Below are positions 1-58,365 of a stretch of 58,365 nt of DNA, in pieces (position 1 is the stretch's first letter; each line of letters starts with the position of its first letter). The notes under the pieces were generated by a model that saw only the letters and a list, made by a program, of their open reading frames with translations, was not told the DNA's origin and made no database searches. The stretch lies in contig JAFTXI010000008.1 in NCBI GenBank assembly GCA_017461665.1, positions 1 to 58,365 of the forward strand, read 5' to 3'. The DNA comes from Bacteroidales bacterium. Lineage in GTDB: Bacteria > Bacteroidota > Bacteroidia > Bacteroidales > F082. The position numbers were made by a program, and so were the translations under genes.

Positions 1-94
1 AGGAATGAAGTGTGTTGAGAGTGGGAAGTGGGTGAAGTAGAATTTTAGAACTTTAGAACTCCATCACTTCATCACTTATAGACTCATATACTCT

Positions 95-151
95 GAGACG
101 CATCAATTACATCGTGTTTATATTTCAAAGGTGTAATTGGTGCGTCTCTAC
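95..151 (+). repeat. GAGACG-type hairpin repeat, ATTACA class
   Basis: Two 19-nt arms (95-113 and 130-148) pair throughout, with two T.G wobbles, around a 16-nt AT-rich loop; the unit ends CTAC. It belongs to the family found again near 20.0, 36.8, 43.8 and 52.0 kb. Short GACTC-containing direct repeats flank it (about 80-175). It lies upstream of the rpsL promoter, so it may mark the 3' end of a gene left of the window (inference). Confidence 0.85.
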
Positions 152-244
152 TTATAGACTCGGAGACTCGGTGACTCAAAAAACGCTTAAAATACTGCTA
201 AAAATAGCTAATAAAAAAAGTTTAATTTTTTTTTCTACAAAGTG

Positions 245-274
245 TTGTGTATTAAAGAAAAAGTTGTATCTTTG
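245..274 (+). promoter_or_regulatory. Promoter of the ribosomal operon
   Basis: TTG at 245-247, a 19-nt spacer, then TATCTTTG at 267-274: a full match to the Bacteroidota housekeeping promoter pattern (TTG, 19-21 nt, TAnnTTTG). Transcription would start near 280, giving a leader of about 258 nt before rpsL. Confidence 0.8.
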
Positions 275-280
275 CACCCG

Positions 281-538
281 GAAAAAAGTTAGAAAAATTA
301 ACTTTGTGAATGAGATAGTTAAGGGACCTGATAAATTAAACGTTAGAGGTTTCTACATCGTAAGAGGTTAAAAATAAGTTCTATAGTCTTGCGATGGGTT
401 TAGCGAAAGAAGTCGGAATAGTGACCGCAAATCCCTGACTATGTTGTTTAAAGAGCGAAATTTCGAGCTATTTGAAATAGAAAATAAAGGAATTTTTCCT
501 ATTAAATGGATAGAAATTAGTAATTTAAAGAAAAAGAA
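281..538 (+). promoter_or_regulatory. Long 5' leader of rpsL with possible structure
   Basis: This stretch has no convincing gene. Its middle can fold: ATAGTC (383-388) pairs with GACTAT (437-442), and inside that GGGTTTAGCG (396-405) roughly pairs with CGCAAATCCC (426-435). Ribosomal operons are often controlled by protein binding to such leaders; that role here is inference. A short ORF running through 114-371 looks like chance. Confidence 0.4.
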
Positions 539-931
539 ATGCCAACGATTCAACAATTAGTCCGCAAAGGACGTCAAAAATTGGAAGACAAGAGTAAATC
601 TCCTGCCTTGGATTCGTGCCCACAACGTCGTGGTGTTTGTGTACGTGTTTACACAACAACACCTAAGAAACCTAACTCAGCTATGCGTAAGGTTGCGAGG
701 GTTCGTTTGACCAATCAGAAAGAAGTTAATGCTTACATCCCAGGTGAAGGCCATAACTTGCAGGAACACTCTATCGTGATGATTAGAGGTGGTCGTGTTA
801 AAGATCTTCCAGGTGTACGTTATCACATCATCCGTGGTGCTTTGGATACAGCAGGTGTTGACGGTCGTGCACAACGCAGATCAAAATACGGTGCTAAACG
901 TCCTAAGAAACAGGCCGCTAAGAAGAAATAA
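539..931 (+). CDS. rpsL: Small ribosomal subunit protein uS12
   Basis: 130-residue S12, a decoding-centre protein of the 30S subunit. The conserved [10 protein letters not shown] segment (about residues 40-48) and the [11 protein letters not shown] segment (about 86-96) are intact. These loops touch the codon-anticodon helix, and the lysine where streptomycin-resistance changes usually arise is wild type. It is the first gene of the ribosomal run, with the promoter and long leader upstream and rpsG 36 nt downstream. The C-terminal tail is lysine-rich, as usual for the family. Confidence 0.98.
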
Positions 932-967
932 TTGTTAAACGGAAAGAAAAGTTTAGAACATTAGAAC

Positions 968-1435
968 ATGAGAAAAGCTAAACCAAAGAAAAGAATCATC
1001 CTTCCAGATCCAAAATACGGTGATGTTTTGGTAACAAAATTCGTTAACAACATCATGTTAAAGGGTAAAAAGAACCTTGCTTACGAAATATTCTACAAAG
1101 CTATGGATATCGTAGGTAACAAATTGAACGAGGACCCTATCAGTGTTTGGAAGAAAGCTTTAGAAAACGTAACTCCACAAGTAGAGGTAAGAAGCCGTCG
1201 TATTGGTGGTGCTACTTTCCAAATCCCTTCAGAGATTCGTCCTTCTCGTAAACAAAGTATCGGCATGAAAAACCTTATCGGTTACGCTCGTAAACGCCAT
1301 GAGAAATCAATGGGCGAAAGATTAGCAGGCGAAATCATGCAAGCTTATAAAGAAGAAGGCGCAGCTTTCAAGAAAAAGGAAGAAATCCACAGAATGGCTG
1401 ATGCTAACAAAGCCTTCTCACACTTCAGATTCTAA
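968..1435 (+). CDS. rpsG: Small ribosomal subunit protein uS7
   Basis: 155-residue S7, a primary binder of the 3' domain of 16S rRNA that nucleates the 30S head. The [18 protein letters not shown] segment (about residues 70-87) and the C-terminal helices are present, and length is normal. It sits between rpsL and fusA, the classical str-operon order, and is almost certainly co-transcribed with both. In other bacteria S7 is the repressor of this operon; no binding site could be assigned here. Confidence 0.98.
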
Positions 1436-1457
1436 TATATAAAAGGTGTAAATAAAG

Positions 1458-3575
1458 ATGAAAGACGGTCAAAACAATAATATACTCGACAATACTCGTA
1501 ATATCGGCATCATGGCACACATCGACGCCGGTAAAACTACGACAACTGAGCGTATATTGTATTATACTGGCCGTAGTCGTCGTATCGGCGAAGTCCATGA
1601 CGGTGCTGCAACGATGGACTGGATGGTGCAAGAACAAGAAAGAGGTATTACGATTACTTCAGCTGCTACAACAGTGTTCTGGAATGTTAATGAAGTACCT
1701 TATAAGATTAATATCATCGACACCCCCGGTCACGTTGATTTCACAGTGGAAGTTGAACGTTCTCTTAGAGTTTTAGACGGAGCTGTTGCTCTCTTCTGCG
1801 CTGTAGGTGGCGTTGAACCTCAATCGGAAACAGTTTGGCATCAAGCCGATAAATATAAAGTGCCACACATCTGTTTCATCAACAAGATGGACCGTTGTGG
1901 TGCTGACTTCTTTAAAGTCGTAGAGCAGATTAAAGACCGCTTCAACGCAAATCCAATACCTATACAAATTCCTATCGGTTGTGAAGATTCATTCATCGGA
2001 GTCGTTGACTTGGTGAAAAACAAAGCATTCGTTTGGGAAGATGATCTTGGAACACAATATACAGAGGTAGAAATCCCTGAGGATTTAAAAGAAATGGCTG
2101 CTGAATACCGTAATAATTTATTAGAAGGTGCAGCAGAAGATAATGAAGAGTTGTTCGAGAAATATATGGACGACCCAGAATCCATCACAGAAGAGGAACT
2201 TATCGCTGAGATAAGAAAAGCTACTCTCTCGAGACGCGCTTGTCCTGTGTTGTGTGGAGCTTCCTTCAAAAACAAGGGCGTTCAGTTGTTGCTCGACGCT
2301 ATCATCAACTACCTTCCAAGTCCAAATGATATTGATGATGTTGTCGGTTTAAATCCAAAGACTGAAAAAGAAGAAATACGCAAAGCGGATCCAAATGAGC
2401 CGTTCTGCGCACTCGCTTTCAAAATTGCTACAGATCCATACGTCGGTCGTCTTGCTTTCTTCCGCGTTTATTCAGGAACCTTGAAATCAGGTTCATATGT
2501 ACTCAACGTAACAACAGGTAAGAAAGAACGTATTTCACGTATCATGCAGATGAATGCAAACAAACAAACACCGTTAGATGAAATCAAAGCAGGTGACATT
2601 GCAGCTGCAGTCGGATTTAAAACGATAAGAACAGGCGATACCCTTACCAGCGAAGATAAACCTTTATTGCTTGAGTCTATCTCATTCCCACAACCAGTAG
2701 TTCAAATCGCAGTTGAACCTAAAACTCAAGCAGAAATGGACAAGTTATCAGTATCCTTAGATAAACTTGCTGAAGAAGATCCTACCTTCCAAGTCACTAC
2801 TGACGAAAACTCAGGTCAGACAATTATTGCAGGTATGGGCGAATTACACCTTGATATTATTATCGACAGATTAAGAAGAGAATTTGGAGTAGAAATTAAT
2901 GTTGGTAGTCCACAAGTAGCGTACAAAGAATCATTTACACAAATGGTAGAGCATCGTGAGGTTTATAAGAAACAAACAGGTGGTAAAGGTAAGTTTGCCG
3001 ACATCGTGTTTGAGATTGGACCTGCCGATGACGGAGTATCCGGATTACAATTTGTCAATGATGTTAAAGGTGGTAATATTCCAAGAGAATATATCCTTGC
3101 TACAGAAAAAGGATTCAGGAGCGCGATGTCGAATGGCGTTTTGGCAGGATTCCCAATGGATTCTGTTAAAGTTCGCTTGGTTGATGGTTCAACCCATCCA
3201 GTAGATAGCGATGCCTTGTCGTTCGAAGCAGCAGCGCACTTTGGTTTCAAAGAAGCAGGAGCGAAGGCTAAGTCTGTCATCATGGAACCAATTATGAAAG
3301 TAGAAGTGAGAGTGCCATCAGAATACATGGGCGATGTCTCTGGCGATTTAAACAGAAGAAGATCGATATTAAGAGAAGTAGAAGCCGGTGTAGTACAACA
3401 AATCATTAAAGCCGACGTGCCATTGTCAGAGATGTTTGGATACATTACCACATTGAGGACATTAACACAAGGAAGAGCAAGTTACAGCATGGAGTTCAGT
3501 CACTATGCGAGATTGGCAGACGATTTGGCTGACATAGTAATAAAGAAGGCAAAAGGAACATATTTCTTCTTTTAG
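1458..3575 (+). CDS. fusA: Elongation factor G
   Basis: 705-residue translational GTPase that drives tRNA and mRNA translocation on the ribosome. GTP-binding motifs are clear: [10 protein letters not shown] (G1, about residues 20-29), DTPGHVDF (G3, about 88-95) and NKMD (G4, about 142-145). Domains II to V follow, with the GMGELHLDI segment of domain III and a complete C-terminus. Length and the str-operon position fit EF-G rather than a tetracycline-resistance paralogue. The start at 1458 lies 22 nt after rpsG and gives a normal N-terminus. Confidence 0.98.
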
Positions 3576-3635
3576 ATAAGGAGTAAGAACAGAATAAGAT
3601 TAGAATACAAATAAAAAAATTAACAACAAATTCTT

Positions 3636-3941
3636 ATGAGTCAAAGAATTAGAATTAAGTTAAAATCTCACGATCATAACTTGGTTGACAAGTCAGCTGA
3701 GAAGATTGTGAAAACCATCAAATTGACTGGTGCTTTAGTTAGCGGACCTATACCGTTACCTACAGACAAGAAAATTTACACGGTTTTGCGTTCTACCTTC
3801 GTACACAAGAAATCGAGAGAGCAATTTGAGTTATCATCATACAAGCGTTTGCTTGATATCTATAACTCAACATCGCAAACTATCGATGCTTTGATGAAGT
3901 TAGAATTACCAAGCGGTGTAGAAGTAGAAATTAAATTATAA
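3636..3941 (+). CDS. rpsJ: Small ribosomal subunit protein uS10
   Basis: 101-residue S10, a 30S head protein that in other bacteria also works with NusB in antitermination. The [20 protein letters not shown] start and the GPIPLPT segment are typical, and length is normal. It opens the S10 block, 60 nt after fusA. No separate promoter with both boxes was found in that gap, so read-through from the str genes is likely. Confidence 0.98.
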
Positions 3942-3975
3942 TTATTGTAAAACTATCTAGTAATTAAAACGTAGC

Positions 3976-4605
3976 ATGTCAGGAATACTAGGAAAAAAGA
4001 TTGGGATGACCAGCATTTACGACGAGAGTGGAAGAAACATTCCGGTAACAGTCGTTGAAGCAGGTCCTTGCGTAGTCACCCAAGTTAAGACAAAAGAAAA
4101 GGACGGTTACGATGCTATCCAAATGGCGTTTGATGAAAGAAAGGTGAAGAACACACCAAAGGCTTTACAAAAACATTTTGAAAAAGCTGGCACAACGCCT
4201 AAGAAGTTAGTTCGTGAATTTTCACGTTTCGAAGAAGGCCACAGAAAGAGCCTTGGAGAAACAATTACCGTCGATGTATTTATGGAAGGCGAATTTGTTG
4301 ACGTTACAGGTATCAGCAAAGGTAAGGGCTTCCAAGGTGTTGTTAAACGCTACAATTTCAATGGCGTTGGACAAGCGACTCACGGTCAACACAACCGTTT
4401 GAGAAAACCGGGTTCAATCGGTGCTTGTGCATATCCAGCAAGAGTTTTCAAAGGCTTAAGAATGGGTGGTCACATGGGTAACCGTACAGTGAAGGCTATC
4501 AACCTTCAAATCATGAAAATCGTTCCCGAGAAGAATTTGTTAGTTGTGAAAGGTTCAGTACCGGGATCTAAAAACGGATATTTAAAAATAGAAAGATGGA
4601 GTTAG
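3976..4605 (+). CDS. rplC: Large ribosomal subunit protein uL3
   Basis: 209-residue L3, an early-assembly 50S protein that reaches toward the peptidyl-transferase centre. The [15 protein letters not shown] start and the central glycine-rich loop ([31 protein letters not shown]; about residues 117-180) are intact. Its stop overlaps the rplD start by 10 nt, a sign of translational coupling. Length is normal. Confidence 0.98.
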
Positions 4606-5222
4606 AAGTTTTAAAGATTACCGGCGAATCAACAGGACGCAAAGTTCAGTTGAACGAAAATATCTATGGAATTGAGCCTAATGATCATTGCATCTATTTG
4701 GATGTAAACTTGATCAGAGCTAATCAACGTCAAGGTACACACAAAGCAAAAACACGTAGTGAGATTGCAGGTAGTACACGTAAGTTGATCCGTCAAAAAG
4801 GAACAGGTGGTGCACGTCGTGGTGATATCAACTCACCAGTATTAAGAGGCGGTGGTAGAGTATTCGGTCCACAACCACGCGACTATGGTTTCAAATTGAA
4901 CAAGAAAGTCAGACTCCTTGCACGTAGATCAGCATTGACATACAAAATGAGAGATGCAGAGATTGCAATATTAGAAGACTTCACATTTGATAGCATCAAA
5001 ACTAAGAAGATGGTTGAAGTTTTGACAAACCTCAAAGTGAATGGTGGCAAGAACTTGTTTGTATTCCCAACAACAGACAACAATGTTGTTTTATCAGCAA
5101 GAAACATTCAACGCACTCAAGTCACACTTGCTCGTAACCTCAACACTTATGATATTCTCAATGCCAAGAAAATATTCATCTTGGAGAGTTCATTACCACA
5201 AATTGAAGAAATTCTTGGATAA
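4596..5222 (+). CDS. rplD: Large ribosomal subunit protein uL4
   Basis: 208-residue L4, which binds 23S rRNA and lines the exit tunnel. The long tunnel loop is recognisable ([11 protein letters not shown], then [13 protein letters not shown], about residues 68-98). In enterobacteria L4 also represses the S10 operon; there is no evidence for or against that here. The start codon lies inside the end of rplC in another frame, so the two are probably translationally coupled. Confidence 0.97.
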
Positions 5223-5244
5223 TTAACCTTAAAAATTAGAAACG

Positions 5245-5535
5245 ATGATTATCATTAAGAAACCTGTTATAACAGAAAAGATGACTGCGATTACTGAGAA
5301 ACTTAATCGCTACGCATTTATTGTTGACAAACGTGCAAATAAACTGCAAATCAAACAGGCTGTCCAAGACCTTTATGGTGTACAAGTGGAATCAGTCAAC
5401 ACTATTAATTATGAAGGAAAGCTCAAGTCACGTTATACAAAGACCGGCGTTATCAGCGGTAGAAGAGATGCTTTCAAGAAAGCAATCGTGACTTTAGCAA
5501 AAGGTGAAACTATTGACTTTTTTAGCAATATTTAA
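5245..5535 (+). CDS. rplW: Large ribosomal subunit protein uL23
   Basis: 96-residue L23, located at the tunnel exit, where it forms the docking site for trigger factor and SRP. The family start [13 protein letters not shown] and the [20 protein letters not shown] core are clear. Length is normal. It is followed after 2 nt by rplB, so they form one transcript and probably a coupled pair. Confidence 0.97.
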
Positions 5536-5537
5536 AG

Positions 5538-6362
5538 ATGGCTTTAAAGAAATATAAACCTACGACACCGGGTCAGCGCTTCAAAATTATTAGCGCTTTT
5601 GACGAAATCACAACAAGCAAGCCAGAGAAGTCATTGCTTGCAACAAAGAAAAGCAGCGGTGGACGTAACCACACAGGTAAAATGACTGTCCGCAATATAG
5701 GTGGTGGACACAAACAAAAATATAGAATAATTGACTTCAAACGCGACAAAGATGGTATTCCAGCAGTAGTTAAAACTATCGAATACGATCCAAACCGTAC
5801 AGCACGTATAGCATTAGTATATTATGCTGATGGTGAAAAGCGTTATATCATTGCTCCACAAGGCTTGAAAGTTGGACAAACAATCATGTCTGGAAAAGAA
5901 GCTACACCAAACGTTGGTAATGCAATGTTCTTAAGCGATGTTCCATTCGGTACAATAATTCACAACATTGAATTACGTCCGGGACAAGGCGCTAAGATGG
6001 CACGTAGCGCAGGTGCATACGCACAATTGATGTCACGTGATGGTAAATATGCAATTTTGAAGATGCCTTCAGGCGAGACACGTCTCATCCTTCAATCATG
6101 CAAAGCTACTATCGGTACTGTGTCGAACGTAGAACACAACCTTGAGAAATCAGGTAAGGCAGGTCGTAGCCGCTGGTTAGGCCGTCGTCCACGCGTTCGT
6201 GGTGTTGTTATGAACCCAGTAGATCACCCAATGGGTGGTGGTGAAGGCCGTGCATCAGGTGGTATCCCACGTAGCCGTAAGGGTATGCCAGCTAAGGGTT
6301 ACAAGACACGTGCATTGAAGAATGCATCTAACAGATACATAATCGAAAGAAGAAAGAAGTAA
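5538..6362 (+). CDS. rplB: Large ribosomal subunit protein uL2
   Basis: 274-residue L2, needed for subunit association and the peptidyl-transferase centre. The [17 protein letters not shown] segment (about residues 225-241), holding the conserved histidine, is intact, as are the SAGAYAQLM and GGHKQKYR segments. Length is normal and there is no sign of frame disruption. Confidence 0.98.
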
Positions 6363-6386
6363 TTAACCAGGTAAAAAAGTAAAACA

Positions 6387-6653
6387 ATGAGTCGCTCACT
6401 TAAAAAAGGACCATATATCCACTATAAACTCGAGAAAAGAGTTTTGGATAATGTAGAAACAGGTAAGAAGACCGTCATTAAGACCTGGTCGAGAGCTTCG
6501 ATGATTTCACCAGATTTTGTTGGTCAAACAATAGCTGTACACAACGGAAATAAATTCATCCCTGTTTACGTAACAGAAAACATGGTAGGTCATAAGTTAG
6601 GAGAATTTGCTCCAACACGTATATTCAGAGGCCACGCCGGAAACAAAAAATGA
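6387..6653 (+). CDS. rpsS: Small ribosomal subunit protein uS19
   Basis: 88-residue S19 of the 30S head, which forms a complex with S13 near the A site. [11 protein letters not shown] at the start, the WSRASMI segment and the [16 protein letters not shown] end are all family hallmarks. Position between rplB and rplV is standard. Confidence 0.98.
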
Positions 6654-6668
6654 TAAATAAAGAATAGT

Positions 6669-7100
6669 ATGGGAGCAAGAAAACATAATAGAGCAGAAGC
6701 TATAAAAGCAGCACGTAAACAAGTTGCTATGGCAAAGTTGATGGACGTGCCTACATCGCCTCGTAAGATGCGTTTAGTTGCTGACATGATAAGAGGAATG
6801 AAAGTGGAACTTGCACTGCATGCCTTGATGTACTCACCCAAAGCCGCTGCAAAACCGATGTATAAATTACTTCGTTCAGCAATAGCAAACTGGGAAGCTA
6901 AAAATGAAGAAAAACGTATCGAAGACGCTAACTTGTATGTAAAAGAAGTATTTGTTGATGAAGGTCGTACATTGAAACGTATTCAACCAGCTCCACAAGG
7001 TAGAGCACACCGCATCCGCAAACGTTCAAACCACATCACAATAGTTGTCGATAGTAGAATCGCTGAAGCAGCTAATGTAGAGGCAAAAGTAGAAGAATAA
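6669..7100 (+). CDS. rplV: Large ribosomal subunit protein uL22
   Basis: 143-residue L22, whose beta-hairpin reaches into the exit tunnel. The [17 protein letters not shown] segment (about residues 28-44) and the [17 protein letters not shown] hairpin region (about 112-128) are clear. It is slightly longer than the E. coli protein, with extra residues at both ends. The start at 6669 is the only ATG giving the whole N-terminus. Confidence 0.97.
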
Positions 7101-7119
7101 GAATAAATAAGAGTTTACA

Positions 7120-7854
7120 ATGGGACAAAAAGCAAATCCAATAGGTCTTAGATTAGGAATCATCAAAGGATGGGATTCCAATTGGTATGGCGGTAGAGAT
7201 TTTTCAAAGAAACTTGTCGAAGACGATAAAATTCGTAAATATTTGAATGCACGTCTTGGAAAAGCAGGTATCTCAAAGATTGCTATCGAACGTTCACTTA
7301 AACTCGTGACCGTAACTATCTTCACAGCTCGTCCGGGCATGATCATAGGTAGAGGTGGTCAAGAAGTAGATAAATTAAAAGAAGAATTAAAGAAGCTCAC
7401 TGGAAAAGAAGTCCAAATCAATATCAGTGAGATTAAGAGACCTGAACTCGATGCTTATATAGTAGCAAGCACAATCGCAAAACAAATTGAAGGCCGCGTA
7501 TCATTCCGTCGCGCTATCAAAACAGCTGTGCAAGGAACTATGCGTATCGGAGCAGAAGGTATCAAAGTTATTGCATCAGGTCGTGTTGGCGGTGCAGAAA
7601 TGGCACGTCAAGAAACTTACAAAGAAGGTCGTATTCCATTACATACACTTCGCGCAGATATTGACTATTCATTAGTTGAAGCACATACAACATACGGTCG
7701 TATCGGTATCAAAGTATGGATCTGCAAAGGTGAGATCTACGGTAAACCTGAGTTAGTACCAACCTCAATTGCTGGCGCAAACAAGAAACAATCAGCACCA
7801 AAGCAAAACGGAGGAGCTCCACGTCGTAATAAACGTAATAGTAACAATAAGTAA
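7120..7854 (+). CDS. rpsC: Small ribosomal subunit protein uS3
   Basis: 244-residue S3, which lines the mRNA entry tunnel of the 30S subunit. [13 protein letters not shown] starts the protein, a KH RNA-binding domain holds the [15 protein letters not shown] loop (about residues 73-87), and the C-terminal domain holds [11 protein letters not shown]. The asparagine/lysine-rich tail after about residue 220 is a lineage extension. Order rplV-rpsC-rplP is standard. Confidence 0.98.
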
Positions 7855-7878
7855 GAGTAAATAAAAAATCTATAAAAG

Positions 7879-8298
7879 ATGTTACAACCTAAAAGAACAA
7901 GATTCAGAAGACCTCAGAAGAGCAAGATAAAAGGTATCGCACACCGCGGACACGAACTTGCATTCGGAACTTTTGGAATAAAATCAATGGAGGACGCTTT
8001 GATTACAGCACGTCAAATAGAAGCTGCTCGTCAAGCTGTTACTCGTTACATGAAACGTGAGGGACAAATTTGGATCAGAATATTCCCTGATAAACCTATC
8101 ACCAAGAAGCCACAAGACGTTCGTATGGGTAAAGGTAAGGGAGATGTTGAATACTTTGCAGCTCGCGTATATCCAGGTCACATGCTTTTCGAAGCTGAAG
8201 GCGTGCCGTTAGCAATTGCTAAAGAAGCTATGCGTTTAGCCGCTCAAAAGTTACCAGTTACAACAAAATTCGTGGTTAGAAGAGATTATGTTGAATAA
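7879..8298 (+). CDS. rplP: Large ribosomal subunit protein uL16
   Basis: 139-residue L16, which binds near the A-site tRNA elbow in the 50S subunit. The [19 protein letters not shown] start, the [17 protein letters not shown] segment (about residues 62-78) and the [11 protein letters not shown] loop are intact. Length is normal. Confidence 0.98.
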
Positions 8299-8316
8299 TA
8301 AGAAGGAGCAAGCACT

Positions 8317-8529
8317 ATGAAAAAAGAAGCTATCAATGAATTAAGTACAGCTGATTTGATGGAACGCATCGAAGAGCGTCGTTCAGAATATGTTAAAATG
8401 AAGCTCAATCATGCAGTTTCTCCGCTGGATAATCCACATAAATTAGGCGCTTGTCGCAAGGAAATCGCACGAATGATGACTGAGTTAAGAAAACGTCAGA
8501 TCATTGAAGGAAAAAAAGACAATAAATAA
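8317..8529 (+). CDS. rpmC: Large ribosomal subunit protein uL29
   Basis: 70-residue L29, a two-helix protein at the tunnel exit next to L23. ELSTADLMERIEE at the start and the NPHKLGACRKEIARM core fit the family. An AAGGAG sequence lies about ten bases before the ATG, an unusually clear ribosome binding site for this lineage. Confidence 0.96.
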   Translation: MKKEAINELSTADLMERIEERRSEYVKMKLNHAVSPLDNPHKLGACRKEIARMMTELRKRQIIEGKKDNK

Positions 8530-8550
8530 TAAACGACAAAGGGAATTAAC

Positions 8551-8805
8551 ATGGAAAGAAATCTTAGAAAAGAGAGAATAGGCGTTGTTGCTAGCAACAA
8601 AATGGAAAAAACCATAGTCGTTGTTATTGAACGTCGTACAAAACACCCTATTTACGGTAAATTCGTTAAGAATTCTACACGTTTTATGGCACATGACGAG
8701 AAAAACGAATGCAATATCGGTGACACCGTCCGCATCATGGAAACTCGTCCGTTAAGTAAGAACAAACGTTGGAGACTCGTTGAAATAATAGAAAGGGCTA
8801 AGTAA
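8551..8805 (+). CDS. rpsQ: Small ribosomal subunit protein uS17
   Basis: 84-residue S17, a primary 16S rRNA binder with an OB fold. [19 protein letters not shown] at the start and [18 protein letters not shown] near the end are typical. Its stop codon overlaps the rplN start in TAATG, so the two are probably translationally coupled. Confidence 0.97.
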
Positions 8806-9173
8806 TGTTACAACAAGAATCAAGACTTGCAGTAGCCGACAACAGTGGCGCAAGAGAAGTTCTCTGCATCAGAGTTTTAGGCGGTACAAAGAAACGTTAT
8901 GCCGGCATTGGCGACGTGATAGTAGTAACAGTAAAAGACGCTACCCCAGGTGGTAACGTGAAAAAAGGTGCTGTTGTTAAAGCTGTCGTAGTTCGTACTA
9001 AGAAAGAAATTCGTCGTGCTGACGGCTCATACATTCGTTTCGACGATAACGCATGCGTGTTGTTGAACAACGCAGGCGAAATGGTAGGCACTCGTATCTT
9101 TGGTCCTGTTGCCAGAGAGTTGCGTGAGAAACAATATATGAAGATCGTATCTCTTGCACCTGAGGTACTTTAA
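8805..9173 (+). CDS. rplN: Large ribosomal subunit protein uL14
   Basis: 122-residue L14, a 50S protein at the subunit interface. [19 protein letters not shown], the [15 protein letters not shown] segment and the [20 protein letters not shown] end are textbook. It starts inside the stop of rpsQ and lies 20 nt before rplX. Confidence 0.98.
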
Positions 9174-9192
9174 TTAAAGAAAGGGACAAGTT

Positions 9193-9510
9193 ATGAGTAA
9201 ATTACATTTGAAAAAAGGCGATAACGTAGTAGTTATAGCCGGAACCCAAAAAGGAAAAAAAGGCACAGTTCTTAGCGTTGATGTTGAAAAACAAAGAGCT
9301 ATCGTAGAAGGTGTCAATTTGGTCTCTAAACATGCTCGTCCAAGCACAGAGAATCCTAAAGGTGGTATCGTGAAAAAAGAGGCTGGCGTTCATATCTCAA
9401 ACCTTATGGTATGCGATAAAAACGGCAAGCCAGGCCGCGTAGGTCGTAAAGAAGATGAAACTGGCAAATCAATCCGTTATTCTAAAAAAACAGGTGAGGA
9501 GATAAAATAA
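9193..9510 (+). CDS. rplX: Large ribosomal subunit protein uL24
   Basis: 105-residue L24, an assembly initiator with an N-terminal KOW motif ([20 protein letters not shown], about residues 7-26). Its last base is the first base of the rplE start codon (TAATG overlap), again suggesting translational coupling. Length is normal. Confidence 0.97.
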
Positions 9511-10070
9511 TGAATTATCAACCTAAACTAAGAGAACAGTATAAGAGTGAAATCGTGCCTGCATTGATGAAAGAATTTCAATACAAGACAGTTATGCAGG
9601 TTCCACGGCTTTTGAAAATTTCACTCAATCAGGGTATCGGCGCAGCATTGACCGACAAGAAACTGATTGACCATGGTGTAGAAGAAATGTCTGCTATCAC
9701 TGGACAGAAAGCCGTTCCGACTATTTCTAAATGCGACGTATCAAACTTCAAATTGCGTCGCGGCAACCCTATCGGTGTACGTGTAACTTTGCGTGGTGAC
9801 AGAATGTACGAATTTCTCGAACGCCTTGTTGCTGTTGCTTTACCACGTGTACGCGACTTTAGAGGTATCAACGACAAAGGTTTTGACGGACGCGGAAACT
9901 ATAGCTTCGGCGTTACAGAGCAAATCATTTTCCCTGAAATCGATATGGATAAAGTAGCCCGTATCAATGGTATGGATATTACCTTTGTAACTTCAGCAAA
10001 AACCGACAAGGAAGCAATGGCCTTGTTGAAACAATTTGGTCTTCCATTTAAAAATCAGAAAAAACAGTAA
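9510..10070 (+). CDS. rplE: Large ribosomal subunit protein uL5
   Basis: 186-residue L5, which binds 5S rRNA in the central protuberance. [13 protein letters not shown] near the N-terminus, [19 protein letters not shown] in the middle and [17 protein letters not shown] (about residues 131-147) are intact. rpsN follows after 3 nt. Confidence 0.98.
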
Positions 10071-10073
10071 GGT

Positions 10074-10343
10074 ATGGCAAAAGAGTCAATGAAAGCTCGC
10101 GAGCGTAAAAGAGCTCAAATGGTTGAGAAATATGCAGCAAAACGCGCTGCTCTCAAGGAAGCCGGTGATTATATAGGTCTCCAAAAACTTCCTAAAAACG
10201 CTTCTCCTATCCGTCTGCATAATCGCTGTCAGCTTACCGGACGTCCAAAAGGTTACATGCGTCAGTTCGGCATTTCACGTATCAACTTCCGTGAAATGGC
10301 ACTGAAAGGTTTAATTCCAGGTGTTAAAAAAGCAAGTTGGTAA
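10074..10343 (+). CDS. rpsN: Small ribosomal subunit protein uS14, zinc-free form
   Basis: 89-residue S14 of the 30S head. It carries the [25 protein letters not shown] core and ends KKASW. Only one cysteine is present, so this is the longer zinc-independent form rather than the short form with a CxxC-CxxC zinc site. Position after rplE is standard. Confidence 0.97.
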
Positions 10344-10361
10344 ACATTAAAAATTAAGACA

Positions 10362-10760
10362 ATGATTACAGATCCTATAGCAGATTTCTTGACACGCATC
10401 CGTAATGCTGTCAACGCTAAACATAGAATAGTAGAAGTCCCTGCTTCAAATGTAAAGAAGGCTATCACCCAGATTCTTTTCGAGAAGGGTTACATTCTTA
10501 ACTATAAATTTGAAGAAGAAGGACCACAAGGCACAATTAAAATCGCTTTGAAGTATCATCCTGTTACAAAACAATCAGCTATTATGTCAATCCAAAGAGT
10601 ATCAACTCCAGGTTTACGTAAATATGCTGACTCTGAAAACTTACCAAGAGTGATGAACGGTCTAGGTATCGCAATCATCTCTACATCACAAGGTATTATG
10701 ACTGATAAAGAAGCACGTAAGCTTCACATCGGTGGCGAAGTTTTATGTTATGTAAGTTAA
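10362..10760 (+). CDS. rpsH: Small ribosomal subunit protein uS8
   Basis: 132-residue S8, a primary binder of the central domain of 16S r[16 protein letters not shown] at the start and the [21 protein letters not shown]-terminal segment are intact. In E. coli S8 represses the spc operon by binding near rplE; no matching structure could be assigned by eye. Confidence 0.98.
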
Positions 10761-10776
10761 TGAAAGGAGAATAGCA

Positions 10777-11331
10777 ATGTCATTATCAAGAATAGGTAAG
10801 ATGCCAATCGCTATCCCAGCAGGCGTCGAAGTTTCAGTAAAAGATAACGTTTTTACAGCAAAGGGAAAATTAGGACAATTGTCACAAGATTTCCACGGTG
10901 ATGTTATTGTAGAAATTGAAGACGGTTTCGTACATGTAAAACCAGCTAACATAGAAAAAGCAGGTGCAAAACATGGTCTTTACCGCGCATTGTTCTTCAA
11001 CATGGTAAAAGGCGTATCAGAAGGCTTTGAATTAGTACAAGAACTTGTTGGTGTTGGTTATAAAGCAGAAGCAAAAGGTCAACAATTAGAATTATCACTC
11101 GGTTTCTCACACACAATCGTCATGGTATTCCCAGAAGAGATTAAGGTAGAAACTGTAAACGAAAGAGGTAAGAACCCTATCATCAAGTTGCGTTCTTACG
11201 ATAAACAGTTGCTTGGTCAAGTTGCAGCAAAGATTCGTTCATTCCGTAAACCAGAACCTTACAAGGGTAAAGGTATCAAGTTTGTGGGCGAAGTCTTGAG
11301 ACGTAAACAAGGTAAAGCAGCAGGTAAATAA
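10777..11331 (+). CDS. rplF: Large ribosomal subunit protein uL6
   Basis: 184-residue L6, near the factor-binding site of the 50S subunit. SRIGKMPIAIPAGVEV at the start, GVSEGFELVQELVGVGYKAE in the middle and PEPYKGKGIKF near the end mark the two repeated domains. An AAAGGAG sequence precedes the ATG by about ten bases. Confidence 0.98.
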   Translation: MSLSRIGKMPIAIPAGVEVSVKDNVFTAKGKLGQLSQDFHGDVIVEIEDGFVHVKPANIEKAGAKHGLYRALFFNMVKGVSEGFELVQELVGVGYKAEAKGQQLELSLGFSHTIVMVFPEEIKVETVNERGKNPIIKLRSYDKQLLGQVAAKIRSFRKPEPYKGKGIKFVGEVLRRKQGKAAGK

Positions 11332-11364
11332 TGTTTGAATCGATAACTGAAAAACGCAATTAAG

Positions 11365-11724
11365 ATGGTTAAAGTTAAAAAGATAAGAAGAAGATTGAAT
11401 ATCAAGAGACGCGTCAGAAAAATCGTCAACGGTACTGCTGAACGTCCAAGAATGTCTGTCTTCAGAAGTAACAAACAAATTTACGTTCAATTAATCGATG
11501 ACCTTGCAGGCAAGACATTACTTGCTGCAAGTTCACGAGAGAACGGAATCGAAGAAGAAAAAATTACTAAGATTGAAAAAGCAGCTAAAGTCGGTGCATT
11601 GATCGCAGAAAAAGCAAAAGCAGCAGGCATTGAAAGTGTTGTATTCGATCGTAATGGTTATTTGTATCATGGTAGAGTAAAATCTTTAGCAGATGGCGCT
11701 CGTAATGGTGGATTAAAATTCTAA
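11365..11724 (+). CDS. rplR: Large ribosomal subunit protein uL18
   Basis: 119-residue L18, a 5S rRNA binder. The [20 protein letters not shown] segment (about residues 26-45) and the [20 protein letters not shown] end are typical. Length is normal and rpsE follows after 4 nt. Confidence 0.97.
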
Positions 11725-11728
11725 AGCT

Positions 11729-12247
11729 ATGTCAGAAGTCAACGTAAAAAGAGTAAAAACTTCGGAAATCGAGTTTAAAGAACGTTTGGTTAGCGTTCAA
11801 CGCGTCACCAAAGTTACCAAAGGTGGACGTACCTTTAGCTTCTCAGCTATTGTAGTCGTCGGCAACGAAAATGGCGTGGTAGGTTACGGACTTGGTAAAG
11901 CCAAGGAAGTTCAAGCCGCTGTTGCAAAAGGTATCGATGATGCAAAGAAAAACTTAATTAAAGTTCCAATTATCAACGGAACCCTTCCTCATGAACAATA
12001 TGGTAAATATTGTGGTGCAAGCGTTTACGTACAACCTGCTACACCTGGTACAGGAGTTATCGCTGGCGGTGCTATGCGTGCTGTATTGGAAAGCGTCGGT
12101 GTTAAAAACGTTTTGGCAAAATCAAAAGGTTCTTCAAACCCTCACTCAGTAGTTAAAGCTACATTTGCAGCATTGAGCCAAATGCGCGATGCTCGTATGG
12201 TAGCTGAAATGAGAGGTGTTGATATGGATGTGGTGTTTAACGGATAA
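11729..12247 (+). CDS. rpsE: Small ribosomal subunit protein uS5
   Basis: 172-residue S5, involved in mRNA entry and decoding accuracy. The double-stranded-RNA-binding-like domain ([19 protein letters not shown], about residues 13-31) and the [20 protein letters not shown] segment (about 108-127) are clear. It is followed by rpmD after 10 nt. Confidence 0.98.
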
Positions 12248-12257
12248 TCTTAAAGCA

Positions 12258-12440
12258 ATGAAAAAAGTTAGAATTACTCAGGTTAGAAGTGGCATCGGCA
12301 GACCACAAGATCAAAAAGATACATTAGTAGCTTTACGTCTTAGAAAGATGAACCAATCTGTAGAGGTCGATATGGAAAACCCATGTATCGCCGGTATGGT
12401 TGAAAAGGTAAAACACCTTCTCAAAATAGAAGAAATTTAA
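12258..12440 (+). CDS. rpmD: Large ribosomal subunit protein uL30
   Basis: 60-residue L30. The chosen start (ATG at 12258) gives MKKVRITQVRSGIGRPQDQK, the expected N-terminus. The frame is open further upstream to 12216, but that part overlaps rpsE and adds unrelated residues. The family core LRLRKMNQSVEV is present. It lies between rpsE and rplO as in other bacteria. Confidence 0.96.
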   Translation: MKKVRITQVRSGIGRPQDQKDTLVALRLRKMNQSVEVDMENPCIAGMVEKVKHLLKIEEI

Positions 12441-12468
12441 TTGTTGAACTAAGAAAATAAAAAATAGT

Positions 12469-12912
12469 ATGGATCTTAGTAATCTTAAACCAGCCAAAGG
12501 CTCAGTAAAGACACGCAAAAGAATCGGTCGCGGACAAGGTTCTGGTAGAGGCGGTACATCAACACGCGGTCATAAAGGCGCAGGTTCACGTTCAGGTACC
12601 TCTCACAAAATCGGTTATGAAGGCGGTCAAATGCCGTTGGCACGTCTCGTCCCTAAATTCGGTTTCAAAAACATCAATCGTAAATTCTTCCGCCCAGTTA
12701 ATATCGAAATCCTCCAAGATTTCGCTGACTGCGGTATCATGGACATCACTCCAGAATTGTTAATGGAGAATGGCTTCGTCGGAAAGAACGAAATGGTTAA
12801 GATTCTCGGAAACGGTGAATTAAAGGCTCAAATGACTGTTAAAGCACACGCTTTCTCAAAAAGCGCTGAAACAGCCATTACAAATGCCGGTGGAACAATT
12901 GAGAAGATATAA
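12469..12912 (+). CDS. rplO: Large ribosomal subunit protein uL15
   Basis: 147-residue L15, a late 50S assembly protein. The glycine- and basic-rich N-terminus (KRIGRGQGSGRGGTSTRGHK, about residues 18-37) and the YEGGQMPLARLVPKFGF segment (about 50-66) are intact. The secY gene starts 19 nt later. Confidence 0.98.
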   Translation: MDLSNLKPAKGSVKTRKRIGRGQGSGRGGTSTRGHKGAGSRSGTSHKIGYEGGQMPLARLVPKFGFKNINRKFFRPVNIEILQDFADCGIMDITPELLMENGFVGKNEMVKILGNGELKAQMTVKAHAFSKSAETAITNAGGTIEKI

Positions 12913-12931
12913 TAATTAAAACTGAAGAGAT

Positions 12932-14341
12932 ATGAAGGAGTTATTAATAGTTATTTTGGTATGTGTAGTAATAGCCGCTATTCTATGGATGAATAAACGC
13001 GTCAGAGAAAACATACGAAATATCTTTAAAATTGAGGAACTCCGTAAGCGTATCACCTACACGATATTAATAGTATTAATCTATCGTTTCGGTTCTTACG
13101 TGGTTCTCCCAGGAATCGATCCTAATCAACTCGCCGAATTGCAAAACCAAAGCAGTAGCGGTCTTCTCGGTTTGTTGAATATGTTCTCAGGTGGTGCTTT
13201 CGCTAACGCTTCAGTATTCGCATTAGGTATTATGCCATATATCACAGCTTCTATTATCGTGCAGCTGTTGGGTATGGCAATACCTTATTTCCAACGTTTA
13301 CAAAAAGAAGGTGAAAGCGGTCGTCGTAAGATAAACCAAATCACACGCTACTTAACGGTTATTATCGTTGCAGCTCAAGCTCCAGGTTACATCGCTAACT
13401 TGCGCGCTCAACTTCCAGCTGAAGCAATATATCCTTTCGTAGCAGGCGGCTCACCAACATTGTTCTTCTGGATTTCATCAGTGATTATTCTTATCGCAGG
13501 TACTTTATTCGTCATGTGGCTCGGTGAACGTATCACAGATAAAGGTCTCGGCAATGGTATCTCATTAATCATCATGATTGGTATCATCGCTCGTTTACCT
13601 TTCGCTTTGTTCGCTGAAGTAGCTTCACGCTTCACACAAGGTTCAGGCGGTCCTATCTTCTTCTTAATAGAAATAGTTGTCCTCGTCCTCGTTATCATCA
13701 TGACAATATTGTTGGTACAAGGTACACGTAAAATACCGGTACAATATGCAAAACGCGTTGTTGGCAACAAACAATACGGAGGAGTTCGTCAATATATTCC
13801 TCTTAAAGTCAACTCAGCCGGTGTTATGCCAATCATCTTTGCTCAAGCAATTATGTTTGTACCTATTACAATTGCCGGCTTCACTCAAAGTGAAACAATG
13901 TCTGGCTTCATGCGTGCTTTCACTGATATGAATGGATTCTGGTATAACTTCGTCTTCTTCGTATTAATCATCGCTTTCACATACTTCTACACAGCTGTTA
14001 CTATCAACCCAGCTCAAATGGCAGAAGATATTAAGAAAAATGGTGGTTTCATTCCAGGTGTAAAACCAGGCAAGAAGACTCAAGAATTCTTCGATGACAT
14101 CATCTCAAGAATTACTTTACCAGGCTCTATATTCTTAGGTATCGTAGCTATCATGCCAGCTATAGTTTCGATTCTTGGCGTAAATCAACAATTCGCGCAA
14201 TTCTACGGCGGTACTTCATTGTTGATCCTAGTCGGAGTTGTATTAGATACATTGCAACAAATAGAAAGCCACCTCTTAATGCGTCACTATGACGGCTTGA
14301 CCAAAACAGGTCGCATTAAAGGTCGTTCAGGCAGAATGTAA
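12932..14341 (+). CDS. secY: Protein translocase subunit SecY
   Basis: 469-residue channel subunit of the Sec translocon in the inner membrane, with the ten-helix SecY core: plug region GLLNMFSGGAFANASVFALG, helix segments such as LGIMPYITASIIVQLL, and the cytoplasmic loop GTRKIPVQYAKRVVG. The first 19 residues form an extra hydrophobic stretch before MNKRVRENIRNIFKIEELRK, which looks like the usual SecY start. An internal ATG at 12989 could therefore be the real start; 12932 is kept because it is correctly spaced after rplO and 12989 has no visible ribosome binding site. Confidence 0.95.
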   Translation: MKELLIVILVCVVIAAILWMNKRVRENIRNIFKIEELRKRITYTILIVLIYRFGSYVVLPGIDPNQLAELQNQSSSGLLGLLNMFSGGAFANASVFALGIMPYITASIIVQLLGMAIPYFQRLQKEGESGRRKINQITRYLTVIIVAAQAPGYIANLRAQLPAEAIYPFVAGGSPTLFFWISSVIILIAGTLFVMWLGERITDKGLGNGISLIIMIGIIARLPFALFAEVASRFTQGSGGPIFFLIEIVVLVLVIIMTILLVQGTRKIPVQYAKRVVGNKQYGGVRQYIPLKVNSAGVMPIIFAQAIMFVPITIAGFTQSETMSGFMRAFTDMNGFWYNFVFFVLIIAFTYFYTAVTINPAQMAEDIKKNGGFIPGVKPGKKTQEFFDDIISRITLPGSIFLGIVAIMPAIVSILGVNQQFAQFYGGTSLLILVGVVLDTLQQIESHLLMRHYDGLTKTGRIKGRSGRM

Positions 14342-14352
14342 GATTTCTTGTA

Positions 14353-15120
14353 ATGATTCATTATAGAACTGATAAAGAAATTGAGTTGCTCAGACAAGCT
14401 GCATTACTCGTGGGTAAGACACTCGGCGAAGTAGGTAGGCATATCCGTCCGGGTATCCGTACCATAGAACTTGATAAAATCGCTGAAGAATTTATCAGAG
14501 ATCATGGCGCAATACCAGCCTTCAAGGGATATGAAGGATTTCCAGGAAGTTTATGTATCTCTGTTAACGATGCAGTTGTACATGGTATTCCAGGCAACTA
14601 TGAACTTAGAGATGGAGATATTGTCTCGGTAGATTGTGGCACAATATTAAATGGCTACGTTGGTGACTCAGCTTATACTTTTACAGTTGGAGAAGTTTCA
14701 GAAGAAATAAAGTTGTTTCTCCAACGATCAAAGGAATCATTATATAAAGGTATTGAACAAGCAGTAACCGGTAATCGTATAGGCGATATCGGTTACGCTG
14801 TTCAAAGCTATGTAGAACAATTTGGCTACGGTGTTGTTAGAGAGTTGGTAGGTCATGGCGTTGGACGTAAGATGCACGAAGACCCCCAAGTCCCAAATTA
14901 CGGTAAACGTGGTACAGGGACAAAGTTGTCGGAAGGCATTGTCATCGCTATAGAACCTATGATTACTTTTGGAAAACGCGACATTATTCAAGAGAGAGAC
15001 GGTTGGACAATCAAGACAAAAGATAGGAAACCGGCTGCTCATTTTGAACATGACGTAGCAGTTCGTAATGGTAAAGCTGAGATTTTATCAAGTTTTGAGT
15101 GGATAGAAGGAAATCAATAA
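14353..15120 (+). CDS. map: Methionine aminopeptidase, type I
   Basis: 255-residue cytoplasmic metallopeptidase that removes the initiator methionine from new proteins. The pita-bread fold residues are visible: the HGIP histidine (about residue 78), VSVDCGT with a metal-binding Asp, GDSAYTF with the second Asp, ELVGHGVGRKMHEDP with the metal-binding His, and the Glu residues of AIEPMI and FEHDVAV. The order secY-map-infA without adk is usual in Bacteroidota. Confidence 0.97.
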   Translation: MIHYRTDKEIELLRQAALLVGKTLGEVGRHIRPGIRTIELDKIAEEFIRDHGAIPAFKGYEGFPGSLCISVNDAVVHGIPGNYELRDGDIVSVDCGTILNGYVGDSAYTFTVGEVSEEIKLFLQRSKESLYKGIEQAVTGNRIGDIGYAVQSYVEQFGYGVVRELVGHGVGRKMHEDPQVPNYGKRGTGTKLSEGIVIAIEPMITFGKRDIIQERDGWTIKTKDRKPAAHFEHDVAVRNGKAEILSSFEWIEGNQ

Positions 15121-15135
15121 TAAAAAGAATATTAT

Positions 15136-15354
15136 ATGGCAAAACAATTGTCGATAGAACAAGACGGAACAGTAATAGAATCGTTAGGTAACGCGATGTT
15201 CAGAGTGGAGTTGGAAAATGGACTTCAAATTATTGCACATATTTCCGGTAAGATGCGTATGCATTACATAAAAATACTCCCTGGCGACAGAGTGAAATTA
15301 GAAATGTCCCCTTACGATCTGACAAAAGGACGTATAACATTCAGATATAAATAA
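15136..15354 (+). CDS. infA: Translation initiation factor IF-1
   Basis: 72-residue OB-fold factor that binds the A site of the 30S subunit during initiation. The sequence ([20 protein letters not shown], then GRITFRYK at the end) is near-canonical and full length. It starts 15 nt after map. Confidence 0.98.
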
Positions 15355-15380
15355 ATATTTTTTTATTAAAATATTTTTCT

Positions 15381-15388
15381 TATCTTTG
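15381..15388 (+). promoter_or_regulatory. Internal promoter before rpmJ (-7 box)
   Basis: TATCTTTG matches the Bacteroidota -7 consensus TAnnTTTG. At the expected -33 position only TTT is present (2 of 3). It lies just after the infA stop and 63 nt before rpmJ, so the rpmJ-to-rplQ genes may have extra transcription. Confidence 0.55.
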
Positions 15389-15450
15389 CAGCCGCAAAAA
15401 AAGATAGGTATAACCGTGACTTTAAAGAAATTAAAGATAACAATAACAAT

Positions 15451-15567
15451 ATGAAAGTCAGAGCATCAATCAAAAAAAGATCAGACGATTGCAAAATTGT
15501 GCGTCGTAAAGGTAAATTGTATGTAATTAACAAAAAGAACCCTAAAGAAAAACAACGTCAGGGCTAA
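15451..15567 (+). CDS. rpmJ: Large ribosomal subunit protein bL36, zinc-free form
   Basis: 38-residue L36 ([20 protein letters not shown], ending PKEKQRQG). The zinc-ribbon cysteines and histidine of the classical form are replaced; only one Cys remains. This is therefore the zinc-independent type usual in this phylum. It has its own upstream -7 box and lies 22 nt before rpsM. Confidence 0.95.
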
Positions 15568-15589
15568 TAACAAGTAAAACAAAAAAATT

Positions 15590-15967
15590 ATGGCAAGAAT
15601 CGCGGGTGTTGATATCCCTAACAACAAACAAGGTCAAATTTCTTTGACTTACATTTACGGAATTGGACGTTCACTTGCTAAGGAAATCCTTGCTAAGGCA
15701 GGTGTTGACCCAGAGAAGAAAGTTCAAGATTGGAACGACGATGAACAAAACACAATTCGTACAATCATCGGTGACCAATACAAAGTAGAAGGTGAACTTC
15801 GTAGTGAGATTCAAATCAATATCAAACGTTTAATGGATATTGGTTGTTACAGAGGAATCCGCCACCGTGCTGGATTACCTTTACGCGGTCAAAGTACCAA
15901 AAATAACGCACGTACTCGTAAGGGACGTAAGAAAACTGTTGCTAATAAAAAGAAAGCCACTAAGTAA
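15590..15967 (+). CDS. rpsM: Small ribosomal subunit protein uS13
   Basis: 125-residue S13 of the 30S head, which contacts P-site tRNA and the 50S subunit. [28 protein letters not shown] (helix-two-turn-helix) and [18 protein letters not shown] are intact. Length is normal. Confidence 0.98.
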
Positions 15968-16021
15968 TAAATAACTTATTGGTTGGATCATAAAAAAACA
16001 TTAAAAAAAGAAAATTATACA

Positions 16022-16411
16022 ATGGCAAAAAACACAAAAGTCGTTAAGAAACGTGTTGTGAAGATTGAAGCAGTAGGTAAAGCCTTCATCAAAGCTTCAT
16101 TCAATAACATCATCATTTCCTTGACAAACAATGAAGGACAAGTCATTTCTTGGGCATCAGCCGGAAAAATGGGCTTCAAAGGTTCAAAGAAAAACACTCC
16201 TTACGCAGCTCAAATGGCAGCCGAAGATTGCTCGAAAACAGCGTATGACTTGGGATTACGTAAAGTAAAAGTATTTGTAAAAGGACCAGGTTCAGGTCGT
16301 GAATCGGCAATTCGTTCAATCAACGCATCAGGTATCGAAGTAACAGAAATCGTTGACGTTACTCCATTGCCACACAATGGTTGCCGTCCACCTAAACGTA
16401 GAAGAGTGTAA
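16022..16411 (+). CDS. rpsK: Small ribosomal subunit protein uS11
   Basis: 129-residue S11 of the 30S platform. The chosen ATG at 16022 gives [20 protein letters not shown], the usual length; the frame is open to an upstream ATG at 15983 that would add 13 unlikely residues. Core segments [19 protein letters not shown] and [13 protein letters not shown] are clear. Confidence 0.97.
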
Positions 16412-16441
16412 TTTTTATTAAAATTTTAAAAATTAGTAGTT

Positions 16442-17047
16442 ATGGCAAGATATACAGGTCCTAAAACAAAAATTGCACGTAAGTTTGGTGAACCAATCTA
16501 CGGTGCTGACAAAAATTACGAAAGAAGAAATTATCCTCCAGGACAACACGGTGCAGCAAAGAGAAGAAAAAAAGTCTCAGAATATGGTGTACAGTTGATG
16601 GAGAAACAAAAGGCAAAATACACATACGGTATTTTAGAACGCCAGTTCAGAAACTTGTTTGAAAAAGCTAACAAGAAAAAAGGTATCACCGGTGAAATTT
16701 TGCTTCAATTAATTGAATCGCGTTTAGATAACTTAGTTTATCGTTTCGGTATCGCTCCAACACGCGCTGCAGCACGTCAATTGGTTAGCCACCGTCATAT
16801 TACAGTCAATGGTAAAGTTGTCAACATTCCATCATACTTGGTGAAAGTTGGTGACATCGTAGCAGTACGCGAAAAATCCAAGAGCTTGGAAGTCGTTACT
16901 AATTCAGTGGAAGGCCACACAAATCGCTATCCATGGTTAGAATGGGATTCAGATAAACTCTGCGGTAAATTTATGTCATATCCAAACCGCGAAGATATTC
17001 CTGAAACCATCAATGAACAACTTATCGTTGAGTTGTACTCTAAATAA
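16442..17047 (+). CDS. rpsD: Small ribosomal subunit protein uS4
   Basis: 201-residue S4, a primary 16S rRNA binder and, in many bacteria, the repressor of the alpha operon. The N-terminal domain lacks a cysteine zinc knuckle. The S4 RNA-binding domain is clear ([20 protein letters not shown], about residues 93-112, then HRHITVNGK). Position between rpsK and rpoA is standard. Confidence 0.98.
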
Positions 17048-17066
17048 TCGAATATAAACTGATATT

Positions 17067-18059
17067 ATGGCAATATTAGCATTTCAAAGACCCGATAAGG
17101 TTATAATGGTAGAATCGACAGACAGACACGGTGTCTTCGAATTTCGCCCACTCGAACCTGGCTTTGCTACCACTATCGGTAACGCCCTCAGAAGAGTGTT
17201 GCTTTCTTCATTAGAAGGTTATGCAATCACTTCAATTCGTATCGAAGGCGTACAACATGAACTTGCTCCAATACACGGAGTCATAGAAGATGTTGCCGAT
17301 ATGGTACAACGTTTTAAACAAGTTCGCTTTAAACAACAAATCCCGGGCGAAACATTTGAGAAAGTTACTGTAGTTGTTGGCGGTCAAGATCAATTCGTAG
17401 CCGGCGACATCAATAAGTTCCTCTCAGTGTTTCAAGTGTTGAACCCTGAACTCGTCATCTGCCACATGGACCCTTCAGTGAAATTGTCTATAGAATTGAC
17501 TATAAACAAAGGTAGAGGATATGTGAATGCTGACGAAAACAAAGTGTTGAATGCACCAATCGACACTATCGCCATAGATTCTATCCACACTCCAATAAGA
17601 AATGTCAGCTATAAGTATGAAAACTACCGCGTCGAACAAAAGACCGACTACGAAAAACTTATATTTGACATCGAAACAGACGGATCAATAAATCCTAAGG
17701 ACGCATTGGAAGAAGCAGCTAAAATCCTTATCTATCACTTCATGCTCTTCTCAGACGAGAGAATAACAATGATGGACGAAAAGAAATCACCTTCAGAAGA
17801 CTTAGACGAAAACTCTTTACATACACGTCAATTGCTTAAGACTAAGTTGGTTGAAATGGATCTCTCAGTACGTGCCCTCAATTGCTTAAAAGCAGCTGAA
17901 GTTGAAACAATCGGAGATTTAGTGGCACTTAATAAACATGAACTCCTCAAATTCCGTAACTTCGGTAAAAAATCTCTTACCGAGTTAGAAGAATTAGTCA
18001 GAAGTAAAGGATTAGAATTTGGAATGAATATCAGCAAATATAAATTAGATAAGGAATAA
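17067..18059 (+). CDS. rpoA: RNA polymerase alpha subunit
   Basis: 330-residue alpha subunit. The N-terminal domain holds the assembly and dimerisation segments ([20 protein letters not shown], about residues 29-48, then [16 protein letters not shown]). After a linker comes the C-terminal helix-hairpin-helix domain for UP elements and activators ([36 protein letters not shown]; about residues 270-315). Full length. It lies between rpsD and rplQ as expected. Confidence 0.98.
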
Positions 18060-18065
18060 TAAAAG

Positions 18066-18563
18066 ATGAGACACAATAAGAAATTTAATCACTTAGGAAG
18101 AAAAAGCGCACACCGTAACGCTATGTTGGCAAATATGGCTAGCTCGCTTATTCTTAATAAACGTATCACCACTACAGTAGCTAAAGCTAAAGCTTTACGT
18201 ATCTATGTAGAACCGATGATTACTCGTTCCAAAGATGATTCAACAGTATCACGCCGTACAGTGTTCGCTATGCTCCAAAATAAAGAGGCTGTCACAGAAT
18301 TGTTCCGTGAAATTAGCCAAAAAGTTGCAGAACGCCCAGGTGGTTACACACGTATCATTAAATTAGGTACTCGTCTAGGTGACAGCGCTGAAATGTGTAT
18401 GATGGAACTCGTTGACTATAACGAAATCTACACCGGTGGTAACAAGAAAGCTGCTAAAGCTGCTAAGGCAACTCGCAGAAGAGGCGGTAAGAAAAAAACT
18501 GAAACACCTGCTGTAGAAGCTCCAGCAACAGAAACAGCTGCAGAAGAAAATAAAGCAGAATAA
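18066..18563 (+). CDS. rplQ: Large ribosomal subunit protein bL17
   Basis: 165-residue L17, at the base of the 50S exit region. [20 protein letters not shown] and the [18 protein letters not shown] segment are hallmarks. An alanine/glutamate/lysine-rich tail after about residue 125 extends it beyond the E. coli length, as is common in this phylum. It is the last gene of the ribosomal run; a strong terminator follows 13 nt after its stop. Confidence 0.97.
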
Positions 18564-18576
18564 ATTCTGATAATTA

Positions 18577-18607
18577 AGACCTGACTTTTCGGTCGGGTCT
18601 TTTTTTT
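18577..18607 (+). terminator. Intrinsic terminator of the ribosomal operon
   Basis: AGACCTGAC (18577-18585) pairs with GTCGGGTCT (18592-18600), with one T.G wobble and a 6-nt loop, followed by a run of T. Confidence 0.9.
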
Positions 18608-18644
18608 GAAAACTAATTTACATATATATCAATTTTAAAACTAA

Positions 18645-19922
<1,278 letters not shown>

Positions 19923-19938
19923 TGCATAATGCATAATT

Positions 19939-19975
19939 AAAGAAGGAGCTGCTGTGAAAAGTGGCTTCTTTTTTT
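19939..19975 (+). terminator. Intrinsic terminator of eno
   Basis: AAAGAAGGAGC (19939-19949) pairs with GCTTCTTTTTT from 19964, an 11-bp stem with two G.T pairs and a 14-nt loop; the right arm runs into the T tract. Confidence 0.7.
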
Positions 19976-20010
19976 GAAACTGAACTTTAGAATTTTAGAA
20001 TCTCATAATC

Positions 20011-20300
20011 TTGATGACTCGCAAACGCGGAGACGCTTCAATTACATCGTGTTTATTTTAAAGGTGTAATTGGAACGTCTCTACTCATAGACTCATAGAC
20101 TTGGTGACTCGCAAACGCGGAGACGCTTCAATTACATCGTGTTTATTTTAAAGGTGTAATTGGAACGTCTCTACTCATAGACTCATAGACTTGGTGACTC
20201 GCAAACGCGGAGACGCTTCAATTACATCGTGTTTATTTTTAAAGGTGTAATTGGAACGTCTCTACTCATAGACTCATAGACTCGGTGACTCGCAAACGCG
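20011..20300. repeat. Tandem array of 90-bp units carrying hairpin repeats
   Basis: Three near-identical units with a period of 90, 90 and 91 bp (GACTCGCAAACGCGG recurs at about 20016, 20106, 20196 and 20286). Each holds one ATTACA-class hairpin (20030-20084, 20120-20174, 20210-20265) plus a spacer of GACTCATAGACT-type short repeats. It fills the convergent gap between eno and the helicase. No cas genes are near and the units are longer and more palindromic than CRISPR repeats. Confidence 0.9.
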
Positions 20301-20356
20301 GAGACGTGTCAACAACCAATTGTATAATTTTTAAGGTGTTGTTGACGCGTCTCTAC
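20301..20356 (+). repeat. GAGACG-type hairpin repeat, CAACAAC class
   Basis: Last member of the array, with the same ends but a different inner stem: GTGTCAACAAC on the left pairs with GTTGTTGACGC on the right. The terminal CTAC overlaps the helicase stop codon on the minus strand (20353-20355). Confidence 0.85.
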
Positions 20357-21861
20357 ACAAACCATTCATCTTTGAAATTAACTAAATAGACTTTCTCGTT
20401 GGCGCGTGTCATGGCGGTATAGAGCCAGCGTAAGTCTCCTGTCTCTAAGACGCTTTCTTCAGGGAGATATGGCGCTTCAATGAATACGTTTTTCCATTGT
20501 CCTCCTTGTGTCTTGTGACATGTAAGCGCGTAACCGTATTTAACTTGTAAGGCATTGAAATATGGATTCTCTTTCATGAGCTTACGTCTGTCGCTTGCTC
20601 GCGGTATGTCCATATAATCTTCTTCCACTGCTTGATAAAGTCGTTTCGCTTCTTCCGCTGTCAGGGCAGGGGCGTCGCTGTGTAAAGTCTCTAACAATAT
20701 CTTGACAGAGAGTGACGGTGCCTCAGCATAGTCGGTGAGTTGAATATCGACGTCGGCAAAATGAAAACCATACATCTCTTCAATCTTGTTTATCCTCAAA
20801 ACCTCAGCCATGTCGCCGTTGGCAATAAAAGGGATAGACGTCGTGGACGTATGCGATACGTCCCTACTTGGTGACTCATTACTCCAATAATAATTGTTCT
20901 TCACAACCATCAGCTTGTCGCCAGTAGAGAGTTCGCCTTCTTCTCGTAAGACTCTGCTTCTGATGGCTTGGTTGAACATATTGGCTCTCTTGTTGGAACG
21001 ACAAATCACAACTGCCTCGTTGTTGTTTCTCTTGTCGCCGAAGCTCTGCCACAGCAGTTCTTCAAACGACATCGGGTCGATTCTTTCAATATCGGTGAAA
21101 TCGTTTATGTCTAACAAGGGAAGATGGTGTTCGTTGTAATAAGATGCCACAGGAGTGACGTCTCTACTTGGAGACTCGGTGTCTTGGAGACTCGGTGACA
21201 ACAGATTTCTGATTTTTGTCGCGTTAAAAAGTATTCCCGAATCTAAAGCCTGACGCATCACTTCTTTCATCTCGTAAGTGGCGATGGTGAGGCTGAAGCT
21301 GTTACGTAAGATGTCGAAGTCTATGGCGGGGCTTATGTCGAGTCCTACGGGCGGCAGCTGTGCCGAGTCTCCGATTAGCAGCAACTTACAACAGCTGCCG
21401 CTGAAGACGTATCTTATCAAGTCGTCTAACAAAGAACGCGACCAGGAGAAACCGTCGCCTTGGTCAGAAATCATTGAACATTCGTCAACGATGAAGACGG
21501 TGTTCTTCGACTTGTTCTCTGCCAATGTCATCCTCAATTCTCCATTGGCAACAGCTTGAAAACGATATAACTTTCTGTGTAATGTCGAAGCAGCCTTACC
21601 GGTATAGTTACTCATCACCTTGGCGGCTCTTCCCGTAGGAGCAAGTAGTTGATACGACATCCCAATCTGTGGCAGAGTCTTTACCAATGTGGAAATCAAT
21701 GTCGTCTTACCTGTTCCGGCATAGCCTCTCAAGAGATAAACAGGTTTTTCTTTCATACTTAAGATAAAAGCAGAAAGATGAGATAAAACCTTAGCTTGAT
21801 CTTCAGTAGGGGTGAATCCAAAGTTCTTAAACAACAGATGTATTAAAGTATCTCTATCCAT
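20353..21861 (-). CDS. RecD/Dda-like superfamily 1 DNA helicase
   Basis: 502-residue ATP-dependent helicase of the RecD2/Dda type (AAA_30 plus UvrD_C_2-like domains), probably acting in DNA repair or replication in the cytoplasm. Walker A GYAGTGKTT is at residues 46-54, the DEC Walker B at 126-128, GDSAQLPPVG (motif III) at 164-173, YALTCHKTQGGQWKNVFIE (motif V) at 444-462 and LYTAMTRA (motif VI) at 480-487. Two in-frame repeat-derived stretches each encode ESPSRDV, exactly 100 residues apart (229-235, 329-335). The stop lies inside a hairpin repeat. It follows tamL by 11 nt and is the last gene of the run. Confidence 0.9.
   Translation of the reverse strand: MDRDTLIHLLFKNFGFTPTEDQAKVLSHLSAFILSMKEKPVYLLRGYAGTGKTTLISTLVKTLPQIGMSYQLLAPTGRAAKVMSNYTGKAASTLHRKLYRFQAVANGELRMTLAENKSKNTVFIVDECSMISDQGDGFSWSRSLLDDLIRYVFSGSCCKLLLIGDSAQLPPVGLDISPAIDFDILRNSFSLTIATYEMKEVMRQALDSGILFNATKIRNLLSPSLQDTESPSRDVTPVASYYNEHHLPLLDINDFTDIERIDPMSFEELLWQSFGDKRNNNEAVVICRSNKRANMFNQAIRSRVLREEGELSTGDKLMVVKNNYYWSNESPSRDVSHTSTTSIPFIANGDMAEVLRINKIEEMYGFHFADVDIQLTDYAEAPSLSVKILLETLHSDAPALTAEEAKRLYQAVEEDYMDIPRASDRRKLMKENPYFNALQVKYGYALTCHKTQGGQWKNVFIEAPYLPEESVLETGDLRWLYTAMTRANEKVYLVNFKDEWFV
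20857..20877 (-). repeat. Repeat fragment inside helicase CDS, copy 2
   Basis: DNA of the CGTCYCTACTTGGNGACTC type, encoding ESPSRDV (residues 329-335). Next to it is an 8-bp perfect hairpin, GGACGTAT (20845-20852) and ATACGTCC (20856-20863). It shares its sequence with the intergenic repeat family. Confidence 0.75.
21157..21200 (-). repeat. Repeat fragment inside helicase CDS, copy 1
   Basis: GACGTCTCTACTTGGAGACTC (21157-21177 on the plus strand) continues into a second GGAGACTCGGTGAC copy. In the gene it encodes SPSLQDTESPSRDV (about residues 222-235). Same family as the tandem array at 20.0-20.3 kb. Confidence 0.75.
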
Positions 21862-21872
21862 GATGAAAACTA

Positions 21873-24185
21873 TTAGAATGGATAACCGATACCTAAGTTC
21901 AAAATGAAATCATTAAATTGTAACTTGCTGATTCTCCATCGTTCGCCTTCTGGATATGCTGGATTGACCATCGGAGCAGCTGCGTCAACACGAATCAAAA
22001 ATACATTGATGTCTAATCTTAACCCGATACCGGCATCAACGGCAAGTTGTTTATAGAAGGTGTCGAATTTAAATTCACCTCCAACGAAAGTCTCGCTTTC
22101 TTTCATCGTCCATATATTACCAATATCGGTGAAGATAGCTCCTTTGAAAATACTAAATATAGGGAAACGATATTCCATGTTGAACTCCAACTGAATGTCG
22201 CCTATAGATTCTATGTTTAAATGATTAGGATTGCTGTAGGCTCCAGGTCCTAACTCTCTGAAATGCCATCCCCTCATACCGTTACTACCACCTGCATAGA
22301 AACTCTTCTCAAATGGCATGTCGTAGGAATTGCCGTATGGAATACCTAATCCCAACATGAAACGAGAGGCTATCTGGTGTTCTTTGATAATGTATTTGAA
22401 ATATCTGAAATCAAATGAAAAACGTAAATATTGTGCATATCTAATTCCTCCAATCTCATGGTAGTTGTCGACAGTTTTCATTAAGGAAGTGTTGTTAAAA
22501 GCTGACAATAAATTACCGCTCGATTGGATGTTGGCTTGGAAATAGAAGAAGTCCTCAAAGAATCTAATGTTCTGATTGTTGAAGATATATGTGTAGTCGA
22601 GACCAAAAATCAAGTGACTTGTGTATTGATCTTTGATACGTTGATTTACTTCTTGTTCAAGAATTTCTTCAAAAGAAGGAGATGGGTCTACTTTGACACT
22701 GTTAAGTGTTATGGGATTAAGAATATGTTGCTCGTATTTGTTTTTCATCCAATTGTAACCAAAGTTTATTATGGTTTTCTGTCGTGTATAGATAGGTCTA
22801 ATCTGGATGTTATAACCTAATGTTAATGTCGTTCTTGGCTGATAATCTTTTGCGAAGTTGTTGAATTTTATTGGACTTAAAAATTTTGGAAGGAAGATGT
22901 TGATGTCAAAACCGAATTCTTTTGTGTTGAAGATGTTTTTGTTACCATCAATATCGAGGACCGATTGAGCTTGAATACCAGCTCTAAGGTTTAGTCTGAA
23001 CATCTCAGAACCTCTGAAGATATTTTTGTTTCTGTATGAGAAACTTCCTGCAAAACCGTAGTCGGTACCAGAATTGGTTGTTCCTTCAATCTGTATTGTG
23101 TAATCGTTTAACTTCGCTCTGTTTAATAATATGTCGCAATTCAGAAGATTGACGCTATCGTTACCACCAGCATCTTTAAATTCAATGTTACTTTTGTTGT
23201 ATATCTTTAAGTTGTTGAGTGCTTTATATGTTTGTGTGACTGAGTTAAGGCTGTAGGGACCTCCGCTATGGAAGAGAATCATATTGTCGAATGTCTTGAA
23301 TCTTATCTTTGGATCACCATTATAGACAAAATAAAGTGTCTCGTATCCACGACGTTTTCCTAAGCTATAAGTGTAAGGTATCGTGTCTAAATTATCTTCG
23401 TTGGAAATTCCTTTGGGATATATGTAGATGTTGTTGATAGTAAATTGTTTGTGATTTTCAGTCTTTTGCGTTGATGGGTTGAGGACGTTATCTATTCTTA
23501 TGTTAATGTTGGCTTTATGTTGCATGAAGTTGGTATCAATCTCCATATATATATAGTCCTTGGTAAAATAGTAATATCCATTGTTTTTAAGATGTTCGCT
23601 TATCATATCACGTTCATCATCTAAGTCGAAGGCATTGTAAATGTCACCTTTTTGAACAGGAAGATTGCTCTCTATGTCATTGACATATCTCATTATGACG
23701 GTGTCACTTATAGAAAATGTTATTTCATCGATAATATATGGCTGGGCAGGATAAATACCATATTTTATTTTTGCAATACCTCTCTTGTTTTTTATTTGGG
23801 TTGAAATACCTGAATTGAAATATCCAATGTCGTTGAGATATTTTCTTATCTGAACTATCGATTTTTCTTTTAAATCATCACTGAAATAGACTGGTACTTT
23901 TCCTGCAGTCCTGTTAATCCAATTGATAATCTTTTTGTTGGGCTTATCTTCCGTCTTATAGTAAACCCATGTTAAGGGCATGAGTCCTAAAAAATTACTA
24001 TTCTCCTGCTGAACTATATATGCCGAGATGTCCGATTTTGTAAAATCTACGTCCTTGGAATGTATCTCAACTTTGTTTTTTTTCAATATCATCTTGTTCT
24101 CAGGTATATGTTTCCTGATAGAACATGATGCCAAGAAAAACAACATGAAACACAATAAAATAGTATTTACAAACTTCCTCCGCAC
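21873..24185 (-). CDS. tamL: TamL-type outer-membrane lipoprotein/beta-barrel (BamA/TamA family)
   Basis: 770-residue Omp85-family protein, the lipidated TamA-like form of Bacteroidota. A signal peptide ends in the lipobox FLASC (Cys about residue 21). POTRA-like repeats follow (about 90-330), then a 16-strand-type barrel with alternating aromatic/polar strands; conserved features include the GGSNGMRGWHFRELGPG segment (about 635-651) and the IGLRLDINVFLIRVDAA end. Expected role: assembly or transport at the outer membrane with a TamB-like partner, not seen here. The start is GTG; no upstream ATG exists in frame. Confidence 0.85.
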   Translation of the reverse strand: MRRKFVNTILLCFMLFFLASCSIRKHIPENKMILKKNKVEIHSKDVDFTKSDISAYIVQQENSNFLGLMPLTWVYYKTEDKPNKKIINWINRTAGKVPVYFSDDLKEKSIVQIRKYLNDIGYFNSGISTQIKNKRGIAKIKYGIYPAQPYIIDEITFSISDTVIMRYVNDIESNLPVQKGDIYNAFDLDDERDMISEHLKNNGYYYFTKDYIYMEIDTNFMQHKANINIRIDNVLNPSTQKTENHKQFTINNIYIYPKGISNEDNLDTIPYTYSLGKRRGYETLYFVYNGDPKIRFKTFDNMILFHSGGPYSLNSVTQTYKALNNLKIYNKSNIEFKDAGGNDSVNLLNCDILLNRAKLNDYTIQIEGTTNSGTDYGFAGSFSYRNKNIFRGSEMFRLNLRAGIQAQSVLDIDGNKNIFNTKEFGFDINIFLPKFLSPIKFNNFAKDYQPRTTLTLGYNIQIRPIYTRQKTIINFGYNWMKNKYEQHILNPITLNSVKVDPSPSFEEILEQEVNQRIKDQYTSHLIFGLDYTYIFNNQNIRFFEDFFYFQANIQSSGNLLSAFNNTSLMKTVDNYHEIGGIRYAQYLRFSFDFRYFKYIIKEHQIASRFMLGLGIPYGNSYDMPFEKSFYAGGSNGMRGWHFRELGPGAYSNPNHLNIESIGDIQLEFNMEYRFPIFSIFKGAIFTDIGNIWTMKESETFVGGEFKFDTFYKQLAVDAGIGLRLDINVFLIRVDAAAPMVNPAYPEGERWRISKLQFNDFILNLGIGYPF

Positions 24186-24201
24186 AAAAAAATATTTTTT
24201 A

Positions 24202-24209
24202 CAAATATA
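24202..24209 (-). promoter_or_regulatory. Possible -7 box before tamL
   Basis: TATATTTG on the minus strand, 17 nt before the GTG start; it matches TAnnTTTG but has no matching -33 box. Confidence 0.35.
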
Positions 24210-24220
24210 ATTATAATTTT

Positions 24221-24312
24221 AGAATCTAAAAATCTCAGAAACTCAAAACCTCAAAATTTTTTAGAATCAATAATAATATAATTTTTTTTAAGTTCTGAGA
24301 TTATCAGATTCT
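24221..24312. repeat. Long imperfect inverted repeat between folC and tamL
   Basis: The 20-nt arm at 24221-24240 pairs with 24293-24312 at 17 of 20 positions, with an AT-rich 52-nt loop. It lies in the 140-bp folC-tamL gap and could act as a terminator or processing site on the minus-strand transcript (inference). The TTTTAGAATCT motif also occurs near 19990. Confidence 0.6.
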
Positions 24313-24325
24313 GAGTTTCATGTGT

Positions 24326-25612
24326 TTAAACAACTTCAGCTACTGTAAAGTTGCTTCCTCCAACAAAAACTAAATCGCCGTCTTTTGCATTGTTGCAGGC
24401 AGTTTCGTATGCCTGACGTACAGAAGCATAAACTTCGCCTTTCAATCCGACAGCTCTTGCTTTGTCTGCTAAAATCTCAGCATCTAATCCTCTCGGGATA
24501 TCGGCTTTGCAGAAATAATAATCGGCATAATCTGGCAATAACTTCAAGATTCCTTCAATGTCTTTGTCGTTAACGACGCTGAGTACAAAATGTAATTTGT
24601 CGAACTTTGTCTCCGATAATTGTTTCACAACTTCGTTGATACCTGCAACATTATGTCCGGTGTCGGCTATGGCCAAAGGTTTCTTGTTGATGACTTGCCA
24701 TCTTCCCATAAGTCCGGTGTTGGTGACGACTTTCGACAATCCTTCGTAAATATGATTGTCTTCTATGTTGAACTTGTTTCTTAAAATGTCTAAGGCACAT
24801 ATTATGGTGGCAAGGTTCTTCTTTTGATAATTTCCCAAGAGTGGATATTTTAAATTCTTGAGATATAAAGTGTTTTCTTTGTAAATATCGAAGTCTTGAT
24901 ATTCAATATTGTCTGTTGTGTTTTTTCTACATTCTATAATTTTGTCGGCAAAATAGATAGGACTGTTTTTCTCTTTGGCTTTTTCGATGAAGACGTTCTT
25001 GCTTCTTTCTTGTGTCTCGCCAATAACTACTGGTGTTTCTGTTTTTATGATACCGGCTTTTTCTACAGCTATCTTGCTTTCATCGTCGCCCAAGAACTTG
25101 ACGTGGTCTAATGAGATGTTGGTGATGAGACTTAACTCTGGTCTGATGACGTTGGTCGAGTCTAATCGTCCGCCCATCCCGACTTCGATGATGGCGATAT
25201 CGACTTTCTCTTTGCTGAAATAATCGAATGCCATCGCCACTGTCATCTCGAAGAAGGAGAGTTCCAACTCTTCCAACTTAGTTTTGTTTTCTTTAATGAA
25301 ACTCACCACTTTGTCTTCCGATATCATCTCACCGTTGATGCGGATGCGTTCTCTGAAGTCGCGAAGGTGTGGTGAGGTGTAGAGCGCTGTCTTGTAACCA
25401 GCCTCTTGAAATACCGAAGCCAAGGAGTGCGACACGCTACCTTTACCGTTGGTGCCGGCTATATGTACGCTCCTGAAATTATGTTGAGGATTGCCCAAAT
25501 GATTGAGAATCTCTATGGTCGTATCTAAATTAGCTTTGTATGCTGCTGCTCCAATACGTTGATACATCGGAAGTTTGTTGAACATCCAATCTACAGTTTC
25601 ATTGTAATTCAT
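24326..25612 (-). CDS. folC: Bifunctional folylpolyglutamate/dihydrofolate synthase
   Basis: 428-residue Mur-ligase-family enzyme that adds glutamate to folates (and usually also makes dihydrofolate from dihydropteroate). The ATP loop HIAGTNGKGSVSH (about residues 50-62), the SPHLRDFRERIRING substrate segment, EVGMGGRLDSTN (about 142-153), ITNISLDHVKFLG and the C-terminal ADTGHN motif are present. It is cytoplasmic and full length. It follows the tonB-like gene by 12 nt. Confidence 0.95.
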   Translation of the reverse strand: MNYNETVDWMFNKLPMYQRIGAAAYKANLDTTIEILNHLGNPQHNFRSVHIAGTNGKGSVSHSLASVFQEAGYKTALYTSPHLRDFRERIRINGEMISEDKVVSFIKENKTKLEELELSFFEMTVAMAFDYFSKEKVDIAIIEVGMGGRLDSTNVIRPELSLITNISLDHVKFLGDDESKIAVEKAGIIKTETPVVIGETQERSKNVFIEKAKEKNSPIYFADKIIECRKNTTDNIEYQDFDIYKENTLYLKNLKYPLLGNYQKKNLATIICALDILRNKFNIEDNHIYEGLSKVVTNTGLMGRWQVINKKPLAIADTGHNVAGINEVVKQLSETKFDKLHFVLSVVNDKDIEGILKLLPDYADYYFCKADIPRGLDAEILADKARAVGLKGEVYASVRQAYETACNNAKDGDLVFVGGSNFTVAEVV

Positions 25613-25624
25613 GTCGTTTTTGTT

Positions 25625-26398
25625 TTATTGTCTTATGATAAATGTGTAAGTTATAGTTCCTTTTTGTAGGTCTGTCGCCTTATCGTCTTTGTTGAAGATG
25701 GAATTGAGCGCGGCTGTCTTGGCAGAGTTGAGCATGCTGCTGTTAGCTATAGTGGTTCCTTTTCCAATCTCAGCTCTTTGTACTCTACCTTCTTTATCGA
25801 CCCAAATATCGACGACGACTTTTCCTTCTTCGCTGAAGTCGCGGCTTGGAGTAGAGATGCTCTTGGCGCCGCGTCCTCCTAAGTCGTATGAAGGACCACC
25901 GCCGCTGCCGCCATTGCCTTCGTATCTGTCGATACCTTTAAGTCCGTTGTCTTTACCTTGGTCGCCGGTATCTTCCGTGTTGCCTTGTGACGACGGTTCT
26001 TTTTTTACTTTCGGTGCTTGAAACATCGCCCTCTGATTGACGACGGGCTTCTCCTCAACGACTTCTTCCTGAACCTCCTCAACGATTTCTTCCGGCTTTT
26101 CTTCTGTCTCTTCTTCCAATGCTGGAATGTCTTCGTCTTCACTCAAAATCTCTTCTTCAACTTCTGGTTCTTCCGGAACTTGTTGCTCTTCAGGAATGTC
26201 TTCTACAATCTCTTCATCTTGACTGCTTTCAAAACCCATTCCCTGAGCGTACATGCCCATGTCTATCTCTACGCCTGCTTCTCCAGGAAGTGGGAGAGGA
26301 GTCCTGAAACACAAGACTAACAACAAGACAAAAGCTATCGCGTGAAAGACTATTGTCGTGACTGCACCGTAAATCTTATTCTTGTTACCGTTTGTCAT
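25625..26398 (-). CDS. TonB-like energy-transducing protein
   Basis: 257-residue inner-membrane protein spanning the periplasm. One N-terminal transmembrane helix (about residues 11-30) is followed by a long acidic and proline-rich stretch (about 55-125, many EEPE/VEEE runs), a glycine-rich linker and a C-terminal TonB-type domain (VVVDIWVDKEGRVQRAEIGK, about 188-207). With ExbB and ExbD just upstream it should use proton-motive force to drive outer-membrane transport. Its start overlaps the exbD stop by 14 nt. A TolA-like role is a less likely alternative. Confidence 0.8.
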   Translation of the reverse strand: MTNGNKNKIYGAVTTIVFHAIAFVLLLVLCFRTPLPLPGEAGVEIDMGMYAQGMGFESSQDEEIVEDIPEEQQVPEEPEVEEEILSEDEDIPALEEETEEKPEEIVEEVQEEVVEEKPVVNQRAMFQAPKVKKEPSSQGNTEDTGDQGKDNGLKGIDRYEGNGGSGGGPSYDLGGRGAKSISTPSRDFSEEGKVVVDIWVDKEGRVQRAEIGKGTTIANSSMLNSAKTAALNSIFNKDDKATDLQKGTITYTFIIRQ

Positions 26399-26807
26399 TG
26401 CTTGTTGCTAAAAGAACTTTGTGTTTGTTGTCTGTCTCTTTGTTTATCTCGTTGACAGCGTCGATGATGTTTACAATATATTGAACAGCAACGCTCTTGT
26501 CGGAACGAATAACGACGGTACCTTCAATCTCTCCCGAGAGAGCAGCGTGTATCTCCGACTGTAAACGACTCTCATCGATGGCGACGCCTTCATCGCCTAT
26601 ATAATATTGATTCCTCTCATCGACATAAACAGTGACGGTCTGCTTCGACATCGTCTTGCTATTGCTCGATGGTAACAACAACTTGATGGCGTTAGGCGCA
26701 ACTAATGTCGATGTCAACATGAAGAATATCAACAATAGGAAAACTAAATCCGACATCGACGACGAATTGAAGTCTATCTTTCTCTTATTTCTCGATTTTA
26801 TTGCCAT
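26385..26807 (-). CDS. exbD: ExbD/TolR-family biopolymer transport protein
   Basis: 140-residue protein with a short cytoplasmic start, one transmembrane helix carrying the proton-path aspartate (SMSDLVFLLLIFFMLTSTLV, about residues 17-36) and a periplasmic domain. It forms the stator with the ExbB-type protein encoded upstream. Overlap with the tonB-like gene points to coupled translation. Confidence 0.88.
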   Translation of the reverse strand: MAIKSRNKRKIDFNSSSMSDLVFLLLIFFMLTSTLVAPNAIKLLLPSSNSKTMSKQTVTVYVDERNQYYIGDEGVAIDESRLQSEIHAALSGEIEGTVVIRSDKSVAVQYIVNIIDAVNEINKETDNKHKVLLATSNDKR

Positions 26808-26835
26808 AAGCTTAATAATTTACAATTATAGTTAA

Positions 26836-26858
26836 CAGTCAATTGTTAATTGTCAATT
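26836..26858. repeat. Short AT repeat of the CAATTGTTAATTGTCAATT type
   Basis: Self-complementary AT stretch between exbB and exbD; similar sequence occurs at 49266-49284, 50146-50202 and 52132-52156. Confidence 0.5.
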
Positions 26859-26861
26859 GCT

Positions 26862-27548
26862 TCACGCTGGTTCGTTCAATACGTCCATAAATTCTATACT
26901 CTTGCTTTCTAAGAGGTTAACGACATTGTCGATTCTCGATACGAGTACGTTGTATAAAATGAAAGCGATGATACCGACGATGAGACCGCCTACTGTTGTC
27001 ACCATTGCTTCATAAATACCAGCCGACAACAACTCGATGTCGATATTGTTTCCTGCCATCGACATATCGTAAAATGCGCGTATCATACCTGTGACGGTGC
27101 CAAGGAACCCGAGCATAGGAGCAGCACCTGAAATCATACCTATCAGAGCAACGCCTTTTTCTAACTTGCTGACTTCGAGATTACCAACGTTCTCAATGGC
27201 TGTCTGTATGTCGTTCAATGGCTTGCCGATACGTGAGATTCCTTTTTCTATCATCCTTGAGATAGGTGTGTCGGTTTCCTTACATAAATCTTTGGCTTCG
27301 CTTAGCTTTCCTTCAATCATATATTCACGAATCACGTTCATGAAGTTGTCGTCTTTCTTCGAGGCTTTGTTGATGGTGATAAATCTCTCAGTGAAGATAT
27401 ATATCGCGATGACAGAAAATACGGCAAGGACTATCATAATCCATCCGCCTTCTTTTGCCAATTCCCATAACGATAACTTAATCTCTTCTGCCTCTGGAGT
27501 GTTGATGAGGTCGCCTGTGACCTGAAGAATAATACTCAATAAATTCAT
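26862..27548 (-). CDS. exbB: ExbB/MotA/TolQ-family proton channel
   Basis: 228-residue inner-membrane protein with three transmembrane segments: about residues 34-52 (GWIMIVLAVFSVIAIYIFT), about 128-150 and about 168-195. The GAAPMLGFLGTVTGMIRAF segment is the conserved pore motif of the family. It should form the ion-conducting part of the ExbB-ExbD-TonB motor with the next two genes. It follows anmK by 6 nt. Confidence 0.9.
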   Translation of the reverse strand: MNLLSIILQVTGDLINTPEAEEIKLSLWELAKEGGWIMIVLAVFSVIAIYIFTERFITINKASKKDDNFMNVIREYMIEGKLSEAKDLCKETDTPISRMIEKGISRIGKPLNDIQTAIENVGNLEVSKLEKGVALIGMISGAAPMLGFLGTVTGMIRAFYDMSMAGNNIDIELLSAGIYEAMVTTVGGLIVGIIAFILYNVLVSRIDNVVNLLESKSIEFMDVLNEPA

Positions 27549-27554
27549 TTCTTT

Positions 27555-28667
27555 TTATTTTTTTTGTTTATATGATAAACTTTCTTTTTTAAAAATTATT
27601 TTACTTGATTTCGGTATGTTGATTTTTCCGCTCGAACTGTCGGACGAAGCTCCTGTAACCGACGATAAGACATTGATTTTTCCTTCCATCTTAAGAACGC
27701 CCAAGAACGCGAAAATGAGTGCTTCTTTGTAATCTATTATCATCGTGTCGGGGATGACGACTTCGTGTCTGCTCAAAACAGCGATTCTTTCCATCAGGAA
27801 ATTGTTTTTTGCACCGCCGCCTGTCACAAGCATCTTGCTCGTCTCCATCTCGTTGATAGATTTAGCAATCTGTATCGCGATATGTTCAGTAGCTGTCGCC
27901 AATAAATCTTTAGCGGAGAGATTAGACTCGTCAATGATTTTATGTTGAACATCTTCAAAAAACTCTCTTCCCAACGACTTAGGTGCTTCTTGACGATAAT
28001 ATGGATTGTCGTTTAATATGTTTAACAACTCTTCATTCACAACGCCTTGACGTGCGAAGTTGCCGTTGTTGTCGTAGTCGTAGCCTAATTTTCCTGCGAG
28101 ATAATTCAATAATTGGTTTGCCATACAGATGTCGTATGCCACGCGTTTTCCGTCGTGTTCGTAAGATACGTTGGCTATTCCGCCTATGTTCAGACAGATA
28201 GGATATGCTGCGAAGAGATGACGGTCGCCGATAGGAACTAATGGCGCTCCTTGTCCTCCTTTAGTAACGTCTTCTGTACGGAAGTCGTTGATGGTCATGA
28301 TGCCTGTTATGTCGGCTATCGACTGTCCATCGCCGATCTGCAAGGTGTAGCCTTCGTTTGGTTTATGGAAAATGGTATGTCCGTGAGAGGCTATCAGCTT
28401 AGGCTCTAACTCGTATTTCTTGATGAAACGCTTTGTTACGGTTCCGAGATATTCTCCGTATTCCTTGTCTAACGACTTAAGCTCTTCCTCGTTTTTGTTG
28501 AAAGACTCAGAGAGTTGCTCTTTCCAATATGTCGGATAAGGCACGTTGCCGGCTTCAACTATCTGGAAAAACCATCTCTTGTTGTCGTGACTGAAATTGA
28601 CGTATGCGATGTCGATGCCGTCTAATGAACTTCCCGACATCAATCCGATTGCCTTAAAATCTCTCAT
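27555..28667 (-). CDS. anmK: Anhydro-N-acetylmuramic acid kinase
   Basis: 370-residue sugar kinase of the ASKHA fold that phosphorylates and opens 1,6-anhydro-MurNAc during peptidoglycan recycling. GLMSGSSLDGIDIAYV at the start, ASHGHTIFHKP (about residues 93-103), NIGGIANVS (about 156-164) and LVTGGGAKNNFLMERI (about 279-294) are diagnostic. It starts 1 nt after murF ends, a sensible pairing of cell-wall synthesis and recycling. A serine-rich tail follows the core. Confidence 0.95.
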   Translation of the reverse strand: MRDFKAIGLMSGSSLDGIDIAYVNFSHDNKRWFFQIVEAGNVPYPTYWKEQLSESFNKNEEELKSLDKEYGEYLGTVTKRFIKKYELEPKLIASHGHTIFHKPNEGYTLQIGDGQSIADITGIMTINDFRTEDVTKGGQGAPLVPIGDRHLFAAYPICLNIGGIANVSYEHDGKRVAYDICMANQLLNYLAGKLGYDYDNNGNFARQGVVNEELLNILNDNPYYRQEAPKSLGREFFEDVQHKIIDESNLSAKDLLATATEHIAIQIAKSINEMETSKMLVTGGGAKNNFLMERIAVLSRHEVVIPDTMIIDYKEALIFAFLGVLKMEGKINVLSSVTGASSDSSSGKINIPKSSKIIFKKESLSYKQKK

Positions 28668-28668
28668 G

Positions 28669-29958
28669 TTATAAAACGTTTATGAGTTTCTCCAAATGTG
28701 TGCTGTTGGAACCTTTTATCAGAATCTTCTTTCCAATGATGTTATTGGAATTTATATGTTGTATCAAGGCATCAACGTTTTCAAAAGTCGCGTATGATAT
28801 TTTCGCTACTTTCTTAAATTCATCGCCAACGAGAATGACATCTTCGAAACCGAGTGCTTCGATAAGATCGACGATAATCTTATGTTCGTTCTCCGACTCA
28901 TTGCCGAGTTCTTTCATGTCGCCTAAGATGAGCAAAGAATTGTCGCCGCATATATTCTTAAAATTCTTTAACGAATGTTGCATGCTGGTAGGGTTGGCGT
29001 TGTATGCGTCCATCACAAGCTCGTTTCTCTCGCTTTTTATAAACTGTGAACGATTGTTGGTTGGACGATATTCTTGCAATGCTTCGACAATCTTTTCATC
29101 TTCAATATTAAAATATTGACCTACGGCTATGGCAGCTGCAACGTTTTCAAGATTATAATCGCCAACCAAGTTGGTTTTTATCTCATGACCATTCCACATC
29201 ACTGTGAGATATGGGTCAGATGAAACGATGGAGACATTGACGTCGGCATTTTCTTTTCCATACTTAAACGAAGAAATACCTTCGGCGATACTAATTAATA
29301 ATGTATTATCCTTATTTACAAAAATCTTTATATCTCTCTGGTCTCCTACGTTCCTCAAATAATCATACAGCTCTTTCTTTGTCATGACGACACCTTCGAA
29401 ATTACCGAAACCTTCTATATGAGCTTTTCCGATATTTGTTATTATTCCGAAGTTTGGTTGAGCTATCTTACATAGCTGATCTATCTCGTTAGGATGGTTG
29501 GCGCCCATCTCTACAACGGCTAACTCTGTCTCTGGTTTAATGCGCAGCAATGTGAGAGGCACTCCTAAGTGATTGTTGAAGTTGCCTTGTGTGTAGATGA
29601 TGTTATATTTTTTAGAAAGAACAGCCGATACCAATTCTTTTGTCGTTGTCTTTCCGTTGGTTCCTGTTATTCCGATTATTGGAGTGCCGCATTTCTCGCG
29701 ATGTATTTTTGCGAGTTCTTGTAATGTCGTCAGGCTGTCATCTACGATAAATAGTCGTTCGTGATGAGGCAGGTCTTTTCTGTCGGCTATGACGCAGGCT
29801 GCCACGCCTTCTTCTGCCACCTGATAAGCGAAGTCGTTGCCATCGAAGCGCTCGCCTTTGAGAGCTACGAAGACGCATCTTTCTTCAATCTTGCGACTGT
29901 CGGTGGAGACTAGATATTTCTGTGAATAATATTGATAAATCTTTTCTATTGTTTTCAT
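28669..29958 (-). CDS. murF: UDP-MurNAc-tripeptide-D-alanyl-D-alanine ligase
   Basis: 429-residue Mur ligase that adds D-Ala-D-Ala to the peptidoglycan precursor in the cytoplasm. The N-terminal domain has STDSRKIEERCVFVALKGERF, the central ATP domain ITGTNGKTTTKEL (about residues 96-108) and EMGANHPNEI, and the C-terminal domain VMDAYNANPTSM and LGDMKELG. Full length. A terminator of gldJ lies immediately upstream. In Flavobacterium gldJ and murF are also neighbours, as I recall. Confidence 0.95.
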   Translation of the reverse strand: MKTIEKIYQYYSQKYLVSTDSRKIEERCVFVALKGERFDGNDFAYQVAEEGVAACVIADRKDLPHHERLFIVDDSLTTLQELAKIHREKCGTPIIGITGTNGKTTTKELVSAVLSKKYNIIYTQGNFNNHLGVPLTLLRIKPETELAVVEMGANHPNEIDQLCKIAQPNFGIITNIGKAHIEGFGNFEGVVMTKKELYDYLRNVGDQRDIKIFVNKDNTLLISIAEGISSFKYGKENADVNVSIVSSDPYLTVMWNGHEIKTNLVGDYNLENVAAAIAVGQYFNIEDEKIVEALQEYRPTNNRSQFIKSERNELVMDAYNANPTSMQHSLKNFKNICGDNSLLILGDMKELGNESENEHKIIVDLIEALGFEDVILVGDEFKKVAKISYATFENVDALIQHINSNNIIGKKILIKGSNSTHLEKLINVL

Positions 29959-29965
29959 TTCAATA

Positions 29966-29995
29966 CTAAAAAAGCCGTCAATAATAAGACGGCTT
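29966..29995 (-). terminator. Intrinsic terminator of gldJ
   Basis: AAGCCGTC (29972-29979) pairs with GACGGCTT (29988-29995); on the minus strand the stem is followed by a T tract. It lies between the gldJ stop and the murF start, only 8 nt before murF. Confidence 0.8.
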
Positions 29996-30016
29996 ATATC
30001 GTTATTTTATAACTAT

Positions 30017-31393
30017 TTACTGAGCCAATGCACTACCTATTTTATTCATGGCACATCTGAATCCCACTGTTGAAGAGCTTTCGTCTTCGTTCATGAAGCG
30101 TCGTACTGAAGGACTAAGGTAGTAAGCACCGTCAGCCCAAGAACCACCTTTATATACGCGTGATTTGTCGGAGATCAATGTTGTTACGCCATAGTCATAC
30201 ATCTGTGAAGTATATTCTTCTTGGTTGACGTTCTCGTTGGTCCAGTCGGTTTGTATTGTTGATTTGTAGTCTCCATCGTTATGGTTGAGACTATAAACGT
30301 TGATGGTGTCTTGGCTGTAGGCGTTGCCACGATAAGGGTTGTGGTCGTTGATATCTTCGAATGACAAAGGACGATAGACGTCAAGCACCCATTCTGAGAC
30401 GTTACCAGACATGTTGAACAAGCCGTAGTCGTTAGGCCAGTAAGATACAACAGGAGCAGGGAATGCTGCGCCGTCGTTCAAGCTGCCGGCTACACCCATA
30501 TAGTCACCTTTGCCTCTTTTGAAGTTAGCTGTGAAACTACCGTCGTAGTTTTTCTCGTTGCTTCTCATGCCGTCGGTGTTCCAAGGATATGCTCTGCGTT
30601 CTGTTATGCGTTCGCCGTCGGTGTTGCCGATGAGACCTAATGCTGCATATTCCCATTCGGCTTCAGTGGGGAGACGATATTTAGGAAGGAGTATGCCGTC
30701 TTCCATTTTCACGTTCATGGTTACGTTCTCACCGTTGACTTCGCTGCTGACAGTACTCATATATTGACCTGCTAAATATGCTTCTGTCGTGAAGTGGTTG
30801 TCTGGTGTTTGACTGGTGTTATGACTTAAAGCACCTGCTTCAACCAACAACATTTCGTTGACTCTGTCGGAACGCCATGCTGCATAGTCGTTGGCTTGTA
30901 ACCAAGAAACACCTACTACAGGATAGTCTCTGTATGAAGGGTGACGGAAATAAATCTCTACCATAGGCTCGTTGTATGACAATGAGTTGCGCCATACTGT
31001 GGTGTCAGGGAGAGCTCTGTTGACCATCTCTGGATATTCAGCACCGTAAACTCTGTTTAACCAGTGAATGTATTCCAAATAATCTAAATTGCTGACTTCT
31101 GTTTGGTCCATATAGAATGATGACACTGTAACCTGGCGAGGTGTGTTGTTCCATTCATAATATACGTTTTCTATGGTGCTGCCCATCGTGAATGTGCCCC
31201 CTTCAATAGGAACAAGACCTGGACCTGTGATCTGCTGAGCTGATTCTACTACATTAAATCCTCCATTTGCCGGATCGTTGTAATTCCATCCTGTCGTACG
31301 CGACACCTGATCATTACTCTTAAAACATGATACTAACAAAAAACTTACAGAAAAAATCGCAAGTAATGACTTAATACTGATATTTCTACGCAT
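30017..31393 (-). CDS. gldJ: GldJ-like lipoprotein of the type IX secretion/gliding machinery
   Basis: 458-residue lipoprotein: signal peptide with lipobox LLVSC (Cys about residue 23), then a formylglycine-generating-enzyme-like (C-type-lectin-like fold) domain, with PIEGGTFTMGS (about 62-72), FYMDQTEVSNLDYLEY, YRLPTEAEWEYAA, NMSGNVSEWVLD and YKGGSWADGAYYL. The SRTTGWNYNDPANGGFNV start of the mature protein resembles GldJ. GldK/PorK is a paralogue and is the main alternative. It is divergent from porU, and gldJ-porU-porV is the arrangement I recall from Flavobacterium. It probably sits in the T9SS ring on the periplasmic side of the outer membrane. Confidence 0.8.
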   Translation of the reverse strand: MRRNISIKSLLAIFSVSFLLVSCFKSNDQVSRTTGWNYNDPANGGFNVVESAQQITGPGLVPIEGGTFTMGSTIENVYYEWNNTPRQVTVSSFYMDQTEVSNLDYLEYIHWLNRVYGAEYPEMVNRALPDTTVWRNSLSYNEPMVEIYFRHPSYRDYPVVGVSWLQANDYAAWRSDRVNEMLLVEAGALSHNTSQTPDNHFTTEAYLAGQYMSTVSSEVNGENVTMNVKMEDGILLPKYRLPTEAEWEYAALGLIGNTDGERITERRAYPWNTDGMRSNEKNYDGSFTANFKRGKGDYMGVAGSLNDGAAFPAPVVSYWPNDYGLFNMSGNVSEWVLDVYRPLSFEDINDHNPYRGNAYSQDTINVYSLNHNDGDYKSTIQTDWTNENVNQEEYTSQMYDYGVTTLISDKSRVYKGGSWADGAYYLSPSVRRFMNEDESSSTVGFRCAMNKIGSALAQ

Positions 31394-31628
31394 TATTTAA
31401 ATGTTTAATTATTTTTTCTTAAAACTTTAAATTCCTTACTTTATTGCTTAAACGCAAAGATTTTATTTAATTTTTTGATATGAAAAATCAAACTGCAATT
31501 TTACGGAATTTTTTGCAAAGAAAATAACATTAATTATTTTTTTTTAAAACCTTTTTTCAACAATAAAAATTACTTATCTTCGTTTCGCTTTTGTTAAATG
31601 TAATATACTTTGAAAATATAATCCGATT
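31394..31628. promoter_or_regulatory. Divergent gldJ/porU promoter region
   Basis: 235 AT-rich bases that should hold both promoters. TATCTTCG at 31575-31582 (plus) and AATCTTTG near 31457 (minus) are each one base off the -7 consensus; no convincing -33 boxes. No hairpin repeats are present. Confidence 0.4.
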
Positions 31629-34600
31629 ATGAATTTAAGTGTCTGTAAAACAAGAATATTTTTACTATTTGTTTTTCTTTCGATAAATATCTTTTCGATA
31701 AAAGCTCAGATTTCTGACTCTTTTTTCGTCGATTTTAAGTGGAACGGAATTGAGAGATTTATTTTTCTCGACGATACCATTTACCATACTTCTTTCGAGA
31801 ACGCTTTCTTCGACAATGATATAGAAAGAAAGAATCCCTTGTATCGACAGATTATTCCCGTTCATTCCGAGAATGTCGCCTTAGATTTTGAAGTCGATGT
31901 CTTAGAATCGGAAATGGTTCCTGATGAGGAATTAAATCTTCTGAAAAGCGATATAGGACAGACTCCTTATTACAAAGCAGCCATTATGCAGTCGCGCGAC
32001 AATTGTAATATCAACTTCGAATTATCTCCTTATTTTATTAATGATGGTAAAACGATGCGCGTCCTTTCTTGCAAAGTGTCTTACTTTATAAAAGAAACAA
32101 AAAGAGAATCAAAGAGATCGTATGTGGAGAACTCGGTGCTTTCTTCTGGAAAATGGTATAAGATGTCTATTCCTTCAACAGGGATGTATAAGATTTCTTA
32201 TTCCGATATGTCGTCAATGGGAATTGATGTGTCGTCGATAAATCCAAAGAATATCAAGATTTTCCATAATGGCGGCGGAACTCTTCCTGTGCTAAATAAA
32301 GATGAACGCCATCAAGATTTGGTGGAAATACCGATTTATGTAGCAGGCGAAAACGACGATTCTTTCGACTCCAACGATTATATAGTGTTTTATGCGAGAG
32401 GTCCTGTGACTTGGAATTACGTCAATGGCATGTACGAAAGAAATCTTAATCCTTATTCCGATTTGTCGTATGTCTTCCTTACCACAGATCTCGGCGAAGG
32501 AAGACGTATCGAAAATGCAGAGACGATAGATGAAGATGCCGATGTGGACGTGACACAATTCGTTGATTATAAATTGATAGAAGAAGACACATACAATATT
32601 AACAATATGGGTGCGTCGTGGTATGGAAACAAATTCGATGCTGTGACGACACTCTCTCATACATTCAGCTTCCCAAATATAGTCAAAAATAGAAACTGCG
32701 CTTTGAAGTCGGAGGTGGCGTCGCAGAACAGCGCCCAAGCTTCTTTTATTTTCAAGGTGAATGGCTCGCAACTGTCTGTGCTTAACTTTGAAAAGATTGT
32801 AAGTTCAAGCGTTTATGCAAAGACAAAAAACACAAGTAATATTTATTTTAAATCAACAAAAGATGATGTCGTAGTGGATATGAGTTATCATAAAAGCGCC
32901 ACTTCGTCGGTGGCGTGGTTAGACTATCTCATTATTAATGCGTGGCGCGAACTGAAGTTTACGGGCAATGTGATGCGTATAAGGAATCCGGAGTGTTTTA
33001 ATGTTGACAAGATATACAGATACGAGATAAGAAACGCTTCCAACTCAATGCAGGTGTGGGATGTTACCGATGCCGTGAATCCGAAGAAGATGCAGCTTCA
33101 GATGAACTCCAATGTGGCTGCTTTCAAGGTGAGAGGAAGTCAAGATAATGAGTTCATGGCTTTTGACGGCGGCGAGTTTAAGAGCGCAAGTTTCGTCGCG
33201 ACAGTTCAGAATCAAGACCTTCATTCCAAATACAATTTTGATTATCTCATCATAACGCATCCCGATTTCTATTCACAGGCTCAACGTCTTAAGGAGATAC
33301 ATTCTCGCCTCGATGACTTGGAGATAGAGATAGTGACACCGCAGCAGATATATAACGAGTTTTCGTGTGGAGCATTAGACATCACTGCAATCCGCGATTA
33401 TATCAAGATGATATATGATAAGTCGGATAAAAGATTGAGATATGTCCTTCTTTTCGGTGATGCCTCATACGACTTCAGAAATAAGAGCGGCAATGTATGT
33501 TTTATCCCGACATACGAGTCGGTACATTCTGTATCATCAAGTTGTATTGCTTCCGACGATTTCTATGTTTGTTTAGATACTAATGAAGGTAATATGGTTT
33601 CAGGCAGTAATGTGGTTGATGTGGCATTGGGTAGGCTTCCCGTGACCACCTTAGAAGATGCAGAGGCTATGATAGACAAGATAGAGTCGTATGTATCTAA
33701 CAAAGAAGATACTATGGGTTCGTGGCGTAAATTCATTACTTTCAGTGCCGACGACAATGATACATATTACATGAGTCATGCTGAGAAATTGCAGGAGATA
33801 GTTAAGAGTCACGCTGGTGAAGATTTCCTTTTCGATAAGATATATTTAGATGCTTATCCACAGGTCGCTACATCGAGTGGTAAACGCTCTCCTGAATGTA
33901 ACGCTGCAATAACCAATAGGGTAGAACTCGGTACTTCGATATTGAACTATATCGGTCACGCCGGTGAGGTGGGTTGGGCTGACGAGCGTATCTTGACAAA
34001 TGAAGATATTCTCTCGTGGCGTAACTCGACGAAACTTCATCTCATGATAACTGCCTCGTGTGAGTTCACGCGTTTAGACGATCACACGAGAGTGTCTGCC
34101 GGAGAGTATGTCTTCCTTAATCCTAACGGAGGAGCAATAGCCATGATTTCGGCGGCAAGAGTGACGTTTGGCTCTAACAATCAATCGATGATGATAAACT
34201 TCTATGAACATCTCATGGATATAGAGGGCGGTAATTATATCGCTATGGGCGATATGTATGTCTATGCTAAACAGGTAGGCGACAATAATTCTAAGGTCTA
34301 TTACTTCATAGGCGACCCGGCTTTGCGTCTCAACTTCCCTCTGAACAAGGTGGAACTGACGTCTATCAATAATCATGAACTGTATCAGACAGATACTCTC
34401 AGAGCTCTTCAGAATGTCGATGTCAAAGGCGTGATAAAAGATGTTAATGGCGATTTGATGACAGACTTCAACGGAACGGTTCAGATAAATGTTTATGATA
34501 AGGAAAATACTCATAACACATTTGGTGATGAGAGCGACGTGTATGAGTTTAAGCTGCGCGACAACATCATATTTACTGGTAAGGTGCCTGTAGTGAACGG

Positions 34601-35411
34601 TGAGTTCACCGCAAACTTCACGCTGCCAAAGGACATTAATTACAGCTATGGTACAGGTTTGATGAGCTTTTATGCTTATTCCGACAAAACTGACGCTCAA
34701 GGTTCTTATACAAACTTTATCGTAGGTGGCTTGAATCAAGATGCAGTGGCAGACGAAGTGGGCCCTAAGATTGTGTTGTTTATCGACGACGAGAACTTCG
34801 TAGATGGTTCCATGACAAACGAGAATCCTTCGCTGTTAGCATACATAAAAGATGAAAACGGAATCAATACCTCGGGTGCAGGAATAGGTCACGACATCAC
34901 GGCAACCTTGACGGGCGCGACTAATAAAACATATAGCCTTAATCAGTTCTACGACGCTCCTCTCTCAATGTATGAGTTTGGTATTGTCTCGTATAAATTC
35001 TATAACCTCAACGAAGGTGAACATTTGTTGACTTTCAGAGCTTGGGATATCTATAATAATTCCAATACAGCCACAATAAGATTTAATGTCGTTAAGGGAA
35101 AGATTGTTGAGATAGAAAATCTTGTCAACTATCCAAATCCTATGTCCGATAATACCAATTTTACTTTTGAACATAACCAAAAAGATAATGAGATAGATAT
35201 TGTGATAAGGATATATAATGTTATGGGACAATTGGTTAGAACTATAGAGGAACAATCTTTTGGAGCTACTGCACGTATCTCTCCAATACGATGGGATGGA
35301 TGCTCCGATGATGGCGATAAACTTCCGTCAGGAGTATATATATACAATGTGACAATATCCAACTCCCAGAATGAAAAATCAACGGAATATTCTAAATTGA
35401 TAATTGAATAA
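31629..35411 (+). CDS. porU: PorU, type IX secretion C-terminal signal peptidase (C25 family)
   Basis: 1260-residue gingipain-family cysteine peptidase that removes sorting domains from T9SS cargo at the cell surface and attaches the cargo. Signal peptide at about residues 1-27. The catalytic pair is His777 (in NYIGHAGEVGW) and Cys811 (in ITASCEFTRLDD). The C-terminus has its own sorting-domain-like fold (NYPNPMSDNTNFTFEH, then SGVYIYNVTI). Length fits PorU rather than a simple cargo peptidase, and porV follows directly, as in known T9SS loci. PorU works with PorV, PorQ and PorZ in the attachment complex. Confidence 0.93.
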   Translation: MNLSVCKTRIFLLFVFLSINIFSIKAQISDSFFVDFKWNGIERFIFLDDTIYHTSFENAFFDNDIERKNPLYRQIIPVHSENVALDFEVDVLESEMVPDEELNLLKSDIGQTPYYKAAIMQSRDNCNINFELSPYFINDGKTMRVLSCKVSYFIKETKRESKRSYVENSVLSSGKWYKMSIPSTGMYKISYSDMSSMGIDVSSINPKNIKIFHNGGGTLPVLNKDERHQDLVEIPIYVAGENDDSFDSNDYIVFYARGPVTWNYVNGMYERNLNPYSDLSYVFLTTDLGEGRRIENAETIDEDADVDVTQFVDYKLIEEDTYNINNMGASWYGNKFDAVTTLSHTFSFPNIVKNRNCALKSEVASQNSAQASFIFKVNGSQLSVLNFEKIVSSSVYAKTKNTSNIYFKSTKDDVVVDMSYHKSATSSVAWLDYLIINAWRELKFTGNVMRIRNPECFNVDKIYRYEIRNASNSMQVWDVTDAVNPKKMQLQMNSNVAAFKVRGSQDNEFMAFDGGEFKSASFVATVQNQDLHSKYNFDYLIITHPDFYSQAQRLKEIHSRLDDLEIEIVTPQQIYNEFSCGALDITAIRDYIKMIYDKSDKRLRYVLLFGDASYDFRNKSGNVCFIPTYESVHSVSSSCIASDDFYVCLDTNEGNMVSGSNVVDVALGRLPVTTLEDAEAMIDKIESYVSNKEDTMGSWRKFITFSADDNDTYYMSHAEKLQEIVKSHAGEDFLFDKIYLDAYPQVATSSGKRSPECNAAITNRVELGTSILNYIGHAGEVGWADERILTNEDILSWRNSTKLHLMITASCEFTRLDDHTRVSAGEYVFLNPNGGAIAMISAARVTFGSNNQSMMINFYEHLMDIEGGNYIAMGDMYVYAKQVGDNNSKVYYFIGDPALRLNFPLNKVELTSINNHELYQTDTLRALQNVDVKGVIKDVNGDLMTDFNGTVQINVYDKENTHNTFGDESDVYEFKLRDNIIFTGKVPVVNGEFTANFTLPKDINYSYGTGLMSFYAYSDKTDAQGSYTNFIVGGLNQDAVADEVGPKIVLFIDDENFVDGSMTNENPSLLAYIKDENGINTSGAGIGHDITATLTGATNKTYSLNQFYDAPLSMYEFGIVSYKFYNLNEGEHLLTFRAWDIYNNSNTATIRFNVVKGKIVEIENLVNYPNPMSDNTNFTFEHNQKDNEIDIVIRIYNVMGQLVRTIEEQSFGATARISPIRWDGCSDDGDKLPSGVYIYNVTISNSQNEKSTEYSKLIIE

Positions 35412-35426
35412 TAATTATTATATTTG
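35397..35426 (+). promoter_or_regulatory. porV promoter overlapping the end of porU
   Basis: TTG at 35397-35399, a 19-nt spacer, then TATATTTG at 35419-35426: full match to the Bacteroidota consensus. The -33 box lies within the last codons of porU. The leader to the porV ATG would be about 115 nt. Confidence 0.75.
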
Positions 35427-35546
35427 CCAAGTTTTTCAGATTGTTATTTTTTTTGAAAAATTTTATAAAAATACAATAATGATAATCAAAGTTCGTTACA
35501 AACAAAAATCAATAATAAAATAGAAATAAAATTTAAAAGATAAAGT

Positions 35547-36800
35547 ATGAAGAAAGGTGTTAAGCTATTTACATTACTGTCAGTAATGATTTGTACTGGT
35601 TTAAGTGTTAAGGCACAATCAGATGCAGAAATTGGACAAGTTTTAGGACATAATTTAGATTACAACGTCATCTCGACAGCAGTACCTTTTATGAGCATCG
35701 CTCCTGATGCAAGGTCGTCGGCTATGGGTGACGTCGGCGTTTCAACATCTCCCGATGTTTATTCAATGCACTGGAATCCTGCAAAATACGCATTCATTGA
35801 AGAAGATTTCTCAGTGGGCCTCGCATATAGCCCTTGGCTCAGAAGTTTGGTTAACGATATGAACATCGCATACTTGGCAGCGTCAAAAAGAGTCAGCCCT
35901 AAAGCAACAGTAGCTGCAACATTGCGTTACTTTAGTCTCGGTGACATCAATTACAGAGGTGATAATAATGAAGATGATGGAACATATTCACCTAACGAAT
36001 GGGCTATCGATGTGGCTTATTCACGTAAACTCGGTAAATATATCTCCGGATCTGTAGCAGGTAGATTGATATATTCCGACATCACTCAAGGCATAGGTGA
36101 CTACAATAAAGCAGCGGTCTCAGTAGCAGCCGACATCGCAGTATATTACACACGTGATGTTTATTGGTTTAACTCCATTGATGCCAATTTCTCATGGGGT
36201 GCTGCCATCACAAATATCGGCTCTAAAATGAACTACAACAAAGCAAGCTTAGAAAAAGACTTTATTCCAACAAACCTTCGTTTCGGTCCAACATTGAAAA
36301 TAGATATCGATGATTTCAATACATTCGCATTCTCTGTAGATTTCAATAAACTCTTGGTTCCAACACCTCCAATCTATGCAACAGACTCTGTTGGTAGCCC
36401 TATTGTTGGCACCGATGGCAACTATCTCATCGCTTCAGGTATGGATAACAATGTTGGTCTCGTTCAAGGTATTTTCCAATCATTCTACGATGCACCAGGC
36501 GGATTCAGCGAAGAGTTGAAGGAGTTTACCCTCGGCTTAGGTGCTGAATATTGGTACAATGATGTCTTTACAGTACGCGCAGGTTTCTTCCATGAAGCTC
36601 AGATGAAAGGTAATCGCCGTTATGTTACTCTCGGCGCCGGATTGAAATACAACGTGTTCGCTTTAGATATTTCTTACTTGGTACCTGTCAACAACACAGC
36701 AACCTCAGGACAAAATCCTCTCGAAAATACACTCCGCTTCAGTTTGACATTCAACTTGGATAGATGGGGTGACAATACAAAATTAGAGAAAGTTAATTAA
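35547..36800 (+). CDS. porV: PorV (LptO), type IX secretion outer-membrane shuttle
   Basis: 417-residue FadL-like outer-membrane barrel. Signal peptide (about 1-24), then the family segment PFMSIAPDARSSAMGDVGVS (about residues 49-68) and MHWNPAKYAF. PorV collects cargo from the translocon and delivers it to PorU. It follows porU by 135 nt and has its own promoter. A hairpin repeat begins 6 nt after the stop. Confidence 0.93.
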   Translation: MKKGVKLFTLLSVMICTGLSVKAQSDAEIGQVLGHNLDYNVISTAVPFMSIAPDARSSAMGDVGVSTSPDVYSMHWNPAKYAFIEEDFSVGLAYSPWLRSLVNDMNIAYLAASKRVSPKATVAATLRYFSLGDINYRGDNNEDDGTYSPNEWAIDVAYSRKLGKYISGSVAGRLIYSDITQGIGDYNKAAVSVAADIAVYYTRDVYWFNSIDANFSWGAAITNIGSKMNYNKASLEKDFIPTNLRFGPTLKIDIDDFNTFAFSVDFNKLLVPTPPIYATDSVGSPIVGTDGNYLIASGMDNNVGLVQGIFQSFYDAPGGFSEELKEFTLGLGAEYWYNDVFTVRAGFFHEAQMKGNRRYVTLGAGLKYNVFALDISYLVPVNNTATSGQNPLENTLRFSLTFNLDRWGDNTKLEKVN

Positions 36801-36805
36801 TCATC

Positions 36806-36861
36806 GTAGAGACGTACCAATTACACCAAAAAATATCAACAATATGTAATTGATGCGTCTC
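36806..36861 (-). repeat. GAGACG-type hairpin repeat, ATTACA class
   Basis: Minus-orientation unit starting GTAGAGACGTACC and ending GATGCGTCTC, with arms pairing over 19 positions. Lies 6 nt after porV in the convergent gap before the C25 peptidase. Confidence 0.85.
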
Positions 36862-36870
36862 ATTGATATA

Positions 36871-36918
36871 CGTACCAATTACACCTATGAAATTAAATAA
36901 GATGTAATTGATGCGTCT
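36871..36918 (-). repeat. GAGACG-type hairpin repeat, trimmed ATTACA class
   Basis: Shorter second copy: CGTACCAATTACACC on the left and GATGTAATTGATGCGTCT on the right. It ends 4 nt before the stop of the C25 peptidase gene. Confidence 0.8.
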
Positions 36919-36922
36919 TGAT

Positions 36923-38644
36923 TTACATCACAATAAAACTCTTACCGACTCTTCTGTCTTCGTAAATAATATCAAGATGGAAGAGTCCTTTTTTTAACAT
37001 ATTGCAATTTATTTCAATTCTTTCGGTATCTCCTGAGTTATTAATTTCCATTAACTTCTGACCTGAGCTGTTATAAACATCAACTCTCATTATACCTTTA
37101 CCTTCTACGAACAAAATGTCTTTCACAGGATTTGGATAAATATTTAAGTCGCTATCATTCAGAGAGCTTCTTACTTCGATAAAATCTTCGTGGCGGAAGT
37201 GGTCTTGTTTTGTAGCGACAATCTTAATCTTCCCTTCTTTATAAAACGGTTCTATCACGACGATGCTGTCTTCTCCAAACGAAGTCGCAATTAATTCGCC
37301 ATCGACGGAAAGAGCTACGCGTGTGTCTTTGTCTTTTCTTATGACGAAAGAAGCACAAGATGTAGATATTTCTTTAGGATAATCTATTGCTATATGCTGA
37401 GGCAACTCGGTGTTTAGTTGTAGATATGCGTCACCGAAATAATGAAACAAATTGTAGGTTATGTCTTTATATATTGAATTGTTAGGCCATAACGACTGTT
37501 TAAGAAAATATTTGCCGTAATCATTTGCGAAAGCCGGATATTTGAAAGAGGTCTCATTATTTCCGTATGGCATGAAGTCGTTCCAGAGATAATCGTAGAA
37601 GCCCCAGACGTATGTGTCGTTGACGAAGGAATAAGAAAGCTGAGACGCTGCCACCACAGCAACGGCACCGTTTTCTACTCTAAGGAAGCGTTCTGCAAAA
37701 CAGTCGTTGTCACCCTCTCCATAACCAAAGTCGCCGGTTTGACAATTAGCCGACATGATGAAAGTAAGATCTTTGTTATTCAGATTGTTGATGTCGTTAT
37801 TGGTAAAATCCGGATTGTCCCAAGTTTGAAAAGTTCCATGAGAGCGATGTTGAACTAAGAAAGTGCCGTCGTTTATTGCAGAACTTATGTTATGATTTGT
37901 AGCGTCCCATTCTGTCAGATACCTTATGTCATTGGGAATGTAATTCAATCCCTTAGGTCCGAAGTAGTTAATTATTTTATTTGTGTTTGCGTTTGTTGAC
38001 CACACAGAATCCGGCGTTCCATTGTTGATAGAGTTCAGTCGGGTGGGGGACTTACCAATCTTTTCAAAGTAACCGGCAATTATCTCGGAGCACAATTGAA
38101 ACCATCGACTTTCGTCGAAACCCATAGCAGTGACGGGATGATTATAATAATTTGGATTTAATGAAGGAAATTTCTCATAATTCATAGTCTTTCTTACCAT
38201 CAGTTCAGCCTGCTGAGCATTGGCCGCCGGCATTCGAGCGATGCATATCTCCGGAAGGTTGTCGTAATCGAAATCGACGAGTTTGTTGTCGGAGAGATAT
38301 TTTATGTTATTGTCAAAATTGTTTCTGATATAGAAAGATGTGATTCCTTTTGTGTTGTCATCGGAATAATCGCCGAAGAGAAGTATTGCCGATGGAACCA
38401 AGTCGCAGTTGTTGTAAATGTCTTCGAAGTAATCTCTTAATACGGAAGGATTATTATCGCCAATCTCGTCGATGTTTATTACTTTTGTCGATATTCCTTG
38501 TTCGTTGCGGAATCGAGCGAGCGTGTCAGCCCATTGTCGCATCTCTTCATTATCAGGGCAGACAACGAGGTATTGGCAGTTCTGACCCTGAATATTGAGA
38601 TTCAGAGATATTATAAATGTTAATATGAGAAAGAGATTTTTCAT
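36923..38644 (-). CDS. Secreted C25-family (gingipain-like) peptidase with T9SS sorting domain
   Basis: 573-residue cysteine peptidase, likely delivered to the cell surface by T9SS. Signal peptide at about residues 1-20. Catalytic His269 lies in QHRSHGTFQTW and Cys301 in IMSANCQTGDFGYGEGD. A C-terminal type A sorting domain (NIYPNPVKDILFVEG, then GLFHLDIIYEDRRVGKSFIV; about 500-573) follows an Ig-like segment. It is much shorter than PorU and is best seen as a cargo peptidase. Transcribed against porV. Confidence 0.88.
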   Translation of the reverse strand: MKNLFLILTFIISLNLNIQGQNCQYLVVCPDNEEMRQWADTLARFRNEQGISTKVINIDEIGDNNPSVLRDYFEDIYNNCDLVPSAILLFGDYSDDNTKGITSFYIRNNFDNNIKYLSDNKLVDFDYDNLPEICIARMPAANAQQAELMVRKTMNYEKFPSLNPNYYNHPVTAMGFDESRWFQLCSEIIAGYFEKIGKSPTRLNSINNGTPDSVWSTNANTNKIINYFGPKGLNYIPNDIRYLTEWDATNHNISSAINDGTFLVQHRSHGTFQTWDNPDFTNNDINNLNNKDLTFIMSANCQTGDFGYGEGDNDCFAERFLRVENGAVAVVAASQLSYSFVNDTYVWGFYDYLWNDFMPYGNNETSFKYPAFANDYGKYFLKQSLWPNNSIYKDITYNLFHYFGDAYLQLNTELPQHIAIDYPKEISTSCASFVIRKDKDTRVALSVDGELIATSFGEDSIVVIEPFYKEGKIKIVATKQDHFRHEDFIEVRSSLNDSDLNIYPNPVKDILFVEGKGIMRVDVYNSSGQKLMEINNSGDTERIEINCNMLKKGLFHLDIIYEDRRVGKSFIVM

Positions 38645-38670
38645 TATAAAAGGCTGAACTGATGTTGTTG

Positions 38671-38678
38671 CAAAGATA
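38671..38678 (-). promoter_or_regulatory. Candidate -7 box of the C25 peptidase gene
   Basis: TATCTTTG on the minus strand, 26 nt before the ATG; perfect -7 match, but no TTG at the expected -33 distance. Confidence 0.45.
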
Positions 38679-39113
38679 AATATTTATGTCTAAAATACTT
38701 GGCAATTTCTTGTAATTAATACAAGTAATTATGAATTTATTGTTTGGATAATTTTGTTTTGACTTCTCAAATTGATCAATTTAAAATAATTATACGCATT
38801 ATTTAAAAAATAATTAAGAATTAATGCGTTATGAATTAAAAATTATTTTACATTTGCGAGTGAATAAGGATACTTAAAAATAATCATAAATGTCAATGTC
38901 GGTTTTAAACATCGTAGGAAAGCCATTAGATGCTAATAGTGTGTCTAACTCATTGATATATTTGATTTTACCCCCCCCGTTGCGTTAATTTGTGAACCGA
39001 ATACCAATTCTAAATCATCTTTTGAATCTTATTTAAACATTATAAACAAGGTGCATTTTTGTGCCTTGCAATCTCGTATTATATCTTGTCGAAATTAATC
39101 AATTTTAAATATT
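38679..39113 (+). promoter_or_regulatory. AT-rich intergenic region upstream of the cohesin-like gene
   Basis: About 435 bp without a gene. It holds a possible -7 box TACATTTG (38849-38856, no -33 box), an eight-C tract at 38971-38978, and a hairpin CAAGGTGCA (39047-39055) with TGTGCCTTG (39060-39068) that would lie in the leader. No hairpin repeats of the GAGACG family are present. Confidence 0.35.
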
Positions 39114-41507
39114 ATGAAGAAACTATTGTTGATTATCATTTTTGTAATGGCTCAAGGTGGTCTGATAAAAGCCCAAAACACGATGACATTGTCGTCGGCG
39201 GAAGGTAATCCTAATGATATTGTTGATATAGAACTGTCGGTAAATAATACTGATAGTTTTATTGCTTTTCAGGCGGATATTCCTCTTGGAGAGAATCTTA
39301 CCTACGTCGAGAACTCGGCAGAGCTGTTCAGAGATAATGGTCATGAGTTTTCTGCGACGGTCGTTGATGGCACTCTGAAGATTTTTGCTTATTCATTTCC
39401 AAGTGCAGCTTTCAACGGAAATGAAGGAAAACTCGTTTCTTTCCAGCTAAAACTCGGTAGCGAGCCGGGCAGCAATACTCTGACTTATACCAAAGCTAAA
39501 TTGGTTAGCGCTTCAAATACAGAGTTGCCGCTCACCACTACAGACGGCTCAGTCTTGATAGCTGCACCAAAACTTCAGATAACGACATCTCAAATAAATT
39601 ACGGTCACGTCCCAATCAGAAGCACATACACAAGAAGTTTCAGTGTGAAGAATATCGGCAACGAGCCTCTTACTATCACCGAGCTTCAGTTCTCTGACGA
39701 GACTTTGTCGTGTCCTTCTTTCGCAGAAAAGACACTCGTTGTAGGTAGCACTACTTCTTTTTCAATAGTTTATTCTCCTGTACTTGCCGGCGCGGTGAAC
39801 TACACAATCACGGTGAAATCTGACGCTGCCAATGGTGATCAATCTATAAAAGTCATCGCTGACCCTTATTCGGTGAACGAGTTGCACATAGAAAGTACGA
39901 GTGACTATTGCGACAGCATCGTCGATATTAATATCAAAGTAAACAACATGGATACCATCACAGGATTTCAATTTTTTATAAAGATGCCGACAGCTCTTCA
40001 ATATCAGACTGGCAGCTTTAAATTGACTTCACGCAGCATCGATCATATTGCAGCTGCAAACATGAGAAACGACACTCTCGTGATGATGGCTTACTCAACA
40101 TCAAACACAAACTTCAGCGGTGAAGACGGCGTTATAGCAAGTTTTAAAGTTAAGATTAAAGGTAATTCTGGCTATCATTATCTCTATCCGAAAAACGTGA
40201 TACTCACTGATGCTAACGCAGTCAATGTGATGTCGGGTGCCTATAGCGGTTATGTATATGTCAGGTCGCCGAAGATAAATGTCGCTTCAATACAAGAATT
40301 TGTGGCATCGTCGGTGACGGATGTTGCTGAGAAATTAGTAGAGATAAGAAACGCGAGCAATGCACCCTTACGTATTGACAGCGTGAAGTTTAGCGACGAT
40401 TATCTTTCTTGTACGACAAATTTACCTTTAGTGATAAAGGATTATAGCAGTGCCAACATAAGCTTACAATGCGACAAAGAGACTGAAGGAGATTTCCAAA
40501 GCACGATGAGGATATATAGCAACGACCCTACAACGGGCTTGGTTGTTGTAAAAGTTAAGGGAAACAGATATGAACCAAACGGGCTTTCGATAGATAACGA
40601 GCCTGTCACTTTGATGAAATATTTAGATGTGCTTGTCGATATGAACAACTACTCGGAGATTACGGCAGTTCAAGCCGACTTCAGTTATCCTAACGAAGAT
40701 TATACATTGACAAGTAGCGACTTTAGTCTGACAGACAGATGCTCTGGTTTCTCGCTGAAGGCGGTAGCAACCAACGATTCTACCTTCAAGATTATCATGT
40801 TTTCGATGAGCAACGCCATCATCAGCGGCAACGAAGGAAGTATCATAAAAATAAAACTTACGCGTAAAGACGGAGCCGACAATGAGACAGCAACAGTGAG
40901 TCTTAAAAACATCATTCTCAGTGATGTCAATAGCAGCAACAAAGATTCCGAAGGAGATAAGATAAAGAAGATAGAACTTAAGAGTATTCATCAAAAGACT
41001 CTATCCCAAGGCTGGAACTGGTTCTCGACATATATTAATGTAGGTGGAGAAGAAGGATTTGAGATGCTTAAGCAGACTCTCAGTGACAATGCACTTGTGG
41101 TAAAATCGCAGATGGAATTTGTGAAGTATTATGATGAGTATGATATGTGGAGCGGTTCTTTGACGACAATTGACAATGGTAATATGTACAAAATCAATAT
41201 GAAAAATGAGCATACTATAACGATGCAAGGTTTCTTGACTGATACTTTAAATTTCAATCTGACATTGCAACCTGGCTGGAACTGGATTAGTTATCCTCTT
41301 AATGAGGAATTGAATTTGAATGACATTGACTTTGGATTTACTCCAAAACAAGGTGATTATATCAAATCGCGAGACTATTTTGCAAGATATTACGAGGGAT
41401 ATGGCTGGAGTGGCTCTCTCGAAGTGTTGAAACCAGGAGAAGGCTATATTTACAATAATACAGATGAGGAAGAAAAAATATTAAAATATTCAAAGAAAAA
41501 TAATTAA
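39114..41507 (+). CDS. Secreted multidomain protein with three cohesin-like modules
   Basis: 797 residues. Signal peptide at about 1-20 (cleavage after IKAQ). Three repeats of a cohesin-like fold at about 23-150, 254-383 and 489-625 share the pattern VDIxLxVNNxDxIxxFQ, then FSGNEGxIxSFKxK. Two Ig-like ASH/choice-of-anchor modules lie between them (about 152-250, 384-487). The C-terminal region (633-797) has two copies of GWNWxSxxI/L. There is no recognisable T9SS sorting domain, so it may stay in the envelope or use an atypical signal. It is 6 nt upstream of the next gene. Function unknown; the cohesin assignment is from pattern only. Confidence 0.75.
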   Translation: MKKLLLIIIFVMAQGGLIKAQNTMTLSSAEGNPNDIVDIELSVNNTDSFIAFQADIPLGENLTYVENSAELFRDNGHEFSATVVDGTLKIFAYSFPSAAFNGNEGKLVSFQLKLGSEPGSNTLTYTKAKLVSASNTELPLTTTDGSVLIAAPKLQITTSQINYGHVPIRSTYTRSFSVKNIGNEPLTITELQFSDETLSCPSFAEKTLVVGSTTSFSIVYSPVLAGAVNYTITVKSDAANGDQSIKVIADPYSVNELHIESTSDYCDSIVDINIKVNNMDTITGFQFFIKMPTALQYQTGSFKLTSRSIDHIAAANMRNDTLVMMAYSTSNTNFSGEDGVIASFKVKIKGNSGYHYLYPKNVILTDANAVNVMSGAYSGYVYVRSPKINVASIQEFVASSVTDVAEKLVEIRNASNAPLRIDSVKFSDDYLSCTTNLPLVIKDYSSANISLQCDKETEGDFQSTMRIYSNDPTTGLVVVKVKGNRYEPNGLSIDNEPVTLMKYLDVLVDMNNYSEITAVQADFSYPNEDYTLTSSDFSLTDRCSGFSLKAVATNDSTFKIIMFSMSNAIISGNEGSIIKIKLTRKDGADNETATVSLKNIILSDVNSSNKDSEGDKIKKIELKSIHQKTLSQGWNWFSTYINVGGEEGFEMLKQTLSDNALVVKSQMEFVKYYDEYDMWSGSLTTIDNGNMYKINMKNEHTITMQGFLTDTLNFNLTLQPGWNWISYPLNEELNLNDIDFGFTPKQGDYIKSRDYFARYYEGYGWSGSLEVLKPGEGYIYNNTDEEEKILKYSKKNN

Positions 41508-41513
41508 TTTATT

Positions 41514-43367
41514 ATGAAAAAGACATTTATAACATTAGCGATTTTGTTATTTGCGAAAACACTTATGTCGGTTGAATTGCATTGGAAAGCTGCTCCATTG
41601 GAATACGACATGATTATGACAGCAGCTGTTTATATCGATAATGAAGAACAGCAAAATGAGCTGCTTGAATTAGGAGTTTTTTTAGGTGATGTTGTCAAAG
41701 GTAGCGCATTGCCGAAACTTTCTCCTATCACAAATAAATACCTCTATTATATTAATGTGTATAGCGAGGAACTTACAGCATCGATGACATTCAAATTGTA
41801 TAACCACGAGACTGAAGAAGAGATGGTCTTAGATTGCAGTCAAGTGCTTGATTTTGTATCGGAAGAAGACTATGGAGATGACATTATTCCATACATCATC
41901 AATTTCACAACTCCAATTCCAGCTGTCACTTTCATCGGCAACGGTTCATGGAGCGAGACATCAAACTGGAGGGGTTCAGCATTACCAACTGCCGATGATG
42001 ATGTCTTTATAGATGGTGATGCTACTATCACAAACGGCAGCAACATAACAGTAAAATCCTTAGCGATAAACTCAGGCAAATCCCTGACAATAGACAATGG
42101 CGGAATCCTTACTGTGACAGAGACTGTCACCAATACCGATTACGATGCTTTGATAATTAATGAAGGAGGACAGATTGTTCAATCCAATGACAATGTAGCT
42201 GCAACGTTCAAGAAGACAATCGTAGTTCCTTCTAATGTTTGGGGTGAACCTGATAAAACTGGCTGGCAGTTTGTTTCATCGCCAGTAACAAAGTCTGCTA
42301 CAGCAGATTTTATTCCAATAAATGATGACTACGATCTTTACAAGTATGACGGGACACAAGAACTTCAATGGATTAACTATAAAAATAGCGACGATTTTGA
42401 AGAGTCTTTTACGTCGGGAATAGGTTATCTTGTTTCATACCAAACCCAAGCACAAGCTTCTTTTAAAGGAAATTTAAATCCGAATTCTTTTTTTGAATTT
42501 GCAATAGATTCGTATAGCTCAGATAATGTCTTGGCTAATTTTTATCTGTTAGGTAACCCATTCACTTTTGAAATTGACTGGGAATTAGCTGACTATAGAA
42601 GAATAGAAGATGGCTTTGCTACATTGAATTCATCTACTGGTTCTTATATTTATAATGTAGAAGGATTGATAAAGGTTGGTGAAGGCTTCATGGTGTGTAC
42701 CACAAGATCTGGTGCATATTTGGAATATGACAATTCAGCAAAGTCGAGAAGAGAGAAAAATGATTATATCAATATTACAGCTTCAAATGTCGATGGCTCC
42801 GACAATCTCATAATTCGCTTTGACGAAAACGAAGAGGCAGACGGTTTCGTTAAATTAGAAAACTTCAACGATAAGATTGCCAACATTTATGTAAAATCAA
42901 ACGATAACAATTATGCAATCTTTAACTATAATGAAGAAACAACAGAACTTCCTCTTTACTTCGACGCAAAAGAAATGGGAACTTATACATTGAGTTTCGA
43001 TATTAAAGGTAATTACGAAAACCTTTATCTCATCGACAAGATGACAGGAGAGAAAATGAATCTCCTTATAGAAAATGAATATTCTTTTATCGCAAATTCA
43101 AATGATAACCCAGAACGTTTTATCATTAAGATGGACAACAATCAACAGATAACAGACAACAGTCATTTTGCATACGTTTCGGGAGAAGAACTTATCATCA
43201 ATGCTGAAGGTTCAATTCAGATCATAGATATGATGGGAAGAGTGGTTTATTCTAACGATGTGACAAACGACAATAACAGAATTGATGTCAGAGACTTCAA
43301 CAGCGCAGCATATATCATTAGAGTAATAAATGAAAATGGAATTAATGTTCAGAAGATAATATTATAA
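41514..43367 (+). CDS. Secreted T9SS cargo protein of unknown function
   Basis: 617 residues. Signal peptide at about 1-19. An N-terminal beta domain (HWKAAPLEYDMIMTAAVYID) found in many Bacteroidota surface proteins is followed by a G8-like segment (NGSWSETSNWRGSALPTADD, about residues 143-162) and further beta modules. The C-terminal sorting domain (SIQIIDMMGRVVYS, then AAYIIRVINENGINVQKIIL, about 565-617) marks it as T9SS cargo. Operon partner of the cohesin-like gene. No enzyme motif seen. Confidence 0.75.
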   Translation: MKKTFITLAILLFAKTLMSVELHWKAAPLEYDMIMTAAVYIDNEEQQNELLELGVFLGDVVKGSALPKLSPITNKYLYYINVYSEELTASMTFKLYNHETEEEMVLDCSQVLDFVSEEDYGDDIIPYIINFTTPIPAVTFIGNGSWSETSNWRGSALPTADDDVFIDGDATITNGSNITVKSLAINSGKSLTIDNGGILTVTETVTNTDYDALIINEGGQIVQSNDNVAATFKKTIVVPSNVWGEPDKTGWQFVSSPVTKSATADFIPINDDYDLYKYDGTQELQWINYKNSDDFEESFTSGIGYLVSYQTQAQASFKGNLNPNSFFEFAIDSYSSDNVLANFYLLGNPFTFEIDWELADYRRIEDGFATLNSSTGSYIYNVEGLIKVGEGFMVCTTRSGAYLEYDNSAKSRREKNDYINITASNVDGSDNLIIRFDENEEADGFVKLENFNDKIANIYVKSNDNNYAIFNYNEETTELPLYFDAKEMGTYTLSFDIKGNYENLYLIDKMTGEKMNLLIENEYSFIANSNDNPERFIIKMDNNQQITDNSHFAYVSGEELIINAEGSIQIIDMMGRVVYSNDVTNDNNRIDVRDFNSAAYIIRVINENGINVQKIIL

Positions 43368-43368
43368 T

Positions 43369-43483
43369 GACAACAGTCAACAGACTTCGTTTATGGTCGC
43401 TGAGCCTGTCGAAGCGCTGGGCGATAGTGTTATGCCTTCGGCAAGCTCAGGCACCGCATACCTAAGGACTGTTGACCGTTGTC
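43369..43483. repeat. Composite inverted repeat (GACAACAGTCAACAG outside, TGAGC-TGTCGAAG inside)
   Basis: GACAACAGTCAACAG (43369-43383) is mirrored at 14 of 15 positions by 43469-43483. Inside are CGCTGAGCCTGTCGAAGCG (hairpin-forming) and GCCTTCGGCAAGCTCAGGC in opposite sense. The same composite follows the subtilase gene at 48399. Confidence 0.8.
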
Positions 43484-43507
43484 CGTTGACTTTAAAAAAA
43501 ATAGGAA

Positions 43508-43795
43508 ATGAAAAAACTCATAATAACAATAACACTCGCACTTGGACTCGGGATGAGTTTGAATGCACAAAACGACACTTTCTTCACATATAATAATTAT
43601 GATACCGACAGAAGTTCATCATGGGGAACAGAAGCTCCTGGTATTCCTAACGTTCATGGATTAAGTGAAGATTATCAAGTGGTAGAAACCCCTCTTGGCA
43701 GCGGCATCATCTTGCTCGCAGGAATGGCGTTGGGATATGGAATTAAAAGGAGAATTGAAAATGTAGAGACGCGTCAACAACACAATAAGAAATAA
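43508..43795 (+). CDS. Small secreted protein with C-terminal membrane anchor
   Basis: 95 residues. Signal peptide at about 1-21 (MSLNAQ/N), a short polar region, then PLGSGIILLAGMALGYGIKRR (about 60-81): a glycine-rich hydrophobic helix followed by basic residues, like a C-terminal sorting tail. The last ten residues (ETRQQHNKK region) and the stop are encoded by a hairpin repeat that starts at 43763. Function unknown; similar short tails are common near T9SS cargo genes in this phylum, as I recall. Confidence 0.6.
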   Translation: MKKLIITITLALGLGMSLNAQNDTFFTYNNYDTDRSSSWGTEAPGIPNVHGLSEDYQVVETPLGSGIILLAGMALGYGIKRRIENVETRQQHNKK

Positions 43796-43817
43796 AAAAG
43801 AGGTTGTTGACACGTCT
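43763..43817 (-). repeat. GAGACG-type hairpin repeat, CAACAAC class
   Basis: GTAGAGACGCGTCAACAAC on the left pairs with GTTGTTGACACGTCT on the right. The stop codon of the 95-residue protein lies in its loop. Confidence 0.8.
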
Positions 43818-43835
43818 AAAAAATGGAAGATTAAT

Positions 43836-43891
43836 GTAGAGACGTACCAATTACACCGAAAAATATAAACAAGATGTAATTGATGCGTCTC
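43836..43891 (-). repeat. GAGACG-type hairpin repeat, ATTACA class
   Basis: Near-identical to the units at 36806 and 51980; starts GTAGAGACGTACC and ends GATGCGTCTC. Confidence 0.85.
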
Positions 43892-43915
43892 AAGAAAAAA
43901 TGAAATAATGTCAAG

Positions 43916-43998
43916 GAGACGCATCAATGATATGGTTAAATATAGACCTTGTTCTTTGATATAAAGTTTTTCTAACCATATCATTGGTACGTCTCTAC
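43916..43998 (+). repeat. GAGACG-type hairpin repeat, ATGATATGG class
   Basis: Third inner-stem class. The 23-nt left arm from 43916 (GAGACGCATCAATGATATGG and on) pairs with the right arm ending CGTCTC at 22 of 23 positions; the loop is longer (about 35 nt). Unit ends CTAC. A truncated right end follows at about 44002. Confidence 0.85.
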
Positions 43999-44049
43999 CT
44001 TGGACACGTCTAAAAAAATAAAATATAAACCAATTAAAAATAAATAGTC

Positions 44050-47000
44050 ATGAAAAAGAGATTCTTTACATTGATGTTGCTTCTCGTCGGTTCTGTGGCT
44101 GCTTTTGCACAGAGCATGAACAACGACGATGAAGTTGTGAAAATCGACCCGATGAATCGTTTGAACTCGGTGGAAGGCGAGGTGATCGTCAAGTTCGCCG
44201 ACGACACTCCTTTCGAGTTGATGTATGACAGAACCGGCAACTTTAAAGGCACCGGACTTTCTTCGGTGGATAAGTTGTTGAGAAACTATGAGCTCGTCGC
44301 TATCGATAGGCTTTGTCCTAACGATGACCCAAAACGCGAGCTTCGTTCTTCAAAGAGCTACAACGGCGGTGATGTGGTGGAACGCGACCTCAGCCGTCTA
44401 TGCCTTGTGAAGATTAACACTCCTGCCGACAAAGCTGATAATCCGGAATATGACATCCGCGTCCTAACCGACAGACTCATCGAAGAGTTTAACGCTATGG
44501 ACGAGGTGGAGTTTGCAGAACCGAATTATTTCATTTATTCCGTTGGAATAGAAGAGTCACCGAGTCACCGAGTCGCCGAGATGGTGCCTTCGACAAGCTC
44601 AGACACCGCATTGGTCACTGAGCCTGTCGAAGTGACAAGTGATGATAGAGATGGCGGTCATCATCATCATAACCATGACGCTTATCATAAGGAGCCTTTC
44701 TATAAACACCAATGGGGATTGAAGGCTACCAAGATTGACAAGATCTGGGAAGTTGACGAGAATGAAGAAGGCGATCGTATGATTATCGCTGTCTTGGACA
44801 CAGGTGTCGATATTGAACATGCTGACCTCGCCGATAACATCTGGACTAACCCTAACGAGATTGACAACAACTCCGATGATGACGGCAATGGTTATAAAGA
44901 CGACATTCATGGTTATGACTTCGTTAACAAGACTGCCAAGATGGACGACTACAACGGACACGGAACGCACTGCGCCGGTATCATTGCTGCTGTAGGTGAT
45001 AATGGTATTGGTGTCGTAGGTGCAAACCCTAAGACTTATATCATGCCTATCACCGTAATGCAAAGCAACGGAACAGGTTCTATCTCAACTATCATTGAAG
45101 GTATAAGCTATGCCAAGAACAACGGCGCCGATATTATTAGCATGAGTATCGGTACTTACGCCTATTCTATCGCTCTTGAACAGGCTCTCGCTCAGGCTTA
45201 TCAAAGCAGCGTTCTCGTGGCAGCAGCAGGTAACGACGGTTTGAATATTGACGAAACAGCTTTATGTGCTAATCCTTATATTGTGGATATGCCAATGTAT
45301 CCTGCAGCCTTTACTTTCGTTCTTGGTGTACAGGCTACGACAGAAACTGAAGACGGTGGTTATGAGTTGGCTTCTTTCTCCAACTACGACTGCGACGGTC
45401 CTTCATATTCGGGTTATAGCGAAGAGCAACTTTACAATTACGAATTACGAGCTCCAGGTACAGATATAGTAAGTACGGTACAAAACGGTAACTATAAATA
45501 TCTCAACGGAACATCTATGGCTTGTCCTTTGGTAGCTGGTGGTATCTCGGCTCTTCTTCATGCTAAGCCGTATGCCTCACAGGAGATGCTCTGGGGCGAC
45601 CTTATCAATACCTCTGGTGCTAACGTTGACTTCGAGGCTTGCTACAACGCAGGACCTGCTCCGGCTCAACTTCAATTGGTAACTTACGAACTCAATGATG
45701 AGGAAGAAGGCGACGGCGACCTCAGACCTGACGCAGGCGAGACAATGTTGTTCTATCCTACAATACGTACCACATGGGGAGCAGCAGAAGACATCACTTA
45801 CTGGATTGAGTTTGATGAAAACGAAGACAATACAACAATAGAATTTATAGATAACGAAAACATAGACTTCGGACACAATCTCTCTGCATACGCTAAGAGT
45901 AAGGCTGTGAACCCTGTTAAGTTTAAGATAAATGAAAACGTTGTTGACGGACGTTATATCTGCTTGGTATTAAAAGCCACATGCCCTAATGCAGAAGAGG
46001 AGCTTTCATATCCTTTTACTATTAAAGTGGAAAACGGAGTAGAGTTGAAAGGTATCCTCTCAGAAAATACTACTCTCGAACCTAACGTACATTATATAGT
46101 GACAGAGACACTCGGTGTCCCTGAAGGCGTGACACTTACCATTATGCCTGGAACTACCATAAGATTTAAAGACGGTGTTAAACTCGTTAACAAAGGAAAG
46201 ATAATAGCAAAAGGAACCAAAGACAATATGATTACCTTTACCAAAACAGACCTCGGCGTTGGTACATATACAATGCAACTGAACCGTAGCGATACCCTTT
46301 CATATTGTATAATAGAATACGCAACAATTAACAATGATTATTCAGCAGAATATCATTATTGTTATTCTCAGGGAGACGAAGTGTTTGAATATATTAGCGA
46401 TGTCTTGGACAATACTCAAATCAATAATGTAGATGTTAATTATGTGAGAAGAGCTACAATAGACAACAGTATCGTTAGATATTCTTCTTCTAATTCTATG
46501 CCTAATTATACTAATAGTAATTTGTTATACAATTATAATTTATATGTTGGTAGAATGAGTTATTCAGGAACGTATAATGATGCGAATGTTTCTTTCTACA
46601 ATGGTGTAGGTGGTATTTATGAAGCCGGTAACAATATTATAGGTAATTATAATGATTCTTATTATAAAGGTTATATGTTTGGAAATGGTAAATTGAGCTA
46701 TATATTGTTGGGTAATTTATTTAGTAATTATCAAAAGAATGGTGACCATATTGTGTCTTATTATGATGTTGCCAATGAATATACGGATCTCATTACATGT
46801 CCTTTAAATGGTACTTATCTCGGTTCCTCCAATGATGAGATAATTAGCTCTCGTATTTACGATATTGATACTCCAAATTCTACTTCTCTTAATGATATTG
46901 ATGAAAGTACAGCTGAGCGTCGTCCTTCTTCAAAGGCTCATGGCATTGTTTGGAAGGTTCTTGTCAATGGCAAGGATGCTCAGGATGAGTTTGATGAGGT

Positions 47001-48399
47001 GGTGCCTCTTGGTGTGGGAGAACATAAGTTTGAGGTTTATTTCAACCGTGCCATGGATAAGAGCGTAACTCCTATGGTGGCTATGGGCGTGCGTCCTCCT
47101 TATACACAGGTGGCTATAGCCGAAAACGGCAGTTGGAGCGCAGACAGCACAATATACACTGTGTATCTGAATCTCAACGCTTCAACAGTGACAGACGGTC
47201 TCAACCGTATCTATGTCGCTAATGCAAGGGATAACGAGAACTTTGAGATACCTGTAGAGAATATGCGTTTCAACGTTCAAGTCTCAGCTGCTGGATCTAT
47301 GAGCACTGGCTTCGAAGCAACACCTGGTATAGGTAAGGTTGATCTCGCTTGGGAAAACGACTCTACTTATTTCAACGACCACCTTGGCTGGAATATGTAT
47401 CGCTACCAAAAAGATGAGAGAGGTGTCAATACCGATACAATACTTATTAACACAGAGATGATAACAGAAGAAACCAAATTCACCGATTACGACGTTATTT
47501 CTGGTGAACGTTATTACTATTATTACAAGACCTTGCGTACCAACCTCACCGAAAGCGATGCTTCAACAAATGTCTCTACTGTTCCTCTCACTGCACAACC
47601 AGGCGATGCTAACGGTAGTCTCGCTGTTGACGTAGCGGACATCGTGACTATAGTTTCTTATATCACCGGTACTAATCCTCAGCCTTTCGTATTCGGTGCA
47701 GCCGACGTGAATGAAGATGGCGAGATTGACGTTATGGATATTGTAAGCATTGTCAGTATCATCACTACAGGAAAATACGATCCCGACAGATTGCCAAGTG
47801 CGACAGCTACGTATTCTATAGAAGACGGCATCTTATATGTCGATACTCCAGTTGAACTCGCAGGCGTACAGGTGTTCTTGGACTGCGATAGCGACGAATA
47901 CATTGAGGCTCTCAGCGCAATGGACGATTTCGAGCAGGTGGGAATGTTTGTGGAAGACGGTAGATATTTGTTCTTGGCATACAGCATGAGCGGAGCAAAA
48001 CTCAGCGCAGGCAAACACGATATCTTGAAAGTGGGCTATGCCGATGTAGATGAGATGACACTCTCCGACGTTTCGGGAACTAACGTACTCGCTGTAGAAG
48101 AGACTCTGGGTGTTGAAGGCTCTAACAACTATTACGTCATGAACCAGCCATATCCAAACCCATTCAACGGCAGCCTGACGATACCATATTTGGTAGGCGA
48201 CGACAGAGGCGATGTTACATTCACCATTACCAATGTTATGGGACAACAAGTAGTAAAGGTGACATTAGGCACACAAAGCCGTGGCGAATACAGCTACGAA
48301 TGGCAACCCAAATCCGACATGCCAACAGGCATATACCTTATTAATATGTACGTAAACGGAAACATGATTCAAAGAAGTAAAGTGGTTTATATGAAATAG
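44050..48399 (+). CDS. Subtilisin-like (S8) T9SS cargo protease with dockerin-like module
   Basis: 1449 residues. Signal peptide (about 1-21), a propeptide-like region to about 165, a repeat-encoded linker (169-197), then a His-rich patch (GGHHHHNHDAYHK). The S8 domain has Asp250 (VLDTGVD), His304 (NGHGTHCAG) and Ser489 (LNGTSMACPL). After it come a beta domain, a beta-helix-like stretch (about 670-960), a dockerin-like pair of Ca-binding repeats (GDANGSLAVDVADI and DVNEDGEIDVMDI, about 1185-1240), a beta module and a type A sorting domain (PYPNPFNGSLTIPY, then TGIYLINMYVNG). Likely surface protease. About 600 bases in the beta-helix part are unusually AT-rich. Confidence 0.92.
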   Translation: MKKRFFTLMLLLVGSVAAFAQSMNNDDEVVKIDPMNRLNSVEGEVIVKFADDTPFELMYDRTGNFKGTGLSSVDKLLRNYELVAIDRLCPNDDPKRELRSSKSYNGGDVVERDLSRLCLVKINTPADKADNPEYDIRVLTDRLIEEFNAMDEVEFAEPNYFIYSVGIEESPSHRVAEMVPSTSSDTALVTEPVEVTSDDRDGGHHHHNHDAYHKEPFYKHQWGLKATKIDKIWEVDENEEGDRMIIAVLDTGVDIEHADLADNIWTNPNEIDNNSDDDGNGYKDDIHGYDFVNKTAKMDDYNGHGTHCAGIIAAVGDNGIGVVGANPKTYIMPITVMQSNGTGSISTIIEGISYAKNNGADIISMSIGTYAYSIALEQALAQAYQSSVLVAAAGNDGLNIDETALCANPYIVDMPMYPAAFTFVLGVQATTETEDGGYELASFSNYDCDGPSYSGYSEEQLYNYELRAPGTDIVSTVQNGNYKYLNGTSMACPLVAGGISALLHAKPYASQEMLWGDLINTSGANVDFEACYNAGPAPAQLQLVTYELNDEEEGDGDLRPDAGETMLFYPTIRTTWGAAEDITYWIEFDENEDNTTIEFIDNENIDFGHNLSAYAKSKAVNPVKFKINENVVDGRYICLVLKATCPNAEEELSYPFTIKVENGVELKGILSENTTLEPNVHYIVTETLGVPEGVTLTIMPGTTIRFKDGVKLVNKGKIIAKGTKDNMITFTKTDLGVGTYTMQLNRSDTLSYCIIEYATINNDYSAEYHYCYSQGDEVFEYISDVLDNTQINNVDVNYVRRATIDNSIVRYSSSNSMPNYTNSNLLYNYNLYVGRMSYSGTYNDANVSFYNGVGGIYEAGNNIIGNYNDSYYKGYMFGNGKLSYILLGNLFSNYQKNGDHIVSYYDVANEYTDLITCPLNGTYLGSSNDEIISSRIYDIDTPNSTSLNDIDESTAERRPSSKAHGIVWKVLVNGKDAQDEFDEVVPLGVGEHKFEVYFNRAMDKSVTPMVAMGVRPPYTQVAIAENGSWSADSTIYTVYLNLNASTVTDGLNRIYVANARDNENFEIPVENMRFNVQVSAAGSMSTGFEATPGIGKVDLAWENDSTYFNDHLGWNMYRYQKDERGVNTDTILINTEMITEETKFTDYDVISGERYYYYYKTLRTNLTESDASTNVSTVPLTAQPGDANGSLAVDVADIVTIVSYITGTNPQPFVFGAADVNEDGEIDVMDIVSIVSIITTGKYDPDRLPSATATYSIEDGILYVDTPVELAGVQVFLDCDSDEYIEALSAMDDFEQVGMFVEDGRYLFLAYSMSGAKLSAGKHDILKVGYADVDEMTLSDVSGTNVLAVEETLGVEGSNNYYVMNQPYPNPFNGSLTIPYLVGDDRGDVTFTITNVMGQQVVKVTLGTQSRGEYSYEWQPKSDMPTGIYLINMYVNGNMIQRSKVVYMK
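44554..44637. repeat. Repeat-derived insertion inside the subtilase CDS
   Basis: GAGTCACCGAGTCACCGAG (the GACTCGGTGACTC family, reversed), followed by GGTGCCTTCGACAAGCTC and GGTCACTGAGCCTGTCGAAG. In frame it encodes residues 169-197 (ESPSHRVAEM...TEPVEVT). It lies between propeptide and catalytic domain. Confidence 0.8.
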
Positions 48400-48495
48400 A
48401 CAACAGTCAACAGTCTTTGGTCACTGAGCTTGTCGAAGTGACAGTTGCCTTCGACAAGCTGCCTTCGACAAGCTCAGGCACCATTGTCCGTTGAC
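48399..48495. repeat. Composite repeat after the subtilase gene
   Basis: GACAACAGTCAACAG at 48399-48413 (overlapping the last base of the stop codon), then TCACTGAGCTTGTCGAAGTGA, two copies of GCCTTCGACAAGCT and a right end CCATTGTCCGTTGAC. Same plan as 43369-43483. Confidence 0.8.
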
Positions 48496-48510
48496 ATAAA
48501 ATAAGAAAAT

Positions 48511-49119
48511 ATGAAAAAGACTTTTTTAATTTCAATAATCTTTGGCTGTTTAATAGGATTTTCTCAGCCATTGTATTCTCAAGATAATATTGAGAATGGA
48601 CATGAATGGGTTGACCTTGGACTTAGTGTTAAATGGGCTACCTGTAATGTTGGAGCAAAGACACCCGAAGCCGAAGGTAACTACTACGCTTGGGGAGAGA
48701 TAGTACCAAAAGATAATTATTCTATAGAAAACTCTGTCACCTACGAACAGCAGATGGACGATTTTAGCGGCAATGCACAATATGATGCAGCCACAGCCAA
48801 CTGGGGTGGAGACTGGAGAATGCCGACAGAAACAGAGATGAGAGAGTTGGTAAATAGGTGCACTTGGGAATGGACAACGCAGAACGACGTTAAAGGTTAT
48901 AAGGTAACAGGACCTAACGGCAACAGTATTTTTTTGCCTGTTACGGGATATTTTACTGGAACAACCTTTATAAGTGGAACTTGCGGATATAGCAACTATT
49001 GGAGTTCTACGCCGTACAGCAATGACAACGCGTACTACCTCTTCTTCTATAGCAGTAGTCATCGCGTGCTCAGCAACGATCGCAACTACGGCTACGCGGT
49101 GCGCCCCGTCCGAGAATAA
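48511..49119 (+). CDS. DGR target: secreted Fib_succ_major-domain protein with variable C-terminus
   Basis: 202 residues. Signal peptide (about 1-24, cleavage near LYSQ/D). The mature part is a Fibrobacter succinogenes major paralogous domain (GHEWVDLGLSVKWATCNVG, then WGGDWRMPTETEMRELV), expected to adopt the C-type-lectin-like fold used by DGR-diversified proteins. Residues 162-202 are encoded by the variable region and differ from the template at 11 residues (169, 172, 176, 178, 180, 185, 187, 188, 190, 193, 196). There is no sorting domain or clear lipobox. It is probably a binding protein exposed outside the inner membrane; the ligand is unknown. Confidence 0.92.
   Translation: MKKTFLISIIFGCLIGFSQPLYSQDNIENGHEWVDLGLSVKWATCNVGAKTPEAEGNYYAWGEIVPKDNYSIENSVTYEQQMDDFSGNAQYDAATANWGGDWRMPTETEMRELVNRCTWEWTTQNDVKGYKVTGPNGNSIFLPVTGYFTGTTFISGTCGYSNYWSSTPYSNDNAYYLFFYSSSHRVLSNDRNYGYAVRPVRE
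48994..49116 (+). other. DGR variable region (VR)
   Basis: 123 bases aligned without gaps to the template at 50459-50581. 14 differences, every one at a template A: seven A to T, five A to G, two A to C. The other 30 adenines and all 79 non-adenine positions are identical. The last 27 bases, GC-rich and ending CCGTCCGAGAA, are unchanged and are the likely homing-initiation segment. The stop codon of the target follows at once. Confidence 0.97.
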
Positions 49120-49160
49120 AGCGAAGCGCATTCAATTTATTTAATTTATTCGGTTTATTT

Positions 49161-49188
49161 CCGTCGGGCTATTTAAGAAGCCCGACGG
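49161..49188 (+). other. Hairpin downstream of the variable region
   Basis: CCGTCGGGCT (49161-49170) and AGCCCGACGG (49179-49188): perfect 10-bp stem, 8-nt loop, 44 nt after the VR. Hairpins beyond the VR promote homing in the Bordetella phage DGR; this one could do so or act as a terminator. A second hairpin, CCGGC-GAA-GCCGG, follows at 49195-49207. Confidence 0.6.
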
Positions 49189-49221
49189 CTAAATCCGGCG
49201 AAGCCGGCGAAATTTTAAAAA

Positions 49222-49284
49222 TGAAAGTTGAAAATTGAAAATGGAAAATTAGTTCTCAACTTTCAGTTTTCAATTGTCAATTAT
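49222..49284. repeat. Inverted repeat and AT repeat before the MutS-like accessory gene
   Basis: TGAAAGTTGA (49222-49231) pairs with TCAACTTTCA (49256-49265); then TTTTCAATTGTCAATTAT, a motif also found near 26840, 50180 and 52140. Confidence 0.6.
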
Positions 49285-49288
49285 AAAA

Positions 49289-49777
49289 ATGCCAACATAC
49301 ATTGATGCAATAAAATTTGAAGAAGAAGCTCCATCCAACACAATAAGACTTGTTAAGTCGGGAGAGTTCTATAGAGCATACAATCATTCAGCATGGTTGT
49401 TTCAATGTTGTATCACAGAGCACAAAGTGATGCGAAAATATGTCAAGTCTCTGAAAAAGGATATTTATTACATCGGGTTTCCGGAGAAGAGTTTGTTTAA
49501 CAATATTGGAGAGAGAAAATCAACTAAGACAGAATATGGCTTCGATATAGAGTTGAACATAGAAGAAATACCAGATGAAGAAGCATACGAAACATGGAAA
49601 ACAACAATAGTTACAGAACCATCATCAAAAGGAGATTTTAATTCGTTACCATTGGCGGGAATGGAAGCTGAGCGTGAAGTGATAAAACGATTGAGAAATT
49701 TTCCTTTGGAAAATAAAACTATGATAGAATGTACAATCTTTTTATCGGAATTAAGAAAGTTACTTAATAATGTCTGA
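49289..49777 (+). CDS. DGR accessory protein resembling MutS domain I (msl type)
   Basis: 162 residues from ATG 49289 (the frame is open to a TTG at 49274 but ATG fits better). RLVKSGEFYRAYNHSAWLF (about residues 20-38) and YYIGFPEKSLFNNI (about 63-76) resemble the mismatch-recognition domain I of MutS (the xRMGDFYEAF and AGFPYHAL patterns). No clamp or ATPase domain is present. MutS-like (msl) genes are a described DGR accessory class. It lies between the target and avd, in the same direction. Its role in homing is unknown; no signal peptide is seen, so it is cytoplasmic. Confidence 0.65.
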   Translation: MPTYIDAIKFEEEAPSNTIRLVKSGEFYRAYNHSAWLFQCCITEHKVMRKYVKSLKKDIYYIGFPEKSLFNNIGERKSTKTEYGFDIELNIEEIPDEEAYETWKTTIVTEPSSKGDFNSLPLAGMEAEREVIKRLRNFPLENKTMIECTIFLSELRKLLNNV

Positions 49778-49808
49778 GTCACTATGTCGTAAAGTTTGAA
49801 AGTTTAAA

Positions 49809-50165
49809 ATGGCAATATATACTAATCTTCCTATATACAAAGCGTCTTATTCGTTATTGTTGGACATAAACAGAATGATGCCCAATGTTCCACGCGATTG
49901 CCGCTATTCCATTGGGCAAGAACTGCGAAAGAAAATAATGGAAATTATAGTTCTGATATATAGAGCTAACAGGACGAGAGACAAATTGTCTATAATTTCA
50001 AAGATGAGGGAGAGTTTGCTCGAAGTACAGGTGTATATACGTTTGATGAGCGATATGAAGTATATATCAGAAAGAAAATATATTAATCTTGTGGAACAGA
50101 CCACATCCATGTCGAAACAGATGTCGGCTTGGGAGAAGAGTGAACAATTAACAATTAATAGTTAA
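49809..50165 (+). CDS. avd: DGR accessory variability determinant (Avd-like)
   Basis: 118 residues, all helical in pattern, basic, and fitting the four-helix-bundle Avd/S23-like family (PIYKASYSLLLDINRMM, then RDCRYSIGQELRKKIMEII, about residues 8-45; EVQVYIRLMSDMKYIS, about 73-88). In known DGRs Avd forms a pentamer that binds the reverse transcriptase and template RNA. The C-terminal QLTINS and the stop come from a short AT repeat. It is 146 nt upstream of the RT ORF. Confidence 0.88.
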   Translation: MAIYTNLPIYKASYSLLLDINRMMPNVPRDCRYSIGQELRKKIMEIIVLIYRANRTRDKLSIISKMRESLLEVQVYIRLMSDMKYISERKYINLVEQTTSMSKQMSAWEKSEQLTINS

Positions 50166-50311
50166 CAATTGTAAATTATACATTGTCAATTGTTAATTAT
50201 AAAGTGGCGGACCAAAGATATAAATGATTTAGCTGGAATGTCAATGGTTAAGGCTGTTGACAGTGTGCAAAGTAAATTCAATGTAAAAAGAAGGTGATCT
50301 GACCGTGTTAT
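50146..50311 (+). other. avd-RT intergenic region, probable 5' part of the template RNA
   Basis: Begins with AT repeats (CAATTAACAATTAATAG, then CATTGTCAATTGTTAATT). The remainder is less AT-rich and holds only a 19-codon ORF (MSMVKAVDSVQ...). By position it would be the leader of the template RNA. No two-box promoter was found. Confidence 0.4.
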
Positions 50312-51757
50312 ATGGTAAATAAGAAAAAGTCGGCGAGTAAATTACATGAGAATAAAGAATGTTCTTTATCGCTTTTCAGTATAGATGATTACCCCGAAAG
50401 TGTTCCTGCTGCGGGCTATCGCAATGGGTCATCGCTCAATAATGCTGGTAGCAACGGTAACTATTGGAGTTCTACGCCGAACAGCAATAACAACGCGTAC
50501 AACCTCAACTTCAATAGCAGTAGTCATAACGTGAACAACAACAATCGCAACAACGGCTACACGGTGCGCCCCGTCCGAGAACTTACAAAAGAATCGTTAT
50601 CAGTAAATAAAGTCCGTCACTTTTCTATTACGAAAGAACAGTTATTGTTGGATCTTTATAGAGCATATAAAGATGCAAGAAAGAATAAAAGTAATAAGAA
50701 CTATCAACTGAAATTTGAATATAATCTTGAAGACAATCTTGTTAAATTAAGAGATGAACTTATAGATGGAGTATATAAACCTTTGCCATCAGATTGTTTC
50801 ATAATTCATGAGCCTAAGATGCGAGAAGTATTTGCAGCTAATTTTCGTGATAGAATAGTTCATCATCTCTTCTACAATTACACTCATGAAATATTTGAGA
50901 AGACATTTATCTATGATTCTTACAGCTGTATTAAAAACAAAGGAACACATTTTGGAATCAAAAGACTACGGCATCACATTCTGAGTGTGTCGAAAGGATA
51001 TTCAAAACCATGTTTTATCTTAAAGATAGATATTAAAGGTTATTTCATGAATATCAATAGAGGAAAATTATTAGAAATATGCAGAAATACTATTTCAAAA
51101 ACGAAAAATATCAATCTAATAGATTGTCAATTTGTTGATTATCTTTTAGAGACGATTGTAAGGTATAATCCCTTGGAAGATTGTAACGTATTAGGAGAAA
51201 CTATAGATTGGTGTAATTTGCCTGAGGAGAAGAGCCTTTTTTATACGAAAGATAATTGTGGATTGCCTATAGGAAACTTGTCGTCGCAATTATTCAGTAA
51301 TGTATATTTAAATGTTTTTGATCAATATGTAAAGAGAGAGTTAAAATGTCGTCATTATGGACGATATGTCGATGATGCATACATAGTGTCGAACAACAGA
51401 GAATATCTGAAAAGTATCATTCCAAAGATTAGTGTCTTTTTGAAAGAAAACTTGTATCTTGAGATACATCCACATAAAACAAGGATATATAATGCATATC
51501 ATGGCATTGAATATCTTGGTGCATTTCATAAGCCATTTCGTACATATATATCCACTTCATCATTAGAGAGAATAGTCAAGAAGATTAAAACATTAGAATT
51601 GACAGATAATAGTAAGGTGCAGAATAAAATGAATTCTTTTTTAGGCTTGTTGTCACATTATGATAGCTATTGTATCAGAAGAGTCGTATTTGGTAATAAT
51701 GCAAGATTGAATAAAATAGGCTATTTCGACAATATGTTTTTGAGATATATGATTTGA
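50312..51757 (+). CDS. DGR reverse transcriptase, with template region fused in frame
   Basis: 481-codon ORF. The polymerase proper runs from about residue 105 (SITKEQLLLDLYRAYKDAR) to the end: motif A FILKIDIKGYF with Asp240, the DGR-typical GLPIGNLSSQ (317-326) and catalytic YVDD (352-355) with the pattern of group II-related DGR enzymes. Residues 1-90 look like the end of a Fib_succ_major protein and contain the template (codons 50-90). No ATG exists between the template and the conserved start of the enzyme, only TTG codons near 50648. So either the fused form is made or a non-ATG start is used. The enzyme copies the template RNA with adenine-specific errors. Confidence 0.93.
   Translation: MVNKKKSASKLHENKECSLSLFSIDDYPESVPAAGYRNGSSLNNAGSNGNYWSSTPNSNNNAYNLNFNSSSHNVNNNNRNNGYTVRPVRELTKESLSVNKVRHFSITKEQLLLDLYRAYKDARKNKSNKNYQLKFEYNLEDNLVKLRDELIDGVYKPLPSDCFIIHEPKMREVFAANFRDRIVHHLFYNYTHEIFEKTFIYDSYSCIKNKGTHFGIKRLRHHILSVSKGYSKPCFILKIDIKGYFMNINRGKLLEICRNTISKTKNINLIDCQFVDYLLETIVRYNPLEDCNVLGETIDWCNLPEEKSLFYTKDNCGLPIGNLSSQLFSNVYLNVFDQYVKRELKCRHYGRYVDDAYIVSNNREYLKSIIPKISVFLKENLYLEIHPHKTRIYNAYHGIEYLGAFHKPFRTYISTSSLERIVKKIKTLELTDNSKVQNKMNSFLGLLSHYDSYCIRRVVFGNNARLNKIGYFDNMFLRYMI
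50459..50581 (+). other. DGR template region (TR)
   Basis: 123 bases, 44 of them adenine, with 15 AAC/AAT codons in the frame shared with the target. It lies 1465 bp downstream of the VR in the same orientation, within the RT ORF (codons 50-90). No single or multiple adenine substitution can give a stop codon in this frame. Confidence 0.97.
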
Positions 51758-51830
51758 GTCGTGCCAAGATTCGTCAGGGGAATATCGTGGCGTTATACTC
51801 AATCGGTTTTTATTTAATTAAAATGTTTTA

Positions 51831-51869
51831 TTTCCGCATGGTATAAAATGCCGTGCGGAAATTTTTTTT
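51831..51869 (+). terminator. Intrinsic terminator of the DGR
   Basis: TTTCCGCATGG pairs with CCGTGCGGAAA (11 bp with one T.G) around a short AT loop, followed by eight T. It lies 73 nt after the RT stop. Confidence 0.85.
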
Positions 51870-51879
51870 AGATTGTTTT

Positions 51880-51964
51880 GAGATGCATCAATGATATGGT
51901 TAAAATTTTATTTCCGTTTTTTTAATACAAGGATTATCGAACCATATCATTGGTACGTCTCTAC
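51880..51964 (+). repeat. GAGACG-type hairpin repeat, ATGATATGG class
   Basis: GAGATGCATCAATGATATGG on the left and CCATATCATTGGTACGTCTC on the right, about 40-nt loop, ending CTAC. Closely matches the unit at 43916. Confidence 0.85.
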
Positions 51965-51979
51965 CTGGAGGCGTTTTGT

Positions 51980-52035
51980 GTAGAGACGTACCAATTACAC
52001 CGAAAAATATAAAAGATATGTAATTGATGCGTCTC
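51980..52035 (-). repeat. GAGACG-type hairpin repeat, ATTACA class
   Basis: GTAGAGACGTACC to GATGCGTCTC, almost identical to 43836-43891. A lone right arm (ATGTAATTGATGCGTCCC, 52057-52074) follows. Confidence 0.85.
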
Positions 52036-52102
52036 AAAATGGTTAAAAATAAATAATATGTAATTGATGCGTCCCAATTTAATTAGGAATTGTGAGATGA
52101 TA

Positions 52103-52130
52103 CAAAAAAAAGGACGCATTACCGCGTCCC
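52103..52130 (-). terminator. Intrinsic terminator of the rnf operon
   Basis: On the minus strand GGACGC pairs with GCGTCC (52124-52129 and 52112-52117) around a 6-nt loop, followed by eight T. It lies 26 bp after the rnfA stop. Confidence 0.85.
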
Positions 52131-52155
52131 TTAATTTTCAATTTTCAGTTTTCAA

Positions 52156-52728
52156 TTATACTAATCCAGCGAATCCCATGAATGCCAAGGCGAGGATACC
52201 TGCTGTCACCAATGCGATTGGCACGCCTTTCATTCCATTAGGTATGTCGGCGAGTGCAAGTTGTTCGCGGATACCGGCGAAGATGACCAAAGCTACTGTG
52301 AAACCGCAGCCGTTAGCCATGGCGTACATAGCGCCTTCCAACAAACCGAAGTCTTTTTGTATCACCAAGATCGCCACACCGAGAACGCAGCAGTTGGTGG
52401 TGATGAGTGGCAAGAACACGCCGAGTGCTGCATATAAAGCTGGACTTATCTTCTTTAAGATAATCTCAACCATCTGTACCAAAGCTGCGATGACCAGGAT
52501 GAAAGCGATGGTCTGTAAAAATCCTAAGTTGAATGGATTCAACAGATAGTGCTGGATGAGCCATGTCACTATCGTTGCCAAAGTTATGACGAAGATAACA
52601 GCGGCACCCATTCCCAATGAGGTGGATATCTTCTTAGATACACCGAGGAAAGGACATATACCGAGGAACTGTGTCAACACTATATTGTTGACGAATATTG
52701 CCGAGATAAATATAAGTAAGTATTCCAT
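52156..52728 (-). CDS. rnfA: Electron transport complex subunit RnfA
   Basis: 190-residue inner-membrane subunit with six predicted helices. ISAIFVNNIVLTQFLGICPF (about residues 8-27) carries the conserved cysteine of the RnfA/NqrE family that helps hold the membrane-embedded iron-sulfur centre with RnfE. Last gene of the operon (order B-C-D-G-E-A), followed by a terminator. NqrE is the paralogue; the RnfB gene upstream settles Rnf. Confidence 0.95.
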   Translation of the reverse strand: MEYLLIFISAIFVNNIVLTQFLGICPFLGVSKKISTSLGMGAAVIFVITLATIVTWLIQHYLLNPFNLGFLQTIAFILVIAALVQMVEIILKKISPALYAALGVFLPLITTNCCVLGVAILVIQKDFGLLEGAMYAMANGCGFTVALVIFAGIREQLALADIPNGMKGVPIALVTAGILALAFMGFAGLV

Positions 52729-52754
52729 GTCTAATATCTTTAATTGTCAATAAC

Positions 52755-53342
52755 TTAATTTGATTTTTTCAATATTTTGTTCATGATTGAGATGAGGAAT
52801 CCCAAGGCGATGAAGGCTCCTGGAGCGAGGACGAATACCAAGATGGTATCGCCTTCGATGAACTTCCATCCAAAGATAGAACCGCTACCCAAGATCTCAC
52901 GGATAGAACCTAAGATGGTGAGTGCCATGGCATAACCTAAACCCATACTGATGCCGTCGACTGCTGAAGCACCGATGCTGTTCTTGCAAGCGTAGGCTTC
53001 TGCACGTCCTAAGACGATACAGTTAACAACGATGAGAGGAATGAACAAACCTAATGTCTCGTAAATGCTTGGTACGTATGCCTGCATCAAAAGTTGTAAT
53101 ACTGTCACGAAAGAAGCAATCACAACGATATAGCAAGGGATGTGTACTTTATTAGGGATGAAGTTCTTCAGCAATGAGATGGAGATGTTGGATAAGACCA
53201 AGACGAATGTTGTTGCCAAACCCATCGAGAGTCCGTTGATGGCGCTTGTTGTGGTTGCCAATGTAGGACAGCAGCCGAGAAGAAGTACCAAGATAGGATT
53301 TTCTCTGAAGAATCCTTTTGTTAAATTATTCCAGTTAGCCAT
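52755..53342 (-). CDS. rnfE: Electron transport complex subunit RnfE
   Basis: 195-residue membrane subunit, partner of RnfA. NPILVLLLGCCPTLATTTSA (about residues 15-34) holds the conserved cysteine, and IVVNCIVLGRAEAYACKNS is the matching inverted half. Six helices expected. It starts 2 nt after rnfG ends. Confidence 0.95.
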   Translation of the reverse strand: MANWNNLTKGFFRENPILVLLLGCCPTLATTTSAINGLSMGLATTFVLVLSNISISLLKNFIPNKVHIPCYIVVIASFVTVLQLLMQAYVPSIYETLGLFIPLIVVNCIVLGRAEAYACKNSIGASAVDGISMGLGYAMALTILGSIREILGSGSIFGWKFIEGDTILVFVLAPGAFIALGFLISIMNKILKKSN

Positions 53343-53344
53343 GA

Positions 53345-53926
53345 TTAAAATCCTCCTTTGTTGTTTTCAAATGTTAATAAAGCGCGATTTACTGCATCGC
53401 AGAAAGCTCTTGAGCTGATGGTAGCTGCTGTGATGGCATCGACATCGCCGCCGTCTTTCTTCACGTTGAAGTTAAACGACTTGGCGTTTTTGTCGTTGAA
53501 CTGATCCTTGAAAGAAGGTTCCGACATCTTAGAACCTAAGCCAGGTGTCTCTGCGTGTTGCAATACGGAGATGTTCTTTACTGTTCCATCGGCGAGGATA
53601 CCCACCATCAAGGAGATGTTACCGCTGAAGCCTTTGTTTGTGAATGTCTCTATAGCTGCACCGATGAAGTTGTTGTTGGCATCGTAGGCGAGATAGAAAG
53701 GAAGATCTGCGTCTTCATTTTCAACTGCCGATTTAACATTGATATTGTTAAGTGTTTCAAATTCAGGAAGGACGTTTTTGATAGCCTCTGTCTTCTTGGC
53801 TGTCTCGGCTGCTGCGATAGGTTCTTTTGTTGCATTATATACAACGCCCAATACGCCGCCGGACACCACGCTAATCACGAACATGGCTATAAACATATTT
53901 AATAATGTATCTTTCTTTGCTGCCAT
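53345..53926 (-). CDS. rnfG: Electron transport complex subunit RnfG
   Basis: 193-residue subunit with one N-terminal transmembrane helix (about 9-31) and a periplasmic FMN-binding domain. The covalent flavin site is the AITAATISSRAF segment (about residues 168-179), with Thr as the expected attachment residue; the usual SGAT is TAAT here. HAETPGLGSKMSEPSFKDQF is also typical. It follows rnfD by 4 nt. Confidence 0.94.
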   Translation of the reverse strand: MAAKKDTLLNMFIAMFVISVVSGGVLGVVYNATKEPIAAAETAKKTEAIKNVLPEFETLNNINVKSAVENEDADLPFYLAYDANNNFIGAAIETFTNKGFSGNISLMVGILADGTVKNISVLQHAETPGLGSKMSEPSFKDQFNDKNAKSFNFNVKKDGGDVDAITAATISSRAFCDAVNRALLTFENNKGGF

Positions 53927-53930
53927 AACT

Positions 53931-54917
53931 TTATTTTTTTACAGTGTTACCGAAACGTTTTGGTTTACATACTTTGTTAATCAATGGAACGAAGGCATTC
54001 ATGATTAAGATGGCGAACGACATGCCTTCTGGGTAAGCACCCCAGAGACGTATGATGATTGTCAACGCGCCAATGCCGATAGCGAAGATTATCTTACCGC
54101 TCATAGTCATTGGTGATGTCGCCATGTCTGTTGCCATGAAGAATGCTCCGAGCATCAAGCCGCCACCGAAGATGTGAATCATAGGGTTGACGAATTGAAC
54201 AGGATCGATGAGCCAGCATACCGTCGAGATGATCGCTACAGTAGCGATGATGATGACAGGTGTTTGCCAGTCGATGACTTTTCTTATTATCAAGAAGATA
54301 CCTCCGATGATGATGGCGATAGAACCTATCTCACCAAGCGAGCCGCTGTAGATAAGAGGGTTGATGATTTCTTCTGCTGTCAACTCGTTGGCTGCTATGC
54401 CTTGAGCGAGACCTTCTTTGATATGACCGAGTAATGTTGGTCCTGTGACAGCGTCGGTGAGAGCTTCGCCGAATATAGGTTGTGGTGTTGGCCATGTAGT
54501 CATCGCGACAGGGAAGGAGATGAGCATGAAGACGCGTCCTACCAATGCAGGGTTGAATGGGTTGTTACCCAAACCGCCGAACGACATCTTGCCAATACCT
54601 ATTGCTACGATGGCACCTACTATAATCATCCATGCAGGGATGTTGGAAGGAAGGTTGAATGCCAACAACATACCAGTCACTATAGCTGAACCGTCGCTGA
54701 TGGTGTTCTGTCCTTTGACGAGATATTTCTGAATCAACCATTCAACTAAGACACATGCCGCTACCGATATCAATGTGACGCGGACTGCATCGAAGCCGAA
54801 ATAATATATTGAGAATAAGAATGCTGGCATCATTGCTATGATGACGCTGTACATTATTTTCTTTGTGCTCTCATTTCCATGAACATGAGGAGAACCTGAT
54901 ATTATGTAATTATTCAT
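53931..54917 (-). CDS. rnfD: Electron transport complex subunit RnfD
   Basis: 328-residue membrane subunit of the RnfD/NqrB family with about nine helices. SPHVHGNESTKKIMYSVIIA at the start and GKMSFGGLGNNPFNPALVGR (about residues 109-128) are conserved; the covalent flavin threonine is expected in FMATDMATSPMT (about 261-272). It follows rnfC by 8 nt. Confidence 0.95.
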   Translation of the reverse strand: MNNYIISGSPHVHGNESTKKIMYSVIIAMMPAFLFSIYYFGFDAVRVTLISVAACVLVEWLIQKYLVKGQNTISDGSAIVTGMLLAFNLPSNIPAWMIIVGAIVAIGIGKMSFGGLGNNPFNPALVGRVFMLISFPVAMTTWPTPQPIFGEALTDAVTGPTLLGHIKEGLAQGIAANELTAEEIINPLIYSGSLGEIGSIAIIIGGIFLIIRKVIDWQTPVIIIATVAIISTVCWLIDPVQFVNPMIHIFGGGLMLGAFFMATDMATSPMTMSGKIIFAIGIGALTIIIRLWGAYPEGMSFAILIMNAFVPLINKVCKPKRFGNTVKK

Positions 54918-54925
54918 CTCTTTAC

Positions 54926-56275
54926 TTATTTCTGATTACGTGAACGAATTATTTGTCCTGTTTTGTTTTTGCCGTAACGGATGTAGTCTAACAAAGGAAT
55001 ATTTGCTGGACATGTGAACTCGCATGAGCCGCATTCGATACAATCCATGATGTTGCTTGCCTCTGTATCCTCGAAGAGGTTATTCTTAGCTTGGCGGCTG
55101 AGGAGGTAAGGCTCGAGTCCCATAGGGCAGGCGTTGATGCATTTGCCGCAGCGTAAGCAGTTGCCGACTTGGCGTGGCTGTGCTTCTTTGTCGGTCATGA
55201 CCAAGATGCCTGATGTTCCTTTGATGACAGGGAAGTCGCTGATGGAAACAGATTTCCCCATCATAGGACCGCCGTTGATGATATTGGTGATGTTTTCTGG
55301 TAATCCGCCTGCTGCTTCGATGAGTTCCATCGATGAGGTGCCAAATCTTACCAAGAAGTTAGATGGTTTCTTGACGGATTTGCCTGTCACAGTGACGACT
55401 CTTGAGATGAGCGGTTTGTTCTTCTGTACGGCTTCATAGATGGCATACGTTGAAGCGACGTTGACAACGACGCAGCCTGTCTCGATAGGGAGTTTGCCTG
55501 AAGGCACTTCTCTTCCGGTGCAGGCCTTGATGAGTTGTTTCTCACCACCTTGAGGATATTTCGTCTGTAATGGTTGAACCTCAATACCTGAGAAATAGCT
55601 GTCGCCCTTGATGATATTATCCAATAATTCTGCTGCCTTGATTTTATTTACTTCAATACCTATGATTGCCTTTGGGGCATCTACGGCTTTCATCACCACC
55701 TTGACACCTACTAAGAACTCGTTAGGTTTTTCAAGAAGGAGACGGTTGTCGCAGGTGAGGTAAGGCTCGCATTCAGCAGCGTTGATGATGACGAACTCGG
55801 CTTTCTTGTCTTTAGGTATAGAGAGTTTTACGTTTGTTGGGAATGTTGCTCCACCCATACCGACGATGCCGTGGTTCTTCACTCTGTCTATTATTTCTTC
55901 GCGAGATAATGTGATGTCTTTTATTAAGGTGTCACTGGTGTCGATGTCTTCCAACCATTCGTCGCCTTCAACATCGATGAAGATGGCTGGCTTGCGATAG
56001 CCTGTGTGATCCATCACCTCATCGACTTTGGTGACTTTGCCGCTCACTGAGGAGTGGACGTTGGCAGAGATGAAGCCTCTCGCGGTTCCGATGAGCTGAC
56101 CTACTTTCACTTCATCGCCTTTTTTCACTATAGCTTCGGCTGGGGCGCCGAGACATTGTCCTAATGGAATGATGGCTTGTTTTGGTATTGGAAATGTTAT
56201 TATAGGTTGTTCTGACGAAAGTTTGTTTTCTTCAGGATGAACACCGCCTTTGGGGAATGTTTTCTTTGGATTCAT
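54926..56275 (-). CDS. rnfC: Electron transport complex subunit RnfC
   Basis: 449-residue peripheral subunit that receives or gives electrons at NAD(H). The N-terminal region has the barrel-sandwich and SLBB-like domains with GMGGATFPTNVKL (about residues 138-150) of the NADH/FMN site. Two 4Fe-4S motifs lie near the end: CLRCGKCINACPMG (about 377-390) and CIECGSCEFTCPANIP (about 416-431). It lacks the long alanine-rich tail of the enterobacterial form. It follows rnfB by 4 nt. Confidence 0.96.
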   Translation of the reverse strand: MNPKKTFPKGGVHPEENKLSSEQPIITFPIPKQAIIPLGQCLGAPAEAIVKKGDEVKVGQLIGTARGFISANVHSSVSGKVTKVDEVMDHTGYRKPAIFIDVEGDEWLEDIDTSDTLIKDITLSREEIIDRVKNHGIVGMGGATFPTNVKLSIPKDKKAEFVIINAAECEPYLTCDNRLLLEKPNEFLVGVKVVMKAVDAPKAIIGIEVNKIKAAELLDNIIKGDSYFSGIEVQPLQTKYPQGGEKQLIKACTGREVPSGKLPIETGCVVVNVASTYAIYEAVQKNKPLISRVVTVTGKSVKKPSNFLVRFGTSSMELIEAAGGLPENITNIINGGPMMGKSVSISDFPVIKGTSGILVMTDKEAQPRQVGNCLRCGKCINACPMGLEPYLLSRQAKNNLFEDTEASNIMDCIECGSCEFTCPANIPLLDYIRYGKNKTGQIIRSRNQK

Positions 56276-56279
56276 ACGC

Positions 56280-57152
56280 TTATTCTTTACTTTCGTTAAT
56301 AGATTCTTTTACTTCAACTTTTGGCTTGTGTGGAGGGAAGTTGACTGCTAAGATGCTGCCTCTTGGACAAACATCGACGCACTTGCGGCATTGCTTGCAC
56401 TTGTTCGGATCGATGTAGGCTAAATTGCCACGCATCTCGATAGCTTCGAATGGACATTCTTTGAGACACTTCTGACATCCGATGCAACCAACCTTGCAGT
56501 TCTTCATGGTGATGGCACCTTTCTCGATGTTCACGCAGCTGACATAAACACGACGGTTGTTCTTGCCTTTAGGACGAATCTCGATGATGCCTCTCGGACA
56601 TGCTTTGCTACATGCACCGCAACCGACACATTTTTCTTCATCGACGGTAGGAAGTCCTGTCACTTCATCGACATAGATGGCGTCGAAAGCACATTTCTTG
56701 ACGCAGTCGCCGAGACCGAGACATCCGTTGGGACAGCCGTTGCTTCCGGCGTACAGGGTGTGTGCAAATGCGCAGATGTCGGCACCTTCGTATTGGACTT
56801 TCTTAGGCGCGTTCTCGCATGTGCCGTTACAACGTACGACGGCAATCTTAGGTTCTGCTGCTGTGACTGTTAATCCAAGGACAGCTGCTACTTTCGACAT
56901 GTCGGAACTTGTGCAGTTTAAACCGTCGATATTGCCTTTGTCGGCAGCCGACTTGACGCATGCCTCTGCGAATGCTCTACATCCGGCAAAACCGCAACCA
57001 CCGCAGTTGGCTCCGGAGAGATTAGCTTCAACTTCATCAATCAATGGATTTTCTTCTACTTTAAACTTCTGAGCGACTATGTAAAGAATAACCGCTAAAA
57101 CACCTCCCAAGACTCCAAGTACAATGAGAGAATAGAGTAAAATTTCGTTCAC
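56280..57152 (-). CDS. rnfB: Electron transport complex subunit RnfB
   Basis: 290-residue ferredoxin-type subunit. One N-terminal transmembrane helix (about residues 5-26), a 4Fe-4S domain (GANCGGCGFAGCRAFAEAC, about 48-66), then several CxxCxxCxxxC clusters: CVGCGACSKACPRG (about 175-188), a further pair around CIGCQKCLKECPF (about 224-236), and CKQCRKCVDVCPRG near the end. Links ferredoxin to the membrane complex. Starts with GTG; no closer ATG. The complex couples ferredoxin:NAD exchange to ion pumping. Confidence 0.95.
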   Translation of the reverse strand: MNEILLYSLIVLGVLGGVLAVILYIVAQKFKVEENPLIDEVEANLSGANCGGCGFAGCRAFAEACVKSAADKGNIDGLNCTSSDMSKVAAVLGLTVTAAEPKIAVVRCNGTCENAPKKVQYEGADICAFAHTLYAGSNGCPNGCLGLGDCVKKCAFDAIYVDEVTGLPTVDEEKCVGCGACSKACPRGIIEIRPKGKNNRRVYVSCVNIEKGAITMKNCKVGCIGCQKCLKECPFEAIEMRGNLAYIDPNKCKQCRKCVDVCPRGSILAVNFPPHKPKVEVKESINESKE

Positions 57153-57232
57153 AATAATATATTTTAATGTTTAATAAAATTAATCTTTACTGCACAAAAA
57201 TAATAATAAATTTTCTTTGTTCGTAAAAAAAA

Positions 57233-57643
57233 TCAATGAATTTCATACTCGAATTTCCTTTTGAATCTGTTCCTAAAAATGTATAATATAAGGTAATAAG
57301 GAACTAATGTGCCGATGGATATTAAAGCATTGATGCCTTCATCTATCTTGAGTAGATTGAGAATGAATATCATGGCGACTAAGATGATGACAGGAATGAC
57401 GTATGCAAAAATGACAGCCTTGTTAGCTTGACCTAATCCCATGCTTATTTTTACTTCTTGCCCTACGGATAAATCTTTGTCTTTTGGACGCGGAATCGTG
57501 ATGATTTTTTCTTGCATATCCGACATATTGCATGACGATTTGATGTTGCAGGAAACACAAGCGGCTATTGATAAAATCTTGACTTGCACTTCATCACCGC
57601 TGATGTCTGTAATAATTCCGTTATGAGAAACTGTATCGTTCAT
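57233..57643 (-). CDS. rseC: RseC/MucC-family protein
   Basis: 136 residues from ATG 57643 (the frame is open to a TTG at 57673). Short N-terminal domain with a cysteine group (ACVSCNIKSSCNM, about residues 23-35), then two transmembrane helices (about 68-90 and 98-118) and a basic C-terminus. RseC-type genes often adjoin rnf and act with it, for example in redox control of SoxR or envelope stress. It is 80 nt upstream of rnfB and probably co-transcribed. Confidence 0.85.
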   Translation of the reverse strand: MNDTVSHNGIITDISGDEVQVKILSIAACVSCNIKSSCNMSDMQEKIITIPRPKDKDLSVGQEVKISMGLGQANKAVIFAYVIPVIILVAMIFILNLLKIDEGINALISIGTLVPYYLILYIFRNRFKRKFEYEIH

Positions 57644-57654
57644 TTTAATCTTTT

Positions 57655-57828
57655 TTAAGTGACAAAGATACAAATAAATACCTTAAAAAGTTTAGCCCAG
57701 GCATCATATTTTCCATCGTCATCATAATCGTTGTTGAAATAATCTTCAGAGTCGTGTTCAAAAGGGTCTTCATTAAGTTTTTCCCATCTTGGTTGCCATA
57801 CCGATACAATTTCGTCCTTGAGTCCCAT
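57655..57828 (-). CDS. Small acidic hypothetical protein upstream of rseC
   Basis: 57-codon ORF (starts MGLKDEIVSVWQPRWEKLNE) rich in Asp and Glu in the middle (about residues 20-42), with a hydrophobic C-terminus (AKLFKVFICIFVT). It ends 11 nt before the rseC start. Composition looks coding, and another frame through the same DNA looks worse. The start codon lies in an inverted repeat, CATCGAT-AAT-ATCGATG (57826-57842). I do not recognise a family. Confidence 0.4.
   Translation of the reverse strand: MGLKDEIVSVWQPRWEKLNEDPFEHDSEDYFNNDYDDDGKYDAWAKLFKVFICIFVT
57663..57670 (-). promoter_or_regulatory. Possible -7 box before rseC and rnf
   Basis: TATCTTTG on the minus strand, 20 nt before the rseC ATG, but inside the small upstream ORF and without a -33 box. 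Confidence 0.4.
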
Positions 57829-57842
57829 CGATAATATCGATG

Positions 57843-58365
57843 AGTTTTTTTTATCACAGAAAGTTCCATGCTGATGTCTTGTATGTTATTGTGTAGCAAA
57901 TTTAAATTATAACTCTGAAAAAATCTAATGAATGAGGGAAAATAATGATGGCAGCACTGGTGTTCAATGACTTATGAGGACTTTAGATGAAAGCCTCGCT
58001 GATGCGAAAGTGCAAGGAAATGAAAGATAATGAGGGCGAACGGTCGCTAAATCGTATATCCAAAATGCAAAAACTCACAGATTTGCATAACTATCTGAAA
58101 AACAGTGCAATCTTCTACATTCTTCCCATATTAAAGCAGTGGCTGAAAAGCAAAAAACTACGGAATTGTTGAAGTCTTCCGTTACGAATACATTACCTGT
58201 TTTTGTATTCGAAGCATCCATAAACCGAGGTAAATCTCAATTGATTACAATGGTTTTAGGATGTCATAAACGAGGATTTTCGGCAAACGGCTGAAAAGTT
58301 TTTCATTTTATGTAGCTATTTCACCGATTGTCAGTTTTTTGCATATCAATGGTTAGCTCTAAAGC
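57843..58365. other. Region without a supported gene
   Basis: Short interrupted reading frames on the plus strand (for example TLDESLADAKVQGNER from about 57977, and LPVFVFEASINRGKSQLITM from about 58195) suggest decayed coding sequence, but no family was recognised. No hairpin repeats. Confidence 0.3.

Follow-up and report, generated by a model that had tools for sequence, protein, structure and literature searches.

The window analyzed here, a stretch of 58,365 nucleotides that makes up contig C58 of a Bacteroidales genome (2.49 Mb, 60 contigs, 94% complete), contains a complete diversity-generating retroelement (DGR) at positions 48511 to 51869, 3.4 kb in length and with every part on one strand. 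DGRs carry out targeted hypermutation in bacteria, archaea, and phages. From its sequence and those of its relatives, we regard this one as a chromosomal DGR that has very probably been functional at least until recently. It is ordinary in kind, and the overlap of its TR with the open reading frame (ORF) of its reverse transcriptase (RT) is an already known layout, named as structural group 3 in the available text of the DiGReF paper (PMC3521204); further DGR papers are cited here from their available parts (PMC6642488, PMC8144416, PMC8143477). In the window, the TR core lies wholly inside the RT ORF and behind a divergent RT-7-like RNA, and the same DNA appears to code for protein, to act as the mutation template, and to supply a flanking RNA signal.

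Parts and setting of the retroelement

A sequence-only reading of this DNA had proposed a complete DGR in one block and a single orientation, consisting of a secreted target with a VR, a MutS-domain-I-like gene, an Avd-like gene, a TR, an RT with GLPIGNLSSQ and YVDD motifs, and a strong terminator at the end. All of these parts were recovered at that place, in the order target with VR, MSL, avd, ORF holding TR and RT, and terminator (Table 1). That reading did not note that TR lies in the RT frame or that the first 54 nt of the homology-defined TR have no VR counterpart, nor did it report the upstream RT-7-like RNA, the possible constraint on the link, the hairpin behind VR, or the genome's other DGRs. 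The locus has the known features of DGRs, namely, a TR/VR pair differing at adenines, a DGR-type RT, an Avd accessory, and a C-type-lectin-like target.

Table 1. Features of the DGR locus, in window positions
Feature	Position	Strand	Details
Target gene	48511..49119	+	202 aa; signal-peptide-like N-terminus, C-type-lectin-like Lcl_C/FISUMP domain
VR	48994..49116	+	123 nt; repeat search
IMH candidate	49097..49116	+	20 nt identical in VR and TR; TR copy 50562-50581
GC-rich hairpin	49161..49188	+	44 nt after VR; 10-bp stem, 8-nt loop
MSL, MutS-domain-I-like accessory	49289..49777	+	162 aa; MutS_I 18.6 bits, E=0.0023
avd	49809..50165	+	118 aa; Pfam bAvd 42.7 bits, cut-off 40
Divergent RT-7 RNA (RF03028)	50232..50394	+	36.6 bits, E=4.8e-7, gathering 116.8
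RT-7-like 5' hairpin	50240-50261	+	consensus fold of 5 relatives
RT-7-like closing helix	50292-50299 with 50387-50393	+	consensus fold of 5 relatives
RT-7-like leader hairpin	~50332-50372	+	consensus fold of 5 relatives
ORF with leader, TR, and RT	50312..51757	+	481 aa from ATG 50312
TR by homology to the TR of DGR2	50405..50581	+	177 nt; VR counterpart only for 50459-50581
TR core	50459..50581	+	123 nt, 44 adenines; repeat search
Link from TR to RT motif	50582..50641	+	60 nt, in frame, no ATG/GTG/TTG; possible RNA signal (spacer equivalent)
RT core from LLLDL	50642..51757	+	RVT_1 65 bits; GLPIGNLSSQ 51260-51289; YVDD 51365-51376
Intrinsic terminator, then T-run	51830..51862	+	terminator search

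In a repeat search run without an adenine rule, the TR core and VR emerged as a 123-nt direct repeat with 89% identity. All 14 mismatches among the 123 positions fall on the 44 TR adenines, for which the chance probability is 1.2e-7. From TR to VR, there are seven A-to-T, five A-to-G, and two A-to-C changes, with first codon positions hit 10 times and second positions 4 times.

The C-type-lectin reading of the target is based on VIA-align and on Pfam Lcl_C, which scores above its cut-off; the target profile had no match at E<=0.01 among PDB sequences, and Foldseek gave none at E<=0.001. For MSL, the MutS_I score is just below the Pfam cut-off of 20.6 bits; MutS chains head the Foldseek list of its AlphaFold model (pLDDT 72) with a best E of 0.065, and no match reached E<=0.001. 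MSL is a known DGR accessory (Pfam PF01624; PMC10053308). Avd passes the Pfam cut-off for bAvd and stays below that of NCBIfam DivGenRetAVD (54.1 bits; cut-off, 80), with no PDB match at E<=0.01. The best PDB chain for the RT by phmmer is 8ub7, which we take to be the BPP-1 RT, and the SQ motif of the window RT is a mark of DGR RTs (PMC3521204). Terminator-like sites in the region number 5, versus 1.8 expected.

Among known systems, the DGR of Bordetella phage BPP-1 (Mtd, Avd, TR, bRT) resembles the window in its order of target, avd, TR, and RT, its adenine-specific differences, its C-type-lectin-like target, its Avd, and its RT, which is the closest solved one by sequence. Unlike BPP-1, the window has MSL, an RT-7-like RNA upstream, a chromosomal location, and a TR inside the RT frame, whereas in BPP-1 TR is followed by a spacer before brt (available text of PMC12875486). 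The hairpin after VR also compares in part. Target hairpins of the phage type have a GC-rich stem of 7 to 10 bp and a 4-nt GRNA loop and lie 4 to 34 bp after VR, a consensus that the available text of PMC3240598 derives from phage-related DGRs; the stem of the window hairpin fits this consensus and is like that of BPP-1, but its loop and distance differ. None of 1,000 shuffles gave an equally good hairpin, and near-identical ones are found at VR2 of the sister locus L020 and at two more loci (L029 and L021).

By analogy with BPP-1, RT with Avd, perhaps aided by MSL, would copy the TR RNA with errors at adenines. The cDNA would then replace VR, with the 20 identical nucleotides at the 3' end, and probably also the post-VR hairpin, as anchors, and the outcome would be variation of a secreted C-type-lectin-like binding protein.

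Judged by RT, the closest named relatives of this gut-type bacterium are Bacteroidales metagenome-assembled genomes, with RT identities to the window of 93% (L020, from roe deer colon), 71% (L021), and 64% (L022, from roe deer cecum). Upstream of the L020 DGR lies the end of the same T9SS-type subtilase gene as in the window, and downstream of RT the two loci differ. A phage origin was considered and set aside: a pattern scan of viral_contigs, which reaches close relatives only, found no relative, and 108 of 108 matched phage records are below 60% identity, findings that leave a phage origin in the distant past untouched. Matched plasmid records are likewise below 60% identity (323 of 323).

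Past function and targets

That the system has worked in this lineage had been claimed from the sequence alone, and both the adenine-only mismatches and the comparison with L020 bear it out. Comparison of the window with L020 gave dN/dS values of 0.14 in the RT core, 0.07 in the first 111 codons of avd, and 0.04 in MSL, with 0.32 in the link and 0.29 in the part of the target that precedes VR; these values indicate purifying selection on RT, Avd, and MSL relative to the sister species. Seven gap-free non-adenine columns of the core distinguish the two TRs, and at all seven the window VR and L020 VR2 carry the base of their respective TR (14/14 own-TR states); therefore, copying took place after the species split. 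A 6-nt insertion in the L020 TR is also present in both L020 VRs, and L020 VR2 has one non-A mismatch within the repeat. In a wider alignment that takes in the TR 5' part, absent from the TR of L020, own versus other counts are 23 versus 5 for VR1 and 22 versus 6 for VR2 (14 columns each).

It is very unlikely that the cassette is a fossil, no longer working and with TR/VR differences that are all old. Only one VR was found for the window TR, with 14 of 44 adenines changed, and the first 54 nt of TR lack a VR counterpart, as a fossil might; against this stand the intact motifs, the open frames, the purifying selection on RT, Avd, and MSL, and the TR changes carried into VRs at 7 of 7 columns since the split from L020. 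We thus favor a DGR that was functional at least until recently.

The stretch without a VR counterpart opens the homology-defined TR (start at ~50405) and has 38 mismatches to the target, 29 of them non-A, so that VR spans 123 of ~177 TR nt. The third lectin-like domain of the L020 target and the VRs of a second DGR in the window genome (DGR2) still resemble this 5' part of TR, which suggests that the window target has probably lost the matching part or undergone an exchange within the YWSS motif. Besides VR, no further target of the window TR was found in the genome assembly; one may be missing from it because the assembly is 94% complete. A 70% match on contig C39 was rejected as a target of the window TR, as 21 of its 40 mismatches are at TR adenines and the TR of DGR2 fits it instead.

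DGR2, on contig C31, has the same genes and layout and an RT 72% identical to that of the window. Its local VR (179 nt) shows 29 changes at 65 adenines. Its remote VR (187 nt), at the end of the C39 gene (an 810-aa open frame), has 28 of 28 mismatches at adenines and is 85% identical to the DGR2 TR in a search without the adenine rule. DGR2 is thus a further example of a DGR whose targets, one local and one remote, sit in a single genome. The Avd- and MSL-bearing Bacteroidales DGRs DGR2, L021, and L022 share gene order, RT-7-like RNA, and in-frame TR with the window but differ in target and TR sequence, with RT identities of 64 to 72%. A third RT, on contig C44, has by eye a TR-like stretch in its frame; no VR was found for it in the assembly.

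The TR inside the RT frame

The overlap of TR with the 5' end of the RT ORF places the window with DiGReF group 3. For that group, the available text of PMC3521204 names the overlap only and holds that the TR and RT RNAs are most likely transcribed separately; frame, start codons, RNA structure, and link constraint, which we analyzed for the window, go beyond that account. Besides PMC3521204, no paper on TR overlap with a DGR RT was found in a search of mainly open-access literature.

We scanned 37 loci for TR/VR pairs (L012 and L069 are one place counted twice) with a finder that accepts adenine mismatches only and can miss pairs; credible pairs were obtained in 25, and a 51-nt match in L072 was set aside. 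Of these 25 loci, 12 have TR wholly within the open frame of RT, 2 have it partly there, and 11 have it outside. No ATG, GTG, or TTG occurs between TR and the RT motif in the window, where the only TTG is inside the motif LLLDL, or in L022, L024, L025, and L029. Such a codon does occur, as scanned, in 7 of the 12 in-frame loci (for L070, the RT motif itself was not located in the scan). ATGs follow TR in L016 and L070, so their RTs need not include it. A terminator-like hairpin comes after TR at 6 of 11 loci whose TR is not wholly in frame and at 0 of 12 in-frame loci, a count over 23 of the 25 loci that excludes L018 and L028, in which TR is behind RT. On a tree of 35 RTs, the in-frame label is clustered (7 of 500 shuffles were equally low), and the five-row clade that includes the window has TR in frame in 5 of 5. 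A single origin of the in-frame TR is not supported, since the tree needs seven changes, at least four of them forced by starred branches.

Because TR lies in RT's own frame behind the RT-7-like RNA, a single transcript probably carries both the template RNA and the 5' part of the RT message. A more far-reaching reading, which we hold to be less likely than not, is that RT is translated through its own template, a single RNA being both message and template, with the start codon sequestered by the RT-7-like fold. This RNA would be either translated, yielding an RT with a template-encoded, Asn-rich N-terminal extension, or folded for reverse transcription, and the RT level would thereby be coupled to mutagenesis. 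Recognition signals flanking TR would have moved into protein-coding sequence, and the post-TR terminator of several other DGRs would be gone. How template RNA and RT message stay apart becomes directly testable.

The alternative that RT starts in or after TR, which would be open only as a relic of a coding origin and would encode no full extension, is a real possibility that falls short of probable. RT could start at GTG 50531 or 50564 inside TR, at TTG 50645, or at an unusual start; start codons intervene between TR and the RT motif at the seven in-frame loci mentioned above, and ATG 50312 falls within a predicted RNA helix, so that its conservation may reflect a role in the RNA. What argues against a late start is the pattern in the five closest loci (the window, L020, L021, L022, and L029). 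All five have an ATG before TR, and no other in-frame start codon stands at a place common to them. In each, the leader is open in the frame of this ATG only, as against 3 to 9% open among dinucleotide shuffles, and the frame continues through leader, TR, and link.

RNA elements flanking the TR

The RT-7 RNA motif (RF03028), which reportedly originates with Weinberg et al. in 2017, is matched by a conserved element upstream of TR with a score far below its gathering cut-off (36.6 versus 116.8 bits; E=4.7e-7 in the whole-genome search). In the cmscan alignment, the window shares the 5' hairpin, the GUAAAUUC core, and the helix order with RT-7; unlike RT-7, its 3' half is shortened and overlaps the ORF, and its closing helix has another sequence. 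RT-7 was detected at E<0.01 in 10 of 17 related loci, with the gathering score reached by none of the 10, is weak in L069 (E=0.26), and was not found at E<=0.5 in L016, L057, L023, L025, L055, and L033. At the gathering cut-off, there was no match in window positions 43000 to 55000 or in the 10 loci given. A search of mainly open-access literature for "RT-7 RNA" or RF03028 found nothing, which says nothing on prior publication.

Within the 2.49 Mb of the window genome, two RT-7 matches were found at E<=1, both at DGRs; 2 of 14 control genomes also have a match by score at this threshold. Under stricter filters, 149 genomes of the order gave six matches in four genomes (E<=1e-5), all six between avd or MSL and a related RT; three of these matches, of G081 and G101, were left out of the TR/VR pair search. 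The RT-7 match ends no more than 7 nt from the TR start, as found, in L067, L024, L056, L060, and G115, ~11 nt away in the window and L022, 12 nt in L029, and farther in L027, L021, and L020. The RT-7-like fold ends about at the TR start, and its role may be to define where the cDNA has its 5' end or to bring in the RT complex; tying this Rfam motif to the 5' flank of DGR templates provides a handle on where reverse transcription stops.

The consensus fold of five relatives has 39 pairs with 94.8% of cells paired. In four pairs both partners have changed, a number matched by 18 of 500 shuffles, and the covariation score was reached by 6 of 500 shuffles, in a test on the same alignment of only five related rows from which the structure was derived. 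Global stability was rejected as evidence for the window element, as the window RNA is not above shuffles (z, -0.76; 42 of 200 as good); for the DGR2 RNA, z is -2.09 (4 of 200). One predicted helix of the five-relative fold pairs ATG 50312, and the keeping of this paired start codon in the five relatives would suit a cis-regulator of RT translation that lies outside the template RNA. We consider this unlikely, since the RT-7 match adjoins TR even in loci whose TR and RT do not share a frame (L060, RT-7 at 1177-1305 and TR from 1306; L067, RT-7 at 5398-5614 and TR from 5613).

On the other side of TR, evidence that the 60-nt link is constrained as RNA is mixed and suggestive only. In six pairs pooled without L020, the first 20 codons after TR have 10 of 62 synonymous differences, and other 20-codon windows have 0.39 to 0.66 with the same pooling. 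Pair by pair, p<0.05 was reached in 5 of 10 pairs, which share branches, and the window-L020 pair runs against the constraint (3/14 versus 38/343). The BPP-1 system has a structured spacer downstream of TR that recruits the RT-Avd complex (available text of PMC12875486), and by analogy the link may play the part of that spacer.

Diversity-generating retroelements of the window genome

A second diversity-generating retroelement (DGR2) lies on another contig of the window genome; its reverse transcriptase (RT) is 72% identical to that of the window, and its target looks by eye like a lipoprotein. All 28 mismatches between the variable repeat (VR) of its remote second target and the DGR2 template repeat (TR) fall on TR adenines. 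The same genome also has a third DGR-like RT, whose frame contains, as judged by eye, an asparagine-rich TR-like stretch; no VR for this stretch was found in the assembly.

Features and their coordinates
Feature	Location	Remarks
Large subtilase	window 44050-48399	Just upstream of DGR; dockerin-like part, type IX secretion tail
DGR2	L029 (G000 C31) 3162-6461	Gene order as in window DGR
Remote second DGR2 target	L030 3386-3572 (G000 C39:134385-134571)	VR at end of 810-aa open frame
Third DGR-like RT	L031 (G000 C44) about 56480-57550	
L020 (sister species) target	L020 1408-3690	760 aa; three lectin-like domains

The sister-species locus

Two of the lectin-like domains of the sister-species target carry VRs, both derived from one TR, and the 5' part of the TR is lost in this locus. 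Between the window and L020, synonymous divergence is higher at the end of the subtilase gene (0.74) than in the RT core (0.21), a sequence contrast hinting at recombination.

Related loci

Among related DGRs, tblastn did not find the accessory gene Avd in L032, L033, L055, and L057; it did detect the MutS-domain-I-like gene (MSL) in these four, and MSL may substitute for Avd there. The RT open frames of L033 (337 aa) and L054 (322 aa) are short, and these RTs are possibly broken copies. Immediately 3' of the TR, a terminator-like hairpin occurs in L060, L056, L059, L064, L069, and L015, hinting that these loci may transcribe their template RNA separately.
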